Assembly (NCBI RefSeq): GCF_000242595.2
Contig: NC_017098.1
Location: 1,178,001-1,242,000, forward strand
DNA length: 64,000 nucleotides
DNA from: Spirochaeta africana DSM 8902
GTDB lineage: Bacteria; Spirochaetota; Spirochaetia; DSM-27196; DSM-8902
Direction of reading: 5' to 3'
A program made the translations under genes and the position numbers. Below the pieces are notes generated by a model. The model searched no databases and had not been told where the DNA came from. It was given only the letters and a program-made list of their open reading frames with translations. Shown here one piece after another: positions 1 through 64,000 of this stretch (position 1 is the first letter of the stretch; every line of letters starts with the position of its first letter).

Positions 1-92
1 ACAAGAATTGTCTTCTCATTGAAACTTGGATTGCTAACTGCCTTGTGAATCGTAAGCGGCTTGTTCTTGTATTGTATTCCTCGATGTGCCAC
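1..92 (-). CDS. possible 5' end of a gene leaving the window (uncertain)
   Basis: Reading leftwards from a GTG at 92 there is an open frame to the window edge, about 30 codons, with protein-like composition (R-G-I-Q-Y-K-N-K-P-L-T-I-H-K-A-V). The stretch is clearly AT-richer than the rest of the window. The GTG overlaps the TAG of a frame ending M-A-T-K-S-L-G-L, so it could be translationally coupled, or the two frames could belong to one frameshifted gene. A third frame (ATG near 118) is also open for about 29 codons, so the correct frame is not certain. I do not recognise the product. Confidence 0.25.
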   Translation of the reverse strand, partial: MAHRGIQYKNKPLTIHKAVSNPSFNEKTIL

Positions 93-469
93 TATAACCC
101 CAATGATTTAGTTGCCATAACATCTTCTCTCCCCAGTTTCCCCTGATCTGTGCGAACTGGTCGGGGACTGGTATCTCGTTTCCGGTGTACCAGTGCTACT
201 GGTTCCATGAAATGGTTTCCGATCAGCTTTTGCGTATGTATGCGGGGCATATGCGGAAAACCTGTGTGTGTACTTCGGCAGCGGATACACCGGGGTCTGT
301 ACGCGCGCGGTGGCGATTGCTGCCGGAAGCCGTAGCATGCGTGTCGGGGCGGGCGGCGGACCAGCCTCGGCCGTCGAGCACATACGTTGTACGTACCATC
401 AGTGTAATGCAAAAAATGCAGAAATCAACCATGGATTTGGAGATAAATAGCACTATCGGTGGTGCATGG
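93..469. other. 377-bp stretch without a supportable gene
   Basis: Open frames exist on both strands but none has convincing composition, a good ribosome-binding site or recognisable motifs. The sequence passes from AT-rich on the left to GC-rich on the right. I see no tRNA, terminator or clear repeat. It lies downstream of the leftward flavodoxin-like gene and upstream of the possible partial gene at the left edge. Confidence 0.5.
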
Positions 470-946
470 TTACAGCTCTTGTGCCCAGGCCTGCACCTCG
501 GTGGGATCCTGCAGATCCAGCGGGGTGGCAGCGGGAATGCCAAACAGCATACGCGCCGGTGTGGGCAGCGGCTTGTCGATGCGTCCCCGAAAGATGGCGG
601 TTTGGCGGGCACCACTGGTGCGGGCAAGTTCGGCAATCCCTTTGGCGACGATCTTGCGCCAGAGCTTCCAGCCGCTGTGCATGACATACGAGACGGCGAA
701 CAGGGAGAGCACAACCCCGTCCAGAGCCGCTGCGTTCGCCTGGAGGTACTGCTTCGCCTGGGGGACCCATTGCATGCCGTTGATTGGTGCGCCGACTATC
801 ACATGACTGTAGGGGGTAAGGTCTGCGGCTTGTTCCAGTGGCAGGATATCAACCTCGGTTCCGCGGTCGCGCAAGGCCTGCGCAAGCTGATCGGCGATCT
901 CTTTGGTGGTGCCGGTTTTGGTATACCAGGTTATCAGATACTTCAT
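470..946 (-). CDS. flavodoxin-domain protein
   Basis: A 158-residue cytoplasmic protein with a flavodoxin fold. It begins with a beta strand followed by a T-K-T-G-T-T phosphate loop at residues 9-14, the usual FMN-phosphate binding site. A second hydrophobic strand ends in V-G-A-P-I (about residues 50-55), typical of the flavin loop. The family includes small electron-transfer flavodoxins and the HemG-type protoporphyrinogen oxidase; nothing here decides between them. The start at 946 is supported by a strong promoter ending 5 nt upstream, which would give a leaderless mRNA; there is no Shine-Dalgarno. It is divergent from the hydrolase gene on the right. Confidence 0.8.
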   Translation of the reverse strand: MKYLITWYTKTGTTKEIADQLAQALRDRGTEVDILPLEQAADLTPYSHVIVGAPINGMQWVPQAKQYLQANAAALDGVVLSLFAVSYVMHSGWKLWRKIVAKGIAELARTSGARQTAIFRGRIDKPLPTPARMLFGIPAATPLDLQDPTEVQAWAQEL

Positions 947-951
947 AGTAC

Positions 952-980
952 TCTATAGCCCTGTTTCCGGCATCCGTCAA
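952..980 (-). promoter_or_regulatory. sigma70-type promoter of the flavodoxin-like gene
   Basis: On the minus strand TTGACG (980-975) and TATAGA (957-952) are separated by exactly 17 bp. The -10 ends 5 nt before the ATG at 946, so the transcript should start at or next to the start codon. Confidence 0.7.
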
Positions 981-984
981 TAAT

Positions 985-1013
985 TTGATATCCGGGATCG
1001 TATATTCTACAAT
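985..1013 (+). promoter_or_regulatory. sigma70-type promoter of the alpha/beta hydrolase gene
   Basis: TTGATA (985-990) and TACAAT (1008-1013) with a 17-bp spacer. It is back to back with the flavodoxin promoter, only 4 bp separating the two -35 boxes. The predicted start site near 1020 leaves a short leader that carries AGGAGG (1025-1030). Confidence 0.7.
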
Positions 1014-1035
1014 CTCAGCGGATCAGGAGGATGGA

Positions 1036-2528
1036 ATGGGCAAAATGGGTCTGGTAGTGGTTGTCGTGTGGTCGATGCTGGTGTCTTTCGGGTGTTCGAC
1101 GGTACGTGCTGAGCTGGTAGATGATATCGATCCAGGTATTTTCCCTGGCTTCGAGTTTCAAGTGTATACAACTGAGGTGCCCCGAATCCGGCCGGAGGTA
1201 ACGGCGGGGGCGGACGAAACCCCTCGTACCTACAGCCTGTATGCGGCGGTGGTCCGGCCGTCGTTTCGGGCCGGGAAGAGAACGCGGGATGTTATTGTCT
1301 ATATTCCCGGTGGGCCCGGGGGTGAGGGGATTGTGCCGCCGGGACAGTTTGAGCGCGATCTTTCGAGGCAGATGGATCTGCTGCTCCTGGATCAGCGGGG
1401 GATTGCGTGGTCGGATCCGGACATGCTGCTGACCGAGCGTTTGCCGGAGGATCCTGCGGATGCCCGGGAACGGGTTGCCAGGCTGTTGGCTCGGCGGGCA
1501 CTGCAGGGGCTGCCGCTGGAGGGGATAAACTCACGCGAGGCGCAGCAGATATTATCCATTGGGCCGATGAACTGGGCTACGATCGGGTGTTCCTGTACGG
1601 CAGTTCATACGGGACACGGGTTGCGATGATTGCGGCCGAGCTGTTTCCCGATCGGGTGGGCGGACTGGTGCTGGATGGGCCGGTCGCTCCGGGTGTAGCG
1701 CGGGTCGAAACCAGCGCCGTTCATGCTGCCCGTGCGATGGATGCCTTCTTTGCGGCTGTTGCAGAGGCAGTCGCGGATGATTCCCCGTATGCGACCCTGG
1801 GACCGGACTACCGGGAGTTTCGCGACAATCTGCCGGCAGAGGGGCTGCAGCTGCCGGTGTTCCTGAGCGAGGTTCCGGGTGGGCCGCATATTTCCGGGGC
1901 AGACATGGACGGTTTTGTATTCCATTCCCTGTACCGGACGACCCGGATTGCCACCCTTCCGCGGGCGTTGCATGAACTGCTGCGGGGCAATACCGGCTTC
2001 CGTGGGCTACGGCCCCTGGCAGCGAGAGGGTTGCCGATACCTGCCGACGAGGACGAGGAGTACTTCGAGGGTGGGGTGATGCATCTGACCTTTTTGCTGT
2101 GGCGTTACAACGATAACTGGCGGGATTTCCGGGAGGGGGTACTGCGTGATGCGGCTGCGGAGGTGGCAGATTCCTATCCTGGCATAGCCGAGTACTGGCT
2201 TGATGACCTGGCGGCCATGCAGGCTATTGCTGATCTGGAGCTGATTCAGTCGCCGGGCGCCGGGCGGCATGATCCAGCCAGGATCCAGGCACCGGTGCTG
2301 ATACTTTCCGGCGAGCTGGATCCGATCACCCCGGTGTGGCAGGCCGAGGAGCTGTCGCAGCAGATCCCGGGCAGCCGGTTGCAGATTATCCCGCAAGCCG
2401 GCCATGATCCGGGACTGTTCTTCCGTCCGGTCTCGCAGGCAGCTGCACGCTTCTTTATCGATCCCGAAGATCCCGGGATTGACGAGCTTCTGGACAGTGT
2501 CGGCGCTGCCGGATTCCGGTTCTGGTGA
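1036..2528 (+). pseudogene. secreted alpha/beta hydrolase (tripeptidyl-peptidase-like), frameshifted
   Basis: The ATG at 1036 follows AGGAGG with 5-nt spacing and opens a signal-peptide-like sequence ending near an F-G-C. The first frame carries the oxyanion region (I-P-G-G-P-G-G) and L-L-D-Q-R-G, but leaves the family pattern after I-N-S-R-E-A near 1542. The next frame takes over with A-D-I-I-H-W-A-D-E-L-G-Y-D, the nucleophile elbow G-S-S-Y-G, a C-terminal G-E-L-D-P-I-T-P (acid) and A-G-H-D (histidine). The two halves form one S33-type hydrolase of the TAP-like group, so about one base is missing around 1537-1545. This is either a real inactivating frameshift or a sequence error; no slippery run is visible. 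The 3' end overlaps the convergent MFS gene by 74 bp. Confidence 0.75.
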
Positions 2529-3597
2529 TGTCGGCGATGACGCACAGTATGGCAAGGGTGGCGAACAAACCGGCTGTGGGCAGGTTCATGAGCATGGGGC
2601 CGATGATGCTGCCGCTGATACGTATGGTTGAGTACAGCCCCATACCCCGTGCGGCGGCGTTTTGCGCGCGGCGGGCGGCGAACTGATTACCGCCTGCTAC
2701 CATGCGGCCGACCCAGAGGCCGCTGAGTATCAGCAGCAGTACCATCGGGAGCCATGCTTCGCCAGGCAGCACCACCGACAGCAGCAGGCAGCTGAAGGCT
2801 ATGGCCAGTAGCCCTCCGGCACGGGTGTCGGGATGTATCTGCCGGGATTGATACAGGATTCCGGCCAGTACGATGGCTTCGAATAACGCTGCGGCGATCT
2901 TTCCTGCCAGTGCCGAGTCTGTGGCAGACTCGGCTGCGGTGGGGATCAGGGTTTCCAGTGCCGATAGCAGGCAGGCTGCGATAATGGCATACAGGATGGC
3001 CGGTGCCATGTGCTGCAGCACCGGGACAGCGGTAGCGGGCTTGGCGGGTTTTTCGCGGGACGGGGGCTGCGAGCGCGGTACTGCCAGCAGGATGGTGCCA
3101 AACAGGGCCATGCCGGTACCGGCAACCCCGGTCAGCGCCAGGCGCGGGGAGAGGACCATAGCGGAGCCGAACACCAGGGGCCCGCTGATGGCGCCGAGGC
3201 TGGCCGAAAGTTCAATCCTGCCCATGCGACGGGATTGCGTGGCGGTGTGGGTGGATCGGGTTGCCGCAGCAATGAATGGCACCGCAGCCATGCCGGCACC
3301 ACCGAAGCCATGCAGCAGACGCAGCAGCAGTGCCGCGGGATACTGTGCCAGCAGGACACTCATGCCGCCCAAAGCGGCACTCCAGATCAGGAGTGCCGTG
3401 ACCATCCCTGTTTTGACCCCATAGCGGCGAACAAATGGTCCCCAGCACCAGCCGGTGGTTACCGCAGCCAATGGCCCGACTGCAATCAGGCTGCTGGCCT
3501 GTAGCGGTGAGTTGTAGATGTGCTTGAGCTGCGGATAAGCGGTAGCAAGCCCGACCTCTGTCAGCACATCTATGAAGGGCAGCAGATACAGCAGCAT
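2455..3597 (-). CDS. MFS-type permease
   Basis: A 380-residue hydrophobic protein with about 11-12 predicted membrane segments, the size of a major facilitator superfamily transporter. An R-R-Y-G-V-K-T-G stretch after the second segment matches the usual cytoplasmic loop 2-3 motif only loosely. The ATG at 3597 overlaps the stop of the upstream LacI-type regulator (TGATG), so translation is probably coupled; a longer frame upstream is not needed. The substrate cannot be read from sequence; pairing with a LacI regulator suggests a sugar or related small molecule, but the family also contains drug exporters. The 3' end overlaps the convergent hydrolase. Confidence 0.8.
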   Translation of the reverse strand: MLLYLLPFIDVLTEVGLATAYPQLKHIYNSPLQASSLIAVGPLAAVTTGWCWGPFVRRYGVKTGMVTALLIWSAALGGMSVLLAQYPAALLLRLLHGFGGAGMAAVPFIAAATRSTHTATQSRRMGRIELSASLGAISGPLVFGSAMVLSPRLALTGVAGTGMALFGTILLAVPRSQPPSREKPAKPATAVPVLQHMAPAILYAIIAACLLSALETLIPTAAESATDSALAGKIAAALFEAIVLAGILYQSRQIHPDTRAGGLLAIAFSCLLLSVVLPGEAWLPMVLLLILSGLWVGRMVAGGNQFAARRAQNAAARGMGLYSTIRISGSIIGPMLMNLPTAGLFATLAILCVIADITRTGIRQRRHCPEARQSRDLRDR

Positions 3598-4580
3598 CAG
3601 GTCGACTCGCGATGAATAAGGCGGTAGGCAATCTGTATCGAACGGGGATGCGTGCCGGGGGAGGTGGTGCACTGGATCAGGTGTTCCAGTGCACGCTCGC
3701 CCATGGTGCGGACCGGTTGATGAATCGTCGATATCCCCAGCACCTCGGCCAGGGGCTGATCATCAAATCCCAGTACCTTCAGTTGTTCCGGTATGGCGAT
3801 TCCCCGCTTGCGGGCAGCCATGAGTATGCCAGCGGCCAGATCGTCGGAACCACAGAAGACGGCATCGAACGGGAATGCCCCGGCGGTGTAAGCGGCAAAC
3901 ACCTCCTCGCCATTGTGCAGCAGGTCATCGCTAACCTGCTGTGTTGCGATGGCAGCATTCGGGTATCCCTCGGCAAACTCCTGAAAGGCGGTCAGGCGAA
4001 TGGTGTTGCTGCTGCAGGGGGATGTCGGGGTTGTGTGCAGACAGAGGATATTTCTGGCTCCCTGTTCGTACAAATGATGCAACCCGTCGAGCGTACTTTG
4101 GCGATGGTCGATGTACACACCGGGTAGATCTGCATGCTGCAGTGCCTGATCGCAGGTTACCAGTGGGAAATCGGTGAGCCAGTCGCCATACTCGGACCAG
4201 GGGGACAGCTCGGAAGCGATAATTACCCCATCGACTGCCCTGGTTACCACCAGCTGCATCAGTCGCCCGGGGTGCCAGGCCTCACCGCGAACCTGCTGTA
4301 CCAGAATATCATGGCCCAACCGGGCGGCAGCGGCGCCCACCCCGGCAATCAGGGATGAGTAGAACGGGTGAGCCGCATCCTCGATTACCAGCGCGATCCG
4401 GCGGGTCTGTCCGCTGCGCAGTACCCGCGCAGAGTCGTTGGGTACATAGCCCAGTTCTTTGATCGCCAGCTGGATGGTGAGCTGTGCTTCCTTTGACACA
4501 TACGGATGGCCGTTCAGATACCGGGAAACCGTAGCTGCCGACAAGCCGGTGTGCCGGGCAATATCATGTATAGTCGCCAT
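3597..4580 (-). CDS. LacI-family transcriptional regulator
   Basis: 327 residues. The N terminus is a classic LacI helix-turn-helix: T-I-H-D-I-A-R-H-T-G-L-S-A-A-T-V-S-R-Y-L-N-G, with the hinge helix R-V-L-R-S-G-Q-T. A periplasmic-binding-protein-like effector domain follows (I-A-L-V-I-E-D, then F-C-G-S-D-D-L-A and L-G-F-D-D-Q-P). The ATG at 4580 is preferred to longer in-frame starts because the HTH begins immediately and a promoter lies just upstream. It is cotranscribed with the MFS permease and probably represses both genes through an operator in its own promoter. The effector is unknown. Confidence 0.9.
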   Translation of the reverse strand: MATIHDIARHTGLSAATVSRYLNGHPYVSKEAQLTIQLAIKELGYVPNDSARVLRSGQTRRIALVIEDAAHPFYSSLIAGVGAAAARLGHDILVQQVRGEAWHPGRLMQLVVTRAVDGVIIASELSPWSEYGDWLTDFPLVTCDQALQHADLPGVYIDHRQSTLDGLHHLYEQGARNILCLHTTPTSPCSSNTIRLTAFQEFAEGYPNAAIATQQVSDDLLHNGEEVFAAYTAGAFPFDAVFCGSDDLAAGILMAARKRGIAIPEQLKVLGFDDQPLAEVLGISTIHQPVRTMGERALEHLIQCTTSPGTHPRSIQIAYRLIHREST

Positions 4581-4587
4581 ACCGGAT

Positions 4588-4618
4588 ACCATAGCATCTG
4601 GAATCGATTTCATGGCAA
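4588..4618 (-). promoter_or_regulatory. autoregulated lacI-type promoter with near-palindromic operator
   Basis: On the minus strand an extended -10 (TGCTATGGT, core 4593-4588) lies 7 nt before the ATG at 4580. A TTGCCA -35 (4618-4613) sits 19 bp upstream. The spacer contains TGGAATCGATTTCA (4599-4612), symmetric at 12 of 14 positions around a central CG, the layout of LacI-family operators. The serine hydrolase on the other side starts at 4662 and could share the site. Confidence 0.5.
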
Positions 4619-4661
4619 GCCGGATTTGATTTTTTTGCCGGATAATCTGAGACTCATACAC

Positions 4662-6044
4662 ATGAAAACTTCGGTGACAGGTCTTCGTATCCTGCTGGTG
4701 CTGCTCTTTGCCAGCTGTCTGCCGCTGTTGAGCGGGCAGCAACCACAGATAGCATCCCTGGCAGGGCAGTATCTGGAGTCAGCCCCGGGCGGGGTGGTGG
4801 TCGGGTATTATCAGCACGGCCAGATCAGCTGGTATGCCGCAGGGGAGAGCGGTAAACCGGGGATGGCCCTCAGTCCGGATGTGTATTTCGAGATCGGGTC
4901 GATTACCAAGGCGGTTATCGGTACCGGGTTGGCGGCCCTGGAGCGGGACGGGGTGATTGCTGCCAGCAGGCAGGTGGGTGAGCTGGATGCGCGGCTGCCA
5001 GGCGAGCTGGCCAGCCGGAGCCTGGAGGAGCTGGCAACCCATACCTCCGGGCTGCCGCGTGTTCGTCTGGGGGTGCGTGGGCTGGGGCGTGCGCTGGTGC
5101 GCCATCGCGATCCCTATGCCGGGCTGGATGAGGCGGCACTGCTGCGGGACCTGGATGCGGTCGCCCTGGATGATCCGGGAGAGTTTCGCTACTCCAACAT
5201 GGGGTATGCCCTGCTGGGGCATCTGCTGCAGGAGTCCCTGGAGTCGCCGTTTCCGGTATCGATAAGCCGGGATATGGATCTCCCGCGGCCGCAGGGGTTT
5301 ACTGCTAATGGGCGGCGCACCCCGTACTGGGGCTTCGATGCTTATGCCGGTGCCGGGGGGATGCTGGCTACCCCGCGCGAGCTGCTTGCGTTTACGGTGC
5401 AGCTGCTGGACCCCGACTCAAGCCAGGCGGCGGCTGCGCTGCCCAGGGCCGAGGCGGGGGGAGAGCGGCAGATCGGGTTGGGTTGGCTCATCGAACCGGT
5501 TGGCGAGGATGCGACCTTGGTGTGGCACAACGGTGGCACCGGCGGGTTTCGCAGCTTTGCCGGGGCGGTCCCGGAGCGGGACACTGCGGTGGTGGTGCTG
5601 GCCAACTCGGCGGTCAGTGTGGATCCGCTGGCCCGTGCGCTGGTAAGCGGCGAGGACTCTCTGCCGGAACCCGAATCCCCGGGGGCGTTCGCCTGGGCGA
5701 TGGGGATACTGATGCCGCTGCTGGTGCTGGCCTATTTTTTCCGGGTGATGCTCGGTCTACGCTATCCGCAGCTGCAGCCCAGGGATGCCCTGGAAACCAC
5801 CAGCGGATGTACATCGGCGCTGTTGTCGGCGGCGGTCTGGCCGATTGTTGCCCCGGCAGCCATCTATACTGCATGGACAGGGATGCTGCTGGCAGTACTG
5901 TCTGTCGCGGGGGGTGTCGCTGGCCTTGGTGTGGTGTACCACAGGCGACTGCCCGGCTCGGTGTCGCGCCATTGGTGGCAGGGGCTGGCGCGGGCAGCTG
6001 CGGCTGTGGGCTACGGGGTCCTGGCGGTGGCGCTGGTATGGTAA
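4662..6044 (+). CDS. exported serine hydrolase (class C beta-lactamase fold) with C-terminal membrane segments
   Basis: 460 residues starting at the ATG with an immediate signal peptide. It carries the three serine beta-lactamase/DD-peptidase motifs: S-I-T-K (Ser80, Lys83), Y-S-N (Tyr177) and H-N-G (His289). After the catalytic domain about three membrane segments follow (from about residue 345), so the enzyme is anchored with its active domain probably in the periplasm. Such proteins act on peptides, esters or cell-wall D-amino acid peptides; beta-lactam hydrolysis is not implied. It is divergent from the LacI regulator. A second, unrelated-looking copy of the fold lies at 9158-10432. Confidence 0.85.
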   Translation: MKTSVTGLRILLVLLFASCLPLLSGQQPQIASLAGQYLESAPGGVVVGYYQHGQISWYAAGESGKPGMALSPDVYFEIGSITKAVIGTGLAALERDGVIAASRQVGELDARLPGELASRSLEELATHTSGLPRVRLGVRGLGRALVRHRDPYAGLDEAALLRDLDAVALDDPGEFRYSNMGYALLGHLLQESLESPFPVSISRDMDLPRPQGFTANGRRTPYWGFDAYAGAGGMLATPRELLAFTVQLLDPDSSQAAAALPRAEAGGERQIGLGWLIEPVGEDATLVWHNGGTGGFRSFAGAVPERDTAVVVLANSAVSVDPLARALVSGEDSLPEPESPGAFAWAMGILMPLLVLAYFFRVMLGLRYPQLQPRDALETTSGCTSALLSAAVWPIVAPAAIYTAWTGMLLAVLSVAGGVAGLGVVYHRRLPGSVSRHWWQGLARAAAAVGYGVLAVALVW

Positions 6045-6059
6045 TCCTGTAAAAACCAT

Positions 6060-6089
6060 TTGACTAAAAACAGAAAACAGTCATACAAT
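6060..6089 (+). promoter_or_regulatory. promoter of the TetR/ABC operon with a possible operator
   Basis: TTGACT (6060-6065) and TACAAT (6084-6089) with an 18-bp spacer. An inverted repeat TGACT-N13-AGTCA (6061-6083) overlaps the -35 and spacer and could be the TetR-type operator. The promoter lies inside the longest open frame, which argues for the ATG at 6108 as the regulator's start. Confidence 0.55.
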
Positions 6090-6107
6090 CCTTCTCTGGG
6101 GGTATAT

Positions 6108-6776
6108 ATGCCGCGAGGGTTTACCGAGCTGGAGCAAAGGCGAATTCGTGCCCGGCTGCAGCAGGCCGGGCGGGATATCCTGGGCCGACGGGGGGTGCGC
6201 AAGACCACCATCGACGAGCTGGCATCTGCGGCCGGGATTTCCAAGGGGAGTTTCTACCGGTTCTACACCGGCAAGGAGGCGCTGGCACTGGAGCTGCTGG
6301 CGGCCTGGGAGCGCGGGTTTCATGACGGGATTGCCGAGCGGTTTTCCACGCACGCGCCGCAGGGGCGAGAGGCCTGTGCCGCGCAGCTGGCTGCGGTGTT
6401 TCTGGAGGATTTTCCGCAGCAGATTGCGGTTTCCGGGATTGCCGGGCTGTTCGATCCGCAGGAGATGGCCTGGCTGGTGCAGCGGGCCAGGCCTGCGGAT
6501 GTGCAGCGGATGGACGAACAGGATCTGCGGCTGTTCGATCGACTCAGGCCGCTGCTGGCAGCAGCCGGGGTAGTGCCGTGCGTCGATGACCTGGAGATCG
6601 TGGCGGCGCTGCGGCTGCTGTTCGAGGCCGGCACCGGGATGATGGGCACGGTGCAGGGCGGGCCGCTTACGGCAGCGCACTACCGGCAGGGGTTTATCCT
6701 GCTGGTGGAGGGGCTGCTGCAGCGGTGTTTTAGCGAGTCGGGGCAGGGTGCTGCCCGGGGAGACAGGAATGAGTGA
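6108..6776 (+). CDS. TetR-family transcriptional regulator
   Basis: 222 residues. The N-terminal HTH is clear: a first helix leading to R-R-G-V-R-K-T-T-I-D-E-L-A-S-A-A-G-I-S-K-G-S-F-Y-R-F-Y, then K-E-A-L. The C-terminal ligand domain is variable, as usual. GGGGG at 6098-6102 serves as ribosome-binding site for the ATG at 6108. It overlaps the following ABC ATPase gene by 8 bp and most likely represses this exporter operon in response to a toxic substrate, which is inference from context. Confidence 0.85.
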   Translation: MPRGFTELEQRRIRARLQQAGRDILGRRGVRKTTIDELASAAGISKGSFYRFYTGKEALALELLAAWERGFHDGIAERFSTHAPQGREACAAQLAAVFLEDFPQQIAVSGIAGLFDPQEMAWLVQRARPADVQRMDEQDLRLFDRLRPLLAAAGVVPCVDDLEIVAALRLLFEAGTGMMGTVQGGPLTAAHYRQGFILLVEGLLQRCFSESGQGAARGDRNE

Positions 6777-7665
6777 GTACTTGATCGAGGTGCAGGGGCT
6801 GGGGTATCGCTACAGCGGGGCATCCCGCGATGCGGTGACCGGGCTCGGGTTTGCGGTGTTGCCGGGGCAGATTTATGGTTTTCTGGGCCCAAGCGGGGCC
6901 GGCAAATCGACCACGCAGAAGATCCTGTATCGGCTGCTGCCGGACTATGAGGGTTCGGTGCGGCTGTTCGGGCGTGAGGTGCGCGACTGGGACGGGGCGC
7001 TGTATGACCGCCTGGGGATCGGGTTCGAGACCCCGAACCTGTATGCCAAACTGACCGGGCGGGAGAATCTGCAGTTTGCGTTGTCCATGCGCCGGGAGGC
7101 CGGGGGTGCGGCGGCAGATATTGGCTCGGCAGCAGAACGGCTGGGGCTTGGCGCGGCACTGGACAGCCTGACCGATACCTACTCCAAGGGGATGCGGATG
7201 CGCCTGGCGTTTCTGCGGGCGGTGCTGCATCGCCCGCCGCTGCTGTTCCTGGACGAACCGACATCCGGGCTGGATCCGCTGTGGGCGCGGGAGGTCAAGG
7301 ACTGGATACTGGAACTGCGGGCTGCCGGGACGGCGATATTCCTGACTACCCACTCGATGGAGCTGGCCGATGAGCTGTGCGACACGGTCGGGTTTCTGGC
7401 GGATGGGCAGCTGGTGCTGCAGGAGCCGCCGGATGAGCTCAAGCGCCGCTTCGGCAAGCCCGGGGTGATTGTCAGCGGACGGGATGCGGCCGGTGCTGGC
7501 CTGGATATCGAGGTGGGGTATGATGATCTGCTGCAGCAGGATCTGCGGGCCCGCTACGGGCTGCAGGAGATCTCCCGGGTGTGCAATCGTGAGGTCAGCC
7601 TGGAGGAGGTCTTCCTGCAGGTTACCGGGCAGCGGCTGATCCCGGCCGGCGAGGGAGGATCGTGA
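6769..7665 (+). CDS. ABC transporter ATP-binding protein
   Basis: 298 residues. Walker A is G-P-S-G-A-G-K-S-T (40-48). The signature is degenerate (Y-S-K-G-M-R-M-R-L-A), Walker B is L-L-F-L-D-E-P-T-S-G-L-D-P and the switch histidine is in T-T-H-S-M. The subfamily resembles the drug or natural-product exporter ATPases (DrrA/CcmA-like) with a separate permease. The ATG at 6769 overlaps the TetR stop; the next gene overlaps this one, so the three form one translational unit. It should energise export by the permease encoded next. Confidence 0.88.
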   Translation: MSEYLIEVQGLGYRYSGASRDAVTGLGFAVLPGQIYGFLGPSGAGKSTTQKILYRLLPDYEGSVRLFGREVRDWDGALYDRLGIGFETPNLYAKLTGRENLQFALSMRREAGGAAADIGSAAERLGLGAALDSLTDTYSKGMRMRLAFLRAVLHRPPLLFLDEPTSGLDPLWAREVKDWILELRAAGTAIFLTTHSMELADELCDTVGFLADGQLVLQEPPDELKRRFGKPGVIVSGRDAAGAGLDIEVGYDDLLQQDLRARYGLQEISRVCNREVSLEEVFLQVTGQRLIPAGEGGS

Positions 7666-9176
7666 TGTACCCACTACTTGCCGAGCTGCGGGTGCAGTGG
7701 CGCAGCGGGTTGTATGCGGTCTATGCGGTGATGACGGCGGTGTTTGTCGGGATCCTGTTCCTGATTCCCGCGCCGGCGCGCCCGCTGGGGCTGCGGATGA
7801 TCGTGCTGATGGATCCCAGCCTGATGGGGTTCTTTTTTGCCGGGGGGATGACCCTGCTGGAGCGGGACCAGGGGGTGCTGGCGGCGCTGCAGACCAGCCG
7901 CTGGGGGTTTGCCGGGTACTGGCGGACCAAGGTGGCATCGCTGCTGCTGCTGGCAGCCGGGGTCAGCAGCCTGCTGCTGGGGGTGTCGGCGGTAACCGGG
8001 CTGACCGCGCTGTCGGTTGCGGATGTGGCGGTGGTGCTGCTGGGGGTAGTGCTGACGGTGCCGGTGTTCTTCAGCCTGGGGGTCTGGGTTGCCGGGCACT
8101 GCCGGGCGATCCTGACCTATTTTGTACTGGCCGGGGTGCTGACCCTGCCGCTGATGTATCCGGTTCTGGAGCTGGCGGGGATACGCCTGGGTGCTGCCGG
8201 GCTGCTGTCCCCGATCTGGGGCGGGCTGGTGCTGATCACCGCCGGGGGAATCGAGCGGGCAATGGGCGAGCTGCTGCTGGCAGCAGCCGGTATGGCCGCC
8301 TGGAACGTGGCCGGGTATTACCTGGCGCATCGCGGCTTTGCCCGCCTGACCGGGATGCAAACCGGTGCTGCCAGCCCGGCACGCAGAACCCGCCGGCAAC
8401 CGGCGCCAGCCGGCGCGGCGCGCGTCGTGGCATCGCCGCCGCGCCGTACGCGGCCACTTACTCCCTGGCAGGCTGATCTGCGGCTGCTGCTGCGCGACCC
8501 GATGCATGTGCTGCTGCTGGCAGCCCCGATCCTGGCTGCCTTGGTGCTGGGGCGGGTGGTGCCGTGGCTGATCTCGCCAGCAGGCCCGGCTGCCGGCTAT
8601 CTGCCGCCGGAGGTCCTGTCGCAGCTGCAGCCGCTGCTGGATAATCTGCGCTCCTTTGCCCTGCTGCTGGGGGTGGTGATGTACGGGCTCGTCGGGGCGT
8701 TTCTGATGCTGGACGAGAAGGATGCCGGGGTGGTGCCGCTGCTGCGTACCCTGCCAGGCAGGCGCGGCTGGTATCTGCTGCGCCGCTGCGGGTTCCTGTT
8801 CGCGGCCTGGGCACTGGCCCTGCCGCTGGTGATCTGGGCCGGGGATCTGTACCACGGCAGCCCGGGGGTCTTTGTGCTCTCGCTGCTGGTAGATGCCCTG
8901 CTGCTGCCGGTGGTGTTTCTGGGATTGAGCCTGATCGCTGCCAACAAGCTGCAGGGGCTGGCCCTGGCCAAGATCTGCAACGTGGTTACCCTGCCGCCGC
9001 TGGCCATGATGGCGCTGCCGGACCCCTGGGGCTGGCTGACCGGATTGCTGCCGACCGGCTGGGGGAGCCTGCTGCGGCTGCAGCAGCCCGGCCCGGTCCT
9101 GGCACTGGCTGCGGCAGGGGTGGGGCTACTGTACAGCGGCATCCTGGCCGGGCTGCTTTATCGCCGCTTGCGGTAG
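7665..9176 (+). CDS. ABC transporter permease
   Basis: 503 residues with roughly 12 hydrophobic segments in two halves, separated by a basic Arg/Pro-rich loop around residues 235-265. The two halves look like a duplicated six-segment unit, which would let one polypeptide form the whole channel. ATG at 7665 overlaps the ATPase stop (TGATG) and follows GAGGGAGGA; a GTG 3 bp upstream is the alternative start. The partner ATPase is directly upstream. Its 3' end overlaps the convergent serine hydrolase by 19 bp. Confidence 0.82.
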   Translation: MYPLLAELRVQWRSGLYAVYAVMTAVFVGILFLIPAPARPLGLRMIVLMDPSLMGFFFAGGMTLLERDQGVLAALQTSRWGFAGYWRTKVASLLLLAAGVSSLLLGVSAVTGLTALSVADVAVVLLGVVLTVPVFFSLGVWVAGHCRAILTYFVLAGVLTLPLMYPVLELAGIRLGAAGLLSPIWGGLVLITAGGIERAMGELLLAAAGMAAWNVAGYYLAHRGFARLTGMQTGAASPARRTRRQPAPAGAARVVASPPRRTRPLTPWQADLRLLLRDPMHVLLLAAPILAALVLGRVVPWLISPAGPAAGYLPPEVLSQLQPLLDNLRSFALLLGVVMYGLVGAFLMLDEKDAGVVPLLRTLPGRRGWYLLRRCGFLFAAWALALPLVIWAGDLYHGSPGVFVLSLLVDALLLPVVFLGLSLIAANKLQGLALAKICNVVTLPPLAMMALPDPWGWLTGLLPTGWGSLLRLQQPGPVLALAAAGVGLLYSGILAGLLYRRLR

Positions 9177-10432
9177 CGCAGGAGGGCGGCAACCAGATTG
9201 ATCGCCGTTGCACCGGCCAGCACGATCCAGGCCATCCGGGGCAGGCGTTCACCCAGGGCGGCCTGGTCCAGGCTGCCGGTTTTCCAGTAGTACCACTCGC
9301 TGCCGAGCTCCATCGCCAGATGCGGATTTCCGGAGCCGAGTACCATGATGCCGCTGCCGTCGGTGCGGTCGATTCGCAGGGTGGTGCTGATCCCGGGGGA
9401 GTTGTGGCCGTCGTGGCCGAACACCCCATGCCCGGAATCCCGCAGGTCGTAGAGGATTGGCCCGAGCCCCCACAACCCGATACCGAACATCGTTACCTGC
9501 GGCGCGAGCATCTCGTCGATCAGGCGGGGCGAGAGCACCCCGCGCCCGGGGGGCTCCCCGTTCGGGCCGGGCAGATGGGCAGCGGCAAAGCGGGCCAGCT
9601 CAGCCGCCGAGGCATGCAGGCTCGAGGGGGCCGTGGCAGCAAACTGCCGGTGGGCCACCAGCGCGCCGTCGCTGCCGTGGTGCGCGGCCAGCACTCCGGT
9701 GGCAGCGGCTTCCTCCAGGCTGAAGCTTGCCGTTTCCATACCCAGGGGCAGAAATACTGCCTGGCGCATATATGCATTGAAATTCTGTCCGGTAACCTCC
9801 TCGACCAGCAGTTCCAGCAGGGCATAGCTGCCGCCGGAGTACTGCCAGCGGCTGCCGGGGCGACGCCCGACCCGTACCGGCCCTGCGTCGGCGTGATCGG
9901 CGGCATCGGCAGCCCCGGACAGGGATTCCTCCAGGGTCTGCAGCCCCTGGCCGTCGGGAAAGCCCTGGTACCCCAGGCGGTCGGTCAGCCCGGCGCTGTG
10001 GCTCAGCAGTCGCCGGACGGTTACCCCCCGGTGATCGTAGCGGCTGTCCGGCAGCTGCCAGCGGGTCAGGTACTGCTCGACCGGGGCATCCAGATCCACC
10101 AGGCCCTGTTCGACCAGACCGAGTACACCCCAGGCGGCCACCCACTTGGAGATAGAGGCCAGCTGGAACAGGGTATCCGGTCCGACATCTTCCTCGCTGC
10201 CCAGGTAGTGCTGGTGGGCAATGCTCCCGTTATCCAGCAGCAGCAGGGCGGCATTGCCGCGGGCATGCTCTTCCAGATAGCCCCGGGCTGCCCGGGCAAA
10301 GGCCGCCGTATCCCCGCGCGGGGCCAACGGGGCCTTCCCCCAGCGATACAGGGATGCACCCACCACTACCGTCGCCCAGGCCAGTACCAGCAGGACCACT
10401 ATTGCTACCAACGGGATTACTCGAAGCTGCAT
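9158..10432 (-). CDS. membrane-anchored serine hydrolase (beta-lactamase family)
   Basis: 424 residues. A single N-terminal membrane segment (about residues 5-28) is followed by the catalytic domain with S-I-S-K (Ser93, Lys96), Y-S-G in place of Y-x-N, and H-D-G near the C-terminal third. A second hydrophobic segment (W-I-V-L-A-G-A-T-A-I-N-L-V-A-A-L) closes the protein before a basic tail. Function within the family (esterase, peptidase or penicillin-binding) cannot be assigned. The ATG at 10432 has no clear Shine-Dalgarno; CATACT lies 7 nt upstream and may be its -10. Confidence 0.82.
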   Translation of the reverse strand: MQLRVIPLVAIVVLLVLAWATVVVGASLYRWGKAPLAPRGDTAAFARAARGYLEEHARGNAALLLLDNGSIAHQHYLGSEEDVGPDTLFQLASISKWVAAWGVLGLVEQGLVDLDAPVEQYLTRWQLPDSRYDHRGVTVRRLLSHSAGLTDRLGYQGFPDGQGLQTLEESLSGAADAADHADAGPVRVGRRPGSRWQYSGGSYALLELLVEEVTGQNFNAYMRQAVFLPLGMETASFSLEEAAATGVLAAHHGSDGALVAHRQFAATAPSSLHASAAELARFAAAHLPGPNGEPPGRGVLSPRLIDEMLAPQVTMFGIGLWGLGPILYDLRDSGHGVFGHDGHNSPGISTTLRIDRTDGSGIMVLGSGNPHLAMELGSEWYYWKTGSLDQAALGERLPRMAWIVLAGATAINLVAALLRYRKRR

Positions 10433-10448
10433 GGCTGGCAGTATGGGG

Positions 10449-10454
10449 TATAAT
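10449..10454 (+). promoter_or_regulatory. -10 box of the GNAT gene
   Basis: A perfect TATAAT 34 nt before the start codon at 10488; no good -35 at the expected distance. AAGGAAAAAGGGG follows as the ribosome-binding region. Confidence 0.4.
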
Positions 10455-10487
10455 CGGCGAGAATTCCAGCAAGGAAAAAGGGGAACC

Positions 10488-10961
10488 ATGACAATACGAA
10501 AAATGCAGCCAGGCGACGGCCCGGCGTTGACACAGCTGATTGCTCGCTACCGCCAGGAACAGGGTAAGGAGTTCGGGCCAGCGGCACGGGCAGGGGCTGC
10601 GCGGGCCTTTGCGGCCCTGGCGGCAGAGAAACCGGATGCAGTGATGCTGTGGGTTGCGGTAGATGAGAACAGGGTGCCGCGCGGCTATCTGAATGCGCAC
10701 ATCGGCTGGTTTCCGCTGCTGGGAGGGGAGGAGCTGTATGTGTCGGACTTGCTGGTCGATGAGCAGCTGCGGGGGCAAAGGATCGGCTCGACACTGTTGC
10801 GCGCAGCAGAGGACTGGGCGGTAGCCCGGGGCTGTGTTCGCATTATGCTGAATAACCTCAAGTCCGATCATTCCTACGATCGGGGGTTCTATGTATCCCA
10901 AGGATTTGAGGAACGGGAACATGTAGCGAACATGGTGAAGAAGCTGCCAGCCTCGGGCTGA
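10488..10961 (+). CDS. GNAT-family N-acetyltransferase
   Basis: 157 residues. The acetyl-CoA binding motif is visible as V-S-D-L-L-V-D-E-Q-L-R-G-Q-R-I-G-S-T-L-L (the Q/R-x-x-G-x-G/A loop). Downstream, N-N-L-K-S-D-H-S-Y-D and F-Y-V-S-Q-G-F-E are typical of strand/helix 4-5. The ATG at 10488 follows AAGGAAAAAGGGG; the longer frame lacks a ribosome-binding site. The acceptor is unknown. It ends 3 bp from the convergent YARHG gene. Confidence 0.85.
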   Translation: MTIRKMQPGDGPALTQLIARYRQEQGKEFGPAARAGAARAFAALAAEKPDAVMLWVAVDENRVPRGYLNAHIGWFPLLGGEELYVSDLLVDEQLRGQRIGSTLLRAAEDWAVARGCVRIMLNNLKSDHSYDRGFYVSQGFEEREHVANMVKKLPASG

Positions 10962-10964
10962 TGC

Positions 10965-11954
10965 TCAGGGCAGGTCGTCGAGCTGATCCTCCATATGCTG
11001 CAGGATGCGGGCGTTGCGACGCTGCAGGTCGGTCAGATCGTCGAAGCTGAAATCAGGATCAGCCTGGTACCAGTCCCGGTCGGCAAAATAGGCGCGCAGA
11101 TCGGGCGACTGAAAGCTGTAGCCGTGCCGGGCAAAGATATAGTTGCGCACCAGGCGCAGCTGTTCGCGGGTGAGGTAGTGATAGCGCTCCTGGCGCAGTT
11201 CGTTGTTCATAAATTCCTGGATGGCCATTTCCTCGCCGAACATGGTCTGTAAAAACGGGGGAAGGGTAGCGACTGCCAGGTAGAACATTTCGTCGCCAGC
11301 GAGATCCAGATTGCGCCAGTAAAAACGGTGGCTGGTGTTGCCGGTGCGCTGGTAATCCGGCTCCGGGAGATCCCGGAGGGGGAACTCTTCAATCCAGATG
11401 TCCGGTGAGCGGGTGATTACATCGACCGTCAGCTCGCCAATCGGGCCGTTCCAGGTACTGCCTGGTCCCAGCAGGTAGGCCGCCGAGCGGGAGATGCCGT
11501 GCGCTCCGTAGGGGCTGCGATAGCTGATAGTGATGCCGGTGTCGCTGTAGCCGGCAAAGGTAATCTGCTTGCGGTGCAGTCCGATCAGACGCAGAAAGCT
11601 GTCGTTCAGGGTTTGATCGACTGGCTCATGGGCTGTCGGGATTTTCTCGCCGTCGGTATAGCTGATGCGAAAATCATCCAGCGGCTGGTAGCCGCTGGTG
11701 CCAAACTGGAACTCGGGGAAGGCGGTTTCTACTGTTATTTCCTCGCCGCGGTTGCGAAAGATGTACTCGACGGTTACGGCAAATCCGTCATCGAACAGCT
11801 CGATGGTCAGCACCTCGGAATGGATAGCAACCTGGGTGTTTTCCACTCCTTCAGTTCTCAGATCTCCCCCGCCGGTCTGGATAAAGGCATCGTTGGCGCC
11901 GACCGGCAGCAGCAGGGTACAGATTAACAGTACGGTTAGCAGGCTGATTCTCAT
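10965..11954 (-). CDS. secreted protein with C-terminal YARHG domain
   Basis: 329 residues with a clear signal peptide ending at V-G-A-N-D. The middle is beta-rich with no recognised motif. The last 60 residues are a YARHG domain: R-N-Y-I-F-A-R-H-G-Y-S-F, then L-R-A-Y-F and W-Y-Q-A-D-P. This domain is found in extracytoplasmic proteins and is thought to bind cell-wall or peptide ligands. A longer open frame continues upstream but has low-complexity Pro/Ser/Ala composition and no signal, so the ATG at 11954 is chosen; a promoter ends 6 nt before it. Confidence 0.8.
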   Translation of the reverse strand: MRISLLTVLLICTLLLPVGANDAFIQTGGGDLRTEGVENTQVAIHSEVLTIELFDDGFAVTVEYIFRNRGEEITVETAFPEFQFGTSGYQPLDDFRISYTDGEKIPTAHEPVDQTLNDSFLRLIGLHRKQITFAGYSDTGITISYRSPYGAHGISRSAAYLLGPGSTWNGPIGELTVDVITRSPDIWIEEFPLRDLPEPDYQRTGNTSHRFYWRNLDLAGDEMFYLAVATLPPFLQTMFGEEMAIQEFMNNELRQERYHYLTREQLRLVRNYIFARHGYSFQSPDLRAYFADRDWYQADPDFSFDDLTDLQRRNARILQHMEDQLDDLP

Positions 11955-11960
11955 GGTGGC

Positions 11961-11989
11961 AGTGTATGGAATTCCCGTTGCTGGTGCAA
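11961..11989 (-). promoter_or_regulatory. promoter of the YARHG gene (leaderless type)
   Basis: On the minus strand TTGCAC (11989-11984) and TACACT (11966-11961) are 17 bp apart, and the -10 ends 6 nt before the ATG at 11954. No ribosome-binding site fits in between. Confidence 0.65.
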
Positions 11990-12339
11990 CAGCTTGATGT
12001 GGTATGGATGCGCGAGGGATCGCAGCGGAAACCCCGCAGCTCCGGCAGGCCCGGTGGTGCGGAGGGGACGGAGCGCCGGACCGGGCCGAGGGGCCGGAGC
12101 GAGGAGTTGCAGCGGAGAGTCCGGTGCCCGGGGGCTGCCGGCCATGGGGATCCGGGCGAAGGCCCGGCGGGGAGATGCAGCGGCAGCGCTGGCCGCGGCA
12201 GCGGCCGTGACAGACTGGCGCCCCCGGGTACGCGCCGGGATTGTTCCCGGGACGCGGCTGCAGGGGTGGCCGGGCGGTGGGGTCTGCCCGCGGATGTGCG
12301 CCGGAGGGGTCAGGCGCCCCCGGGCACGCGCCAGCGGGG
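11990..12339. other. 350-bp extremely GC-rich intergenic stretch with short repeats
   Basis: This stretch lies between the 5' end of the YARHG gene and the 3' end of ridA. It is visibly richer in G and C than the neighbouring genes and has open frames in several phases only because stop codons are rare. I see no start with a ribosome-binding site and no protein-like frame. It contains a nearly perfect 20-bp direct repeat and a 12-bp repeat reaching into the ridA stop codon. Confidence 0.55.
12217..12332. repeat. 20-bp direct repeat pair (12217-12236 and 12313-12332)
   Basis: The two copies of GGCGCCCCCGGGYACGCGCC match at 19 of 20 positions, 96 bp apart. A second repeat, GGGGTCAGGCGC, occurs at 12306-12317 and 12336-12347; the second copy includes the ridA stop codon. 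Confidence 0.7.
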
Positions 12340-12738
12340 TCAGGCGCTGGGGGCGGCGGCGTCGCGGATGGCGATGGCCTCGATCTCGATGCCGGCGCCT
12401 TTGGGCAGGGCGGCGACGGCGTAGGCGGCGCGGGCGGGGTAGGGCTGCTGGACGTAGCGGGCGTAGACCTCGTTAACGGCGGCGAAGTCGTTGATGTCGG
12501 TGAGCAGGATGGTGCATTTGACCAGGTCGCCCCAGGCGAAGCCGGCGCGGGATAGGACGCGGCCGATGTTGTCCAGGGCCTGGGCGGCTTGATCGGCAAT
12601 GGGGCCGGTAACCAGGCTGCCGGTGTCGAAGTCCAGGGGGATCTGCCCGGAGATATAGAGGGTATCGCCGACCTGGACGCCGGGGGAATAGGGGCCGACG
12701 GCGGCGTTTTCTATGGTAATGACTTGTCGCAAGCTCAT
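12340..12738 (-). CDS. ridA: RidA/YjgF-family enamine/imine deaminase
   Basis: 132 residues, the normal length. Family landmarks are present: G-P-Y-S-P-G, I-S-G-Q-I-P, the key arginine in Y-P-A-R (Arg103, equivalent to Arg105 of E. coli RidA) and the C-terminal signature G-I-E-I-E-A-I-A. RidA hydrolyses reactive enamines released by PLP-dependent enzymes such as threonine dehydratase, in the cytoplasm. The ATG at 12738 is preceded by TAAGGAG, so a longer frame is rejected. It is divergent from the FAD reductase gene. Confidence 0.93.
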   Translation of the reverse strand: MSLRQVITIENAAVGPYSPGVQVGDTLYISGQIPLDFDTGSLVTGPIADQAAQALDNIGRVLSRAGFAWGDLVKCTILLTDINDFAAVNEVYARYVQQPYPARAAYAVAALPKGAGIEIEAIAIRDAAAPSA

Positions 12739-12754
12739 GGTTTTAGTACTCCTT

Positions 12755-12766
12755 AGTATATATACT
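12755..12766. promoter_or_regulatory. 12-bp perfect palindrome between divergent ridA and the FAD reductase
   Basis: AGTATATATACT lies 17 bp before ridA and 33 bp before the reductase start. It contains a TATACT on each strand and may be overlapping -10 boxes, an operator, or both. No good -35 is visible on either side. Confidence 0.4.
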
Positions 12767-12799
12767 TTAGTGTGAAGCATAGCATGAGAGGGGTTTGTC

Positions 12800-14017
12800 G
12801 TGAAGACGAGATATTCATATGTAATTGTCGGGGCCGGTGCGGCTGGTATGGCGGCGGCGCGGGTAATCCGCGAGAAGGATGCGCAGGCGCCGCTGCTGGT
12901 GATCAGCGACGAGGATCGGCTGCCGTATCATCGGACCAAGCTGTCCAAGAATCTGGTCGAGGGGTTTGAGCGTGACGAGTTTGCCCTGGAGGGGGCGGAG
13001 TTCTGGAAGCCGGCCGGGGTCGATCTGATGACCGATGTGCAGGTGCTGGGGATCGATAGCGATACGCGTACCCTGGCGTTGTCCGATGGGGGCGAGGTCG
13101 GATTCGACAAGCTGCTGCTGGCGACCGGGGGGCGGCCGCGACTGCCCAGGCGCTACGGTATCGATACCGATGAGCTGGTGGTGCTGCGGACGGCTGCCGA
13201 GGCCGAGGCGCTGATGACGGCGTGTGAGGGGGCCGAGTCGGCGGTGATTGCCGGTGACGGGGTTCTGGGTGTTGAGCTGGCGGATCAGCTGGCCAGGCGC
13301 GGGCTGCGGGTGGTGCTGGGTACACGATCAGCCCGGCCTATGGAGAAGCGGTTGTCGGCGCGGGCAAGCAAGCTGCTGGCGACCGAGCTGGCGGGGCTGG
13401 GTGTCGAGCTGCAGACCGGGGCCGAGCTGGTGCGGGTAGAACAGAACCGGCCGGGGGTGCCGCTGCCAAAGCTGTCGGTCAGTCTGGGTAATGGCAAGAG
13501 CCATGGCGAGGGTGAATACAATGCGGATATCGTGGCGGTGGCCTACGGTATCGAGCCGTCGGTTGGAGTGGCCGAGCAGGCCGGGCTGGCGGTTGATCGC
13601 GGTATTCTGGTGGACGATCGGCTGGCGACCTCGGTGGAGGGTATCTACGCGGCGGGTGATTGTGCCCAGCATCCGGATGGTTCCATGACCGGGGTATGGC
13701 GCGCGGCCGATGCCCAGGGTACGGTAGCCGGGTTGAACCTGGTGGGCGAGACCGAGACGTGGCGTTCGCCGGTGTTTCTGCTGAAGTTTTTCGTGAACGA
13801 TACGATGTTCTGTACGGTGAATGTGCCGCAGGATCCGGAGCAGTACGATCTGGTGGAGTGCGAGCACAACGATATCTATCAGGGCTGGTACTGCCTGGAA
13901 GGCAAGGTGCGGGGTGTGGTGATGGTAAACGATCCCGACCGGCTGTTCGAGTACGAGGCGGTTGTGCGTGAACAGCTGCCGCTGGAACAGGCGCAGGAAC
14001 GGCTGAAGATCTGCTGA
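12800..14017 (+). CDS. NAD(P)H- and FAD-dependent oxidoreductase (nitrite reductase/rubredoxin reductase-like)
   Basis: 405 residues. The FAD-binding loop [11 protein letters not shown] opens the protein, a second dinucleotide loop [10 protein letters not shown] binds NAD(P)H (about residue 150), and G-I-Y-A-A-G-D-C-A closes the FAD site (about residue 285). Y-H-R-T-K-L-S-K is typical of NirB/rubredoxin-reductase-like flavoproteins; no redox-active CxxC is visible. A C-terminal domain of about 100 residues follows. It probably passes electrons to a rubredoxin or similar partner not encoded here. The GTG start follows GAGAGGGG with 7-nt spacing. It is followed by superoxide dismutase, so a role in oxidative stress is plausible but unproven. 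Confidence 0.85.
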
Positions 14018-14049
14018 GGCCGGGGCGCACGCTGGTTTTCTGTGTGCTG

Positions 14050-14078
14050 TTGCCTGCGGGCGGCATAATGAGTATATT
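14050..14078 (+). promoter_or_regulatory. promoter of the superoxide dismutase gene
   Basis: TTGCCT (14050-14055) and TATATT (14073-14078) with a 17-bp spacer; the leader carries AAGGAGG (14112-14118), 5 nt before the start codon. Confidence 0.6.
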
Positions 14079-14123
14079 ATCCATGGTAATTGGAGCGATT
14101 TTGTAAACAATAAGGAGGCCGAT

Positions 14124-14735
14124 ATGGCATTTACCACACCTGATCTTCCGTATGCATACGATGCACTGGAACCGCACATCGACAAACAGACCATGACCAT
14201 TCACCATGACAAGCATCACGCAGGGTATGTTACCAAGCTGAATGCGGCGGTAGAGGGAACCGATTTTGCTGACTGGAAACCGGAGAAGCTTATCCGTGAG
14301 CTGAACACCCTGCCGGAGGATCTGCAGACCCCGGTACGCAACAACGGCGGGGGGCATGTAAACCATTCGCTGTTCTGGACGATTATGGGGCCGAATGGCG
14401 GCGGGGAGCCCACGGGTGAGCTGCATACTGCAATCGTAAATACCTTTGGCAGCTTCGAGTCGTTCAAGGATCAGTTTGCCAAGGCTGCCGCTGGTCGTTT
14501 CGGCAGCGGCTGGGCATGGCTGGTGGTTACCCCGAGCAAGGGGCTGGAGATAACCAGCACCCCGAATCAGGATAATCCGATTACCTACGGCAAGACCCCG
14601 ATCCTGGGGCTTGATGTATGGGAACATGCCTACTATCTGAAATATCAAAACCGTCGTCCCGAGTATATCGAAGCGTTCTTTAACGTGGTGAACTGGGATG
14701 CGGTAGCGGAACGCTACAAAGCGGCTATGGGCTAG
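14124..14735 (+). CDS. sodA: Mn/Fe superoxide dismutase
   Basis: 203 residues, full length. Metal ligands are His27 (I-H-H-D-K-H-H), His81 (V-N-H-S-L-F-W), Asp164 and His168 (D-V-W-E-H-A-Y-Y). G-G-G-H before the second ligand and the Gln in T-P-N-Q-D (Gln149) follow the Mn-type pattern, so manganese or cambialistic use is more likely than strict iron. It has no signal peptide, so it removes superoxide in the cytoplasm. It has its own promoter and a strong terminator, so it is a single-gene unit. Confidence 0.95.
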
Positions 14736-14763
14736 GCTGCAGGCGGATTCGCATGACGTACAG

Positions 14764-14804
14764 CCCCCTCTTGCCGGTTTGCCGGCGGGAGGGGGTTCTT
14801 TTTT
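14764..14804 (+). terminator. intrinsic terminator after sodA
   Basis: Stem CCCCCTC (14764-14770) with GAGGGGG (14789-14795), an inner GCCGG/CCGGC stem, followed by TTCTTTTTT. Confidence 0.9.
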
Positions 14805-14911
14805 ATGTAGTTACAAAACGACACCTGAATTCGGTGCAATTCATTTGTATCCCGGTAGATACGCGACATTTCTGCCGGGAAGCATATTTGTCGCTTCCCT
14901 TGAGGATTGAT

Positions 14912-14925
14912 TTAGGGTACCCTAA
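14912..14925. promoter_or_regulatory. 14-bp perfect palindrome over the probable sufS -10 box
   Basis: TTAGGGTACCCTAA ends 4 bp before the sufS start codon. Its right half contains TACCCT (14918-14923), which is 6 nt from the ATG, the spacing seen at other leaderless starts in this window. A repressor bound here would cover the -10. In other bacteria suf genes are controlled by Rrf2-type regulators (IscR, SufR); which protein would bind here is unknown. Confidence 0.5.
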
Positions 14926-14929
14926 CAGC

Positions 14930-16165
14930 ATGTATTTAAGCGATGCGACGATAGATAACATCCGATCCGACTTCCCGATTCTGCAGCGTACCATGCGGGG
15001 GAAACCGCTGGTGTACCTGGACAATGGGGCAACCAGCCTGACACCGCTGCAGGTTATCGAGGCGGAGTCGCGCTACTATACCGAGTACAACGCCAACATC
15101 CACCGGGGTCATTACGAGTACAGCGAGCAGGCTACCGTGGCATTTGACGAGACCCGCGAGCTGATCAAGGAATTCCTGCATGTTCCGGCAGACGGACATA
15201 TCATCTTTACCAAGAGTGCCACTGAATCAGTGAATCTGGTGGCCTACAGCTGGGCACGGAAATTTCTGCAGCCGGGGGACGAGATCGTAACTACCGGTCT
15301 GGAACACCATGCCAATCTGGTACCCTGGCAAGCGGCGGCCCAGGCGACCGGGGCGATACTGCGCTTTATCCCGATCACCGATTCCGGCCAGCTGGATACT
15401 GCACGTCTGGACGAGGTAATCGGAGAGAAAACCCGTCTGGTTGCCCTGAGTGCCATGTCGAATGTAACCGGGTATATGCCGCCGCTGGAGCCGGTTATCG
15501 CCGCTGCCCGCCGGGTCGGTGCGCTGGTGTTCCTGGATGGTGCCCAGCTTGTCAGTCATCATCCGGTTGATCTGCGCCGTCTGGATGTGGATTTCCTGGC
15601 ATTCAGCGCCCACAAGATGCTGGGCCCGACCGGGGTCGGGGTGCTGTACGGGCGCGAGGCCGTGCTTGATGCGATGGATCCCTTTCTGTATGGCGGAGAC
15701 ATGATCGAGTCGGTATTCCTGGATCACTCGACCTGGGATCGGCTGCCGCAGAAGTTCGAGGCCGGTACCCCGAATATCGCCGGGGTGATCGGATTCGGTG
15801 CGGCGATACGTTACCTGCAAGGGGTCGGGATGGATGCGATTGCTGCCCATGAGCATCGTTTGCTGGAGATCATGCTGCGGGAGGCAGATTCCCGTCCCTG
15901 GCTGCAGGTCTTCGGGGGGCACAATCCGGCTCAGCGCGGCGGGATATTCAGCTTTAACATTGATGGGGTGCATCCCCACGATACCGGGGCCCTTTTGGAC
16001 AGCCAGGGGGTTGCCATTCGTACCGGCAGTCACTGTGCCCAGCCGCTGATGCGTCACTGGAATATACCGGGCACCTCCCGGGCAGTCGTGTATCTCTACA
16101 ACACGGTAGAGGATGTCCAGCGGTTTTTTGCAGCAGTGGATCGGGCCCACGATCTGTTCGCCTGA
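14930..16165 (+). CDS. sufS: SufS-type cysteine desulfurase
   Basis: 411 residues. The fold-type I PLP enzyme has its Schiff-base lysine in F-S-A-H-K-M-L-G (Lys229) and the catalytic cysteine in G-S-H-C-A-Q-P (Cys369). The short loop around that cysteine marks group II (SufS) rather than IscS. It mobilises sulfur from cysteine for iron-sulfur cluster assembly and hands it to SufU, encoded 14 bp downstream. The ATG at 14930 has no Shine-Dalgarno; the longer frame upstream crosses the sodA terminator and is not credible. No SufBCD genes are in the window. Confidence 0.93.
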   Translation: MYLSDATIDNIRSDFPILQRTMRGKPLVYLDNGATSLTPLQVIEAESRYYTEYNANIHRGHYEYSEQATVAFDETRELIKEFLHVPADGHIIFTKSATESVNLVAYSWARKFLQPGDEIVTTGLEHHANLVPWQAAAQATGAILRFIPITDSGQLDTARLDEVIGEKTRLVALSAMSNVTGYMPPLEPVIAAARRVGALVFLDGAQLVSHHPVDLRRLDVDFLAFSAHKMLGPTGVGVLYGREAVLDAMDPFLYGGDMIESVFLDHSTWDRLPQKFEAGTPNIAGVIGFGAAIRYLQGVGMDAIAAHEHRLLEIMLREADSRPWLQVFGGHNPAQRGGIFSFNIDGVHPHDTGALLDSQGVAIRTGSHCAQPLMRHWNIPGTSRAVVYLYNTVEDVQRFFAAVDRAHDLFA

Positions 16166-16179
16166 GTGGAGCGGTAGTC

Positions 16180-16692
16180 ATGTACGGGGCCAGCGAGCAC
16201 ACCAGAAAACTCATGGAGCGCTTTCGCCACCTGCAGTTCGCGGCGGTGGTAAGCGATGTGTCGGATTCCGGGGTTGCTGCCGGCGGCGCAGATCCGGCAG
16301 GTGCCAGTGGCGACTCTGCCACATCTGCTGCTGACAGCAGGTACGAGGCATCGGTCGCGAATGATCGCTGCGGGGATTCAGTGCGGCTGCTGGTGTGGCT
16401 GGACGCTACCGGAGAGCGGATTCTCCAGCTGCGTCACCACTCGGTTGGCTGCAGCATCTGTCGGGTTTCGGCAGATTTTCTGTGCGAGGCGGCTGTTGGT
16501 ATGAGGCTCGACGATCTGCGGGATCTGGCCGACAGGGTCCGGGAATGGCAGGGCGATGCAGACAGCACGGCGGCCGTGCCGCTGCCGCAGCTCGAGCTTT
16601 TCCAGGAGCTGCGGGGGACACGCTCGCGCGCACGGTGCCTGTTGCTGGCCTGGGAGGCCGCTGAGCGGCTGTGCGGCGAGGTGGCTGGCTGA
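16180..16692 (+). CDS. sufU: SufU-like iron-sulfur scaffold/sulfur transfer protein with an insertion
   Basis: 170 residues. The SufU/IscU core is recognisable from Cys64 in R-C-G-D-S-V, Cys91 in G-C-S-I-C, and Cys153 in R-A-R-C, the three conserved zinc/sulfur-accepting cysteines, with Asp66 after the first. An Ala/Gly/Ser/Asp-rich segment (about residues 27-55) lies before the first cysteine and is longer than in Bacillus SufU. Another cysteine (Cys94) is extra. It is directly downstream of sufS in the same operon, which supports its role as the sulfur acceptor of SufS. Confidence 0.82.
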   Translation: MYGASEHTRKLMERFRHLQFAAVVSDVSDSGVAAGGADPAGASGDSATSAADSRYEASVANDRCGDSVRLLVWLDATGERILQLRHHSVGCSICRVSADFLCEAAVGMRLDDLRDLADRVREWQGDADSTAAVPLPQLELFQELRGTRSRARCLLLAWEAAERLCGEVAG

Positions 16693-16720
16693 GCGGACCC
16701 CTGGCAGCCGGGCTAGCCGG

Positions 16721-19204
16721 TTACAGCTCGCCGGCCTTGATGCGTTCCAGTGCCCAGAGGGTGTATTTGCGAATGCGCCGATCGGGGTCTTTTTCCAGTT
16801 CTGCCAGGATTTCCTTGCCCTCGGGGCCGGCCAGTCGTTCCAGGGCTTTGGTCACCATTACCCGTACCTCGGTGTCGGGATCGCGGGCGGCGACCACTAT
16901 GCCGCGGAAGGCGGCGGCGGTGCCGATGATAGACAGCTGCTGGGCAGCGGTTCGGCGGACCTCCGGATCACGATGTGACAGGCGGCGTACGGTGGCGTCT
17001 ATACAGCCGGTTTTTTCCAGCACCTCGGTGATGTACGGGCGCAGCGAGGCGATGTCTTCCTGCAGGAGTTCGATCAGTGATTCTTCTCCGGCTTCTCCCA
17101 TTCTGCCGAAGGCTTCGGTCAGCCGGCTGCGCAGCTGCGGGTCGGCATCCTTCAGGGCAATAATCAGCTCTTCCAGTTCCTTGGGTGATGTCTTTGCTGC
17201 CAGGGCGTCTCCGGCAGCATGCAGCAGCTGGTCGTCTGTATCCTGCTGCAGGATGGCAGCAAGGACGGGTACGGCGGCCGGGCTTGATGAATGCTTGAGT
17301 CCCTGGATTGCAGCGTGCTGGACTGCGACGGCTTCCTGCGGGTCGCGGGCAACCTCGCCCAGCTCCTTCAGCAGGCTGTCGTTGCCATATTGGCCAAGGG
17401 CATGGGCTGCTTCGCTGCGAACCCGCATAACCGGGTCTCGCAGCAGAGCCCGGGCATCCTTGAGTGAGCGGGTGTCTCCGTACTCCATCAGGGCCCAGGC
17501 TGCGGCACTGCGCACCAGCGGGTCGGCGTCGGTCAGTGCCGAGCGGATGGGCTTGATAAAATCCTTGTTGCCGGTAGCGGGTACTGCGGCGATCAGTGCG
17601 GCGCGCACCTTGCCATCCTCGCCGGAGAGAATATCCAGTACCCTGCGGGAGAATTCCTTGCTGTCGTGCCGGGCCAGGTGATCGGCAAACTCGCGGGCCT
17701 GCTGCAGCGGCAGTACTGGAAGATGCTCCAGAATGCTTTGCAGGGTGCTTGGCAGCTGCAGCTGTCCGATCACCTGAAAGGCAGATATGCGTACGATATG
17801 CGGCTGGTTCTGGCGATCCGAGGCAACAATATCCAGCAGCTGCGGCAGGTATTCGGTGTGGTCAAAGCGGGCAAGGGTCTGCTCCAGCTCGCTGCGCAGG
17901 GGATACTCCGGATCCTTCAGCAGCTTCAGCAGGGGAGGGACCAGCTGCTGGGCGTGCTGCCCGGTCAGTTCCGCCAGGATCAGGGCTGCCTGAGCCGGCT
18001 TGCGCGCGGTGTCGAAAAGGCTGCGCCTGAGTACCGCAGCGGCCTCGGCATCGCCGCGACGGGCAGCAGCCCGGCAGGCCTCGCGATAGACCCGGGCATT
18101 CAGTGCGGAGGATTCAGGATCGAGTTTGATGGCCTGCGACAGCAGCGCCGGAATCAGCTGCACCGGTCCCCGCTTGTTCAGGATGCTTGCCGCGATCTCG
18201 AGCGAGGCCGGCGAAAGCTCCTGCCGCTCGCGCAGTGCGTACAGAAATCGTACCTCGCCGGATTCAGCCGCATGCTGCAGTAGCTTGGTGGTGCGTGCCA
18301 TGGCGGTGGAGTCGGAGGGGTCTGCATCCCGCAGCAGCCGGGACAGTACCCCGGCCTGCTGGGCGAACCGGGCGGCCTGGAGCTGGATCTCTATGTTGCG
18401 GGCGCCAAGCTGCTGCAGTGCCAGGTCGTGGTCCTCGGGAACGCCCGGCACCAGCTGTTCAAGCACATGCAGGATCTGTACCTGGGAGAGTTCACCCAGG
18501 TCCGGGGTCTGGTATGCCTTGAAGGATGCATGCAGTCGCTGCCGTGCGGCGGTGCGCACCTCGTGAACGTAGTCATCGGTTAACAGGCGCTGCAGCTGGG
18601 ACAGCAGGTAGTCTCGTTCACTCTCATCGATCGGGGCGAATTCCTCTGCCATGGTGCGACGGATCAGGCTGTGCGGGTCATGAAACATCTCGCGCAGGGC
18701 TCGTCGCGAGCGCTCGTCGGTATCATGCAGCAGAATCTTGCAGGACATGTAGCGAACCGACCACTCCGGATGCCCGGCAAGCTCGCGGATCTGATCCAGT
18801 CGATCGTGGAAAAAACGTACCGCACCTGCTCCGTCAAAGCTCTCGCCCTTGCCGCTGAGGGCGATCTTGCGTACAGAGAGTACATCCTCGTGCTGCTGCA
18901 GCCAGTCCCGGAAACGCCTGGCGCAGCGGCGTGAACGCAGCGCGGCCAGGAACACCGCGAACAGGCCGTCATCCGGGGCGTATCGCAGCAGCAGGTGCAC
19001 CCGGTGCAGGCTGGGGCGTTTCTGGGTGCGCTGTATCAGCTCCTGTTTGATCTCCGGGTGGCGGTGCATTCGCTGCAGGCGGCGAATAAAGCGCCGCTGC
19101 CGGATCAGTACCACTGTCGTCAGTATCAGCAGAGCGAGCAGCAGCAGTGCCGCCCCGAGGTGGACCGGCCATCCTGATGCAAGCAGTTCGGATATGATAT
19201 TCAT
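16721..19204 (-). CDS. HEAT-repeat protein with an N-terminal membrane anchor
   Basis: 827 residues. One membrane segment near the N terminus (about residues 15-35) is followed by a basic stretch, then almost entirely alpha-helical HEAT/PBS-lyase-type repeats, clearest in the C-terminal half (D-A-D-P-L-V-R-S-A-A-A-W-A-L, D-P-V-M-R-V-R-S-E-A-A-H-A-L-G, D-P-E-V-R-R-T-A-A-Q-Q-L). There is no catalytic motif, so it is probably a scaffold. It sits 10 bp downstream of the adenylate cyclase gene with its own GAGGAG site, so the two are cotranscribed and may act together in signalling. Confidence 0.8.
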   Translation of the reverse strand: MNIISELLASGWPVHLGAALLLLALLILTTVVLIRQRRFIRRLQRMHRHPEIKQELIQRTQKRPSLHRVHLLLRYAPDDGLFAVFLAALRSRRCARRFRDWLQQHEDVLSVRKIALSGKGESFDGAGAVRFFHDRLDQIRELAGHPEWSVRYMSCKILLHDTDERSRRALREMFHDPHSLIRRTMAEEFAPIDESERDYLLSQLQRLLTDDYVHEVRTAARQRLHASFKAYQTPDLGELSQVQILHVLEQLVPGVPEDHDLALQQLGARNIEIQLQAARFAQQAGVLSRLLRDADPSDSTAMARTTKLLQHAAESGEVRFLYALRERQELSPASLEIAASILNKRGPVQLIPALLSQAIKLDPESSALNARVYREACRAAARRGDAEAAAVLRRSLFDTARKPAQAALILAELTGQHAQQLVPPLLKLLKDPEYPLRSELEQTLARFDHTEYLPQLLDIVASDRQNQPHIVRISAFQVIGQLQLPSTLQSILEHLPVLPLQQAREFADHLARHDSKEFSRRVLDILSGEDGKVRAALIAAVPATGNKDFIKPIRSALTDADPLVRSAAAWALMEYGDTRSLKDARALLRDPVMRVRSEAAHALGQYGNDSLLKELGEVARDPQEAVAVQHAAIQGLKHSSSPAAVPVLAAILQQDTDDQLLHAAGDALAAKTSPKELEELIIALKDADPQLRSRLTEAFGRMGEAGEESLIELLQEDIASLRPYITEVLEKTGCIDATVRRLSHRDPEVRRTAAQQLSIIGTAAAFRGIVVAARDPDTEVRVMVTKALERLAGPEGKEILAELEKDPDRRIRKYTLWALERIKAGEL

Positions 19205-19214
19205 GGATGTCTCC

Positions 19215-20783
19215 TCATCGTAACAGCTTTTCTACCTTGAAAATATGCAGGGGTTTGCGTTTCCCTTTTACCGAGACCGGCTCGAGTTCCTTGAGCCGGA
19301 AGCGGTCGCCGATCAAATCCCGGGTATCCTGGGTGATGATGATGTCGTTCGGCCCGGCAACCCCCTCCAGCCGGGCGGCTACATTTACCGTGTCGCCAAT
19401 AACCGAGTAGTCCATCCGCTGGTCACTGCCGAGGTTGCCGGCAATCAGCGGGCCGGTGTGCATGCCAATCCCGATCTTTAAATGGCTGGCATCCCCGGTA
19501 AAAAACCGGCGCTTGGGTGATCGGACCAGCTCCTGCAGCTCTACAGCACAGGACACGGCAGAAACTGCATCGCTCTCTGCCGAGTACATCGGTACCCCCC
19601 AGGCTGCCATAATACAGTCGCCAATAAACTTGTCGATAAAGCCGCGATATTTCAGGATAACCTCGACGGCCTCACTGAAATAATCATTCAATACCCCGAT
19701 GATAAACTCCGGATCCTTGCTCTCGGTAAAGGCGGTGTATCCGCGTATATCGGCAAAGAAGATGGTGGCGGTCTTTTTGTCTCCCCCGGGTCGGACCAGT
19801 TCGGGTGTCTGCATCAGTGACTGGACGATATCGTTCGAGAGGTAGCGGGCAAACATATCCTTGATAGCCCGACGTTCCTCCACCACGGTACTCATCTCGG
19901 ATTTGAGTTGCTTCTCGGCAGTCTGGTCGGTAAACAACAGGATAACCCCTTCCTTGCGTCCGCGCTTGCCGCGCAGGGGGGAGATGTTCAGCGCAAAATC
20001 TATCTGTTGCCCGTCGCGCTGGAGTATCCCCTGCAGCCCCAGTTCCATGCTGCCGGTATTCTCTGCATGCTGGATAGCCGAAAGGATCTTCTTGCTGAAG
20101 ATTTTGGTAAAGACCGAGTAAAACTTGCGGCCAAGGTCTTCATCCCGTATCCCCAGCTTCTCCCTGGCTATATCGTTGGCGTACTCGATATGCCCCTTCT
20201 CGTCCAGGGTGACCAGCAGGTTGGTCATGGAAGAAAAGATACTTGACTGGTATCGCTCGAGCTCCTCAATTGCCCGGTACTGATCCTGGAGCTGACGATA
20301 GAGTGCCGCACTGTGCAGGGTGCCGGAGGCCAGCTGGACGAATGACTCGAGAAACGAGAAGCGGTCGCGACGGAAAAAGCCAGGCTGCTCGGCATTCAGG
20401 ATCACTATCCCGATTGAGCTCGAGCCGCTGAACAGCGGGAGCACCGCTGCACTGTACATCTGCGGGTCCAGGAACGCAGAATGGAAATAATGGGGGTGCG
20501 GTTCCGACAGCACCAGCGCCTCGCGGCAGTCCTCCATAAACCCGATCAGCTCATCCTTCAGGGGGATGCGCTGGGTTACCGCGCGGCGGCCGCGGCGCGC
20601 CGACAACAGCAGAAACTGCTCGGTACTGTCGTCTGGAGGGTAGATATAGGCACAACACAGCGCGGCGTTGGTAATGTCATAGGTCTGATCGACCAGCACC
20701 TGCAGCTGATCCTGACGGGTGCTGCGGGCGGCTAACAGGGTGCCAGCCCGGACAAAGTTGCGAAAGGTCTGTTGGGCATCCAT
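19215..20783 (-). CDS. class III adenylate/guanylate cyclase with GAF-like and PAS-like sensor domains
   Basis: 522 residues, no membrane segment. Residues about 10-165 look like a GAF domain and about 185-300 like a PAS domain (L-L-V-T-L-D-E-K-G-H-I-E-Y-A-N). The C-terminal catalytic domain has the first metal aspartate in F-F-A-D-I-R-G-Y-T, the second in F-I-G-D-C-I-M-A-A-W-G, and the transition-state region G-D-T-V-N-V-A-A-R-L-E. The lysine in D-K-F-I-G-D favours ATP over GTP. It makes cAMP in the cytoplasm in response to an unknown signal. AAGGA precedes the ATG. It is the first gene of a two-gene operon with the HEAT protein. Confidence 0.88.
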   Translation of the reverse strand: MDAQQTFRNFVRAGTLLAARSTRQDQLQVLVDQTYDITNAALCCAYIYPPDDSTEQFLLLSARRGRRAVTQRIPLKDELIGFMEDCREALVLSEPHPHYFHSAFLDPQMYSAAVLPLFSGSSSIGIVILNAEQPGFFRRDRFSFLESFVQLASGTLHSAALYRQLQDQYRAIEELERYQSSIFSSMTNLLVTLDEKGHIEYANDIAREKLGIRDEDLGRKFYSVFTKIFSKKILSAIQHAENTGSMELGLQGILQRDGQQIDFALNISPLRGKRGRKEGVILLFTDQTAEKQLKSEMSTVVEERRAIKDMFARYLSNDIVQSLMQTPELVRPGGDKKTATIFFADIRGYTAFTESKDPEFIIGVLNDYFSEAVEVILKYRGFIDKFIGDCIMAAWGVPMYSAESDAVSAVSCAVELQELVRSPKRRFFTGDASHLKIGIGMHTGPLIAGNLGSDQRMDYSVIGDTVNVAARLEGVAGPNDIIITQDTRDLIGDRFRLKELEPVSVKGKRKPLHIFKVEKLLR

Positions 20784-20800
20784 TGTTATTCCTTGGTATC

Positions 20801-20829
20801 AGCCTAAGGCTTGTGACACGGATGCTCAA
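20801..20829 (-). promoter_or_regulatory. promoter of the cyclase/HEAT operon
   Basis: On the minus strand TTGAGC (20829-20824) and TAGGCT (20806-20801) are 17 bp apart. The -10 lies in AGCCTAAGGCT, an 11-bp palindrome. Confidence 0.45.
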
Positions 20830-20862
20830 GGGAATTCAGCCAAAAGAGAATATAAAACCGGG

Positions 20863-23166
20863 TTATATTTCTGGCTCGATGGGCACCCGTTTCAGCCGCA
20901 GCGAGTTGTACACCACATTCAGCGAGCTCACGCTCATTGCCGCTGCACCGATCATGGGGTGGAGCAGACCGAACATCGCTACCGGAACCGCCGCAGCGTT
21001 ATACATCCATGCCCAGAAATAATTCTGCTTGATCTTGGTAAAGATAGCCTGGGACAGGTTTACCGCACTCACCAGGGCTGTCAGCTCACCCCGTACCAGG
21101 GTAACATCGGCTGCCTCGATGGCAATATCGGTGCCGGTGCCAATCGCAATCCCGACATTGGCCTGTTTCAGGGCCGGGGCATCGTTAATGCCGTCGCCAA
21201 CCATGGCGACCATGGTGTACTCATCCTGCAGGCGACGAACCTCATCGACCTTGCCGTCCGGCAGTACGCCGGCCACTACCCGGCTGATACCGATCCTGCG
21301 GGCTATCGCATCGGCGGTCCGCTGGTTGTCGCCGGTGATCATGGCGGTGCGGATTCCGATACGTTCCAGCTCGGCTATTGCTGCAGCGGAGTCGTGTTTG
21401 ATCGGGTCAGCAACCGCGATCACCCCGAGAATACGGGTGCCGTGGGCAATCAGCATGGCGGTTTTGGCATCGTTTTCCAGGCGCTGCATATCCTGCTCGA
21501 ATTCAGCCGGATCCAGTCCGGCCTGCTGCATCAAGCTGCGACTGCCAACCAGCACCCGGGTGCCGTCGATGCTGCCCTTTACCCCTGCGCCGGTTACGGC
21601 CTCGAAATCGACCGGTTCTGTCAGTGATAGTCCCTGCTCGCGGGCAGCGGTAGTAATTGCATGTGCCAGCGGGTGCTCACTGGCATGTTCCAGTGAGGCA
21701 GCTACCCGCAGCAACTCCTGTTCGGCCACCTCTGCGGCCGGCAGCAGGTCGGTTACCGCCGGTTTTCCCGCGGTTATCGTGCCGGTTTTATCAAAGGCTA
21801 CCAGGCGGATGTTCCTGAGGGTCTGCACGGCCTCGCCATTTCGAATCAGGATCCCCTTCTCGGCACCAATGCCGCTGCCAACCATCAGGGCGGTGGGGGT
21901 CCCCAGACCGAGGGCACAGGGGCAGGCGATAACCAGAACTGCGGTGGCGGTTACAAAGGCCAGGGTCAACCGTCCGGCATCGGGGTTGACCCATGGCAGA
22001 AATGCCGCTCCCCATTCCATGATGCTGCGATGAAACTCCGGGAACAGCAGAAAGCTGCTGAATGTCAGGGCAGTAATAGCCAGGATTGCCGGGACGAAGT
22101 AGCCGGTTATCTTGTCTGCAAACTCCTGGATCGGTACCTTGGTTCCCTGACAGTCCTCCACCAGTTTGATAACCTGTGACAGGAAGGTGTCGCTGCCAAC
22201 CCGGGCAACGCGGATCTGCAGCATCCCCTGTTGATTCACGGTGGCACCGATTACCTCGTCACCGGTGTTCTTCTCCACCGGTACCGGCTCACCGGTGGCC
22301 ATGCTTTCATCTATCAGGCTGCGACCGGACACCACCGTGCCGTCGGTGGGGATCTTTTCCCCCGGGCGCACCACCATAACATCGCCAACCGCGAGATCGG
22401 CAACATTGATCTCCTGTTCGCTGCCGTCAACCAGGATGCGGGCTGTCTTGGCGCCCATCTCCACCAGTTTCTTGATAGCCTGCGAGGCGCGCCCCTTGGC
22501 GCGAACCTCAAGGTACTTCCCGATCAGATGAAAGGTCATGATGGTGGTAGCCATCTCGATGAAGGTCTGGATCGGCAGGAAAAAGCCAGCCAGTCCGATC
22601 AGGAATGGGGGCAGTGAGCCCATCGACACCAGCACATCCATGTTCGGTCGGCCGCTGCGCAGGGCATGGAAGGATGCCAGGTGGACATGGCGGCCAAAGT
22701 AGAGCACCACCGGTGCCCCGAGTATCGCCACCACAGCGAGATAACCAGGAATCTCGCGTACAAACATATGCAGGGTCATCAGCAGCATAACCGTTCCGGC
22801 CAGCAGCGAGGAGTATACCAGCCGCTGGCGCGCGGCCCGGGCCTTGGCCAGGTCGGCCTCCTCGTTATCGTTGATTCCCGGTTCTGCAAGCTCATACCCG
22901 GTCTTCTGCACCATCTGTTTCAGCTCACTCAACCGGACAGTTGCTGGATCAAAGCTGATGGTCACCCGCTCCATGGCGAAGTTTACCGCAGCATCCTTTA
23001 CCCCGGCCGCATGTTTCAGGGTTGATTCCACCCCGGCGGCGCAGCTTGCGCAGGTCATGCCGTTTACGTTCAGCGTGATTTTCTGGGTGTTCCCGGTAGC
23101 GGACTCGGCTGAACCGGGATCCAGATTGGCGTGCTCAATAGTGTGGACAACTGGTTTTTCACTCAT
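20863..23166 (-). CDS. copA: copper-exporting P1B-type ATPase
   Basis: 767 residues. One N-terminal heavy-metal-associated domain with G-M-T-C-A-S-C (about residues 35-41). Eight membrane segments are expected for the P1B-1 class; the metal channel motif C-P-C is Cys415-Pro-Cys417, the phosphorylated residue is Asp459 in D-K-T-G-T, and T-G-D-N plus G-D-G-I-N-D-A-P complete the P and A/N regions. It pumps Cu(I) out of the cytoplasm. It stands alone, without csoR or copZ in the window, but has a CsoR-type operator in its promoter. AGGAGCG precedes the ATG. Confidence 0.95.
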
Positions 23167-23185
23167 GGGTCGCTCCTGTATATTG

Positions 23186-23215
23186 AATATACTATACCCC
23201 GGTGGGGTATGTCAA
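23186..23215 (-). promoter_or_regulatory. copA promoter with embedded CsoR-type copper operator
   Basis: On the minus strand a perfect TTGACA (23215-23210) and TATATT (23191-23186) are separated by 18 bp. The inverted repeat ATACCCC-N3-GGGGTAT (23194-23210) fills the spacer, the form of known CsoR copper-sensor operators. Copper-free CsoR would block polymerase here. Confidence 0.75.
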
Positions 23216-23237
23216 GCCGCCGAAGTGCTACCACTGC

Positions 23238-23260
23238 TGCGGCACCCCCGCAGTGCCGCA
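23238..23260. other. 8-bp perfect hairpin in the copA upstream region
   Basis: TGCGGCAC (23238-23245) and GTGCCGCA (23253-23260) with a 7-nt loop. No T-run follows on either strand, so it is not a standard terminator. It lies between the copA promoter and the 3' end of the next leftward gene. Confidence 0.4.
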
Positions 23261-23344
23261 CCCGAGCACGGCAATACTGCGGTATGGGTGCTGCCGGATA
23301 CTTTTGGCAGCGTGTCATCCCCTGTGCGCGGTAATCCGGAGAGC

Positions 23345-23932
23345 TCAGGTGTCCCCGGGAGCTTTCGCGGAACCGGGATCGCGGGTTTCAGCGGTTGTTT
23401 CATCCAGGGATTGGCCGCCGGCATAGCGCATGCCATCGGAGTTTGGCGGGGGAGGATTGCGGTCTGTTCGGGTATTCCCGGCTCCGGGTGCCGTGTGATA
23501 CCCTCGGCGGGCACCGGATGTTCCGGATACCTCCCGCTGGTGCAGGGCTCGCAGGTACTGACCCCCGGCGATCGCGGCAGCGCCGAACACACCGGCGCCA
23601 GCTCCCGGCAGTCCGCCCCAGGCCAGTACGCCGCTGCCCAACAGAACCAGAGCGCTGCCGCCGTACCACCATGCCGCCTTGCCGCTGCGCAGGTAGACCG
23701 CACCGGCCAGACCAAGCAGGGCCACCAGCCCGGACAGCAGCGCCGTTTCCGGGCGTTTGCCAGGCTGTCTGTTCCCGCCCAGGAACCAGCCGACCGCAAC
23801 GACCGCGGCCCCGATGGCAACCGCATTCCATACAAAAATAAACTGACCAGCAATCTGCAGCGCCTCGGCTGGCGCGGCCCCGCCGATCATCCGGGTAAAA
23901 AACAACAACGTTCCAATCAGTATTCCAGTCAT
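23345..23932 (-). CDS. small multi-pass membrane protein of unknown function
   Basis: 195 residues starting at ATG 23932. About five hydrophobic segments are visible in the first 140 residues (for example F-I-F-V-W-N-A-V-A-I-G-A-A-V-V-A-V and L-L-S-G-L-V-A-L-L-G-L-A-G), followed by a polar Gly/Arg/Asp-rich C-terminal tail of about 55 residues. I do not recognise a family. A longer frame begins at 24040 but overlaps the preceding ATPase gene. It is downstream of that ATPase on the same strand. Confidence 0.55.
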   Translation of the reverse strand: MTGILIGTLLFFTRMIGGAAPAEALQIAGQFIFVWNAVAIGAAVVAVGWFLGGNRQPGKRPETALLSGLVALLGLAGAVYLRSGKAAWWYGGSALVLLGSGVLAWGGLPGAGAGVFGAAAIAGGQYLRALHQREVSGTSGARRGYHTAPGAGNTRTDRNPPPPNSDGMRYAGGQSLDETTAETRDPGSAKAPGDT

Positions 23933-23987
23933 TATGCCAAGGGTACTGAAAAAGCACGGCAACGGGTAGGGGGGGCGTTCAGCTTGT

Positions 23988-25202
23988 CTATCTGAGTCGG
24001 GAAACGGCATCCAGCTGCTGAACAGCTTCCGGTGAATCAATCAGCAAACGTTGTCTGGCTGGCAACCTGGAAAAAAGTGTGTGTTGCCGGGGTGGCAGTT
24101 GTCGATGAAAAGTTGTGTGTACCAGCAGTCCATCGTCTGTCATAAAATCCAGTTGTACATCATGTTCCTTTACGAAGTACACATATGGTGTGCGCTTTTT
24201 TAGCCGCATGAATACATAATGCTCGAAACAGCTGTGAAGATCCCGATTACCGATGAAGATATTACGAATGCCCAGATCACCGGCATAGATTTTCTTGGCC
24301 GTATTCTGTCGTTCTGTGGCGGTCCCCCAACGACTTATCATTCGGACAAGGTAGGAATCGCCAAAGTACCCCAGGTAGCGCCTGGCGGTATCGGGTGCAA
24401 TACGTAAAAGCCGTGCGATACGATTTATGCTGATTTGTGTGCCGCTATACTCCATCAGCAGTACAAAGAAATCCCTCATCAACTGAGAATCCTTGAGACC
24501 GTAAAAGGCAGTGATATCTTTCTGAATAATGTCGTCTACCAGATCAACCAGGTAATCCCGGCGTGGATGCAGAACATATTCTGGCATGCCGCCTTCATGC
24601 AGATAGTCCAGAAACAAGGATGTCTGTGAGGTATGGAGCCCTGCAGCAGCTTTCCCGTCGGAGAAGCCCGTAGCTACCCCCCGAAAATCCTGATACTCCT
24701 GGAAATTCAGCGGCTGGACCTCGAGGGAGACAACTCGACCGGAAAGATACGCAAAATGGTCTTTTAGCAGCAAGCTTGAAGAAGCAGTTGCGACAATAGA
24801 GACCTGTTCCCTGTCCAGAAGATTTTTTATCTGCTGGTGAGCATTTGGTTGAGCGGTAAGCTCATCAAGCAACAAATACAGATGCTGTCCGGGTGGATGA
24901 TTATGGATGATACGAACTGCCTGAAGAATATCATTCAGATCTGCGCTGCGCAGCAGATAATCGTCCATACTCACATAGACTATGGTTGATGCGGCTGCCC
25001 CTCCGGCTATCAGTTGTTGAGCGGTAAGCTTGAGTATTGTGGTCTTGCCAACCCTGCGTAGCCCTGTCAGGAAGACTGCCTGCGGATTACTCAGTTGCGC
25101 AAGTATACGGTTTGTGTATGCTGGTCTGTTACAGTAGTTCTCCGTCCGCGGGTCATTGCTGGAAAACCACCACGGATTGTACTGGGAAAGCAAGGTGTCC
25201 AT
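23988..25202 (-). CDS. AAA ATPase with DUF4143-type C-terminal domain
   Basis: 404 residues. Walker A is G-L-R-R-V-G-K-T-T (about residues 47-55), Walker B is L-Y-L-L-L-D-E-L-T. The C-terminal half has the features of the DUF4143 group: R-D-F-F-V-L-L-M-E-Y-S-G, then A-P-D-T-A-R-R-Y-L-G-Y-F, and I-Y-A-G-D-L-G-I-R-N, a winged-helix plus nuclease-like fold. The cellular role of this family is unknown; members are spread by horizontal transfer. The gene is clearly AT-richer than its neighbours, in keeping with recent acquisition. AAGAAG precedes the ATG at 25202. Confidence 0.8.
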   Translation of the reverse strand: MDTLLSQYNPWWFSSNDPRTENYCNRPAYTNRILAQLSNPQAVFLTGLRRVGKTTILKLTAQQLIAGGAAASTIVYVSMDDYLLRSADLNDILQAVRIIHNHPPGQHLYLLLDELTAQPNAHQQIKNLLDREQVSIVATASSSLLLKDHFAYLSGRVVSLEVQPLNFQEYQDFRGVATGFSDGKAAAGLHTSQTSLFLDYLHEGGMPEYVLHPRRDYLVDLVDDIIQKDITAFYGLKDSQLMRDFFVLLMEYSGTQISINRIARLLRIAPDTARRYLGYFGDSYLVRMISRWGTATERQNTAKKIYAGDLGIRNIFIGNRDLHSCFEHYVFMRLKKRTPYVYFVKEHDVQLDFMTDDGLLVHTTFHRQLPPRQHTLFSRLPARQRLLIDSPEAVQQLDAVSRLR

Positions 25203-25219
25203 CTTCTTAACCTAATTCA

Positions 25220-25248
25220 AACCTAACAGAGACACAGAAGGAAAACAA
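25220..25248 (-). promoter_or_regulatory. probable promoter of the AAA ATPase gene
   Basis: On the minus strand TTGTTT (25248-25243) and TAGGTT (25225-25220), 17-bp spacer. The TAGGTT hexamer recurs at 25214-25209. Confidence 0.4.
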
Positions 25249-25337
25249 GTCGTAACATCTGACAGAAAAAGTTCGTCTGAATGTACGACGCAACCGTATA
25301 AAATATGTTATTATAGTCGGTGAAGACATATAAAAAA

Positions 25338-25401
25338 CATTTAGGGAGGTACGTGCATGCCAAGCACGTACGCATAGAAAGCATTACGAGGTGCCTAAAT
25401 G
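25338..25401 (+). promoter_or_regulatory. structured 5' leader that pairs with the chemoreceptor start codon
   Basis: CATTTAGG (25338-25345) is the exact complement of CCTAAATG (25394-25401), which contains the ATG of the receptor gene. Nested inside, GTACGTGC (25349-25356) pairs with GCACGTAC (25364-25371) around a 7-nt loop. A strong AGGGAGG (25343-25349) precedes a six-codon open frame (ATG 25357, M-P-S-T-Y-A, stop). The fold would mask the start codon; opening it would free both the start codon and the upstream site. Confidence 0.5.
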
Positions 25402-27093
25402 GAACACAATGAATTGCGCTCAGGAAAGAAACGGTTTTCTTCTGCCGTCAGTGGAAATCTGCTGGTTGCAGCAAGCCTGGTCGGTATGGGATTGGGGGTG
25501 CTGCCCGAAGCTCCAGCGATTGCAATCGGCTTTTTGGGGATACTGGTTTCAGCAGCTTCCTGCTGGAGGTTGTCTACAGCAATACGCAGTCGGGATCGAC
25601 GACTGGATACGGTCGAACAGGCCACGGAAATGTATACCGAACTGCGTTCCGAGATCGGCGAGCTGGTAGACGAGAACGATGAGCAGGCCCAGGATCTTAT
25701 CGCCAGCATCCGCGGTGCGCTCAATATCAACCAGAAGATCCAGCAGGGGATTGACGAGATCGATGATCAGGCCGACACCATGGGCGAACAGGTGCGGGCA
25801 ACCTCGGCAGCTGTCGAGGAGATCAGTGCTACCATGGAGACCTTTAACAAGCGGCTCGATTCGCAATCGGCGGCGGTGGTGCAGACATCCTCTGCGGTCG
25901 AACAGATGAATGCCAATCTCGAGAGTGTGTCACGTATCACCAATGAGCGTCGCGGCGGGATGGAGGAACTGGTTGACTTGACAGCCAAGGGGGAGACCCA
26001 GGCCGAGCAGACAACCGAGTTGATCGATGATATCAATAATCATGTCGATGCCGTGCAGTCGGTAATCGAGGTGATCAACAACGTTGCCAGTCAGACCAAC
26101 CTGCTGTCGATGAATGCGGCGATCGAGGCCGCCCATGCCGGGGATGCCGGGCGCGGGTTCGCGGTGGTTGCGGAGGAAATCCGCAAGCTCGCCGAGTCTA
26201 CCTCGCAGAATGCGAACACCATCGGGGGAACCCTGAAAAAGATCGTCCAGGAGATCGGCCAGGCCCAGGAGCTCGGCGGCAAGAACCTGCAGTTCTTCCG
26301 GCATGTTCGCACCGATGCCCAGGAGATCGCCCGGGCATTTGGCGAGATTGACAGTGCTACCGGCGAGATCTCGGTTGGCAGCCAGGAGGTGGTAAAATCC
26401 ACCAACGAGCTGGTGCAGATCACTGAGGAAATCCAGCAAGGCGGCAAGGAGATCGACCACAGCGTACGCGAGATGCACCGCGGTCTGCGGGAAATCCTGG
26501 AGGCCAGTGAGCAGACCGACAAGAACTCCGAACGTATAGATGCAGTGCTCACCCAGAATAACCGGGTGCTGGCCAAGCTGGCTGGCGCGAGCCTGAAGGG
26601 GGTGGAGTCGGTCCAGGATCTGGAGGTCGCCCTGGTAGGCTCCGGGAACATCAGCATGAACTCGAACATGGTTGCCCTGAACCACCTGCATTGGGTTATC
26701 CGGGTGCGACAGCTGATAGACGGACAGTCGTATCGTCGATCCTGGCGTTCTCCGGGGCTGGAGCCGTGCTGGCTCACCCGCTGGCTGAACAGCAGCGAAG
26801 GTCAGGCCTACAAGGATTCGCCGGAGTTCACTGAGCTGCTGCCGGTACACCGGGAGTTTCATACCGCGCTGGAGGCCCTGGTACAAAAGGTACAGTCGGT
26901 GCCGGTGCAGTCACGCACGGATGAACTGGAGGATGAGCTGGAGCAGGATTATCGCCAGCTGCTCGAGATTGTGTCCCGCTTTACCAAGGCGATCGATCAG
27001 CTCGGATCACAGGTCGATAAGCAGGTCGAGCAGCAGCAGGCATCGGAGCTGGAAGCCCAGGATGAGTTGCTGGAAACCGAGGCTGCCAGCTGA
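25399..27093 (+). CDS. methyl-accepting chemotaxis protein without periplasmic sensor, with C-terminal CZB-like domain
   Basis: 564 residues. Two adjacent hydrophobic segments (about 17-34 and 39-57) are separated by only a few residues, so there is no periplasmic ligand domain. The rest is cytoplasmic coiled coil with the conserved signalling tip [21 protein letters not shown] (about residues 228-250). After the coiled coil a domain at about 420-500 shows H-L-H-W, C-W-L-T-R-W and V-H-R-E-F-H, the spaced His/Cys/His-His of the chemoreceptor zinc-binding (CZB) domain. It would signal to CheA/CheW and sense zinc or a zinc-linked oxidant inside the cell. It is alone, without other che genes. Confidence 0.88.
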
Positions 27094-27125
27094 CCCGGTT
27101 GCCGCGGCACCCCGGCGGCCTGCGT

Positions 27126-28355
27126 TCAGTTCAGCTGAGCGGAAGACCCGGACCGCAAACCCTGTGCCTGTCCGGCAAGGTCCAGGCGCAGCTTGTGTTC
27201 AAGGATCCGGATCACTGATTCCTCCAGGCGGGAGCGGGTCAGGGTACCGTCGGCAACGGCGGTACGGATCGCATCATGCACCGCCGGATACCCGGGGCCC
27301 ATCACCAGCAGCATGTCGGCACCGGCCTTGAGTGCCAGCACCCCGGCTTCGGCTGGTCGGTAGCTCAGGGTCATGCCGCGCATGTACAGGTCATCGGTAA
27401 TGACCAGCCCGGAGAAGCCCAGCTCATCGCGCAGCAGCTGCTGCTGTATGCGCGGGCTGATGGTTGCCGGGAGTACCGGGTCAAGGGCCGGAGCCCGGAC
27501 ATGAGCGCTCATAATGGCAGGCAGCTGCAGCTCGTGTATGGCCCGTCGAAAACCGTACAGCGCAGGGTGTCTGGCAGCAGCCGACAGCGGGGCCGCATCG
27601 GCATCGCTGATAGCGGCGAACAGGGGCAGGGTATAATGCGGGTCGCCGTCACCGCTGCCGGGAAAGTGCTTGGCAACCGGCAGAATTCCGGCCTGCAGCA
27701 TCGCCGTTGTCATAGCGCCGCCAAGCTCATACACCCGTTCCGGTTCGGTCGAATAGGCCCGGTAGCGCAGGAAATCACGGTTTTCCGGCAGCAGGGGCTC
27801 CAGGATCGGGGCATAGTTCATGGAGAAGCCGAGCCGGCGCAGCTGTTGACCGGAATGGTAGTAGAGTTCCTGTACCTGCCTGCCGTTCAGACCGGACTTC
27901 CCAAGCTCTGCCGCATCCGGCAGGCGGTCGACAACCCCATGCAGGCGGAATACCGTGCCTCCTTCGTGATCCACCGAGATAAACAGCGGGATGCCGGCGC
28001 CGGTATTCAGTGCTGCCTGCTGCAACTGAGCATTCATATCCTGGACCGCTGCGGCATCCTCACCAATGTTGTAGCGCATCAGAATAACGCCACCAACCGG
28101 TACGCTGTCCTGCAGAGCCAGGAAACGCTGCGAGGGTGCCGGCGAGTTTCCCGGGCTGACAATCAGGATCTGTCCGGCAAGCTCCCGCAGGTCCATGGAA
28201 GCAGCAAGGGATGTCGCTGTTTCACGGACGGTGGCCGGGCCGGCGATTGGCGGGTCGGCGTATACCGGAAACTGTATCTCCGGTGCCGGTGCTGGTGAAC
28301 AGGAGAGCAGCAGGACTGGCAGTACGAGCAGGGCAAGGATTGTTTGCGTATTCAC
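27126..28355 (-). CDS. NagZ-like family 3 glycoside hydrolase, probable lipoprotein
   Basis: 409 residues from a GTG start. The N terminus is a lipoprotein signal ending L-L-L-S-C. The GH3 barrel shows V-D-H-E-G-G, A-K-H-F-P-G-S-G-D-G-D-P-H (the NagZ His/Asp catalytic loop) and the nucleophile region I-T-D-D-L-Y-M. NagZ enzymes remove N-acetylglucosamine from muropeptides in the cytoplasm; the lipobox here suggests a periplasmic form. Longer frames upstream run into the divergent promoter and are rejected. There is no Shine-Dalgarno; an extended -10 ends 6 nt before the GTG. Confidence 0.85.
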   Translation of the reverse strand: MNTQTILALLVLPVLLLSCSPAPAPEIQFPVYADPPIAGPATVRETATSLAASMDLRELAGQILIVSPGNSPAPSQRFLALQDSVPVGGVILMRYNIGEDAAAVQDMNAQLQQAALNTGAGIPLFISVDHEGGTVFRLHGVVDRLPDAAELGKSGLNGRQVQELYYHSGQQLRRLGFSMNYAPILEPLLPENRDFLRYRAYSTEPERVYELGGAMTTAMLQAGILPVAKHFPGSGDGDPHYTLPLFAAISDADAAPLSAAARHPALYGFRRAIHELQLPAIMSAHVRAPALDPVLPATISPRIQQQLLRDELGFSGLVITDDLYMRGMTLSYRPAEAGVLALKAGADMLLVMGPGYPAVHDAIRTAVADGTLTRSRLEESVIRILEHKLRLDLAGQAQGLRSGSSAQLN

Positions 28356-28361
28356 CGCACC

Positions 28362-28392
28362 TGTGTACCAAAAAAGCGGCTTTTGGTACATT
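28362..28392. promoter_or_regulatory. mirror-image divergent promoters forming a 10-bp inverted repeat
   Basis: TGTACCAAAA (28364-28373) and TTTTGGTACA (28381-28390) are perfect inverted copies around AAGCGGC. Each arm carries an extended -10: TGGTACATT (core 28387-28392) on the plus strand, 6 nt from the ATG at 28399, and TGGTACACA (core 28367-28362) on the minus strand, 6 nt from the GTG at 28355. Confidence 0.55.
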
Positions 28393-28398
28393 GCCGGT

Positions 28399-29316
28399 AT
28401 GAAATATCTGCATGCTTTTTTGCTGCTGGTGGTCAGTGCCGCGGCAGTTGCCGCTGTATCGAACCAGCCCTTGCCGCGCGATCTGCCGGTGTATCCCGAG
28501 ATGGTGGAGGTAGACTGGCTGGTGATGGACGGGGAGTTCCGCGCGGCCATCGATCAACTGAAGGAGTATCTGGAGGACGAGGACCGTGATTTCCCGGAAC
28601 TCGAGATCGCCTGGCGGATGGCGCAGATAACCCAGTATGCCGGGGAGGATGCCTGGTACCGGGATGCCGACAGCGACACCATTGCGCAGTGGTTCGAGCG
28701 ATCCGAGCAGTGGGTCGAGCACACCATCGAGATCGCCCCGGATGAGCACCACGGCTACTTCTGGGATGCGGCCCTCATTGGCCAGCGAGCCATGGTTCGC
28801 GGTCCCCTGAACTCGCTGTTTGCGGCCCCGGACATGCGTGACCGCCTGATCGAGGCAGCCGAACATGAGCCGTATGCCGGCCATGTGTACTACGCTGCAT
28901 CGATCCTGTACCATCAGCTGCCGCGGATGATTTCCTTCGGGGATCGGGATGCGGCGGTGTCGCTTGCCCGCGCGGCGGTCGCGTATCAGAAGATAATGCT
29001 CGAATTCGAGGTAATCCCCAAGGCAACCGAGGGGTTCTACCTGCAGCTGGCGCGAAGCCTCTGGACCCGCAACTGGTCGCGACAGCGCCGGCTGCAGGAG
29101 CAGCAGCGCAAGCGCGAGAAGCTGCAGAACCTGGAACACCCCTTTGAACGTGCCAAGCATTTCGAAGGCCGCTTCTCCATTCCCAGCATGAGCGACCGCG
29201 AAGAGGCGCGGATGCTGATTGATCAGGTTGCTGTGCGTCTGAATGGGGATGATCTGGTGTATATCGATCGTCGTGATCGCGAACGCCTGCAGGAGCTGCA
29301 GGAGGCCTGGGACTAA
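28399..29316 (+). CDS. exported helical protein of unknown function
   Basis: 305 residues with a signal peptide (K-Y-L-H-A-F-L-L-L-V-V-S-A-A-A-V-A-A). The mature part is alpha-helical and TPR-like (repeated W/Y/A positions such as D-G-E-F-R-A-A-I-D-Q-L-K-E-Y-L), with a charged coiled segment L-Q-E-Q-Q-R-K-R-E-K-L near residue 235. I do not recognise a named family. It is divergent from the NagZ-like gene, probably leaderless, and its 3' end overlaps plsC by 4 bp. Confidence 0.7.
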   Translation: MKYLHAFLLLVVSAAAVAAVSNQPLPRDLPVYPEMVEVDWLVMDGEFRAAIDQLKEYLEDEDRDFPELEIAWRMAQITQYAGEDAWYRDADSDTIAQWFERSEQWVEHTIEIAPDEHHGYFWDAALIGQRAMVRGPLNSLFAAPDMRDRLIEAAEHEPYAGHVYYAASILYHQLPRMISFGDRDAAVSLARAAVAYQKIMLEFEVIPKATEGFYLQLARSLWTRNWSRQRRLQEQQRKREKLQNLEHPFERAKHFEGRFSIPSMSDREEARMLIDQVAVRLNGDDLVYIDRRDRERLQELQEAWD

Positions 29317-30059
29317 GCCTCCTGCAGGTGCTGCTGAATCAGGTCCTGTGCCTGCTCGGCCAGCGCCTTGGTATCCTGGGCGGTAACCTGCTCGACCGGT
29401 ATTTCTGGCAGCACGGTGACATGGATGTGAACCCGGTGCCGCATAATAAAGCTGCTTTTCGGCAGCGATGCGAACGAGCCGTTGATTACAATCGGCACAA
29501 TCGGCACCTTGGCTTTCTGGGCGATAACAAAGGCACCCTCCTTGAAGCGGCGCAGTGTACCGTCTGCGGTGCGGGTACCTTCGGGAAAGATCAGCACTGA
29601 ACTGCCCTGTTCGACAGTCCGGATAGCTGTCTTGAGCATCTTGAACTGGCTGCGTCGGTCCATTCGGTCCAGTCGTATGTAGCGATTCAGGGCCATGTGC
29701 CAGCCGAATACCGGAATCTTGAACAGTTCGGCCTTGGCTACCCATTTGAAATGCTTGAACAGTCGATACAGCACCAGGATATCCACCAGCGACTGATGGT
29801 TGCTGATAATCATATAGGGTGTGTCGGGCCGGATGTTTTCGCGGCCGGTGATGTGTATCGCCCAGAAGGGATTTATCCAGGTGTAGATGCTGGCCCAGAA
29901 ACAGGAGTACTGATGCAGAACCCGGCGGCGGCGATCAAAGGGCAGCGTCAGCCCAAGGATGATTATTCCCGTCAGGAACAGTGGTATTGCTATCAGGATG
30001 CAGAAAACCCACACAAACAGTGAGATCAGCAATGACAGCAGGAATTGCAGCGGTTTCAT
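29313..30059 (-). CDS. plsC: 1-acyl-sn-glycerol-3-phosphate acyltransferase
   Basis: 248 residues. A membrane hairpin at the N terminus is followed by the acyltransferase motifs N-H-Q-S-L-V-D (the catalytic H-x4-D) and F-P-E-G-T-R, with V-P-I-V-P-I-V-I-N-G as the last motif. It acylates lysophosphatidic acid to phosphatidic acid at the inner membrane. AAGGAGAG precedes the ATG at 30059. A TTGACA (30114-30109, minus strand) inside the end of the upstream CotH gene may be its -35. Confidence 0.92.
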   Translation of the reverse strand: MKPLQFLLSLLISLFVWVFCILIAIPLFLTGIIILGLTLPFDRRRRVLHQYSCFWASIYTWINPFWAIHITGRENIRPDTPYMIISNHQSLVDILVLYRLFKHFKWVAKAELFKIPVFGWHMALNRYIRLDRMDRRSQFKMLKTAIRTVEQGSSVLIFPEGTRTADGTLRRFKEGAFVIAQKAKVPIVPIVINGSFASLPKSSFIMRHRVHIHVTVLPEIPVEQVTAQDTKALAEQAQDLIQQHLQEA

Positions 30060-30090
30060 GAAACTCTCCTTGACTCTGGTAGTATACTAT

Positions 30091-33000
30091 TCAGTGATTT
30101 TCCGGTTCTGTCAACAAATCAGCCCGGGCGAATTCCGGGGTCACACGGACATCATCTGACAGCAGCAGGCGAATCTCCGGCTGCAGCAGCTGGTCGGTAC
30201 CAACACTGCCCTGCCAGCCGGTAAAGACCCAGCCGGGATCGGGTTGGGCCTCGATCTCGATCGGAATACCCGCAAAGTAGGTGCCGTTCCAGTCGCCGGT
30301 TTCTCCGGGCTCGGTGCCTGGCAGTCCGCGGTTCAGTGTGATGGTGTTGAGGCGAACGGTACCGCCAGTGGATGGCAGGGTAATCGTAACCGTGGCGGTA
30401 CCGACCGGCGGAAAGCCGCGCAACTGGAAATACTCGATAATATGCTGCGTCTGTACTGCCGGGCGCTGCCGGGCAAAGCGGATATGACTGTCCACCTGGG
30501 AGCGCCAGAATGCCAGCGATGCCGGGTAGCGCCAGCGTTCAATGTGACGCTGCATCTCCGGTTCCAGCAGTTCTGCAGCATCTTCGATCGCGGCGGCATA
30601 GATATCCGGGCGATACAGCGAGTTCATCAGGTCGGCAAAGCGGTTGACAAAGCGGTGGCGGAATTCCTGGTTCTGCAGCAGTCCGGCGATCAGGGTTGTG
30701 TAGCGGGGATTGTAGACATGCTGTACCGCAGCCGACCGCTGTGCGGCCTGGTCCCCCAGCAGTTCGGGATCCACCGCCTCGGGATCGGTCTGGCCGGTAC
30801 GGCCTGTCTGCTCGGGCTTGGCGGCATCGATATAGTCCTGCAGTCGGCGGTCGTTGGCGTAAAATGTCATCATGTCGTTCTGCAGGAACATCAGGGCGTT
30901 GTCCAGATCCCAGGTGTGCCAGCGCCAGCGTCCGTCCAGTCCCGGCGGCAGTTCGGGGTCATACTCCCGACGCACCCGCCACATGGAAACATGCTTGGTG
31001 ACCCCGTCGGGGTCACCGGAGTAGATCCGTACAATGTTGTAGTCGATAAAGCTGTCGATATCCATCCACCGGGCCACCCGCTCGTAGTGACCAGGGTCGG
31101 ACATGTCGTGCTCCTCGACGTAACGCAGCAGGTCCCGAAAGTCCTGATCCTCGCCGGGTTCTCCCCAGTCAAGCTGTGATGGATACCCCAGCGGCCCCTC
31201 CAGGATAATCACCTCGGCGGGATCAATCCCGTAGCTGTTGGCAAGGAAAAACCGGTCGAATCGCTCGCGCAGGTTTTTGATCCCCCAGTACTCGCCGTTT
31301 ATAAAGTGAATGACCGGCCGGTAATGCAGCAGATCCACCTCTACATGCGGTCTGACATGGTCGTGGGTTATGGCATCCTGCAGATGGCTGCGAAACAGGC
31401 TCTGTCCGCTGCGCAGCATCAGCCGCTTGTGCGCCGTCAGATGAGAGTGATCCGTCCGTCGTACCGCCTCGGGGAATACCGAATGGCGGAAATAGTTGAC
31501 CCTGTCATAGTCCTTACGGGCATACAGACGCAGGGATTTCAGGGGATGCGCCCGTGAAAACCCGCCGTGGATCCGTACACCCGCCGGAACCGAGAATCCG
31601 CGATAGCCGTCGGGTTCGTAAAACTCGATATGAGCAGGAATCTCGTCACGCCCCGACCAGTTGGCCGGATGGCGCATCCAGTTACCGACAAAGTCATCGT
31701 GCTCGTCATACACCCTGCCGGGGACGTAAATTCCGTGCTCGTACGAAAAAAGATCCTCGGGATTGGCCTGAATCGACACCACCCCCATGGGGAAGGCATC
31801 CGCGCCGTCCTCGTGGACAAAGTAGGTGGTGCTGTGGATCCCGCTGCGAGCCGTGCCGTCCCAGGCAATGGCACGCACCGGTGTACCCTTGAATACATCG
31901 CCGTAAGGCTCCTGCCAGTACCAGAAGTCGGCCTCGGGTATGGTTGTCGGGATATTGGCCAGACGGTTGGGTTCCGGGGTGCGATCCCGGATATCCAGTG
32001 GGCGGCGATACTGCCGGGTTGTGCTTCCCGGACGTCCGGGCGTGGGGTCGGAACCGTCCAGGGTGTAGTATATCTGTACCTCCGGGTGTGGACTGGAAAG
32101 CTCCAGTTGAAACGGCTGTCGGAAAAAGCCGCCTTCTCGCGAGAACTGTACCGGGGTGTAGCGGCGGGCCCCGCTGTTGTCCTGTCCCGGTGTCGGGTCG
32201 ATATAGGTAACAAACAACCCGTCTTCGCGGCGCCCCCAGCTGGTATCGCGGGGAATTGCGGGCACATCGGTGTGATCAACGCGGGTGCGGCGGTCGGCGG
32301 CGGTCAGCAGCACCGCGGTTCCTCCGGACGACAGGGTAAAGCTGGTGTGCGGCGCCGCGCCGATATCCAGCCGGGATGACCCGGGCGGCAGTTCAACCGC
32401 TGCTGCGGTGCCGTCGTCAGAGCCGTCGTCTGGCCTGCGGTCGACGCCGTCGCCGGGGCCGCTGTCCTTGCCGGATGCGAACACCAGCAGAAAATCCCCC
32501 GGGCTCAGGATGCTGCCATCCGGGAAGCTCCAGGCAAAGGGATCATCCGGATTGGCGGACAAAAAAAAACCGCTCAGATCGATTGCTTCGTCCCCGGGAT
32601 TGTACAGTTCGATCCAGTCAGGAAAATCCCCGTCGGCATCGGCCAGGGTACTGCCGTTGGAGGTCATAACCTCGTTGATCAGCACCTCGCGACTGGGTTC
32701 CCGTGGCAGCTGCGGCGGCTGCCGATAGGTAATGTGGGGCCAGTAGGGGAGCAGCACATCGTAGCCGGTCGGGCCTTCTCCCGGGGTTCCGCCTACCGGA
32801 TTGTCACGGATGTCGACATCCGCAGTCACCCCGCCAGCCGGATCGTCCTGCAGCGCTCCCTGCTGCATCAGTCCGGCAAGGGCCGTCAGATCCTGCACCC
32901 CGGTGTTGCGGATGTTCAGTCGCTGCAGCTGACGCAGATTGGCAATAACCGTAATCTCTTCCTGTATGGGGACATTGCGCAGAATCAGGGTCTGCAGTCT

Positions 33001-33759
33001 GGTCAGGTCGCGCAGGGGCTCGATACTGCGGATGGCCGGATTGGAGTGCAGGTTCAGGTAGCGCAGCCCGGCCAGGGCCCGCAGCGGCGAGATGTCCTGT
33101 ACACCGCTCTCCCGCAGGTTCAACTCCTCCAGGGCAGTCAGTGACTGCAGCGGTGCCAGGTCTGCGCTGTCGAGCCTGGTTTCCCGCAGATCAAGCCGTC
33201 GCAGCCGCGGCAGCGACGCCAACCGGTCCAGGCTGGTAACGGCGGTAGCCCGCAGCGAGAGCTCGCGCAGCTGCACCAGCTCCTCGATCCCGGCAAGATC
33301 TCTCAGCTCCGGGTTGTTTTCCAGATCCAGCAGCCGCAGCATGCGATGATTCCGAAGCGCCGGGGTTGCTATCTGGTCAAGATCCTGCAGCGATGCGTCG
33401 CGCAGCCGCAGCTCCTCCAGGCGGGGGGTGTCCGCCAGCGGGGCCAACGAGACAATGGGATTGCCGGATATATCCAGCCGTCGCAGATTGGGCAGCTGCC
33501 CGATACCATCCAGGCGTTCAATCCCGAAATAGGCAGCGTCCAGGGCGGTTATGCGTTCCAGATCGCTGTGGTGCAGCCGATCGACGTCCGGCAGGGCCTG
33601 TTCAACTGCCTGCTGCAGGCCCGGGTCGGGGAAACGGATCCTGCTGCCGGTCAGATACAGGCTGGCATAGGCGATGATGGTCAGGATCAGGAGCAGACTG
33701 GAGGCGACGACGGCGGCGTGAACCCGGCTGCGAGTGGCAAAACGCAGTATTCGCTTCAT
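30091..33759 (-). CDS. membrane-anchored LRR / lamin-tail / CotH-kinase-like multidomain protein
   Basis: 1222 residues, third gene of the operon. A membrane anchor (about 17-38) is followed by leucine-rich repeats to about residue 310 (L-P-N-L-R-R-L-D-I-S-G-N-P type). A lamin-tail domain comes next (L-I-N-E-V-M-T-S-N-G, W-I-E-L-Y-N-P), then a chitobiase C-like segment (Y-Y-T-L-D-G-S-D-P-T-P). The CotH-like domain covers about 640-1000: V-R-I-H-G-G-F-S-R-A-H-P-L-K-S, N-G-E-Y-W-G-I-K-N-L-R-E-R-F, Y-S-G-D-P-D-G-V-T-K-H and W-D-L-D-N-A. A repeat-like C-terminal module ends with G-W-V-F-T-G-W. CotH proteins are atypical secreted kinases in spore formers. ATG 33759 overlaps the VTC gene by 4 bp. 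Confidence 0.85.
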   Translation of the reverse strand: MKRILRFATRSRVHAAVVASSLLLILTIIAYASLYLTGSRIRFPDPGLQQAVEQALPDVDRLHHSDLERITALDAAYFGIERLDGIGQLPNLRRLDISGNPIVSLAPLADTPRLEELRLRDASLQDLDQIATPALRNHRMLRLLDLENNPELRDLAGIEELVQLRELSLRATAVTSLDRLASLPRLRRLDLRETRLDSADLAPLQSLTALEELNLRESGVQDISPLRALAGLRYLNLHSNPAIRSIEPLRDLTRLQTLILRNVPIQEEITVIANLRQLQRLNIRNTGVQDLTALAGLMQQGALQDDPAGGVTADVDIRDNPVGGTPGEGPTGYDVLLPYWPHITYRQPPQLPREPSREVLINEVMTSNGSTLADADGDFPDWIELYNPGDEAIDLSGFFLSANPDDPFAWSFPDGSILSPGDFLLVFASGKDSGPGDGVDRRPDDGSDDGTAAAVELPPGSSRLDIGAAPHTSFTLSSGGTAVLLTAADRRTRVDHTDVPAIPRDTSWGRREDGLFVTYIDPTPGQDNSGARRYTPVQFSREGGFFRQPFQLELSSPHPEVQIYYTLDGSDPTPGRPGSTTRQYRRPLDIRDRTPEPNRLANIPTTIPEADFWYWQEPYGDVFKGTPVRAIAWDGTARSGIHSTTYFVHEDGADAFPMGVVSIQANPEDLFSYEHGIYVPGRVYDEHDDFVGNWMRHPANWSGRDEIPAHIEFYEPDGYRGFSVPAGVRIHGGFSRAHPLKSLRLYARKDYDRVNYFRHSVFPEAVRRTDHSHLTAHKRLMLRSGQSLFRSHLQDAITHDHVRPHVEVDLLHYRPVIHFINGEYWGIKNLRERFDRFFLANSYGIDPAEVIILEGPLGYPSQLDWGEPGEDQDFRDLLRYVEEHDMSDPGHYERVARWMDIDSFIDYNIVRIYSGDPDGVTKHVSMWRVRREYDPELPPGLDGRWRWHTWDLDNALMFLQNDMMTFYANDRRLQDYIDAAKPEQTGRTGQTDPEAVDPELLGDQAAQRSAAVQHVYNPRYTTLIAGLLQNQEFRHRFVNRFADLMNSLYRPDIYAAAIEDAAELLEPEMQRHIERWRYPASLAFWRSQVDSHIRFARQRPAVQTQHIIEYFQLRGFPPVGTATVTITLPSTGGTVRLNTITLNRGLPGTEPGETGDWNGTYFAGIPIEIEAQPDPGWVFTGWQGSVGTDQLLQPEIRLLLSDDVRVTPEFARADLLTEPENH

Positions 33760-34478
33760 ACCACCAGCCTTGGGGTTGCCATACTGGGCCGCACAATCTC
33801 TATCCCTTGTACGTACTTGCTGTTGGGCACCATCTTGAGCGAATGGCGGCGCACGATGTGCTGCAGCCATTCCGGCTCCTGGTCCCGGGCACACTTGATC
33901 TCGAGAACGATATGCTTTGGTCGGTGTGGTTTCAGCAGCGGGTTGTCCGGAAAGAGCATGTGTGAACGGGTGCTGCTGACGTTGTGATCCAGGGTTACCC
34001 GCACCGGCACCCGGTCCCGCGATTGATATCCCTCGCGCAGGTACTGGACCAGCAGGGTTGGCAGCAGGCTGCGCACCCGCAACAGCCGTTCAAACTCGAT
34101 CAGTACCGGGTCGGCCGGGCTCAGCCAGCTGCGGGTCTGCATGAACTGCAGATAGCGTGAACAGGGCACGAACGAGCCGTACTTTTCCATCACACTGCCT
34201 TTTTTGGTTTTCAGTTCGACCAGCACCTGCGGTGAAGCGGTGATCGTGTCGCTGTAGCTGCGGATGCGCAGCTTGATGCGCCCGTAGTTCCCCTGGTTCC
34301 GTTCATGAAAGGCAGCGTAATCACTGGTATCAAAGTACAGGCTGCGCACCAGATACCGTCCGCCAGCCGCTGCTGTATATGGATCCAGGGTCATGAAGCT
34401 GCGCAGCGCGTTGCGTACCTGGTAGTACTGGGCCACCGACAGCTGGTACTTGCGTTCGAATCGCGAGGTGATCCGCAT
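33756..34478 (-). CDS. VTC-domain (polyphosphate polymerase-like) protein
   Basis: 240 residues, a stand-alone VTC domain of the triphosphate-tunnel type. Typical tunnel positions are seen: F-E-R-K-Y at the start, R-S-L-Y-F-D-T, K-L-R-I-R-S-Y, V-E-L-K-T-K-K-G, V-R-V-T-L-D and L-E-I-K-C. In yeast the domain polymerises ATP-derived phosphate; bacterial versions are less understood. No membrane segment is present; it may work on the inner face with the adjacent DUF4956 membrane protein. It follows that gene by 3 bp and overlaps the CotH gene by 4 bp. Confidence 0.87.
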   Translation of the reverse strand: MRITSRFERKYQLSVAQYYQVRNALRSFMTLDPYTAAAGGRYLVRSLYFDTSDYAAFHERNQGNYGRIKLRIRSYSDTITASPQVLVELKTKKGSVMEKYGSFVPCSRYLQFMQTRSWLSPADPVLIEFERLLRVRSLLPTLLVQYLREGYQSRDRVPVRVTLDHNVSSTRSHMLFPDNPLLKPHRPKHIVLEIKCARDQEPEWLQHIVRRHSLKMVPNSKYVQGIEIVRPSMATPRLVV

Positions 34479-34481
34479 GGG

Positions 34482-35159
34482 CTACATCGGCAGGGTAAGC
34501 TGCGGGGTGAGCAGCGACACCTTGCGTACTCCTTCTACCTGGCGGACCTCGCCGGCCAGCTGCTGGATGCGCTGTTCCAGCTTGCGCTCAAAACGGAACT
34601 CATAGGTCAGCTCCCAGTTCTCTCCGTCAATCTCGTGACTGCGCAACTGCACCTGGGCCGGGGTGTTGCCGGTTATGTGTTCGATTGCCTGGTAGTTGTA
34701 GGGCATAGCCCCGCCAACGATCAGGATGTACTCCGACTGCAGCTGCCGACCATACTTCGTCAGGTAAAACACCGAGACTACCAGGGCCAGAAACAGGGTT
34801 GCCAGTACTGCATAGGTCCAGTGATGGGTGCCAACACCCAGGCCGATTGCAATGGTCCAGAACAGGAACACCATGTCGCGGGTGTCCTTGATCGGGGTGC
34901 GAAACCGGATGATCGACAGCGAGCCCACCAGGCCAAGTGAAAGTACCAGATCGCCCTGGATAAAGAACATAACCAGGGTGACAATCGGGGTAAGCAGAAC
35001 CAGAGTGGCCGGAAAACTGCTTTCATAGTTGAGTCCGCGGTGGGTGTAGCGATAGACCGCTGCAATTCCCAAGCCGAGCAGTATTGCCAAAAGCAGCGAG
35101 ATGCCGAAATTCATCAGCTGATCCGGTGGGACAAGGATCACGGCAATGAGCCTGTTCAT
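34482..35159 (-). CDS. DUF4956 membrane protein
   Basis: 225 residues. Four or so membrane segments in the first 130 residues with the family pattern S-L-G-L-V-G-S-L-S-I-I-R-F-R-T-P-I-K-D between them, followed by a soluble alpha/beta domain of about 90 residues ending in E-G-V-R-K-V-S-L. The family has no assigned activity but is often found beside VTC and CotH genes, as here. AGGAGGA lies 5 nt before the ATG, so this is the first gene of the operon. Confidence 0.85.
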   Translation of the reverse strand: MNRLIAVILVPPDQLMNFGISLLLAILLGLGIAAVYRYTHRGLNYESSFPATLVLLTPIVTLVMFFIQGDLVLSLGLVGSLSIIRFRTPIKDTRDMVFLFWTIAIGLGVGTHHWTYAVLATLFLALVVSVFYLTKYGRQLQSEYILIVGGAMPYNYQAIEHITGNTPAQVQLRSHEIDGENWELTYEFRFERKLEQRIQQLAGEVRQVEGVRKVSLLTPQLTLPM

Positions 35160-35287
35160 TCTTCCTCCTGTAAGGGCGCTGATTATGCATTGTCAGTGTA
35201 GGGTTAGATCATCAATTGTGCAAGGATTGTGGTTTCGGTATGCCCTCTCTTGACAAATCGGAGTCCGCTACAGCACACTGATAGCCT

Positions 35288-35767
35288 ATGTCCGAGGCAA
35301 TCACCAGTCAATTACAGTTGCTTGTGCGCAACCCGGTATTTCTCTCTACCTTCACCAGTTGGCTGACAGCCCAGGTCATCAAGGCATTTATTGATGTGCT
35401 GCGCCGGCGCACCGACACCACCCGGGACCTGATGGTTACCGTTTTCTGGAAGACCGGGGGGATGCCGTCTTCTCACAGCTCGATGGTTACCTCGCTGGCG
35501 CTGTCGACCGGGCTGACCTACGGGTTTAACACCGGGCTTTTCATGTTCGCCTTTTTTTACGGCGGTCTGGTGGTGCGGGATGCGATGGGGGTCCGGCTGG
35601 CAGCCGGTCGCCAGGCGCAAACCCTGAATCGACTCGGACGTGAGATGGAGCAGAAACAGGGAATCCCCTTTACGCCGGTAAAAGAGATTAACGGACACAC
35701 CCCGGCCGAGGTTTCGGTCGGGGCACTGATCGGTTTTTTTATGGCAGTTGCGTTTCATTTCTTGTAG
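35288..35767 (+). CDS. divergent PAP2-family (DUF212/YuiD-like) membrane protein
   Basis: 159 residues, the family size. K-T-G-G-M-P-S-S-H-S-S near residue 56 is the characteristic phosphatase-like motif, and R-D-A-M-G-V-R plus a C-terminal membrane segment follow. The substrate is unknown. A perfect TTGACA (35250-35255) and a weak CACACT (35274-35279) precede the start by 8 nt; no Shine-Dalgarno is seen. The next gene follows after 9 bp and is probably cotranscribed. Confidence 0.85.
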   Translation: MSEAITSQLQLLVRNPVFLSTFTSWLTAQVIKAFIDVLRRRTDTTRDLMVTVFWKTGGMPSSHSSMVTSLALSTGLTYGFNTGLFMFAFFYGGLVVRDAMGVRLAAGRQAQTLNRLGREMEQKQGIPFTPVKEINGHTPAEVSVGALIGFFMAVAFHFL

Positions 35768-35776
35768 GAGACTGCA

Positions 35777-37375
35777 TTGGATACGCGAAAACTGCGCAGA
35801 CGGATACTACAGCTGATCGGGGTGATGCTGACTGCTTCTCTGGCGGTCTGGGCACTGGTGCTGCTCACCCCCGAGCCGCAGGAGAATCCTTCCATGGGCT
35901 GGGAGGGGGTGTATCCGGTCCTGATCCAGCGTTCCCGCCTGAGTAACCCGCCCGAGCAGCTGCTGCTGCAGTCTCCGGACGACATGGTGATCAGTGCACA
36001 CACCAGCACGGTTGAGTTTACCCTGTTTAACTCCCTGGAAGAAATCCCGGTAGCTGCCATACCCGATCGACTGATGACCCAGGACCCCCGCTATGATCCC
36101 TATCTGCGCGGGGTGCAGCGCTTTTTTCTGGCACCATCCCATCCGAGCTGGGAGGTCGTGTACTATCAGCCCGTCCATAACTCACCGAGCCAGGTTCGCC
36201 GCCATCTGATCGAGCTGCAGGAGCGCTATCCTGATGGGGTGCTGTTTACCAGTAATCGCACCCTGCCGGACTGGGTTCAACCAGTAGTCATCACCCTTGG
36301 GCTGCTGATTGCCGGCTGGGGTGTGTCGCAGGCCGGGAGGCAGCGATTCTGGGTCGGACTGGCCGGGGTGCCGCTTATTGCTACCGCCCCGGCCGGGAAC
36401 CCGGTGGTGTTCTGTGCCCTGGCGGTTTCGTTTCTGAGCTGGCTGAGGGTCTTTACCCGCATGATCCGACGGCTGCGTACGGTGCTGCATCATCCCTCGA
36501 TGCAGCTGTGGGATGCCGGGCTGCGCCGACAGGCAGTCCTCGGATCGCTGCTGTTGCTGCTGCTGCCGGTCGGTATCGGGATATACAGTGGTGAGCTCAT
36601 GCTGGCAATAGTAGTCGTGCTGGGGATTGCGGTACAGATCGGGGTCAGCATCCTGGCCTGGAACTGGGTGCAGCTGCAGGAATACCGGCGCGACCACCGA
36701 CTGTTCATGCCGCTCTCACTCCTGCCGCGACGACCGGCGCGTTCCGCGATGCTGGAATCGGTTCCGCTGATGACCGTGGTAGCGATCGGGCTGTTTTTTG
36801 CGCTGGTGCTCAGCGATGGTGCCAACGGGCGCCCTGGCTGGCAAGCCCTGAAGATTCCCCAGCCGGTGGTTGCCGACCACGACCAGAGCTATGACAGTAT
36901 CGCACTGCAGCTGGCGGATCTGATACAGCACACCGGCGAACTGCGCTCCGACTCGGCCCGTTTGCCGCATCTGGGGGATTATCTCTCTCACCGTGCGTAT
37001 CAGACCGGTATGGTCTTCGGACGAACCTATGGGTTTCCGCAGATCGACGAGGCGGTGATGCTGCCGGGTGCCATACAGGATGGCCCGCGCCTGCGTGCCA
37101 ATGAAGAGGTGAGATTTCGGTTTACCCGTGAGTGGATTTCGGATACAGTACTGGACACCCGTCCCGACGGGCTGGAGGGGCTGCTGCTGCAGCAGGGGCT
37201 TGGTATGGAGTATCGGATCGATACCGTCGAGTCGGTATATTTTGATGTCAGTGCAATTGCGTTTGCGATGGTCGCGGCGCTGCTGGGCCTGATGATCGGT
37301 CTGCCGCTGCCGCGCATGGATGTTTTATGGAAAATTCCGCGTGCTGCAGTTGCAAAATCCGGAGCGGCCGCATAG
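35777..37375 (+). CDS. large membrane protein of unknown function
   Basis: 532 residues from a TTG start, supported by GTAGGAG 7 nt upstream. One membrane segment lies near the N terminus, then an extracytoplasmic stretch of about 130 residues, a block of about six segments (from about 175 to 345), a second polar region of about 130 residues and a final segment near residue 495. No catalytic motif is recognised. It is cotranscribed with the DUF212 gene upstream; the GH57-like gene follows after 72 bp. Confidence 0.7.
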   Translation: MDTRKLRRRILQLIGVMLTASLAVWALVLLTPEPQENPSMGWEGVYPVLIQRSRLSNPPEQLLLQSPDDMVISAHTSTVEFTLFNSLEEIPVAAIPDRLMTQDPRYDPYLRGVQRFFLAPSHPSWEVVYYQPVHNSPSQVRRHLIELQERYPDGVLFTSNRTLPDWVQPVVITLGLLIAGWGVSQAGRQRFWVGLAGVPLIATAPAGNPVVFCALAVSFLSWLRVFTRMIRRLRTVLHHPSMQLWDAGLRRQAVLGSLLLLLLPVGIGIYSGELMLAIVVVLGIAVQIGVSILAWNWVQLQEYRRDHRLFMPLSLLPRRPARSAMLESVPLMTVVAIGLFFALVLSDGANGRPGWQALKIPQPVVADHDQSYDSIALQLADLIQHTGELRSDSARLPHLGDYLSHRAYQTGMVFGRTYGFPQIDEAVMLPGAIQDGPRLRANEEVRFRFTREWISDTVLDTRPDGLEGLLLQQGLGMEYRIDTVESVYFDVSAIAFAMVAALLGLMIGLPLPRMDVLWKIPRAAVAKSGAAA

Positions 37376-37431
37376 GCTGATATGGGGATGGAAGTTTGGG
37401 GTGGGGCAGATGATGTCCCGGGAGATTAACC

Positions 37432-37439
37432 AACCGGTT
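37432..37439. promoter_or_regulatory. possible LacI-family half-palindrome before the GH57-like gene
   Basis: AACCGGTT is a perfect 8-bp palindrome with a central CG, 8 bp before the ATG at 37448. Such centres are typical of LacI-family operators, but the flanks are only weakly symmetric. Confidence 0.25.
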
Positions 37440-37447
37440 TGGAGTTG

Positions 37448-39406
37448 ATGAAGAATAAACTGATTTTTGGCACATACAATTCTCTACCGGTGGGTACCTC
37501 GGACGAGGTACTGGAAGAGTATTATCAAACACACTATAAACCCTTTTTACAGAAGCTCTATACCCATCCGGACGTGCAGGCCGTGGTGTATTACTGCGGA
37601 ATACTGCTGGAGTGGCTGTCTGCCAATCACAGTGAATTCATCGATGTCCTGTCGGAAATGGTCGGGCGTCGCCAGATAGAGGTAATCGGCGGCGGATTTT
37701 ATGAGCCGATCCTCTCGATGATTCCACGGCAGGACCGGGTCGGACAGATCGAGCTTATGACGACCATGCTCCGCAAGCAGTTCGGGCGGCGACCCCGCGG
37801 CTGCTGGATTCCCGAGATGGTGTGGGAACCCGGGCTTACCTCCAGTCTTTGCAGCAGCGGCATGGAGTACACTTTTCTTGAGGACTCACAGTTCATCCGT
37901 GCCGGCATGCGCGGTGATCAGCTGTTTCTGCCGGCGGTAACCGAGGATCAGGGAAAGACCCTGACGGTGTTTCCGCTGCATACCGGTAGCCTCGATGCCT
38001 TCCTGCCGGAGATCGCACTGCACAGCCCCTCTGACGAGCATCACCGCCTGCTGGTCAGGATTATCCCCGGAGAGAATGCCAGCGATCAATCCCTTGATGA
38101 GGTGCTGGCCGCGATCGAACAGGGCAGTGTCGACACCGTTCTGCCGTTTCGCTACCTTCGCAGCTACTCGCGGCGGCAGCGGGGTTACTTTCCCAGCTCC
38201 AGCAGTGCAGCGGTACACCGCTGGGCCCAGCCCCCGCAGCCGCAGCGGGATCATGAGCGGGCCGAGAACCTGCTGCAGCAGCAGGACCTGAAAAACGTAT
38301 GTCTGGAGGGGGGATTCTTCCGGAACTTCCTGATCCGGTATCCCGAAGTTTCACGGCTGTACGCCAAGATGCAGTACACCCATATCCTGGTCAATCAGAT
38401 TCGCGGGGACAAACAGCGCAAGCAAGCAGCTCGAGAGGAACTCTGGCGAGGTCAGCACCACAGTGCCTACTGGCATGGTCGCTCCGCCGGGGTATACAAT
38501 CGCACTACCCGCAGCGAGCTGTACCGCTCGCTGATACAGGCTGAGAAGATGGCACGCGAGCGTGGTATCTTCAAGCCGTCCATTATCACCCTGGATTTTG
38601 ACATGGATGGGGTAGAGGAATACCTGTATCAGGGAGTGGCGGTAAACGGGTACGTGCACAGCCTGGGCGGGTCGCTCTTTGAGCTTGACAGCATTAAAAC
38701 CCAGCATAACTACATGAATACTATGGCACGACATCCCGAGGTGTATCATTCAGAGGATGCGATAGCGTTCGGGTATGATTCCTACAGTCGTACGGCCTTT
38801 CTGGATCACTTTATTCCTCCCGATGCCACCCAGGAAGATTTCGAGACCGGTGTGCCCGATGGCAGCAGCCGGTTTCACCTGCGCCCCTATCGGGTAATCG
38901 AACTGAATCGTGATCAGCATCAGCTGGTGATGGAGATCGATGGGCCGGTCGGGACGGCTGGCGGGTATGTGCGTCTGGAAAAGGCCTACTCCTTTTCCAA
39001 ACAGGCGATTACGGTTTCCTATACCATTACCAACACCGATGAGGGAGCGATCGACAGGGTGTTTATGCCCGAGATAAATCTGGCGTTTGCCGACCTCGGG
39101 CCAGCTGCTTTGCGGGTATGGGTGTGTCGCGATACTCATGCCAGCGAAGAGGTTGCTCCCGAGGGACGCTACCAGGGCAGCTTTTCCCGGGTACAGTTCC
39201 AGAACAATCTGGTCAAACAGCACATTACGGTTGCGCTGGACGGGGTTACCGAGATTTGGGGCAATCCGATGCGAACGCGTACCCTGCAGCGTGATGGCAG
39301 TACCGCAACGGTTCAGCAAGGCTGCACGGTGCTACCGCGCTGGCGGGTTCAGCTGGCTCCGGGCGAGAGCTGGAAAACCACCATCTCGCTACAGCTTTCC
39401 AGCTGA
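37448..39406 (+). CDS. GH57-like glycoside hydrolase/4-alpha-glucanotransferase homologue (DUF1925/DUF1926)
   Basis: 652 residues. The GH57 barrel shows V-I-G-G-G-F-Y-E-P-I and the nucleophile region C-W-I-P-E-M-V-W-E-P, with Glu123 in the position known for the Thermococcus litoralis enzyme. DUF1925 follows (A-Y-W-H-G-R, then D-F-D-M-D-G-V-E-E-Y, G-G-S-L-F-E-L-D-S) and the DUF1926 beta domain (F-L-D-H-F-I-P-P). The usual acid/base motif H-D-D-G-E-K-F-G is not recognisable; the aligned stretch reads I-I-P-G-E-N-A-S-D (Asp213). It may be an altered or inactive alpha-glucan enzyme. GGAG 3 nt before ATG is a tight ribosome-binding site; a TTG at 37439 is an alternative start. Confidence 0.82.
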   Translation: MKNKLIFGTYNSLPVGTSDEVLEEYYQTHYKPFLQKLYTHPDVQAVVYYCGILLEWLSANHSEFIDVLSEMVGRRQIEVIGGGFYEPILSMIPRQDRVGQIELMTTMLRKQFGRRPRGCWIPEMVWEPGLTSSLCSSGMEYTFLEDSQFIRAGMRGDQLFLPAVTEDQGKTLTVFPLHTGSLDAFLPEIALHSPSDEHHRLLVRIIPGENASDQSLDEVLAAIEQGSVDTVLPFRYLRSYSRRQRGYFPSSSSAAVHRWAQPPQPQRDHERAENLLQQQDLKNVCLEGGFFRNFLIRYPEVSRLYAKMQYTHILVNQIRGDKQRKQAAREELWRGQHHSAYWHGRSAGVYNRTTRSELYRSLIQAEKMARERGIFKPSIITLDFDMDGVEEYLYQGVAVNGYVHSLGGSLFELDSIKTQHNYMNTMARHPEVYHSEDAIAFGYDSYSRTAFLDHFIPPDATQEDFETGVPDGSSRFHLRPYRVIELNRDQHQLVMEIDGPVGTAGGYVRLEKAYSFSKQAITVSYTITNTDEGAIDRVFMPEINLAFADLGPAALRVWVCRDTHASEEVAPEGRYQGSFSRVQFQNNLVKQHITVALDGVTEIWGNPMRTRTLQRDGSTATVQQGCTVLPRWRVQLAPGESWKTTISLQLSS

Positions 39407-40762
39407 GCGCAACGCTGCATCGATCAGGGGCCTGCTTTCTACATAGTATACGTCACGAACCATCAACAGCTCCAGCACTGCCTCGTGCGGGCGGTCCAGG
39501 AACAGCAGGGTCTGCCCCCGGTAAAAACGCGCCTGCCGTTCCACATCCTGCGAGGTTGCACTGTCCAGTAAATCCGTCAGGCTTGTGTAGGCCTGATGCC
39601 AGTTCTGCTCGGCAAAGCTGGTTTCAATTATCTGCTCCAGCCTGCTGGCACTGTGGGGCAGGGTATGCTCATCCCCAAGCCGGACCGGTTCAGGGCGGTG
39701 CGACGGCAGTGCGGTGTCGTATCGGCGACGAATGGCTTCAACAGCATCGAGGGTTTCGACAGACACTGACTGCCGGCCCGGCAGGACTATCGGAAAGCTG
39801 TCCAGTCTGGCATGCTGCAGCACCGCAAAGCGTGACTGCAGCAGCGGCAGTGGATTGGAGCGGGCCTCGGGGCGGTCGGTTAATCGCGGTGTGCCTGGCA
39901 GCGGGAGGTAAGGATCCGGCTCTGCCAGCTCGGGGATCTCTGGCATCCCCGGCTCCTCAGCAGTGATTTCCGGGGCAGCTGCAGGTTCAGCCTCGACAGG
40001 AACCGCCTCCGGAAGCGTGAGTGCCACGCTTTCCTGGCTGGTGTTGACCCCTGGCTGGATTGAAAGGCTGTCGGTGCCGATCAGGTCGGCGTCGAACACC
40101 CCGTAATAGTAGGGCACGCCTGCTGGCGGGGTATCGATGTAGCTATTGCGGGAACCCTCGATGATCTCCAGCAGGGTAGCAGCAGCAGCATCACCAGCCG
40201 ATCGGATCGGTTCGGATGAGCGCAGCACTGCCAGTCGGCGGTCCGGGTCGGTGGGCTCGAAGGTTATCATTACCCGGTCCTGGTCTGTTCGTACACTGAG
40301 TGAAGCCACAGCTGCTGGCGGCGGGCCTGTCCGCTGGATTGCGATCGGCCGAAGTGTCTGATTCCGGAAGGGAATAAACACTGCCAGCGGCTGACCGTCT
40401 TCCTGCTCGGTAAGTACTGCATAATAGTACTCGCCGGTCTGTGGCGGGGTATCGGTAAAGCGCTCGGTACCCGGCGCCACGCTGCCGGCGCGGACGGCAC
40501 GGTGCAGATTGGTCTCGGTTATCGGTTCGGTGTGTCGATAGATCAGGTAGTTTCCCTGATAGTTTGGTACATCCCGCCAGCTCAGGCGTACCTGTGCATC
40601 TCGAATCGCTACCCGCAGGCTCGATATAAACGGAAAAAACACCTCGTCGCTGCTGTGCCGGGTCGGCTGTCGAACCGCCGGCTGTTGGGCAGTCAGCTGC
40701 AGCGGCAGCAGGCAGCACAGTACGAGAAGGACACCTGATACGATCTGTTTCGGAGCTGTCAT
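39389..40762 (-). CDS. secreted protein with FN3-like domains and a C-terminal TPR-like region
   Basis: 457 residues. A signal peptide ends at L-T-A-Q-Q. Two or three fibronectin-type-III-like beta domains follow (V-R-L-S-W-R-D-V-P-N-Y-Q-G-N-Y-L-I-Y-R and E-Y-Y-Y-A-V-L-T). A Pro/Glu-rich linker lies at about 245-290, and the C terminus is helical, TPR-like (E-Q-N-W-H-Q-A-Y-T-S-L, Q-A-R-F-Y-R-G-Q-T-L-L-F-L). The function is unknown; surface or periplasmic binding is likely. It overlaps the 3' end of the GH57-like gene by 18 bp and is divergent from prfB. Confidence 0.72.
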   Translation of the reverse strand: MTAPKQIVSGVLLVLCCLLPLQLTAQQPAVRQPTRHSSDEVFFPFISSLRVAIRDAQVRLSWRDVPNYQGNYLIYRHTEPITETNLHRAVRAGSVAPGTERFTDTPPQTGEYYYAVLTEQEDGQPLAVFIPFRNQTLRPIAIQRTGPPPAAVASLSVRTDQDRVMITFEPTDPDRRLAVLRSSEPIRSAGDAAAATLLEIIEGSRNSYIDTPPAGVPYYYGVFDADLIGTDSLSIQPGVNTSQESVALTLPEAVPVEAEPAAAPEITAEEPGMPEIPELAEPDPYLPLPGTPRLTDRPEARSNPLPLLQSRFAVLQHARLDSFPIVLPGRQSVSVETLDAVEAIRRRYDTALPSHRPEPVRLGDEHTLPHSASRLEQIIETSFAEQNWHQAYTSLTDLLDSATSQDVERQARFYRGQTLLFLDRPHEAVLELLMVRDVYYVESRPLIDAALRSAGKL

Positions 40763-40804
40763 TGCATTCAGTATCGGATTTTTCCGCAGCAGGGTAAAGC
40801 CTCC

Positions 40805-40833
40805 TTTGCAATCCCGGCATGAATCGCTATACT
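40805..40833 (+). promoter_or_regulatory. prfB promoter (leaderless type)
   Basis: TTTGCA (40805-40810) and TATACT (40828-40833), 17-bp spacer. The -10 ends 6 nt before the prfB ATG at 40840 and no Shine-Dalgarno lies between, so the mRNA should begin at or next to the start codon. Confidence 0.6.
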
Positions 40834-40839
40834 CTCGGT

Positions 40840-41926
40840 ATGATTGAAGAACTTACTACACCGATCAGCGCGTTGCGCGAAGATATCCTCCAGTCCTGGA
40901 GGCATCTTTGACCCGGATGCGATTGAAGCAGAGATAGCCGAGTACGAGCTGCGCAGCTCGGATCCCGACCTCTGGAACGACCGTGAGGCTGCCGAGCAGA
41001 CCATGCAGCGTTTGAAGAACCTTCAGGATCAGTTGGCTCCCTGGAAGCATTTGCTGCAGGAAAGCGAGGATCTGCTGGAGCTGCTCGAGCTCGCCAAGGA
41101 AGAGGGGGATCCCTCCCAGGAAGCAGAGATTCGCGAGCAGTTTCAGGCCTTGTCTCAGGAGTACGAACGCCTGCGGGTGCTGGAGCTGTTGAGCGAACCT
41201 CATGATCAGGCCGGCGCTATCCTTACCATTCATGCCGGTGCCGGCGGTACCGAGGCATGTGACTGGGCCAGCATGCTGTACCGGATGTATTCCCGCTGGG
41301 TGGAACAGCGCGGCTATACATCGACGGTGCTGGACCTGCTGGAGGCAGAGGGTGGGGTGAAATCGGTCACCATAGAGGTTGTCGGGCCGTACGCCTTCGG
41401 CTATCTGAAGGCGGAGAACGGGGTGCACCGGCTGGTGCGGATCTCCCCCTTCGATTCGAGCGGTCGACGCCACACCAGTTTTGCCTCGGTGTTTGTGTCG
41501 CCGATTGTCGATGACGATATCACCATAGAGGTAAAACCCGAGGATATCCGGGTCGATACCTATCGGGCCAGTGGTGCTGGCGGGCAGCATGTCAACAAGA
41601 CCGATTCTGCCATCCGGATTACCCATCTGGAAACCGGTGTCGTCGTGCAATGTCAGAATGAGCGCAGTCAGCACAAGAACCGGGCGAATGCCATGAAGGT
41701 ACTCAAGTCACGGCTGTACGAGCTCCGTCGCGAGGAACTCGAGCGGGAGAAAGAGGCCTCGGCCGGCGAGAAGCGCGACATATCCTGGGGCAACCAGATT
41801 CGCTCGTATGTCTTTCAGCCGTACACCATGGTGAAGGATCACCGAACCAAGGTCGAATCCGGCAACGTACAGGCCGTTATGGATGGGGATATCGATCAGT
41901 TTATCGAGGGATTCTTGCGAATGTAG
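40840..41926 (+). CDS. prfB: peptide chain release factor 2, with programmed +1 frameshift
   Basis: Twenty-three codons from ATG 40840 run to CTT followed by an in-frame TGA at 40909-40911. A +1 shift at CTT-T continues with GAC (40910) to the stop at 41926, giving 361 residues. An internal GGAGG (40898-40902) sits 3 nt before the CTT, the classical stimulator. The second part has the stop-codon-reading tripeptide S-P-F (R-I-S-P-F-D-S-S) and the catalytic G-G-Q (G-A-G-G-Q-H-V-N). RF2 terminates at UGA/UAA, so low RF2 lets the ribosome shift and make more: autoregulation. The TTG at 40844 in the shifted frame is not the real start. It heads a long same-strand run of genes. Confidence 0.95.
40906..40911 (+). 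promoter_or_regulatory. prfB +1 programmed frameshift site
   Basis: CTT-TGA followed by C, with GGAGG 3 nt upstream, identical in layout to the E. coli prfB recoding site. Confidence 0.93.
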
Positions 41927-41957
41927 CGCAGCGGAGCAGTCCGCGGGGGTAATCAGG

Positions 41958-42335
41958 ATGCAGCAGCCGCCGACAGTACTACTGGTAGACGACATTCCGC
42001 TGTTTCGACAGGCGATTCGTGACGCTGTCGAGTCGTGGGGTGCCCGGGTGGTTGCCGAGGCTGCCAATGGTCGTGAGGCGCTGAGTCGCTACGCAGAATA
42101 TCGACCGGACCTGGTATTCCTGGACATCATGATGCCCGAGATGGACGGCATCGAGGCTCTGCGGTGGCTGCGACGTTACGATCCTGATGCCCGGGTGATA
42201 ATGTGCAGCTCGATCAAGGACAGCCAGATGATTTATGCGGCGATACGGCTGGGGGCCCTGGATTTCGTGCCAAAGCCCTTTACCGGTGCCCGTATTGCCG
42301 AGGCACTATCGCTGGCGGCCGGAGGGGTCGCTTGA
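41958..42335 (+). CDS. CheY-like single-domain response regulator
   Basis: 125 residues, one receiver domain: acidic pair in L-V-D-D, phosphorylated Asp in V-F-L-D-I-M-M-P, then C-S-S and the lysine in V-P-K-P-F. It has no output domain, so it acts by protein contact, as CheY-type proteins do. No kinase is encoded nearby. The ATG at 41958 follows AATCAGG. It lies 31 bp after prfB and one base before the next gene. Confidence 0.9.
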   Translation: MQQPPTVLLVDDIPLFRQAIRDAVESWGARVVAEAANGREALSRYAEYRPDLVFLDIMMPEMDGIEALRWLRRYDPDARVIMCSSIKDSQMIYAAIRLGALDFVPKPFTGARIAEALSLAAGGVA

Positions 42336-42336
42336 T

Positions 42337-43833
42337 ATGAGGCGTCCCGGGTGTCTGACTGCACTTGCTGTCCTGATTATCCTCCCGCACTCGATGGCGG
42401 GTATGGAGTTCCGGCCGGATTTTTCTTCGAACGCACAGCGTGCCCGGGTCCTTGCCCGGGTTGAACGCTATGATATATCCCTGCCGAAGGATTCCAGCAC
42501 GGAGCTTGGCCTGGGTGTCGCCTCCTTTACCAGCGGTTCGTCCCCTGGCGAACAGCGAATAGCCTCAGCCCTGCCGGTGCAGATCCTGCGAACCCTGCCC
42601 GATGTGCTGCCGGATCGGGTTATCAGTGACCAGGAGATCGCCGCGCTGCAGAGTAGCCTGCTGAAGGCCGGAGTTCGTTCCCAGATCGAACGGGTAAATC
42701 GCAGCAGGACTCAGCTGGACGAACTGCTGTTCAGCACTGCCGGCGAGCGGCAGGTGCAACAGGATCGGGCGACCCGGCGCGAGGAGCTCAGGGCACGACA
42801 TGAGGTGCTGGCAGTGTGGCAGGATCTGCCCCTGTCCGTGGTCGAGGTTCTGCCCGAGAAACAGGTTGTCCTGCACACGCCCCGGGGTCAGTCGCTGTAT
42901 CCTGAACATGAATCGGGCGCTGCCCTGCCATCGGGAATCGATTTGCTGCTGGGGGGGACGGTCCGCTACCTTGGTGAGTATTACGAGATCGAGGTGCGAC
43001 TGTACAACCGCCTTGAAGATGCCCCGGTTGCGGTCTACCGAGACGTGCTGCGCGAGGAGGATGCCTCCGGGGTGGTTCCCGAGATTGTCTACGCTGCTAT
43101 GCAGCAGATAGCCGGCGGGCCGGTTACCGAAACCTATCTCACCGTGCCCGGGCACAGCGAAGCGGCGTTGTATATCGGGCAGGAGCAGCGGCGTGCTGTT
43201 TCCCAGAACCAGCCCCTGTTCCTCCCGCCGGGTGAGCATCGGGTGGTTGTGGTGACCCCTGCCGGCGAGGTACATGAGCTGCAGCTTGAGCTTGCCGGAC
43301 GTCAACGGCTCGAGCTGGAGATCCCGGAAACACCGCGTCCGTCGGCAAGGCTCGAGGTAGATCCCTACGGGGTAACAGTCTATCGCGGCGCTCTGTTCGA
43401 GGGATTTACCCCGATGGATCTCAGCCTGCACGCCCGGCCGGAGATCCTGCGGCTGCAGCGCGAGGGGTATCGGGAGCGTCTGCTGCCGGTAAGCCCGGAT
43501 GTAGAGGTGATAACCGCTGAACTGCCGCGCGATACCTTTTCCCTGGAGACGGAGGTAGCTGCCTCCCGGGATGAGTTCTATTCTGCACTGGGGATGTTCG
43601 CGTTGTCGGTGCCATTCTGGGTGTTGAGCTCCGCACTGGTGGAGCACATGGCGGTACTCACCCTGGAGGATCTCTCGGGCGGTGCCGAAAACCAGCTGGG
43701 GCGGTGGGGAACTGCCGCCCTGGTATCCAACTACGCATTTCGCGGGATTTCCATCGGTCTGGGAATCCATACCGCGGTTCAGCTGGCGCGCTATATCCGG
43801 TTTGCGCAGGCTGAGCACACCGGCTACTACTGA
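42337..43833 (+). CDS. secreted PEGA-like domain protein
   Basis: 498 residues. The start at 42337 follows GGAGGGG and a signal peptide (L-T-A-L-A-V-L-I-I-L-P) opens the protein. The first 200 residues are helical. A PEGA-like beta domain lies near 330-380 (A-R-L-E-V-D-P-Y-G-V-T-V-Y-R-G, E-G-F-T-P-M-D-L, L-R-L-Q-R-E-G-Y). One or two hydrophobic segments near the C terminus could anchor it. Function unknown; a cell-envelope role is likely. It is between the receiver gene and ftsY in the same operon. Confidence 0.72.
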   Translation: MRRPGCLTALAVLIILPHSMAGMEFRPDFSSNAQRARVLARVERYDISLPKDSSTELGLGVASFTSGSSPGEQRIASALPVQILRTLPDVLPDRVISDQEIAALQSSLLKAGVRSQIERVNRSRTQLDELLFSTAGERQVQQDRATRREELRARHEVLAVWQDLPLSVVEVLPEKQVVLHTPRGQSLYPEHESGAALPSGIDLLLGGTVRYLGEYYEIEVRLYNRLEDAPVAVYRDVLREEDASGVVPEIVYAAMQQIAGGPVTETYLTVPGHSEAALYIGQEQRRAVSQNQPLFLPPGEHRVVVVTPAGEVHELQLELAGRQRLELEIPETPRPSARLEVDPYGVTVYRGALFEGFTPMDLSLHARPEILRLQREGYRERLLPVSPDVEVITAELPRDTFSLETEVAASRDEFYSALGMFALSVPFWVLSSALVEHMAVLTLEDLSGGAENQLGRWGTAALVSNYAFRGISIGLGIHTAVQLARYIRFAQAEHTGYY

Positions 43834-43847
43834 CAAGGAGCATCATC

Positions 43848-44738
43848 ATGCTGTTACGGAAAAAAAAGAAAACAGGCCCGCGAGGGCTTGGTTCGCTGAT
43901 TCGCGCCCTGTCCGGCGCCGGGTTCTCGGAAAAATCCCTGGAGGAGCTGGAAGAGCTGCTGTTGCGCAGCGATGTCGGGGCGAACACCACCCAGGAGATA
44001 CTGACCGCCATCGAACAGCGCGGCACCAAGGCCGCGACCGGCCAGGAGTTGCAGGATGTCGCTGCCGCAGTAGTGCGTGAGCATCTGCGGGTCTGGGATC
44101 CCGGGATGATCAGCGCGGATCAGTCCCTGCATATCCTGCTGGTGCTGGGGGTAAATGGCGTTGGCAAGACAACCACCATTGCCAAACTGGCCACCTGGTA
44201 TCGCGAACAGGGGCTGCAGAGAATCAGTCTGGCAGCTGGCGATACCTTTCGTGCCGCTGCGGTGCGACAGCTGCAGCTGCATGGCGAGCGACTGGGCATC
44301 CGGGTTGTCGCGCAGCAGGACGGGGCCGATGCCGCTGCGGTGCTGTATGACGCCCTGGACAGTTCGGTGGCGCGGGAGGATCAGCTGCTTATCACCGACA
44401 CCGCCGGCCGCATGCATAACAAGAAGCACCTGGTAGAGGAACTGGCCAAGATGAACCGCATCATTGAACGCAAGGCTCCCCAGGCTCGGGTTACCAGAGT
44501 GCTGGTGCTGGACTCAACCACCGGACAGAATGCGCTGCGCCAGGCCGAAGTATTCAAGGAGGCCGTCGGGGTGGATTGTGCAGTGCTCACCAAGTATGAC
44601 AGCAGCGCCCGGGCCGGGATTGCGGTACCGCTGTGTCGCAACCTGGAGATACCGGTAGCGTTCCTCGGAACCGGCGAAACCTATGCCGATCTGCGCCCTT
44701 TTTCGGTTGAGGAATATGTTCAAGAAATTCTTGCCTGA
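43848..44738 (+). CDS. ftsY: signal recognition particle receptor FtsY
   Basis: 296 residues. A short basic N terminus replaces the long acidic A domain of E. coli FtsY. The NG domain has G-V-N-G-V-G-K-T-T-T (G1), A-G-D-T-F-R-A-A-A, D-T-A-G-R (G3) and T-K-Y-D (G4, normally T-K-x-D). It binds GTP and receives SRP-bound ribosomes at the inner membrane. AAGGAG precedes the ATG. It overlaps the following gene by 23 bp. Confidence 0.95.
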   Translation: MLLRKKKKTGPRGLGSLIRALSGAGFSEKSLEELEELLLRSDVGANTTQEILTAIEQRGTKAATGQELQDVAAAVVREHLRVWDPGMISADQSLHILLVLGVNGVGKTTTIAKLATWYREQGLQRISLAAGDTFRAAAVRQLQLHGERLGIRVVAQQDGADAAAVLYDALDSSVAREDQLLITDTAGRMHNKKHLVEELAKMNRIIERKAPQARVTRVLVLDSTTGQNALRQAEVFKEAVGVDCAVLTKYDSSARAGIAVPLCRNLEIPVAFLGTGETYADLRPFSVEEYVQEILA

Positions 44739-46002
44739 GTATACCAGACTCATAGCTGTGATGGTGCTACTGACCGGGGCTGTACCGCTCTGGTCTGTTC
44801 AGCCCGGAGAGCTGCATACCCTGCAGTGGCATGCCTCCAATCCGGTATGGATGCGCGGCCCGGGGGTCAGCTGGGTACAGGCGCGCTATCTTGCCTATGC
44901 GGTGGGGCTGTATCCCCGCACCGAGGATGGTGCCGAGGCCTGGGATACCAGGGTGCCCGCGGATCTGAAAGCGGTTGTGGGCGACGAACATCCGTCATCG
45001 GTACAGGCGCAGCGGCAGGTGTATCTGTATCATGGGCAACTGGCTGCCGATCGCTGGGTCTGGTATCGTACTGAGACCTCGCTGGCGGCCGAGCTGCTGA
45101 TGTTCCATCGGGATCATGCCCCTGCCGATGAACCGGATGTGCTGCGGCTGTACAGGGAGGACGGGGCGCTCTTGCTGGAGGTAGAACACCGTGCCGGGGC
45201 TGTCGACTGGATCGACCGCTTGCAGTACCAGCAGGGGCTGTTGGCTGTCCGCACCCGCACCGACGCAGCCGGCGACGTCCTCTATACCGACAGCTACAGC
45301 TATCGGGGCGATGGCGCCTTGCGTCTGGTGGAACGGGCCTTTCCCGACGGCAGTACGCGCAGCTCCCAGTACAGCTTCCACCAGGGGCTGCTGCGGGACG
45401 AGCTGCATGGCATGCCGGATGGCAGTTCGCTGCTTATACGCTACGACCGCTTCGGCAGGCCGCTGCAGGAGCGTGAGTATCGTGGTGACGAACGAACCGA
45501 GGAGACGAGCTTTCGCTACGAACGCGATGCTGACACTCGCCCGATCAGCTCACGTACGGTTTTCCCCGGTACCGAACGACGTATCGAACGGGAGTTTTCT
45601 GACGGGCTCGAGATCGCCGCGCTGCATATGGACGGGGACCAGGAGGTCCGGCGCATCACATTCCGCTACGATGATGAGCGCCGTCGGATCGAACGACGCG
45701 AGGTCGCCGAAGACCAGGATCAGCGTGTTACGTACGCGTATACTGATGACGGCAGCCTGTATGAGGAGCGCCGCTACCTGGGGGATTCCCTGCAGGAGCG
45801 GCGGCTGCAGCTGCCGGCTGGCGAGGATGCGGTGCGACAGCTGCAGCCGGCTGCGGAGATCCCCGAGGGTACCGATGAGCTGCGCATTCTGTTCAGCCAG
45901 GGAAATCCGGCACTGCGGGTGTACTACAGCGAGCAGCGGCGACGAAAGGAAGAGGTGATACAGGATGGCGAGATTCTACGAACCCGCAGCTTCAGCCGGT
46001 AG
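44716..46002 (+). CDS. exported YD-repeat-like protein of unknown function
   Basis: 428 residues starting inside the end of ftsY (GAGG 4 nt upstream), with a signal peptide (L-I-A-V-M-V-L-L-T-G-A-V-P-L). From about residue 150 it has tandem YD/RHS-type strands: F-P-D-G-S-T-R, Y-D-R-F-G-R-P-L-Q-E-R-E-Y, Y-D-D-E-R-R-R-I-E-R-R and Y-T-D-D-G-S-L-Y-E-E-R-R-Y. Such repeats form beta-sheet wraps like the MORN-like and YD families. It overlaps lolC by 38 bp, so a periplasmic role linked to lipoprotein export is possible but unproven. Confidence 0.72.
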   Translation: MFKKFLPEYTRLIAVMVLLTGAVPLWSVQPGELHTLQWHASNPVWMRGPGVSWVQARYLAYAVGLYPRTEDGAEAWDTRVPADLKAVVGDEHPSSVQAQRQVYLYHGQLAADRWVWYRTETSLAAELLMFHRDHAPADEPDVLRLYREDGALLLEVEHRAGAVDWIDRLQYQQGLLAVRTRTDAAGDVLYTDSYSYRGDGALRLVERAFPDGSTRSSQYSFHQGLLRDELHGMPDGSSLLIRYDRFGRPLQEREYRGDERTEETSFRYERDADTRPISSRTVFPGTERRIEREFSDGLEIAALHMDGDQEVRRITFRYDDERRRIERREVAEDQDQRVTYAYTDDGSLYEERRYLGDSLQERRLQLPAGEDAVRQLQPAAEIPEGTDELRILFSQGNPALRVYYSEQRRRKEEVIQDGEILRTRSFSR

Positions 46003-47245
46003 TCTGCGACGACGCTGGCTCTGGTGGGTGGCTATTCGCTACCTGCGATCGAAGCGCAAGGAGAAAAGCAACATTGCGACCCTGCTTTCGGTCTCCGGGA
46101 TTGCCGTCGGGGTTGCAGCCCTGATTGTGGTGCTGGGGGTGATGAACGGCTTTCAGTTCTCGACCATATCCAACATTCTTGAACTCAGCTCCTACCATCT
46201 GCGGGTCGGCAGTGAAGACGGCTTTACCTATGCAGAGGCCGATGACTGGTCGCGTCGGCTGCTGGAGCTGCCGGGGGTAGCCAGCGCAGTGCCCTTTACC
46301 GAGGTGCAGACCCTGGTGCAGGGGCCGCTGCGGGAACCGGTGGGCATTCAGGTTCGCGGTATACCCGATGATCTGCGCAGTCGGGACCCTGGCATGGCCG
46401 CCAAACTGCGTATGCAAAGCGGTCGGCTTCAGCCCCATGACCAGCAGATTGTGATCGGTACCGAGCTGGCCCGGCGACTTGGCAGTCGTGTCGGCGACAC
46501 GATCAACCTGATTCACTTTGAGGGGCGCGGGGTGCTGCAGCCGCGTGAGCGCGCCTACCAGGTTGCCGGGCTGTTTGCCACCGACTTTTACGAGTTTGAT
46601 CAGAACTATGTATTCGTGCATGTCGAGCAGGCTGTCGAGCATCTGGGGGCGCCCGGACTGCAGATCGGGGTCAAACTGGACGACCGGTTTCAGGATCGAA
46701 GCGCCGCGACGCGCATCGCTGCACTGATGCAGCCCGAGACCGATCAGTCGCTGCGCATCCAGCGATGGCGCGATTTTGACCGATCGATATTCGGGGCGCT
46801 TCAGCTGGAGAAGAGCCTGATGACCATGCTGCTCGGGCTGGTGTTCCTGGTTGTCGGGGTGAATATTTTCCAGTCACTGCGGCGCAGTGTGATCGAGCGT
46901 ACCGACGAGCTTGGTGTGCTCAAGGCCATGGGGGCTGGTCCGCGATCGGTGCAGCTGATATTCGTGCTGGAGGGTGCTATCATCGGGCTTGCCGGTGCCG
47001 CCATCGGTACTGCAGCCGGGCTGCTGCTCTCGCGGTATCTGAACGAAACGGTTGTGCTGGTACGGCGTGTGCTGGGGCAGGGGACCGTCAGCCCTGCGCT
47101 GTGGAGCAATATCCCGGTTGCCCTGGTGCCTGCCGAGGTTGCGGCCACGGCAGCGGTCGCTATTGTGTCTACCGTGCTGGCAGGCTATGCCGCCAGCCGT
47201 CGAGTGGCGGGGATACTGCCCGCGGAGGTTTTACGCGATGAATAA
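45965..47245 (+). CDS. lolC: LolC/E-type lipoprotein-release ABC permease
   Basis: 426 residues. The N terminus has A-I-R-Y-L-R-S-K-R-K-E-K, typical of LolC/LolE. One membrane segment follows, then a periplasmic MacB-type domain of about 220 residues and three C-terminal segments (M-L-L-G-L-V-F-L-V-V-G-V-N-I-F, A-I-I-G-L-A-G-A-A-I-G). The complex extracts lipoproteins from the inner membrane for transfer to the outer membrane, which implies a two-membrane cell. AGAGGTG precedes ATG 45965. It overlaps lolD by 8 bp. Confidence 0.88.
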   Translation: MARFYEPAASAGSLRRRWLWWVAIRYLRSKRKEKSNIATLLSVSGIAVGVAALIVVLGVMNGFQFSTISNILELSSYHLRVGSEDGFTYAEADDWSRRLLELPGVASAVPFTEVQTLVQGPLREPVGIQVRGIPDDLRSRDPGMAAKLRMQSGRLQPHDQQIVIGTELARRLGSRVGDTINLIHFEGRGVLQPRERAYQVAGLFATDFYEFDQNYVFVHVEQAVEHLGAPGLQIGVKLDDRFQDRSAATRIAALMQPETDQSLRIQRWRDFDRSIFGALQLEKSLMTMLLGLVFLVVGVNIFQSLRRSVIERTDELGVLKAMGAGPRSVQLIFVLEGAIIGLAGAAIGTAAGLLLSRYLNETVVLVRRVLGQGTVSPALWSNIPVALVPAEVAATAAVAIVSTVLAGYAASRRVAGILPAEVLRDE

Positions 47246-47921
47246 TGAACTACTGGTCCAGGTACAGGCCGTGCACAAACAGTATCGCACCGGCGATGAA
47301 CTCCTGCCGATTCTGGAGGATGTCCATCTGCAGGTGGCCAGCGGGGAGACCGTTGCCGTGACTGGCGAGAGCGGCTGCGGTAAATCAACCCTGCTGAACA
47401 TGATATCGGGACTGGATCGCCCATCCAGCGGTCAGGTGCTGGTGGAAAGGGTGAATGTATCGGCCCTGCGGGAGTCTGCTGCCGGGCATTTCCGCAACCA
47501 GGTCCTGGGGATGGTTTTTCAGTCACACCATCTGCTGCGCGACTTTACCCTGCTGGAGAATGTAGCCATGCCCGGCCTGATTGCCGGCATGGGGTTCCCT
47601 CAGGCGCAGGAAAAGGCCCTGGAGCTGCTGGATCGGGTCGGTATTGCCGACCGTCAGGGGCATTTCCCCAATGCCGTCAGTGGCGGTGAGCGGCAGCGGG
47701 CTGCGGTGGCGCGTGCGTTGATCAATGACCCCCGGCTGATACTGGCGGACGAACCCACCGGCAATCTTGACGAACGCCACTCGGAGGGTGTGCAGCAGCT
47801 GCTGTTCGAGATTGTACGCAGCTCGGCTGCCGCGCTGGTGCTGGTTACCCACGATCGCCGGTTCGCCGCCAATGCCGACCGCAGCTTCATCCTGCATCGC
47901 GGCAGCCTGGAGGAAGCATGA
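47238..47921 (+). CDS. lolD: lipoprotein-release ABC ATPase LolD
   Basis: 227 residues. Walker A G-E-S-G-C-G-K-S-T, Q-loop F-Q-S-H-H-L-L, signature V-S-G-G-E-R-Q-R, Walker B L-I-L-A-D-E-P-T-G-N-L-D, and T-H-D-R at the switch. The sequence belongs to the LolD/MacB/FtsE ATPase group; lying between two LolC/E-type permeases makes LolD the best name. It overlaps both neighbours. Confidence 0.92.
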   Translation: MNNELLVQVQAVHKQYRTGDELLPILEDVHLQVASGETVAVTGESGCGKSTLLNMISGLDRPSSGQVLVERVNVSALRESAAGHFRNQVLGMVFQSHHLLRDFTLLENVAMPGLIAGMGFPQAQEKALELLDRVGIADRQGHFPNAVSGGERQRAAVARALINDPRLILADEPTGNLDERHSEGVQQLLFEIVRSSAAALVLVTHDRRFAANADRSFILHRGSLEEA

Positions 47922-49240
47922 GTTTCTTTCGCCGGATGCGACTGGCGCTGCGGTTTACCCTGGGCAAGCGGGCCGGCGAAGGCTCCCGGCCGCTCGGGGC
48001 GATTGTCGGCATTGCCATCGCTATCGTTCCGCTGGTGGTGGTGGTACATGTGTCCGACGCCATGATTACCGGCATCGCCGACCGGTTTATCGAGACCGGC
48101 ACCTATCACCTGCGAGCCCGTCCCCGGTTCGCGGTAGAGAGCGAGCGGATGGAGGACAAGATAGCCGAGCTGCGGCAGATTGAGGGGGTTACCTATGCAG
48201 CCGCCGAGCGTAACGGGTTTGCGCTGGTGTACCATGGCGAGAACCGTACCGGTGTACAGGTCCGTGCGGTTGCCCCGGATATCTACCGGAGCGATCCCGG
48301 CTTTCGCCGCTACCTTGATCTGGATCAGGGCGAGTTTGCTATCGAGGGGCGCGAGGACATCGTCATTGGTCGCAGCATTGCCGAAACCCTGGGTGTTGGC
48401 AGCGGTGACAGCCTGAGGGTGCTTACGGTACGCAGCCTGCCAGGCGGGGGTATCCTGCCGCGGGTCAGCAGCTTTACGGTTCGTGGGGTGGTGTCTACCG
48501 GGTATCAGGAGCTGGATCGCCTGTGGGTTTTTATGAACCTCGAGCGCGGCAGCAGTATCCTCCCGCCCGAGGACACCTCGCTTTCGATCGGGGTAAAGGT
48601 CGCCTACCCGATGGCGCTGCCGAATGATCTGTTCAGCGAAAGCCCGGACCGCACCGAGCACATGCTGAACGTGGTCGAGCAAGTCGAAACCGTTCTGGGC
48701 AGCACCTATCGGGTTCGCACCTGGTTTCAGGAGGAGCAATCCCGCTATCTGGCATTCGGCACAACCCGTACTGCCCTGGTGGTGGTTATGGTGCTGATCA
48801 TGGCGGTGGCAGCCGTAAACATCTCCAGTTCGATGGTGCTGCTGGTGTTGTCCCGCCAGCATGATATTGGCGTACTCAAGGCATTGGGCGCCGCGCCGGC
48901 TGATATACGCGCGCTGTTTCTGATGATCGGCGGACTGATCGGGTTTATCGGTGCCGGTATCGGCACCCTGGCAGGGGTGATACTGTCCACACTCATCAAT
49001 CAGCTGCTGCAGGGGCTTGAGTTTGCCGCCGGGATGATCAGCGCGCTGCTGACTGGCAGTCCGATCGAGGGCTCGGTGATCGGCGGCGATTTTTACCTTG
49101 AGGTGATTCCGGTGCAGATTCTGGTGGGATCATCGCTGACTATCTGGGGCGCTGCCGTTTTACTGGCGGTCGCCTCCAGCCTGGTGCCGGCCTTCAGGGC
49201 GGCCGCGGTACGGCCGATGCAGGTTTTGTATCGCCGGTGA
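47918..49240 (+). CDS. lolE: second LolC/E-type lipoprotein-release permease
   Basis: 440 residues with the same plan as the first permease: one N-terminal membrane segment (I-V-G-I-A-I-A-I-V-P-L-V-V-V-V), a periplasmic domain, and three C-terminal segments. H-D-I-G-V-L-K-A-L-G-A is the coupling-helix motif that meets LolD. ATGA overlap with lolD. Two distinct permeases suggest a heterodimer as in E. coli LolCDE. Confidence 0.87.
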   Translation: MSFFRRMRLALRFTLGKRAGEGSRPLGAIVGIAIAIVPLVVVVHVSDAMITGIADRFIETGTYHLRARPRFAVESERMEDKIAELRQIEGVTYAAAERNGFALVYHGENRTGVQVRAVAPDIYRSDPGFRRYLDLDQGEFAIEGREDIVIGRSIAETLGVGSGDSLRVLTVRSLPGGGILPRVSSFTVRGVVSTGYQELDRLWVFMNLERGSSILPPEDTSLSIGVKVAYPMALPNDLFSESPDRTEHMLNVVEQVETVLGSTYRVRTWFQEEQSRYLAFGTTRTALVVVMVLIMAVAAVNISSSMVLLVLSRQHDIGVLKALGAAPADIRALFLMIGGLIGFIGAGIGTLAGVILSTLINQLLQGLEFAAGMISALLTGSPIEGSVIGGDFYLEVIPVQILVGSSLTIWGAAVLLAVASSLVPAFRAAAVRPMQVLYRR

Positions 49241-49246
49241 TCGTGC

Positions 49247-49252
49247 TATACT
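49247..49252 (+). promoter_or_regulatory. probable -10 box for the McsA-McsB fusion gene (leaderless type)
   Basis: TATACT ends 7 nt before the ATG at 49260; no Shine-Dalgarno is present in between. The -35 region (TTTTGT near 49224) is poor, so activity may depend on a regulator or be low. Confidence 0.4.
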
Positions 49253-49259
49253 GGTAACA

Positions 49260-50843
49260 ATGCGCTGTACACGATGCAACATTCTTGCCGAGGAGGTTCG
49301 GCTCTACCGAACCACCGGCACGGGCCGCTCCGGAATCCGCCTGTGTCGCCACTGTGCCGATGAACTCATGATACCGGTCAACAACCCTGAACTCCCGCTG
49401 CGCGACCAGGATATTCTGGAAGGCCTGCTGGATGATTCCGGTGAACTGCGCTGCCGTGAATGCGGGCGCTCGGATGTAGAGGTGACCGAGTCCGGCCTGC
49501 TTGGCTGTGAGGGATGTCTGGATGCCTTTGGCGACCAGCTGGCCGATCGACTGATCCCGCTGACTGCCCGCATCAAGCACGCAGTCGGGGTCGCCCCCTA
49601 TCATGTCGGCAGTCTGCCGCCGGCACTGGCCGACTTCCGCCAGACGATGCGGCAGATCGCCGATCCTGGCCAGGGGCCGGACCGGCAGCCACCGGAAGGG
49701 GAACACCCGCCAGAGTCATCACCAGACCCTGCACAGTCGCCGCATCCGGCCGGCCCGCCGGCGCCTGACCAACAGCCATCTGCCACACAGCCGTCGCATC
49801 CGGCCGGCCCATCGCAGCTGCATTCGCCTGCTCTGTCGCCGTCCGCCCCGCAGACCGACAGTTTTGCCTGGTTCGACGGCAGCGGCCCGGCTGGCGATGT
49901 CGTGCTGTGCAGCCGGGCGGTGTACTCGCGCAGTCTGCAGCCGATTCCCCTGCAGCAGGGGATGCAGCGGGAAATCGCCGAGCAGTATCTGCAGCTCCTT
50001 ACGGATCATACCAGCCCGGCGGGGCTGCCTGGAACCGGCGGTATGCTGAACGCCGCCGAGAACGCCATCCTGCGGGAACGGTTTTTACTGGATCATTCGG
50101 ACGATCAGCCGCAGGCACAAGTGAGTACCAACGGCAGAGAGGTGCTGCTTGGCGGTCGCGAGGATCTGCGCTGCGTAACCGTCGCGGCCGGGCTGCAGCT
50201 GAATAGTGTGCTGGCTCAACAGCTGATGGACCGGATAGACGAGCATCTGCCGGTGCGTGCCCGGATAGATTTTGGCTACATACCCAGAACAGTACGCGGT
50301 ATCGGAGAGGGGCTGCAGCTCTCGGCGGTGCTCCAGCTGTGGGGACTGGATGCCTTCGGGCTTACCCGGACAGTGATAAACGAGAACTGTCCGGAGAATG
50401 TTACCTGGCGGCAGCTGCCTGGTTCTATGGTACATATTGCCACCGGCAGCTGTCTGGGAATAACCAGACAGCAGTTAACGGAATTGCTTGAAGGTTGCAT
50501 AGTTGCGTTGGTACATTATGAACGTACCGCGCGGACCGATTTGCTGCAGCAGCGTCCCGAAGAATGGCGGCAGCGGTTGCGGGAGCTGCTCCAGCACGCT
50601 GTACAGCTGCCGGGGCTCGGTTTTGATACGGCGGTTCGCCTGCTGGGCGATCTGCGGATCGGGGGTATTGCCGGTTTCTGGCCGGGTATACACCTGAATG
50701 AATTGACACGGTTGATGGTTTGTGTACAGGACGCACATGTACGACAATTATTTCCGGATGAGCAGCAGCTGGATCAGGCACGAAAGTCTCTGGTGCTGAC
50801 TGGTGTTCGGTCGATACTGCAAGAGGAACAGATAGATGTTTAA
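49260..50843 (+). CDS. McsA-McsB fusion with a degenerate arginine-kinase domain
   Basis: 527 residues. Residues 1-100 match McsA: two zinc ribbons from four CxxC pairs (Cys3/6, 29/32, 65/68, 83/86), with [15 protein letters not shown] Pro/Ser/Gln-rich linker covers about 135-200. Residues about 208-527 align with McsB: D-V-V-L-C-S-R, then [15 protein letters not shown], and C-terminal [10 protein letters not shown]. The active-site stretch S-C-P-T-N-x-G-T-G-L-R of McsB is replaced by [12 protein letters not shown], losing the catalytic cysteine and the arginine. It is therefore probably a ClpC adaptor rather than a kinase. It overlaps clpC by 8 bp, the McsA-McsB-ClpC order of Bacillus. Confidence 0.82.
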
Positions 50844-53352
50844 GGGTTTGACACAACGCGCCCAGAAGGTTCTTACCATACTGGCACAGGACGAAGCCAA
50901 GCGATTTCACGCCGATCAGCTGCTGCCGGAGCACATAATGACCGCTCTGTTGAAAGAGGGCGGCGGTCTGGGCTACAAGGCACTGCAGAAGGCCATGATC
51001 GATCCTGCCAATATGCTGATGGAGATTGAAAAGGCCATACCGCGCAAGCGCGGCGGGTTTATCCTGGGGGATATCCCGCCCTCACCACGCGGCAAGCGGG
51101 TACTGGAAGACTCGGCCGAGGAGGCCAAGCGGCTGGGACATGAGTATATCGGTACCGAGCACCTGCTGCTGGCATGTGCCCGCGATCAGGATGGGGAGAC
51201 CCTGCGCTATCTTGCCAAGAACGGTGTGACCGCGGACATGCTGCGTGACATAATCGAGGAACTGTCCAACGTGGGCGGTGTGGCCTCCCAGGGGTTTGCC
51301 CAGGCCCAGAAACGCAAGCCGACCCCCGCCGGTACCAGCGCGGCCGGTGCCAAAAAAGCCACCCCGACCCTGGATGAGTTCTCGCGCGATCTTACCCGGT
51401 ATGCACGTGACGGCAAGCTTGATCCGGTTGTCGGCCGATCCAGAGAGATCCAGCGTGTTATTCAGATCCTGGCGCGACGGACCAAGAACAACCCGGTCCT
51501 GATCGGTGAGCCGGGGGTAGGCAAAACCGCGATTGTGGAAGGCCTGGCCCAGCGTATTGTTGACGGTTCCGCTCCCGAGGTCCTGATGGACAAGCGGGTA
51601 ATGACCCTGGATCTGGCCAGCCTGATCGCCGGCACCAAGTATCGTGGTGAGTTCGAAGAACGCCTGAAGCGGGTCATGAAGGAGATTACCACCGCCGGCA
51701 ACGTTATCCTGTTTATCGATGAGCTGCATACCATTATCGGCGCCGGGGGTGCCGAGGGGGCCATCGATGCCTCGAACATGCTGAAGCCCGCCCTGAGTCG
51801 CGGCGAGATTCAGGCAATCGGTGCCACCACCCTGAATGAGTACAAGAAGTACATCGAAAAGGATGCCGCTCTCGAGCGTCGGTTCCAGATGATCTATGTC
51901 GAGGAACCCAACGTTACCGACACCGTCGAGATCCTGAAGGGTATCCAGAAACAGTACGAGGACCATCACAACGTCACCTATACCCCCGGTTCGATCGAGG
52001 TGGCCGCGGTGCTGAGCCATCGTTACATCGCCGACCGGTTTCTGCCGGACAAGGCCATCGATCTGATCGACGAAGCCGGGGCTCGCAAGCGCATCAATAC
52101 CAGTGTGCGCCCGGTCGAGCTGGCAGATCTGGAGAAAGAGATCGAACGGCTGAATCAGGAAAAGCTTACCCTGGTCAATTCCCAGAACTATGAACGGGCT
52201 GCCGCCGTCAGGGATGAGGTGCGCGAGCTCAAGCAGCAGATGGAGCGGATCAGGAGCGAGTGGAAGGTAGCCCTCAAGACCGAACGCAATCTGGTGGACA
52301 GCGATGATATCCAGTATGTCATCTCGGATATCACCGGTATCCCGCTCAACCGGATTGCCCAGAGCGAGGGCGAAAAGCTTCTGCATATCGAGGACGAGCT
52401 GCACCGTACCGTTATTGGTCAGCACGAGGCAATCAAGGCTATTTCTTCGGCGATCCGCCGTTCACGTATCGGACTCAGCTCGCCTGATCGACCGCTGGGC
52501 TCTTTCATCTTTCTGGGGCCGACCGGGGTCGGGAAAACCCTGCTGGCCAAGACACTGGCGGAGTTTATGTTCGGGAACGCTGATTCCCTGATCCGGCTGG
52601 ACATGAGCGATTTTATGGAAAAGCATAATGTCAGCCGTCTGGTTGGTGCCCCTCCGGGATATGTCGGGTACGAGGAAGGCGGACTGCTTACCGAGAAGAT
52701 CCGACGCAAGCCATACAGCGTGGTGCTGCTGGATGAGATCGAGAAAGCACACCCGGATGTGTTCAACCTGCTGCTGCAGGTTCTGGAGGAAGGCCAGCTG
52801 CAGGATAACCTTGGTCACACGGTCTCGTTCCGCAACACCATCCTGATCATGACCAGTAACGCCGGGGCCCGGGAGATCACCCGTGAATCGGCTGTTGGTT
52901 TCCAGACCGCCGGCAAGTATCTGGATTACCAGGAGATCAAATCCTCGGCTATGAACGAGCTGCGCCGGGTGTTCCGCCCAGAGTTTATCAATCGTGCAGA
53001 CGAGATTGTGGTGTTCAACAGCCTGCAGGAAGAAGAGCTGCAGCGGATTGTGGACATCCTGTTGGGCGAGGTTCAACTGCGCCTCAGCGACAAGGAAATC
53101 GGACTGGAGATATCGGCAAATGCCCGCAAATACCTGATCGAGAACGGCTATGACCCTAAATACGGGGCGAGACCGCTGCGACGACTGATCCAGCGCGAGA
53201 TTGAGGATCCCCTGGCGGTGGACATCCTGAGCGGCCGGTTTGGTGCCGGCAGTCATATCCAGATTGCGGTACGCAAGGATAAACTGAACTTCCGTGAGCT
53301 GGGTTCACCGGAGCCGGAGCCCAAGCCTGAAAAAGTGGTCAGCGAGCTCTGA
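50836..53352 (+). CDS. clpC: ClpC-type AAA+ unfoldase
   Basis: 838 residues. The N domain (about 1-145) carries two Clp-N repeats. The first AAA module has G-E-P-G-V-G-K-T and V-I-L-F-I-D-E, followed by the coiled M domain containing a UvrB/UvrC-like motif ([15 protein letters not shown]). The second AAA module has G-P-T-G-V-G-K-T and V-V-L-L-D-E-I-E-K. It unfolds substrates for ClpP. The M-domain motif places it with ClpC, which in Bacillus needs adaptors such as McsB or MecA; the gene just upstream is the likely partner. The start overlaps it by 8 bp. Confidence 0.95.
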
Positions 53353-54815
53353 TGAAGTACGACATTGCAATCATCGGTGCCGGCGTGATCGGGTCGGCCA
53401 TTGCCCGTGAACTGTCAATGTATGATGTCCAGGTCCTGCTGCTGGAAAAGGGCAACGATGTAAGCCTGGGGGCCAGCAAGGCCAACTCGGGGATTGTCCA
53501 CGGCGGCTACGATGCCAGACACGGCACCCTGAAAAGCCGGCTCAGCTATCCGGGCAACCAGCGGTTCGCCCAGTGGGAACAGGAGCTGGGGTTCGGATAC
53601 GAAAAACGCGGCTCACTGGTGCTGGCATTCAGCCAGGAGCAGAGGGAGCAACTGGCACATCTCAAGCAGAATGGCGAGCTGAACGGGGTCCCCGACCTGC
53701 GCATCATCGAGCGTAACGAGATACTCGATCTGGAACCGAACTGTAACCCCGAGGTTCAGGCGGCTTTACATGCACCCCACGTTGGCATCTGCTCGCCCTA
53801 CGAGCTGACTATCGCTCTGGCCGAGAATGCCATTGCCAACGGTGTTGATCTGCGCCTGATGAGCGCTGTAGTCAGGATCGAGGTAACCCCGCAGGGATAT
53901 CACCTGCATACACGCGAAGGGCGGGTGTACCAGGCCCGACGGGTGATAAACGCCGCCGGTGTCCATGCCGGCGAGATAGCCCGACTCATGGGGATTACCG
54001 ATATCCGGATCGATCCGCGCAAGGGGCAGTATCTGGTTTTCCGCAAGGGAACCGGCGATATGGTTCGACAGGTGCTGTTTCAGGTTCCCTCGGCCGCCGG
54101 CAAGGGGGTGCTGGTAACCTCGACCTATCATGGAAACCTTATGATCGGCCCCAATGCCCAGGATGCAGACAGCCCCGAGGATCTGGATACCGATGCCGAG
54201 ACCCTGAAGAAGGTACTGGCTACCGCGCAGCAGAGCCTGCCGGGCTGTACCGCCAGTGAATATATTCGCAGCTACTCCGGCATCCGGGCGACCAGCAGTA
54301 CCCGTGATTTTATTATCCGGCGAGAGGATCACCTGCCCGGCTGTATCCAGGTTGCCGGTATCGACAGTCCAGGCCTGACGGCAGCACCCATGATTGCTGA
54401 CATGGTGCTGGATTTGCTGCGCGAAGACGGTCTGGCGCTGCAGCCGGACAGCCAGGCTGCGCGCACCCGCCGCCGGATCATCGAGCGTGTGCCCTGGAGC
54501 GAGATGCTCCCCATGAAAGAAGCCAATGAGCTCACCAAACTGCCGCCGGGGAATCCTGAGCGGGTGGTGTGCCGGTGCGAACAGGTGCGGGAGGCAACCA
54601 TTCGTGATTCGCTGCATCGCGGGATACTGGTCACCAGTACCGACGGGGTCAAGCGACGTACCCGTGCCGGGATGGGGATGTGCCAGGGAAAGTTCTGCGG
54701 TCCGCGGGTTACCGCCCTTATAGCCGGAGAATACGGCTTGAATGAGCAGGATGTTACGCAGCGCGGGCCGGGATCCGGGGTGGATCCCCGTCGGGTACTG
54801 CGCGGCGAACTCTGA
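53352..54815 (+). CDS. GlpA-like FAD-dependent oxidoreductase with BFD-type [2Fe-2S] domain
   Basis: 487 residues. The N terminus binds FAD (I-I-G-A-G-V-I-G-S-A-I-A-R-E-L) and has the glycerol-3-phosphate dehydrogenase-like stretch A-S-K-A-N-S-G-I-V-H-G-G. The C-terminal 80 residues are a BFD-like cluster domain: V-C-R-C-E-Q-V, then M-C-Q-G-K-F-C-G-P-R, giving the four cysteines. The arrangement resembles anaerobic GlpA, or related hydroxyacid oxidases. It begins on the stop of clpC (TGATG), an unexpected partner. Confidence 0.85.
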   Translation: MKYDIAIIGAGVIGSAIARELSMYDVQVLLLEKGNDVSLGASKANSGIVHGGYDARHGTLKSRLSYPGNQRFAQWEQELGFGYEKRGSLVLAFSQEQREQLAHLKQNGELNGVPDLRIIERNEILDLEPNCNPEVQAALHAPHVGICSPYELTIALAENAIANGVDLRLMSAVVRIEVTPQGYHLHTREGRVYQARRVINAAGVHAGEIARLMGITDIRIDPRKGQYLVFRKGTGDMVRQVLFQVPSAAGKGVLVTSTYHGNLMIGPNAQDADSPEDLDTDAETLKKVLATAQQSLPGCTASEYIRSYSGIRATSSTRDFIIRREDHLPGCIQVAGIDSPGLTAAPMIADMVLDLLREDGLALQPDSQAARTRRRIIERVPWSEMLPMKEANELTKLPPGNPERVVCRCEQVREATIRDSLHRGILVTSTDGVKRRTRAGMGMCQGKFCGPRVTALIAGEYGLNEQDVTQRGPGSGVDPRRVLRGEL

Positions 54816-54852
54816 ATCCGCGCTGAATCACCCGGAAAAGCCGGAACCCAGC

Positions 54853-54882
54853 TTGCGGTTGAATCAGGGTATGCGCTACAAT
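54853..54882 (+). promoter_or_regulatory. promoter upstream of the second receiver gene
   Basis: TTGCGG (54853-54858) and TACAAT (54877-54882), 18-bp spacer; predicted start near 54889, just before AGGAGAAGG. Confidence 0.55.
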
Positions 54883-54899
54883 TGCCACAGGAGAAGGTT

Positions 54900-54932
54900 A
54901 TGTACTCAATGGGGGAACCGTGGGTTCGGTGA
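54900..54932 (+). CDS. 10-codon leader ORF coupled to the receiver gene
   Basis: ATG 54900 follows a strong AGGAGAAGG and encodes M-Y-S-M-G-E-P-W-V-R before TGA at 54930-54932. The stop overlaps a GTG at 54929 that is in frame with the response regulator and has no good site of its own. This looks like translational coupling through a leader peptide. Confidence 0.4.
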   Translation: MYSMGEPWVR

Positions 54933-55321
54933 GCGGCAGCAGTGCGCGGCCGATACAGGCCATGGTCGTGGAAGACGAAGCAATAATACGTACATTTATC
55001 TCTTTTGCGCTGCGCAGCCTCGGCTGCCGGGTGGTGTCCGAGGTTGCCTATGGCGAGGAGGCCGTCGAGATTGCCCGAAGCCAGCCTCTGGATATCGTGT
55101 TTATGGATATTCGCCTGAAAGGCAGCATGAACGGGGTGGAAACCGCCCGCAATGTGGTACAGGTCAGCGACGCCCGGATAGTGTTTATGAGTGCGTACGA
55201 TCGCAGCAAGATTGGCATTGATGATGACTTTCCGCAAATGGCAGGGTATCTGGTAAAACCGGTGCACAGTGCCGATATCCAGCAGATCGTCGAGGCGGTG
55301 CGATCGGGCAGCGGGGGATAA
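54929..55321 (+). CDS. CheY-like single-domain response regulator
   Basis: About 130 residues. Receiver motifs: E-D-E near the start, the phosphorylated Asp in I-V-F-M-D-I-R-L, M-S-A and the lysine in L-V-K-P-V. No output domain. The start is uncertain: GTG 54929 overlaps the stop of a short leader ORF with a strong ribosome-binding site; GTG 54920 is the alternative. Its own promoter lies upstream. The helix content resembles receivers fused to two-component kinases (PAS/GGDEF types), but it stands alone here. Confidence 0.85.
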   Translation: MSGSSARPIQAMVVEDEAIIRTFISFALRSLGCRVVSEVAYGEEAVEIARSQPLDIVFMDIRLKGSMNGVETARNVVQVSDARIVFMSAYDRSKIGIDDDFPQMAGYLVKPVHSADIQQIVEAVRSGSGG

Positions 55322-55327
55322 CCTCGC

Positions 55328-55344
55328 CGGCTGCCCGGCAGCCG
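55328..55344. terminator. hairpin between two convergent genes
   Basis: CGGCTG-N5-CAGCCG is a perfect inverted repeat filling the 23 bp between the receiver stop and the ubiB stop. On the plus strand CTATTTCC follows; the T-run is weak, so termination in both directions is likely but not certain. Confidence 0.5.
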
Positions 55345-57054
55345 CTATTTCCTGTACAGGCGTCGCAGGAACTTTACCATCAGCACGCCGATGTATCCGA
55401 TGCTGACAAAGCCGGCGCCAAGAAACCCGAAGATCCCGAATACGGGTATCCCGTGCCACAGCGGCGGTATGCCGGCGTGGATCACCACCGCAGAGCTGAT
55501 TATTACCGAGGCCAGCAGCAGACCGAACACCAGGCGATAACTCACCAGATCCAGTGTTGCCCGGACCGGCTCCAGCCCCTCAACATGAAAATGCATACGC
55601 AGTCGCCCGTGCTTTACCAGCTCGATCAGTTCACGGGTATCTCGTGGCCAGCGCCGGGCAAGCTCGGCCAGGTCCCTCCCGGAGGCAAGGGTCTCCCGTT
55701 TCAGGTAGTCAAAGCCGATCCGCTTGACCAGGTACTCCCGTACAAACGGCTCGAAAAGCTGTATCGGATTCAGGTTCGGTGCCAGACTGCGGATAAGCCC
55801 GTCCAGCAGCAGCAGCGTTTTGGTGAACAGCAGCAGGCTCGAGGGGACGGTGAGTCCCTGATTGATTATTACCATAATCAGCTCATTAAACAGCTGATCG
55901 GTCTGGATCTCGTTCATTTCCAGATCAACATAGCGTTCAACGATGTCGTAGACATCATCCTCGATATTCTCGCGCAGCACGCGATCGGCAGCCCCGGTTA
56001 TTCGCAGCAAGGCCTCTGAGAGCTGGGCCGCATCCTTGTGCACCGTTCCGACCAGTACCGAGGTCAGGTAGCGGGTGTCGCGGGGGCGTAACTCGCCGAC
56101 CAGACCGAAATCCAGAAATCCGATACGGCCATCCTGGCCCACCATGATGTTTCCCGGATGGGGGTCGGCATGGAAAAACCCGTGCAGAAAGATCTGCTCC
56201 AGCATCAATCGCGTAATCGACCGGGCAGCTGCTTCCCGGTCAACCCGGGGTGCCTCTCCCCGCAGTACCGCATTGAGCTTGTGTCCGGGCATGTACTCCA
56301 TGGTCAGCACCCGGCGGGTGCTGTAATCGGTAAACACCTGCGGAATACGAACCCGGGAGGTGTCGGGAAACATGTCATGGAATCGGGTGATATTGTGGCA
56401 TTCATGACGGAAGTCGATCTCTTCCTGCAGACGCAGGCTGAACTCCCGCACCAGTTCTACCGGCTGGAAGTAGCGGCTCTCCGGCATGTAGCGTTCAACA
56501 AGATGCGCCAGTGCAGAGAGGATATCCAGGTCAATCGACATGGTGTCCCAGATGTCCGGGCGCTGTACCTTTACCGCAACCTGCATGCCGCTGGGCAGCC
56601 GGGCCTGATGCACCTGGGCAATCGAGGCAGAGGCCAGTGGCTCGGCCTCGAGATGGGCAAACACCTCGCGGCAGGGGCGACCGAATTCGCGGGAGATGGT
56701 GTCGGCTATCTGGTGAAACGGTACCGGGGGCACACTGTCCTGCAGCCGCGTCAGCTCCCGCAGCAGTGCCGGTGGAATAATATCGGGCCGGTTGCTCAGC
56801 AGCTGACCGAGTTTGATAAAGGTCGGGCCCAGCTCCTCCAGCGCCATCCGGATCAGTTGCTCTCTGGGGGTGTTTTCCGGCGGGGAATGGCCATCCCGGG
56901 CAATCAGCCGGCGGATAAACCGGAAACGCCGATCCAGCCTCATCATGGTGAGGTAGTCGGTAAACCCGAAGCGAATCAGTATGGTAACCATCTCCTGGAA
57001 ACGACGGGTATGGGTAAAGGTTTGCCGGAGTATCCCGGCATGTTTGCGCGACAT
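55345..57054 (-). CDS. ubiB: ABC1/UbiB-family atypical kinase
   Basis: 569 residues. The family signature K-x-G-Q is in F-I-K-L-G-Q-L-L-S; A-S-I-A-Q-V-H is the Ala-rich nucleotide loop; V-A-V-K-V-Q-R has the lysine; H-A-D-P-H-P-G-N-I and L-D-F-G hold catalytic Asp/Asn. Two membrane segments end the protein. UbiB proteins act as ATPases that help ubiquinone or other isoprenoid lipid handling; no quinone genes lie nearby. ATG 57054 is preferred: a TATACT (57066-57061, minus strand) ends 6 nt before it, so a longer frame would begin in the promoter. Confidence 0.9.
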   Translation of the reverse strand: MSRKHAGILRQTFTHTRRFQEMVTILIRFGFTDYLTMMRLDRRFRFIRRLIARDGHSPPENTPREQLIRMALEELGPTFIKLGQLLSNRPDIIPPALLRELTRLQDSVPPVPFHQIADTISREFGRPCREVFAHLEAEPLASASIAQVHQARLPSGMQVAVKVQRPDIWDTMSIDLDILSALAHLVERYMPESRYFQPVELVREFSLRLQEEIDFRHECHNITRFHDMFPDTSRVRIPQVFTDYSTRRVLTMEYMPGHKLNAVLRGEAPRVDREAAARSITRLMLEQIFLHGFFHADPHPGNIMVGQDGRIGFLDFGLVGELRPRDTRYLTSVLVGTVHKDAAQLSEALLRITGAADRVLRENIEDDVYDIVERYVDLEMNEIQTDQLFNELIMVIINQGLTVPSSLLLFTKTLLLLDGLIRSLAPNLNPIQLFEPFVREYLVKRIGFDYLKRETLASGRDLAELARRWPRDTRELIELVKHGRLRMHFHVEGLEPVRATLDLVSYRLVFGLLLASVIISSAVVIHAGIPPLWHGIPVFGIFGFLGAGFVSIGYIGVLMVKFLRRLYRK

Positions 57055-57060
57055 ACCCAC

Positions 57061-57066
57061 AGTATA
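57061..57066 (-). promoter_or_regulatory. -10 box of ubiB (leaderless type)
   Basis: TATACT on the minus strand, 6 nt before the ATG at 57054, no Shine-Dalgarno between. The -35 is poor. Confidence 0.45.
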
Positions 57067-57171
57067 CAAACCCCGTGGCGATTTGTGTGTGAAAAACCCG
57101 ATAAATCCGGGAACACCCCGGCTGCAGCCTGGTGTTACAGGGGGTGAACCTGAGATACAAGGAGTTACTAC

Positions 57172-57723
57172 ATGAAACGATTACTGATATTGATAACCAG
57201 CGGGCTGCTGCTCTCCACCGCTGCCTATGGCCTTGGCGGCGGCGGTATCTTCTGGGGCGAAAGTACAATCGTGCCGGAGGCGGTTTTTGACGGCGAGCTG
57301 GCCAACACCAATGCCCAGTTCAGCTACAGCGGCGGCTATGGCTACGGGGTGAACCAGTATGGGCAGCGCAGCGGCGGCTTTGGCATGATCATCCGTTCTA
57401 CCGAGCACTCTCCGGAGGAGCTGTTCGGGGTGTTTGGCGGCGGCATAACCGGCGGCCAGATTCGTATGGGTATGCTGACGGCAAGCATGAACCTCTACAT
57501 GGGGATCGGCGGCTTTGGCGGCAGCATGCTGCCGGAGAATGGCGGGCTGTCGGTACTCGGTGAGCTGACCGGTGAGGTCGGGGTACGGGTGCTGGGCTGG
57601 ATGCAGATCTCGATGTATGGCGGTATGCAGGGCATCAGCCGGGTGGGCATGCCGCATCGCATGGCCGATAATGTCGTGTATGCGCCGGTAATCGGAACCC
57701 GCCTTACCTGGGGATCGTTCTGA
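57172..57723 (+). CDS. secreted glycine-rich, probably beta-barrel protein
   Basis: 183 residues. AAGGAG precedes the ATG. A signal peptide ends near T-A-A-Y-G. The mature part is rich in Gly, Met and aromatic residues with alternating polar/hydrophobic strands and ends in W-G-S-F, an aromatic C terminus as in outer-membrane barrels. No named family. A strong terminator follows. Confidence 0.7.
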   Translation: MKRLLILITSGLLLSTAAYGLGGGGIFWGESTIVPEAVFDGELANTNAQFSYSGGYGYGVNQYGQRSGGFGMIIRSTEHSPEELFGVFGGGITGGQIRMGMLTASMNLYMGIGGFGGSMLPENGGLSVLGELTGEVGVRVLGWMQISMYGGMQGISRVGMPHRMADNVVYAPVIGTRLTWGSF

Positions 57724-57748
57724 GTGCAGAAAACTCTATCGCCGGGAA

Positions 57749-57792
57749 CCCGGAAACGCCTATTGCACAGCAGCGGCGTTTCCGGGTATTTT
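57749..57792 (+). terminator. strong intrinsic terminator overlapping the rpoZ promoter
   Basis: A perfect 12-bp stem, CCCGGAAACGCC (57749-57760) with GGCGTTTCCGGG (57775-57786), a 14-nt loop, then TATTTT. The loop holds TTGCAC and the T-run doubles as a -10. Confidence 0.85.
57763..57792 (+). promoter_or_regulatory. rpoZ promoter inside the preceding terminator
   Basis: TTGCAC (57763-57768) in the terminator loop and TATTTT (57787-57792) in its T-run are 18 bp apart. The -10 ends 6 nt before the ATG at 57799 and no Shine-Dalgarno is present. Confidence 0.5.
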
Positions 57793-57798
57793 CATACT

Positions 57799-57990
57799 AT
57801 GATTCTACCACTGGATTTATTGGAAAGCGCCGAGACGAATATGTACGAGCTGACCGCCGCAACCATCCGCCGGGCATATCAGCTCACGATGACCGGGGAT
57901 GAAGAGCTGGTCAAGAACAACGGCAAGGTCGTACCCACCGCTATCAAGCAGATACTCACCAAGAAAGTTGCCTACCGAATCGAAGAGTAG
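57799..57990 (+). CDS. rpoZ: RNA polymerase omega-like subunit (Rpb6 fold)
   Basis: 63 residues. The Rpb6/omega signature is visible: Y-E-L-T-A-A-T-I-R-R-A-Y-Q-L followed by G-K-V-V-P-T-A-I-K-Q-I-L-T-K-K-V-A-Y. Omega helps assembly of the beta-prime subunit. The ATG at 57799 gives the usual short form; the longer frame would cross the terminator. It overlaps miaA, which is read in another frame. Confidence 0.75.
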   Translation: MILPLDLLESAETNMYELTAATIRRAYQLTMTGDEELVKNNGKVVPTAIKQILTKKVAYRIEE

Positions 57991-58924
57991 GCTGCCCTGC
58001 ATCATCCTGACCGGGCCAACAGCAGTCGGCAAGTCGGCAACCCTCGAGGCTGTCGCGGCGGCAGTTGCACATACCCTCGGTCGGGATATTGAACCGATCA
58101 GTGCCGATGCCTTCCAGGCCTATCGCGGCCTGGATATCGGTACCGCCAAACCGCCGCCGGAACAGCGACACCGCTACCACCTGATTGATATCCTGGAACC
58201 GGATCAGCAGTATTCCGCCGGCAGGTTTCTGGCACTGGCCGAGCAGGCCTGCCGGGAGGTGCTGGCGCGGGGCGCGCTCCCGGTCATCGAGGGCGGCTCG
58301 GTCTTCTACGTTCAGACCTTTCTGACCGGTATGCCGGAGGCACCGGCGGCTTCGCCGGAGGTGCGTCGTCAGCTGCAGCAACAGCTGGATCAGCATGGGC
58401 CGGCATTTCTGCAGCAGGAACTGCAGCAGCGCGATCCGGTGGCGGCAGCCAGGATTCCCGGGGGTGACACCTACCGGATCATGCGCGCCCTGGAGATCTG
58501 CCTGACCAGCGGACAGCCGGCATCTGCCTTCAGCGCACCGGATTCTGTCAGAACCGGGCTGCAACCACTGGTGCTCGGCCTGCAGCGTGAGCGTGCACAG
58601 CTGTATCAGCGCATCAATCTGCGGGTAGAGCGGATGTTCAGCCAGGGGCTGCCGGCAGAGGTGAGGGCACTGGCAGATGCCGGCTGGTCGCCTGACTCGC
58701 CTGGTCTGCGGGCAATCGGGTACCGGGAGTTCTGGGATCCGGACAACAGGATTGCCACCGATCTGACTGCCATCAAGTCATCCATCCAGCGCAACACCAG
58801 ACGCCTGGCCAAACGCCAGACAACCTTTCTGCCGCGTATACCAGGCATCAGTCTGCTGCCGATAGATGATACCGCCGCCGTTGAGCTTTCGGTGCACGGG
58901 TTTTGTGAGGGTCTTGACTTATAG
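57968..58924 (+). CDS. miaA: tRNA dimethylallyltransferase MiaA
   Basis: About 318 residues. G-P-T-A-V-G-K-S is the P loop, D-A-F-Q-A-Y-R-G-L-D-I-G-T-A-K-P the catalytic-Asp and substrate region, and G-L-R-A-I-G-Y-R-E-F the late signature. It adds dimethylallyl to A37 of tRNAs reading UNN codons. The start is unclear: TTG 57968 inside the end of rpoZ gives the normal N terminus; ATG 57899 would add 23 residues with unusual composition. Coupled translation with rpoZ is likely. Confidence 0.9.
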   Translation: MPTESKSRLPCIILTGPTAVGKSATLEAVAAAVAHTLGRDIEPISADAFQAYRGLDIGTAKPPPEQRHRYHLIDILEPDQQYSAGRFLALAEQACREVLARGALPVIEGGSVFYVQTFLTGMPEAPAASPEVRRQLQQQLDQHGPAFLQQELQQRDPVAAARIPGGDTYRIMRALEICLTSGQPASAFSAPDSVRTGLQPLVLGLQRERAQLYQRINLRVERMFSQGLPAEVRALADAGWSPDSPGLRAIGYREFWDPDNRIATDLTAIKSSIQRNTRRLAKRQTTFLPRIPGISLLPIDDTAAVELSVHGFCEGLDL

Positions 58925-58929
58925 CGCGG

Positions 58930-58951
58930 GAGATGGTACTACTACCATCTC
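58930..58951 (+). promoter_or_regulatory. 9-bp perfect hairpin in the leader of the small ribosomal protein gene
   Basis: GAGATGGTA (58930-58938) pairs with TACCATCTC (58943-58951) around CTAC. It lies just after the miaA stop and 36 nt before the next start. It is followed by CGAAAACGGAAAAA rather than T's, so it is a poor terminator and may be regulatory. Confidence 0.5.
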
Positions 58952-58987
58952 GAAAACGGAAAAATTTGCCTGAAGGGAGTGTATCCA

Positions 58988-59083
58988 GTGCCTTGTGGAC
59001 GAAAACGAAAACGGAAAAAGATAGCTACACATAAGCGCAAGAAGAAACTGCGAAAGAATCGGCACAAGAAGAAGGGGAAATAA
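58988..59083 (+). CDS. AURKAIP1/COX24-type small basic ribosomal protein
   Basis: 31 residues from a GTG start (AAGGGAG about 8 nt upstream), nearly all Lys, Arg and His: M-P-C-G-R-K-R-K-R-K-K-I-A-T-H-K-R-K-K-K and onwards. This pattern (K-R-K-K-I-x-x-H-K-x-K-K) is the AURKAIP1/COX24 domain found as a tiny ribosomal protein in spirochaetes, Bacteroidetes and mitochondria. It should bind rRNA in the small subunit. A strong terminator follows. Confidence 0.88.
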   Translation: MPCGRKRKRKKIATHKRKKKLRKNRHKKKGK

Positions 59084-59112
59084 ACCCCGGTAGTTCTTGT
59101 ATATCGATGTAT

Positions 59113-59163
59113 AAGGCTGATGTTCCTCCTCTCGTTCGAGAGACAGGACTCAGCCTTTTTTTT
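59113..59163 (+). terminator. intrinsic terminator after the small ribosomal protein gene
   Basis: AAGGCTGA (59113-59120) pairs with TCAGCCTT (59150-59157), with inner TCCT/AGGA and CTCTC/GAGAG pairing, followed by a run of eight T's. Confidence 0.88.
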
Positions 59164-59178
59164 ATCCGCACGGGTGTA

Positions 59179-59207
59179 TGGATATCCCGCCCCCGGTATG
59201 TTACACT
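59179..59207 (+). promoter_or_regulatory. folP operon promoter (extended -10)
   Basis: TGTTACACT (core TACACT 59202-59207) is an extended -10; TGGATA (59179-59184) lies 17 bp upstream. The transcript should start near 59214, leaving a leader of about 6 nt before ATG 59220. Confidence 0.5.
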
Positions 59208-59219
59208 CGGATTAGCATC

Positions 59220-60050
59220 ATGGAAGCAGCTGCAAGCCTGATAATGGGAATAGTAAATCGTACGCCGGACTCATTTTACGCCGAAAGCCGGTCGGTTCCA
59301 CACGGGGATGACCCTGCGCAGGCATTGGGGCTTGTCGCCGAGGGAGCGGACATCCTGGATATCGGGGGAGAGTCCTCACGTCCCGGCAGCGAGTATGTCC
59401 CGGCCGAGGAAGAGACCCGGCGGGTCGTGCCGTTTATCCGGGAGCTGCGGCGCCATGTTGCGGTGCCAATCTCGGTGGATACCCGCAAGCGTGCGGTTGC
59501 CGAGGCTGCCCTCGACGCCGGTGCCAACATGATCAATGACATCTCGGCGCTGCGGGATGATCCTGATCTTGCCCGCCTGGCAGCCGAGCGTCAGGTGCCG
59601 GTGGTGCTGATGCACATGGCCGGGACGCCCCGTACCATGCAGCTGAATCCGCACTACAACGATGTGGTCGCCGAGGTGGAGCGGTTTCTGCTGGATGCCG
59701 CGGAACGTGCCCTTGCTGCCGGCATCCGCGCAGCGGATATAATCCTTGATCCCGGTATCGGTTTTGGCAAGACCCTGCAGCACAATATCCAGCTGATGCA
59801 GGCGCTGCCCCGGCTTCGCGGGCATGGCTTTCGCCTGCTGCTGGGGTTGTCGCGCAAAACCATGATCGGGATGCTGGTCGGGTCACCGGACGCCCCGGCA
59901 CCGGTACAGGAGCGACTGATCGGGAGTGTGGTCGCCAACCTTTACGGTGCTGACTGCGGTGCCGACATCCTGCGGGTGCATGATGTCGCCGCTACCCGCC
60001 AGGCGCTGGCAGTACTGTCTGTACTTCGCGGCAGGGAGGGCAGCCCATGA
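59220..60050 (+). CDS. folP: dihydropteroate synthase
   Basis: 276 residues. Landmarks: I-M-G-I-V-N-R-T-P-D-S-F, G-A-D-I-L-D-I-G-G-E-S-S-R-P-G, I-S-V-D-T, I-N-D-I-S, D-P-G-I-G-F-G-K-T and G-L-S-R-K. It joins p-aminobenzoate to hydroxymethyl-dihydropterin in folate synthesis. ATG 59220 is chosen because an upstream in-frame ATG at 59178 would start before the promoter. It overlaps cdaA by 4 bp, a pairing also known in Firmicutes. Confidence 0.94.
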   Translation: MEAAASLIMGIVNRTPDSFYAESRSVPHGDDPAQALGLVAEGADILDIGGESSRPGSEYVPAEEETRRVVPFIRELRRHVAVPISVDTRKRAVAEAALDAGANMINDISALRDDPDLARLAAERQVPVVLMHMAGTPRTMQLNPHYNDVVAEVERFLLDAAERALAAGIRAADIILDPGIGFGKTLQHNIQLMQALPRLRGHGFRLLLGLSRKTMIGMLVGSPDAPAPVQERLIGSVVANLYGADCGADILRVHDVAATRQALAVLSVLRGREGSP

Positions 60051-60847
60051 ACCTGCTGCAGGACATCTATATTTTCCGGGTATTGATCCTCCCGGCCCTC
60101 GATATCGCGCTGTTGTCGTTTCTGATCTACAAGGGGTATCAGATCCTGGTGCAGACCCGGGCGGTGCAGCTGGTAAAGGGCGCCTTTCTGCTGGTTGCCA
60201 TGTACGCTGTCGCGTTCTTCCTGAATCTGCAGACGGTACTCCTGATCATCAATACCGTAGCTCCCAGCCTGGTTATCGGTATCGCCATTATCTTTCAGCC
60301 GGAACTGCGCAAGATCTTCACCCGTATCGGGCAGGGGAGTATCTTTCCCTTCTCGCGGCGTTCGCGGCCATACCCGATTGATCAGGTGGTCACGGCGGCA
60401 GAGACCCTGGCACATCAGGGGCGCGGCGCGCTGATCGTATTCACCCGGAGTGTCGGACAGAAGTCGATTATCGAGAAGGGTACCATGCTGAATGCCGAGA
60501 TCAGCGCCGCGTTGCTGGTAACCATCTTTATGCATGATAACCCGCTGCACGACGGTGCGGTGGTGCTGCAGGGATCCACCGTGGTCGCGGCGGCCTGTTT
60601 TCTGCCGATGTCCGAGCAGCTGGATATCCGCCGCAGTTTCGGGACCCGGCACCGCGCCGCCCTGGGGCTGGCCGAGGAAACCGACGGTGTGGTGCTGATC
60701 GTCTCGGAGGAGACCGGCGCGATGTCGCTGGCCTATGATGCCAATCTGTATTACGATCTGAGCGTCCCGGAGGTGTATCGCCGCCTGCGGGATGCGCTGA
60801 ATCTGCAGGATATGGATGAAAGCGAGGGGGAACAGCTTGAGCAATAG
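60047..60847 (+). CDS. cdaA: membrane diadenylate cyclase CdaA
   Basis: 266 residues. Three N-terminal membrane segments, then the DAC domain with the catalytic D-G-A in P-L-H-D-G-A-V-V and R-H-R in G-T-R-H-R-A-A-L-G. It makes cyclic di-AMP from two ATP, controlling potassium and osmotic balance. It overlaps folP and cdaR, its regulator. Confidence 0.95.
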   Translation: MNLLQDIYIFRVLILPALDIALLSFLIYKGYQILVQTRAVQLVKGAFLLVAMYAVAFFLNLQTVLLIINTVAPSLVIGIAIIFQPELRKIFTRIGQGSIFPFSRRSRPYPIDQVVTAAETLAHQGRGALIVFTRSVGQKSIIEKGTMLNAEISAALLVTIFMHDNPLHDGAVVLQGSTVVAAACFLPMSEQLDIRRSFGTRHRAALGLAEETDGVVLIVSEETGAMSLAYDANLYYDLSVPEVYRRLRDALNLQDMDESEGEQLEQ

Positions 60848-61787
60848 GGTGCTGGATCAGATTATCCATAACTGGCCTGCCAAGATTCTCAGTATTGCCG
60901 CTGCCTTTCTGCTGTTCTTTTTTACCAACCTGGCACAGCTGGAGGAGCGATTTGTTACCGTTCCCCTGGAGGTGCAGCTTGATCGCGATATGGCAGCGGT
61001 TTCGTCGGCGCCGACCACCGTGCGGATCGGTATTCGCGGTGAGGCAGGGCGCGTCAGCACCCTGCGGGAAGAAGAATTCAGTGCGTTCGTGGATTTTCGG
61101 GACATGGACGAACCCGGATTTGCACGGGCACCGGTACAGGTAAGCCCAGCCGGCACTGCGCGGGGTATTGATCCCCTGGAGATCCGGGTGGAACCGGCTG
61201 AGGTCGGACTGGAGCTTGAGTACCGGCAGTCGCGCAGTGTGGAGGTGGTACCGAATATCGAGGATAATCCCGCTCCCGGCTATGAACTGCGGCAGTCGTT
61301 TCTTACCCCCTCTGCGGTGGAGATCGAAGGACCGGAAAGCCGGGTCGCCGGGATCGAATCGGTCTCTACCGAAACCGTTTCCCTGGCTGGTCGGCGCGAT
61401 GATTTCAACATACGAGTGCGTCTGGAACGGCCGGACCCGTTTGTATCCTTTCCGGGCGGGGATACGGTGGACTATCGTGGCATCATCGAGGAGCGAGTGG
61501 TTCTGACAACCTTCGAGGACATAGACATTACCGTCATCGATCTGGATACGGAGTTTGATCTGGTAAATGCCCTGCCCTCGGGGTTGATCAGGGTGCAGGG
61601 GAGCCAGCTGGAGATAGAAGCGGTGCAGCAGGACCAGCTGCGTCTGGAGATCACCGCCAGCTCGATTACTGAGCCAGGGCGACATGAGCTGCAGGTCCGT
61701 CCCCGGGTCCCCTCCGGCTTGCTGACCCTGCGCTTCGAACCGCAGACAGTAGAGCTGGTTATCGAGCGGGTCGAGGATGAATCGTGA
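60837..61787 (+). CDS. cdaR: YbbR-domain protein CdaR, regulator of CdaA
   Basis: 316 residues. A TTG start at 60837 is favoured because GAGGGGG lies 6 nt upstream; an ATG at 60816 is possible. One N-terminal membrane segment (I-L-S-I-A-A-A-F-L-L-F-F-F) is followed by tandem extracytoplasmic YbbR repeats (V-P-L-E-V-Q-L-D, E-E-R-V-V-L-T-T-F). In Bacillus and Listeria this partner modulates CdaA through contact at the membrane. It overlaps both neighbours. Confidence 0.88.
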   Translation: MSNRVLDQIIHNWPAKILSIAAAFLLFFFTNLAQLEERFVTVPLEVQLDRDMAAVSSAPTTVRIGIRGEAGRVSTLREEEFSAFVDFRDMDEPGFARAPVQVSPAGTARGIDPLEIRVEPAEVGLELEYRQSRSVEVVPNIEDNPAPGYELRQSFLTPSAVEIEGPESRVAGIESVSTETVSLAGRRDDFNIRVRLERPDPFVSFPGGDTVDYRGIIEERVVLTTFEDIDITVIDLDTEFDLVNALPSGLIRVQGSQLEIEAVQQDQLRLEITASSITEPGRHELQVRPRVPSGLLTLRFEPQTVELVIERVEDES

Positions 61788-62167
61788 TTATCGGGATAGG
61801 TATGGACCTGGTCGAGTCGGCCAGGATGGTACCCTGGCTTGCGTCGGGTCTGACAGAGCGGTTCTTTCACCCGGATGAGGCGGCTGCCTGTCGGGCACGC
61901 GGCCCCCAGGCAGCCCAGGCGCTGGCTGCGCGGTTTGCCGCCAAGGAGGCGCTGGGCAAGGCCCTGGGGACCGGTCTGCGGGGTATACGCCTACAGGATA
62001 TCGAGGTACGATCCAATGAATTCGGTCGTCCGGTCTTCTGTCTGCATGGCACCGCCAGAGAGGCGGCCAGCAGGTGTTCGGCCGTTCGCATCCATCTGAC
62101 CCTGACCCACGAGCGGACACATGCCGCGGCGATGGTGGTGATAGAGGGAGAACCGCATGAGCAATAA
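61784..62167 (+). CDS. acpS: holo-[acyl carrier protein] synthase
   Basis: 127 residues from a GTG that overlaps the cdaR stop. I-G-I-G-M-D-L-V-E (metal Asp8) and F-A-A-K-E-A-L-G-K-A-L-G (metal Glu) are the AcpS signatures. It transfers 4'-phosphopantetheine from CoA to acyl carrier protein. It overlaps the DUF2225 gene by 11 bp. Confidence 0.93.
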   Translation: MIIGIGMDLVESARMVPWLASGLTERFFHPDEAAACRARGPQAAQALAARFAAKEALGKALGTGLRGIRLQDIEVRSNEFGRPVFCLHGTAREAASRCSAVRIHLTLTHERTHAAAMVVIEGEPHEQ

Positions 62168-63038
62168 ATCAGCTAACGACTCGGTTTCGTATTTTACGAA
62201 GGAACTCACTGACTGTCCGGTGTGCCATGGCGAATTCCGTCGCGAGGAGCTGCGAACCGGCCGCGGCCGCCTGATTGCCGGCAAGCTCTCTCCCGAGCTG
62301 CGGCGCTACTACGAACCCTCCCGGAAGTATGGCGAGGTGAATCCCCTGATATATCCGGTGATCGTGTGTCCGCACTGTCTGTATGCGGTAATGCCGCGTG
62401 ATTTTGACTCGGTGTCCAGCCAGACAGCCGAAGAGCTTGAGGATGCCCGGGAAGAACGTCGTAAACAGGTGCAAACCCTGTTCAAGGATCTGGATTATCA
62501 TGCCCCGCGCCGGCTGGAAGAGGGCTTGGCCTCCTATCTGCTGGCCATGATCTGCTACGAGTTTTTTCCGGGCGATGCCAGCCCGGTAATAAAGCAGGCG
62601 GTATCGGCATTGCGAGCCGCCTGGCTGTCCGAGGATCTGCACAGGAAGAAGCCCGACCAGAACTACGACTACCTGAGGCTGATAATGTACCGTAAGGCCT
62701 GCTTTCTGTACCGGCATGCCATCGAGCTGGAGCAAAGCGGATCCCAGGGAATCGGGGGGCTCAAACACCTGGGGCCGGATCTGGACAAGGACTACGGCTA
62801 TGACGGGGCACTGTACATGATGGGATTGCTGGAGTTCCGCTACGGCCCGACCGGGGATGCCGCCCATCGGCTGGATGCACTGCAGCATGCCAAGCGCACG
62901 GTTGCCCGGATATTCGGTATGGGCAAAGCGAGTAAAAACAAACCGACAGCTATTCTGGATAACGCGCGCGAGGTCTATGAAGAGATCAATCAGGAGATCG
63001 CCACACTGGAAGCTGCCGCTGCGCACAAGGAATCCTGA
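62157..63038 (+). CDS. DUF2225 zinc-ribbon/TPR-like protein
   Basis: 293 residues. Two C-P-x-C pairs (C-P-V-C at about 20-23 and C-P-H-C at about 71-74) make a zinc ribbon, the mark of DUF2225. The C-terminal two thirds are helical, TPR-like. No biochemical function is known. It is between acpS and truA in the operon. Confidence 0.85.
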   Translation: MSNKSANDSVSYFTKELTDCPVCHGEFRREELRTGRGRLIAGKLSPELRRYYEPSRKYGEVNPLIYPVIVCPHCLYAVMPRDFDSVSSQTAEELEDAREERRKQVQTLFKDLDYHAPRRLEEGLASYLLAMICYEFFPGDASPVIKQAVSALRAAWLSEDLHRKKPDQNYDYLRLIMYRKACFLYRHAIELEQSGSQGIGGLKHLGPDLDKDYGYDGALYMMGLLEFRYGPTGDAAHRLDALQHAKRTVARIFGMGKASKNKPTAILDNAREVYEEINQEIATLEAAAAHKES

Positions 63039-63044
63039 ACGGGT

Positions 63045-63830
63045 ATGCGCAATATTCTGCTGGATATACAGTACGATGGCACCGATTTCTGCGGCTGGCA
63101 GATTCAGGTCGGGCAGCGCACCGTGCAGGGCGAGCTGGAGAAGGCCCTGGAACGGCTGCACCGTCACCCGGTAAGCCTGCTGACCGCCGGCCGGACCGAT
63201 TCCGGGGTCCATGCGGCCGGACAGGCCGGGAACTTTCGCAGCGATATGGACTCGATCCCGCCGCAAAAGTTTGCCTCGGCCTTGAACAGCATGCTGCCGC
63301 GGGATGTGCGCATCCGCGGCAGCCGCGAGGTGCATGCTGATTTCCACGCGACGCATTCAGCGCTGGAACGCCGCTACCGCTATGCGATGTACTGCGCCCG
63401 GTTTGCCGATCCCTTGCTGGACAGATACCGGCTGCGCCTGCCGGGTATGCCTTCGCTGTCGCGACTGAATCAGATGGCATCACTACTGGTGGGGACCCAT
63501 GACTTTGCCAGCGTGGCATCGCCCAAAGAGGATCAGACGACGGTGCGTACCATCACCAGTGCGGCCTTTTATCCGGACCAGAGCGGTCTGCTGTTCGAGA
63601 TAGCCGGCAACGGCTTTCTCTGGAAGATGGTTCGCACCATCGTGGGCACGGTCCTGTTGCTTGCAGAGCAGCCCGATGCAGCCGTAATGTTTCAGCGGAT
63701 TCTGGCGGCGCGGGACAGAGGGGCGGCCGGTAAGACCGCTGCACCCCACGGGCTGTCGTTGTATCAGGTCAGGTATCCCGCCGAGCTGCTGGTACCGGCC
63801 GGAACCCGGACACTGGAGGGAACACCATGA
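63045..63830 (+). CDS. truA: tRNA pseudouridine(38-40) synthase
   Basis: 261 residues. The catalytic Asp is in A-G-R-T-D-S-G-V-H-A; Y-D-G-T-D-F-C-G-W-Q near the start and R-R-Y-R-Y and F-L-W-K-M-V-R later are typical. It converts uridines 38-40 in tRNA anticodon arms. It ends ATGA over the next gene. Confidence 0.95.
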   Translation: MRNILLDIQYDGTDFCGWQIQVGQRTVQGELEKALERLHRHPVSLLTAGRTDSGVHAAGQAGNFRSDMDSIPPQKFASALNSMLPRDVRIRGSREVHADFHATHSALERRYRYAMYCARFADPLLDRYRLRLPGMPSLSRLNQMASLLVGTHDFASVASPKEDQTTVRTITSAAFYPDQSGLLFEIAGNGFLWKMVRTIVGTVLLLAEQPDAAVMFQRILAARDRGAAGKTAAPHGLSLYQVRYPAELLVPAGTRTLEGTP

Positions 63831-64000
63831 CCGAGGCTGTATGGGAGCTGTTGAACGATCTGGAAGATTATATGAAAACCGGATTCCGCTCGGAACATCC
63901 GGCGGCCCCGACCCTGGCCGATGTGCAGGCGGCCGTCCGCCAGCTGCAGCAAACCGGCAGTCCGGGCCGACCAGGCCGATCGGCAGCCAGGACGGATAAC
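63827..64000 (+). CDS. partial gene running off the right edge
   Basis: ATG 63827 overlaps the truA stop (ATGA) and opens 58 codons to the end: M-T-E-A-V-W-E-L-L-N-D-L-E-D-Y-M-K-T-G-F and on, turning Pro/Gly/Arg-rich. This resembles the variable N terminus of family-4-type uracil-DNA glycosylases in some bacteria, but the visible part has no diagnostic motif, so the product is not assigned. Confidence 0.6.
   Translation, partial: MTEAVWELLNDLEDYMKTGFRSEHPAAPTLADVQAAVRQLQQTGSPGRPGRSAARTDN

Follow-up and report, generated by a model that had tools for sequence, protein, structure and literature searches.

A three-gene DUF4956-VTC-CotH cassette of Spirochaeta africana and its recurrence across bacterial phyla

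The window analysed here is a stretch of 64,000 nucleotides from the genome of Spirochaeta africana DSM 8902, which is a single contig of 3,285,855 bp and whose nearest named relatives are Spirochaetaceae. Three adjacent genes on its minus strand encode a DUF4956 membrane protein, a stand-alone VTC domain and a multi-domain surface protein with a CotH kinase-like domain (Table 1). The preliminary description of the locus had spoken of three tightly overlapping genes: the genes, the named domains, the coordinates and the strand all stand, and the overlap is limited to one junction, at which the VTC and CotH genes share the 4 nt of an ATGA (33759-33756), the DUF4956 stop codon (34484-34482) being separated from the VTC ATG (34478) by a 3-nt gap. 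In related genomes the junctions vary, some being short overlaps and others gaps tens of bases long; thus the fixed stoichiometry earlier read from the overlaps does not follow. Promoter and terminator scans of the locus gave nothing above shuffled sequences. A wider operon was rejected, as the flanking genes of the window (acyltransferase, DUF212, a 532-aa protein, GH57 and GH3) gave no tblastn match at 1e-5 in the loci of 23 relatives, some of which lie on short contigs.

Table 1. Genes, domains and signals of the cassette, in window positions
Feature	Position	Strand	Evidence
Shine-Dalgarno-like AGGAGG, 4 nt ahead of the DUF4956 ATG	35164..35169	minus	read from the sequence
DUF4956 gene, 225 aa; five predicted TM helices and C-terminal ACT-like domain	34482..35159	minus	PF16316, AlphaFold2, ACT/MgtC matches
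VTC gene, 240 aa; stand-alone triphosphate-tunnel polymerase domain without hydrophobic anchor	33756..34478	minus	PF09359, yeast VTC4 profile match
LRR-LTD-Fn3_assoc/CHB-CotH gene, 1222 aa; anchored surface protein	30091..33759	minus	Pfam and hydropathy
N-terminal membrane anchor, residues 16-34	33658..33714	minus	hydropathy scan
Leucine-rich repeats (LRR), internalin-like, residues 59-299	32863..33585	minus	PF12799, E 1.2e-29; internalin A 2omx, E 4e-34
Lamin tail domain (LTD), residues 354-495	32275..32700	minus	PF00932, E 3.9e-14
Fn3_assoc/CHB_HEX_C_1 (chitobiase-C-like) module, residues 543-646	31822..32133	minus	PF13287, PF13290
CotH kinase-like domain, residues 728-1101, with D918, H923, D951, D953	30457..31578	minus	PF08757, E 8.8e-34, 117.9 bits; Foldseek
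C-terminal InlB-B-repeat-like module, residues 1158-1211	30127..30288	minus	PF18998, 23.2 bits, just under the cut-off of 23.6

The VTC protein matches its Pfam family with 129.6 bits against a cut-off of 23 (E-value 1.8e-37), and a profile built from ten VTC sequences of the cassette matches the yeast VTC4 structure 3g3q (E-value 1.8e-12). With VTC4 numbered as the 3g3q chain index + 185, the window residues K10, R71, R73, K90, K99, Y146, R148, R160, E193 and K221 align with VTC4 K200, R264, R266, K281, K294, Y359, R361, R373, E426 and K458, respectively; all ten of the mapped tunnel and nucleotide- or metal-binding residues are present, the VTC4 numbers other than R264 and R266 being those that we take to mark the active site. 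Among 87 homologues, R71, R73, E88, K90, K99, R148, R160 and D164 are identical in every sequence, K10, E193, K195 and K221 in 86 (with one gap), and Y146 is conserved as Tyr in 85, with Phe in the other two. R264 and R266 of VTC4 are described as essential, ATP-binding residues (PMC8749416). The window domain, which keeps every yeast VTC4 active-site residue mapped, is apparently intact, and since the site is near-invariant in the 87 sequences, a dead or regulatory domain is not expected; polymerase activity of the bacterial protein is likely from its family.

The family of the catalytic domain, the mapped active-site residues and the presence of a membrane partner are features in common with the yeast VTC complex, in which Vtc4 is catalytic. 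Unlike the yeast complex, the bacterial VTC protein carries neither an SPX domain nor a C-terminal transmembrane domain of its own, VTC being its only Pfam domain and a hydropathy scan detecting no hydrophobic segment, and its partner is MgtC-like. The VTC protein was rejected as the sole polyphosphate maker of the genome, in which PPK1 was detected and PPK2 was not; given this PPK1, bulk cytosolic polyphosphate alone would hardly require VTC.

The DUF4956 protein matches Pfam PF16316 with 54.7 bits against a cut-off of 30.6 (E-value 1.3e-14). An AlphaFold2 model computed from 68 sequences (pLDDT 90) consists of a short N-terminal helix and five longer helices followed by a mixed alpha-beta domain. 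Among many ACT folds, this C-terminal part matches the MgtC C-terminal domains 7qa5 (Z 10.9, rmsd 2.9, 88 aligned residues) and 2lqj (Z 10.5, rmsd 2.5, 85 aligned residues); a search for a full-length fold match returned none, the ACT-like part alone being matched and the transmembrane part barely probed. The window protein scores 15.6 bits with the Pfam MgtC model, under its cut-off of 31.4, and 18 of the 68 homologues match that model with an E-value of 0.01 or better. DUF4956 is therefore not filed as MgtC; it is predicted to be an MgtC-like membrane protein of five helices that carries an ACT-like domain in the cytosol. Its sequence matched none of the VTC chains in the PDB set.

Two arginines of DUF4956, R85 and R87, are kept in the VTC-linked and in most of the VTC-less homologues, and K91 is a lysine in 85 of 86 VTC-linked and in none of 16 VTC-less homologues. 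On the DUF4956 tree, two changes suffice to explain the VTC link, which leaves one to two independent pairs, and K91 was on this account rejected as a VTC-specific contact; it is a subfamily marker and no evidence of contact.

The predicted model of the CotH domain (pLDDT 85.5) matches Bacillus cereus CotH 5jd9 (Foldseek E-value 2.7e-11, TM 0.60/0.72), and its overall fold also matches the AMP-bound form 5jda. D918 aligns with the Asp of the NFDG motif of B. cereus CotH. A change at Asp228, to which D918 would correspond as the presumed catalytic Asp, is reported to inactivate B. subtilis CotH (PMC7821199). Position 918 is Asp in 58 of 71 CotH domains aligned, a set that takes in paralogues from the other loci of the S. 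africana genome, and His in 10, which come from other phyla and in which the cassette is still present; D951 is Asp in 67 and D953 in 57 of the 71. Five residues past the catalytic Asp, protein kinases carry an Asn that we take to be a metal ligand, and at this position, 923, the window protein has a His in place of the Asn expected. Asn occupies it in 45 of the 71 rows and His in 11 including the window, among them all eight rows of the clade to which the window belongs (L035 and L043 of these loci being the same contig). The window protein thus shares with the Bacillus CotH spore-coat kinase the fold and the presumed catalytic Asp, and differs from it in the Asn-to-His substitution, in being membrane-anchored and multi-domain and in its non-spore context.

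The recurrence of the cassette was examined by scanning genome contigs with the VTC alignment, which covers only VTC proteins sharing the scan motif, and by taking the best 80 of 120 confirmed VTC loci; as the pattern was chosen on VTC alone, the neighbours of these loci are unselected. These best 80 of the 120 loci come from Spirochaetota, Izimaplasma/Mycoplasmatota, Bacillota, Chloroflexota, Bacteroidota, Cloacimonadota, Sumerlaeota, Planctomycetota, KSB1, Pseudomonadota, Actinomycetota, a few other phyla and two archaeal groups. Using profiles built from the window proteins, DUF4956 was searched for within 4 kb of VTC and CotH within 6 kb. DUF4956 was found in 77 of the 80 loci, always on the same strand and within 200 bp in 71, CotH in 64, and both in 62. 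Among the 48 of these loci that are flanked by 4.5 kb or more on either side, the numbers are 47 for DUF4956, 42 for CotH and 42 for both, the exceptions to the full trio being L047, L080, L085, L102, L103 and L113; L047, L080 and L085 retain an LRR or LRR-LTD protein and lack CotH. The neighbourhood of the three families is conserved and far beyond chance, and catalytic residues are retained in both the VTC and the CotH domain of the window; neither of the two findings that the preliminary description had named as counting against its interpretation was thus made. Plasmid records yielded only three weak matches.

A single open reading frame joining LRR and CotH occurs in 19 of the best 80 of 120 loci, one of them (L084) read through an assembly gap, and such fusions occur in Spirochaetota, Izimaplasma, Clostridiales, Chloroflexota, Cloacimonadota and Bacteroidota. 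The two parts are separate, adjoining genes in L046 and L049. Thus the LRR fusion, initially thought to be perhaps lineage-specific, is widespread, and both the fused and the split forms occur. The 1202-aa frame of L084 also joins VTC to CotH; it crosses an N gap at 3073-3156 and was rejected as proof of a VTC-CotH fusion.

In the phylum of the window, DUF4956 was detected in 25 of 159 genomes (24 over the cut-off), CotH in 25 and VTC in 12 (11 over the cut-off), and a comparison of the tables by hand gave 22 of the 159 with both DUF4956 and CotH. Ten of the 11 genomes with VTC over the cut-off also have DUF4956 and CotH: in nine of these ten DUF4956 lies less than 400 bases from VTC (about 2.5 kb in G079), and in nine CotH lies at most 6 kb away (far off in G140). 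VTC was found in 20 of 61 near relatives searched, and in most of these it lies between an upstream DUF4956 gene and a downstream LRR gene. In the S. africana genome itself VTC gave one match, DUF4956 three and CotH six, with DUF4956, CotH and LRR genes in the absence of VTC at two further loci (L031 and L032), and seven other genomes of the phylum have DUF4956 and CotH without VTC.

Distance matrices of the three proteins were compared over 60 loci. The correlation is 0.86 for VTC and DUF4956, as against 0.56 for VTC and CotH and 0.53 for DUF4956 and CotH, and none of 200 permutations reached the observed value in any of the three comparisons; shared ancestry by itself raises such correlations. 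This difference suggests that VTC is paired most closely with DUF4956 and that CotH is the more exchangeable partner, the lower CotH values perhaps arising partly from the harder alignment of the CotH subfamilies. Gene neighbourhood and distance correlation together make a contact between VTC and DUF4956 probable.

The same three families are already known as accessory genes of Pel polysaccharide operons in Gram-positive bacteria: cotH, PPP and DUF4956 (in some cases with DUF4832) are contiguous with pelDEADAFG in streptococci, clostridia and bifidobacteria (PMC7112168). In Streptococcus intermedius the trio at the Pel locus is SIR_1592-1594, of which SIR_1593 is the polymerase and SIR_1594 the CotH homologue (PMC12345266); from its position and its MgtC/ACT description, SIR_1592 would be the DUF4956 protein. 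According to the available text of that study, deletion of SIR_1592 or SIR_1594 lowered aggregation by over half in one medium, the Pel level being higher in the SIR_1592 mutant and lower in the SIR_1594 mutant, and for the SIR_1593 mutant, in which aggregation and Pel were both present, no change is reported there. A strict pathway in which VTC feeds CotH is argued against by this last deletion. The Pel cassette resembles that of the window in its three contiguous families and in the MgtC-like transmembrane region and ACT domain of its DUF4956-like protein. It differs in that the window genome as a whole lacks PelG, the window CotH is fused to LRR, LTD and Fn3/CHB modules, and the window order is DUF4956-VTC-CotH in an isolated three-gene unit.

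PelG was searched for in 50 genomes from the 80 loci, mostly chosen for the full trio (L047 and L080 lack CotH), and gave no match in 47; in the other three (G216, G246 and G249) it apparently lies on a different contig or at a distance of tens of kb from the trio. In the discussion of PMC12345266, a paper of 2025, analyses by its authors are said to have failed to find synteny of the trio outside the Pel locus; the wide occurrence in genomes without PelG qualifies that statement. VTC-type polyphosphate polymerase is entered as eukaryotic in tables of a 2026 paper (PMC13318637), against which stands an intact-looking, near-invariant VTC site in a three-gene unit across many bacterial phyla and some archaea. 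A search of non-subscription literature found neither a biochemical test of the trio nor an enzyme test of a bacterial VTC protein. The trio is real and recurs in many unrelated bacteria as a putative envelope system, and offers a compact setting in which to ask if polyphosphate synthesis in bacteria is coupled to the membrane; it also bears on how extracytoplasmic CotH-type kinases get phosphate.

We tentatively favour, at somewhat less than an even chance, a membrane-docked polyphosphate synthase (VTC on DUF4956) coupled to a surface CotH/LRR protein. Like yeast VTC4, the soluble VTC domain would build polyphosphate on the cytoplasmic side of the membrane from the gamma-phosphates of nucleotides, and would dock on DUF4956, whose cytosolic ACT-like domain may hold or regulate it; DUF4956 probably replaces the membrane-spanning portion of the yeast complex and may guide the polyphosphate chain outward. 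Outside, the CotH-family kinase-like protein, anchored by its one N-terminal helix, would act on envelope or matrix material. We infer that the three proteins may form one phosphate-transfer machine, in which chain export through DUF4956 is possible or, on a stricter grading, speculative; use of the VTC product by CotH is speculative and is weakened by the S. intermedius VTC deletion (PMC12345266). Points against this reading are the S. intermedius deletions, in which a change is reported for DUF4956 and CotH and none for VTC, the DUF4956-CotH loci without VTC, the absence of CotH from six of the 48 full-flank loci, the window His 923, and the conservation of R85 and R87, readable as polyanion-handling residues, in most VTC-less DUF4956 homologues. 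A transmembrane phosphoryl supply line, in which VTC turns cytosolic ATP into polyphosphate, DUF4956 passes the chain across the membrane and CotH, outside the cytoplasm and so where ATP is not to be expected, phosphorylates surface proteins or glycans with polyphosphate and not with ATP, is highly improbable; under it, the His at position 923 in the clade of the window would agree with an altered donor site.

Other explanations give the three proteins different roles. VTC may make ordinary cytosolic polyphosphate without export, with DUF4956 as an ACT/MgtC-like regulator of polyphosphate or of the phosphate/ATP balance and CotH as a separate, co-expressed envelope kinase. This would agree with the resemblance of the DUF4956 C-terminal domain to regulatory ACT and MgtC C-terminal domains, with the homologues matching the MgtC model and with the action of Salmonella MgtC on ATP synthase and PhoR described in PMC12345266; it is nevertheless rather unlikely, given a genome that already has PPK1, the unusually tight adjacency and matched divergence of VTC and DUF4956, and the pairing of DUF4956 with CotH even where VTC is missing. 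That pairing is the starting point of a further reading, of somewhat lower probability still, in which DUF4956 and CotH are the core of a matrix or envelope assembly module with VTC optional, tuning secreted glycans in polysaccharide operons and an LRR/LTD surface coat in spirochaetes. CotH accompanies DUF4956 in 22 of the 25 DUF4956 genomes of the phylum, only 11 of the 159 having VTC over the cut-off, and the S. intermedius DUF4956 and CotH mutants share an aggregation phenotype that the available text does not report for the VTC mutant (PMC12345266). Of the best 80 of 120 loci, 25 have glycan genes no more than about 7 kb away, including BcsA-like, AlgX-like and MBOAT genes in six loci; this is a descriptive count without a background rate and with seeds chosen after clustering. 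Against such a core stand the retention of DUF4956 and VTC without CotH in L047, L080, L085, L103 and L113, and the spirochaete loci L043, L044, L047, L053 and L060, at which none of the glycan families tested occurs. The CotH domain might instead be a pseudokinase, altered or without catalysis, that serves for binding beside the LRR and LTD in an adhesin or scaffold, as His 923 in the window clade and the replacement of the presumed catalytic Asp by His in other phyla, with the cassette persisting, would allow; the retention of D918, D951 and D953 in the window and the match to the AMP-bound fold make this distinctly improbable.

A VTC gene and a CotH gene also occur in one locus in Clostridium perfringens, NELoc-2 (PMC2879425, PMC11677781). 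As described in the available text of these sources, it resembles the window in that membrane proteins of about 225 aa lie between the two genes and differs in being another locus and in the annotation of these middle proteins as tubulin/FtsZ GTPase; they are possibly DUF4956 proteins.

The presumed catalytic Asp of the CotH domain is substituted, mostly by His, in L088-L099, a set of VTC-bearing loci that covers cassettes of Planctomycetota, KSB1, Cloacimonadota and Pelagibacterales and others like them, and the VTC domain remains intact in these loci. In three other loci (L080, L085 and L087), the VTC-DUF4956 pair is followed by a short LRR-LTD protein without CotH, and genes resembling ABC sugar-transport components adjoin this arrangement. 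An apparent VTC-LRR-LTD-CotH protein is encoded in a single frame in L084, the frame running across a stretch of N.

The genome of Spirochaeta africana itself carries two further loci with DUF4956, CotH and LRR genes and without VTC, and for one of their LRR proteins, in L031, a Pfam search of the long C-terminal portion returned no match. The acyltransferase gene downstream of the window cassette was not conserved next to the cassette in the relatives examined (tblastn at 1e-5; 23 loci, some on short contigs).

Features outside the window cassette
Feature	Location	Positions	Strand	Remark
Acyltransferase gene	window	29313-30059	-	same strand as cassette; start 31 nt past CotH stop
DUF4956/CotH/LRR locus	L031 (G000:C1 ~21-31 kb)	6995-17148		
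LRR protein	L031	10664-12367		
DUF4956/CotH/LRR locus	L032 (G000:C1 ~81-84 kb)	7074-10026		
Apparent single-frame protein	L084	2323-5931		

In Clostridium perfringens, CP4_0461 and CP4_0464 are listed in a table of PMC2879425 as membrane proteins of about 225 aa adjoining VTC genes and annotated as tubulin/FtsZ GTPase; their size and this location suggest that they are candidate DUF4956 proteins.

Genes for BcsA-like GT2-PilZ, AlgX-like and MBOAT proteins surround the cassette in L104, L108, L111, L115, L117 and L118, and a second VTC-DUF4956 pair is present in L104, L117 and L118.
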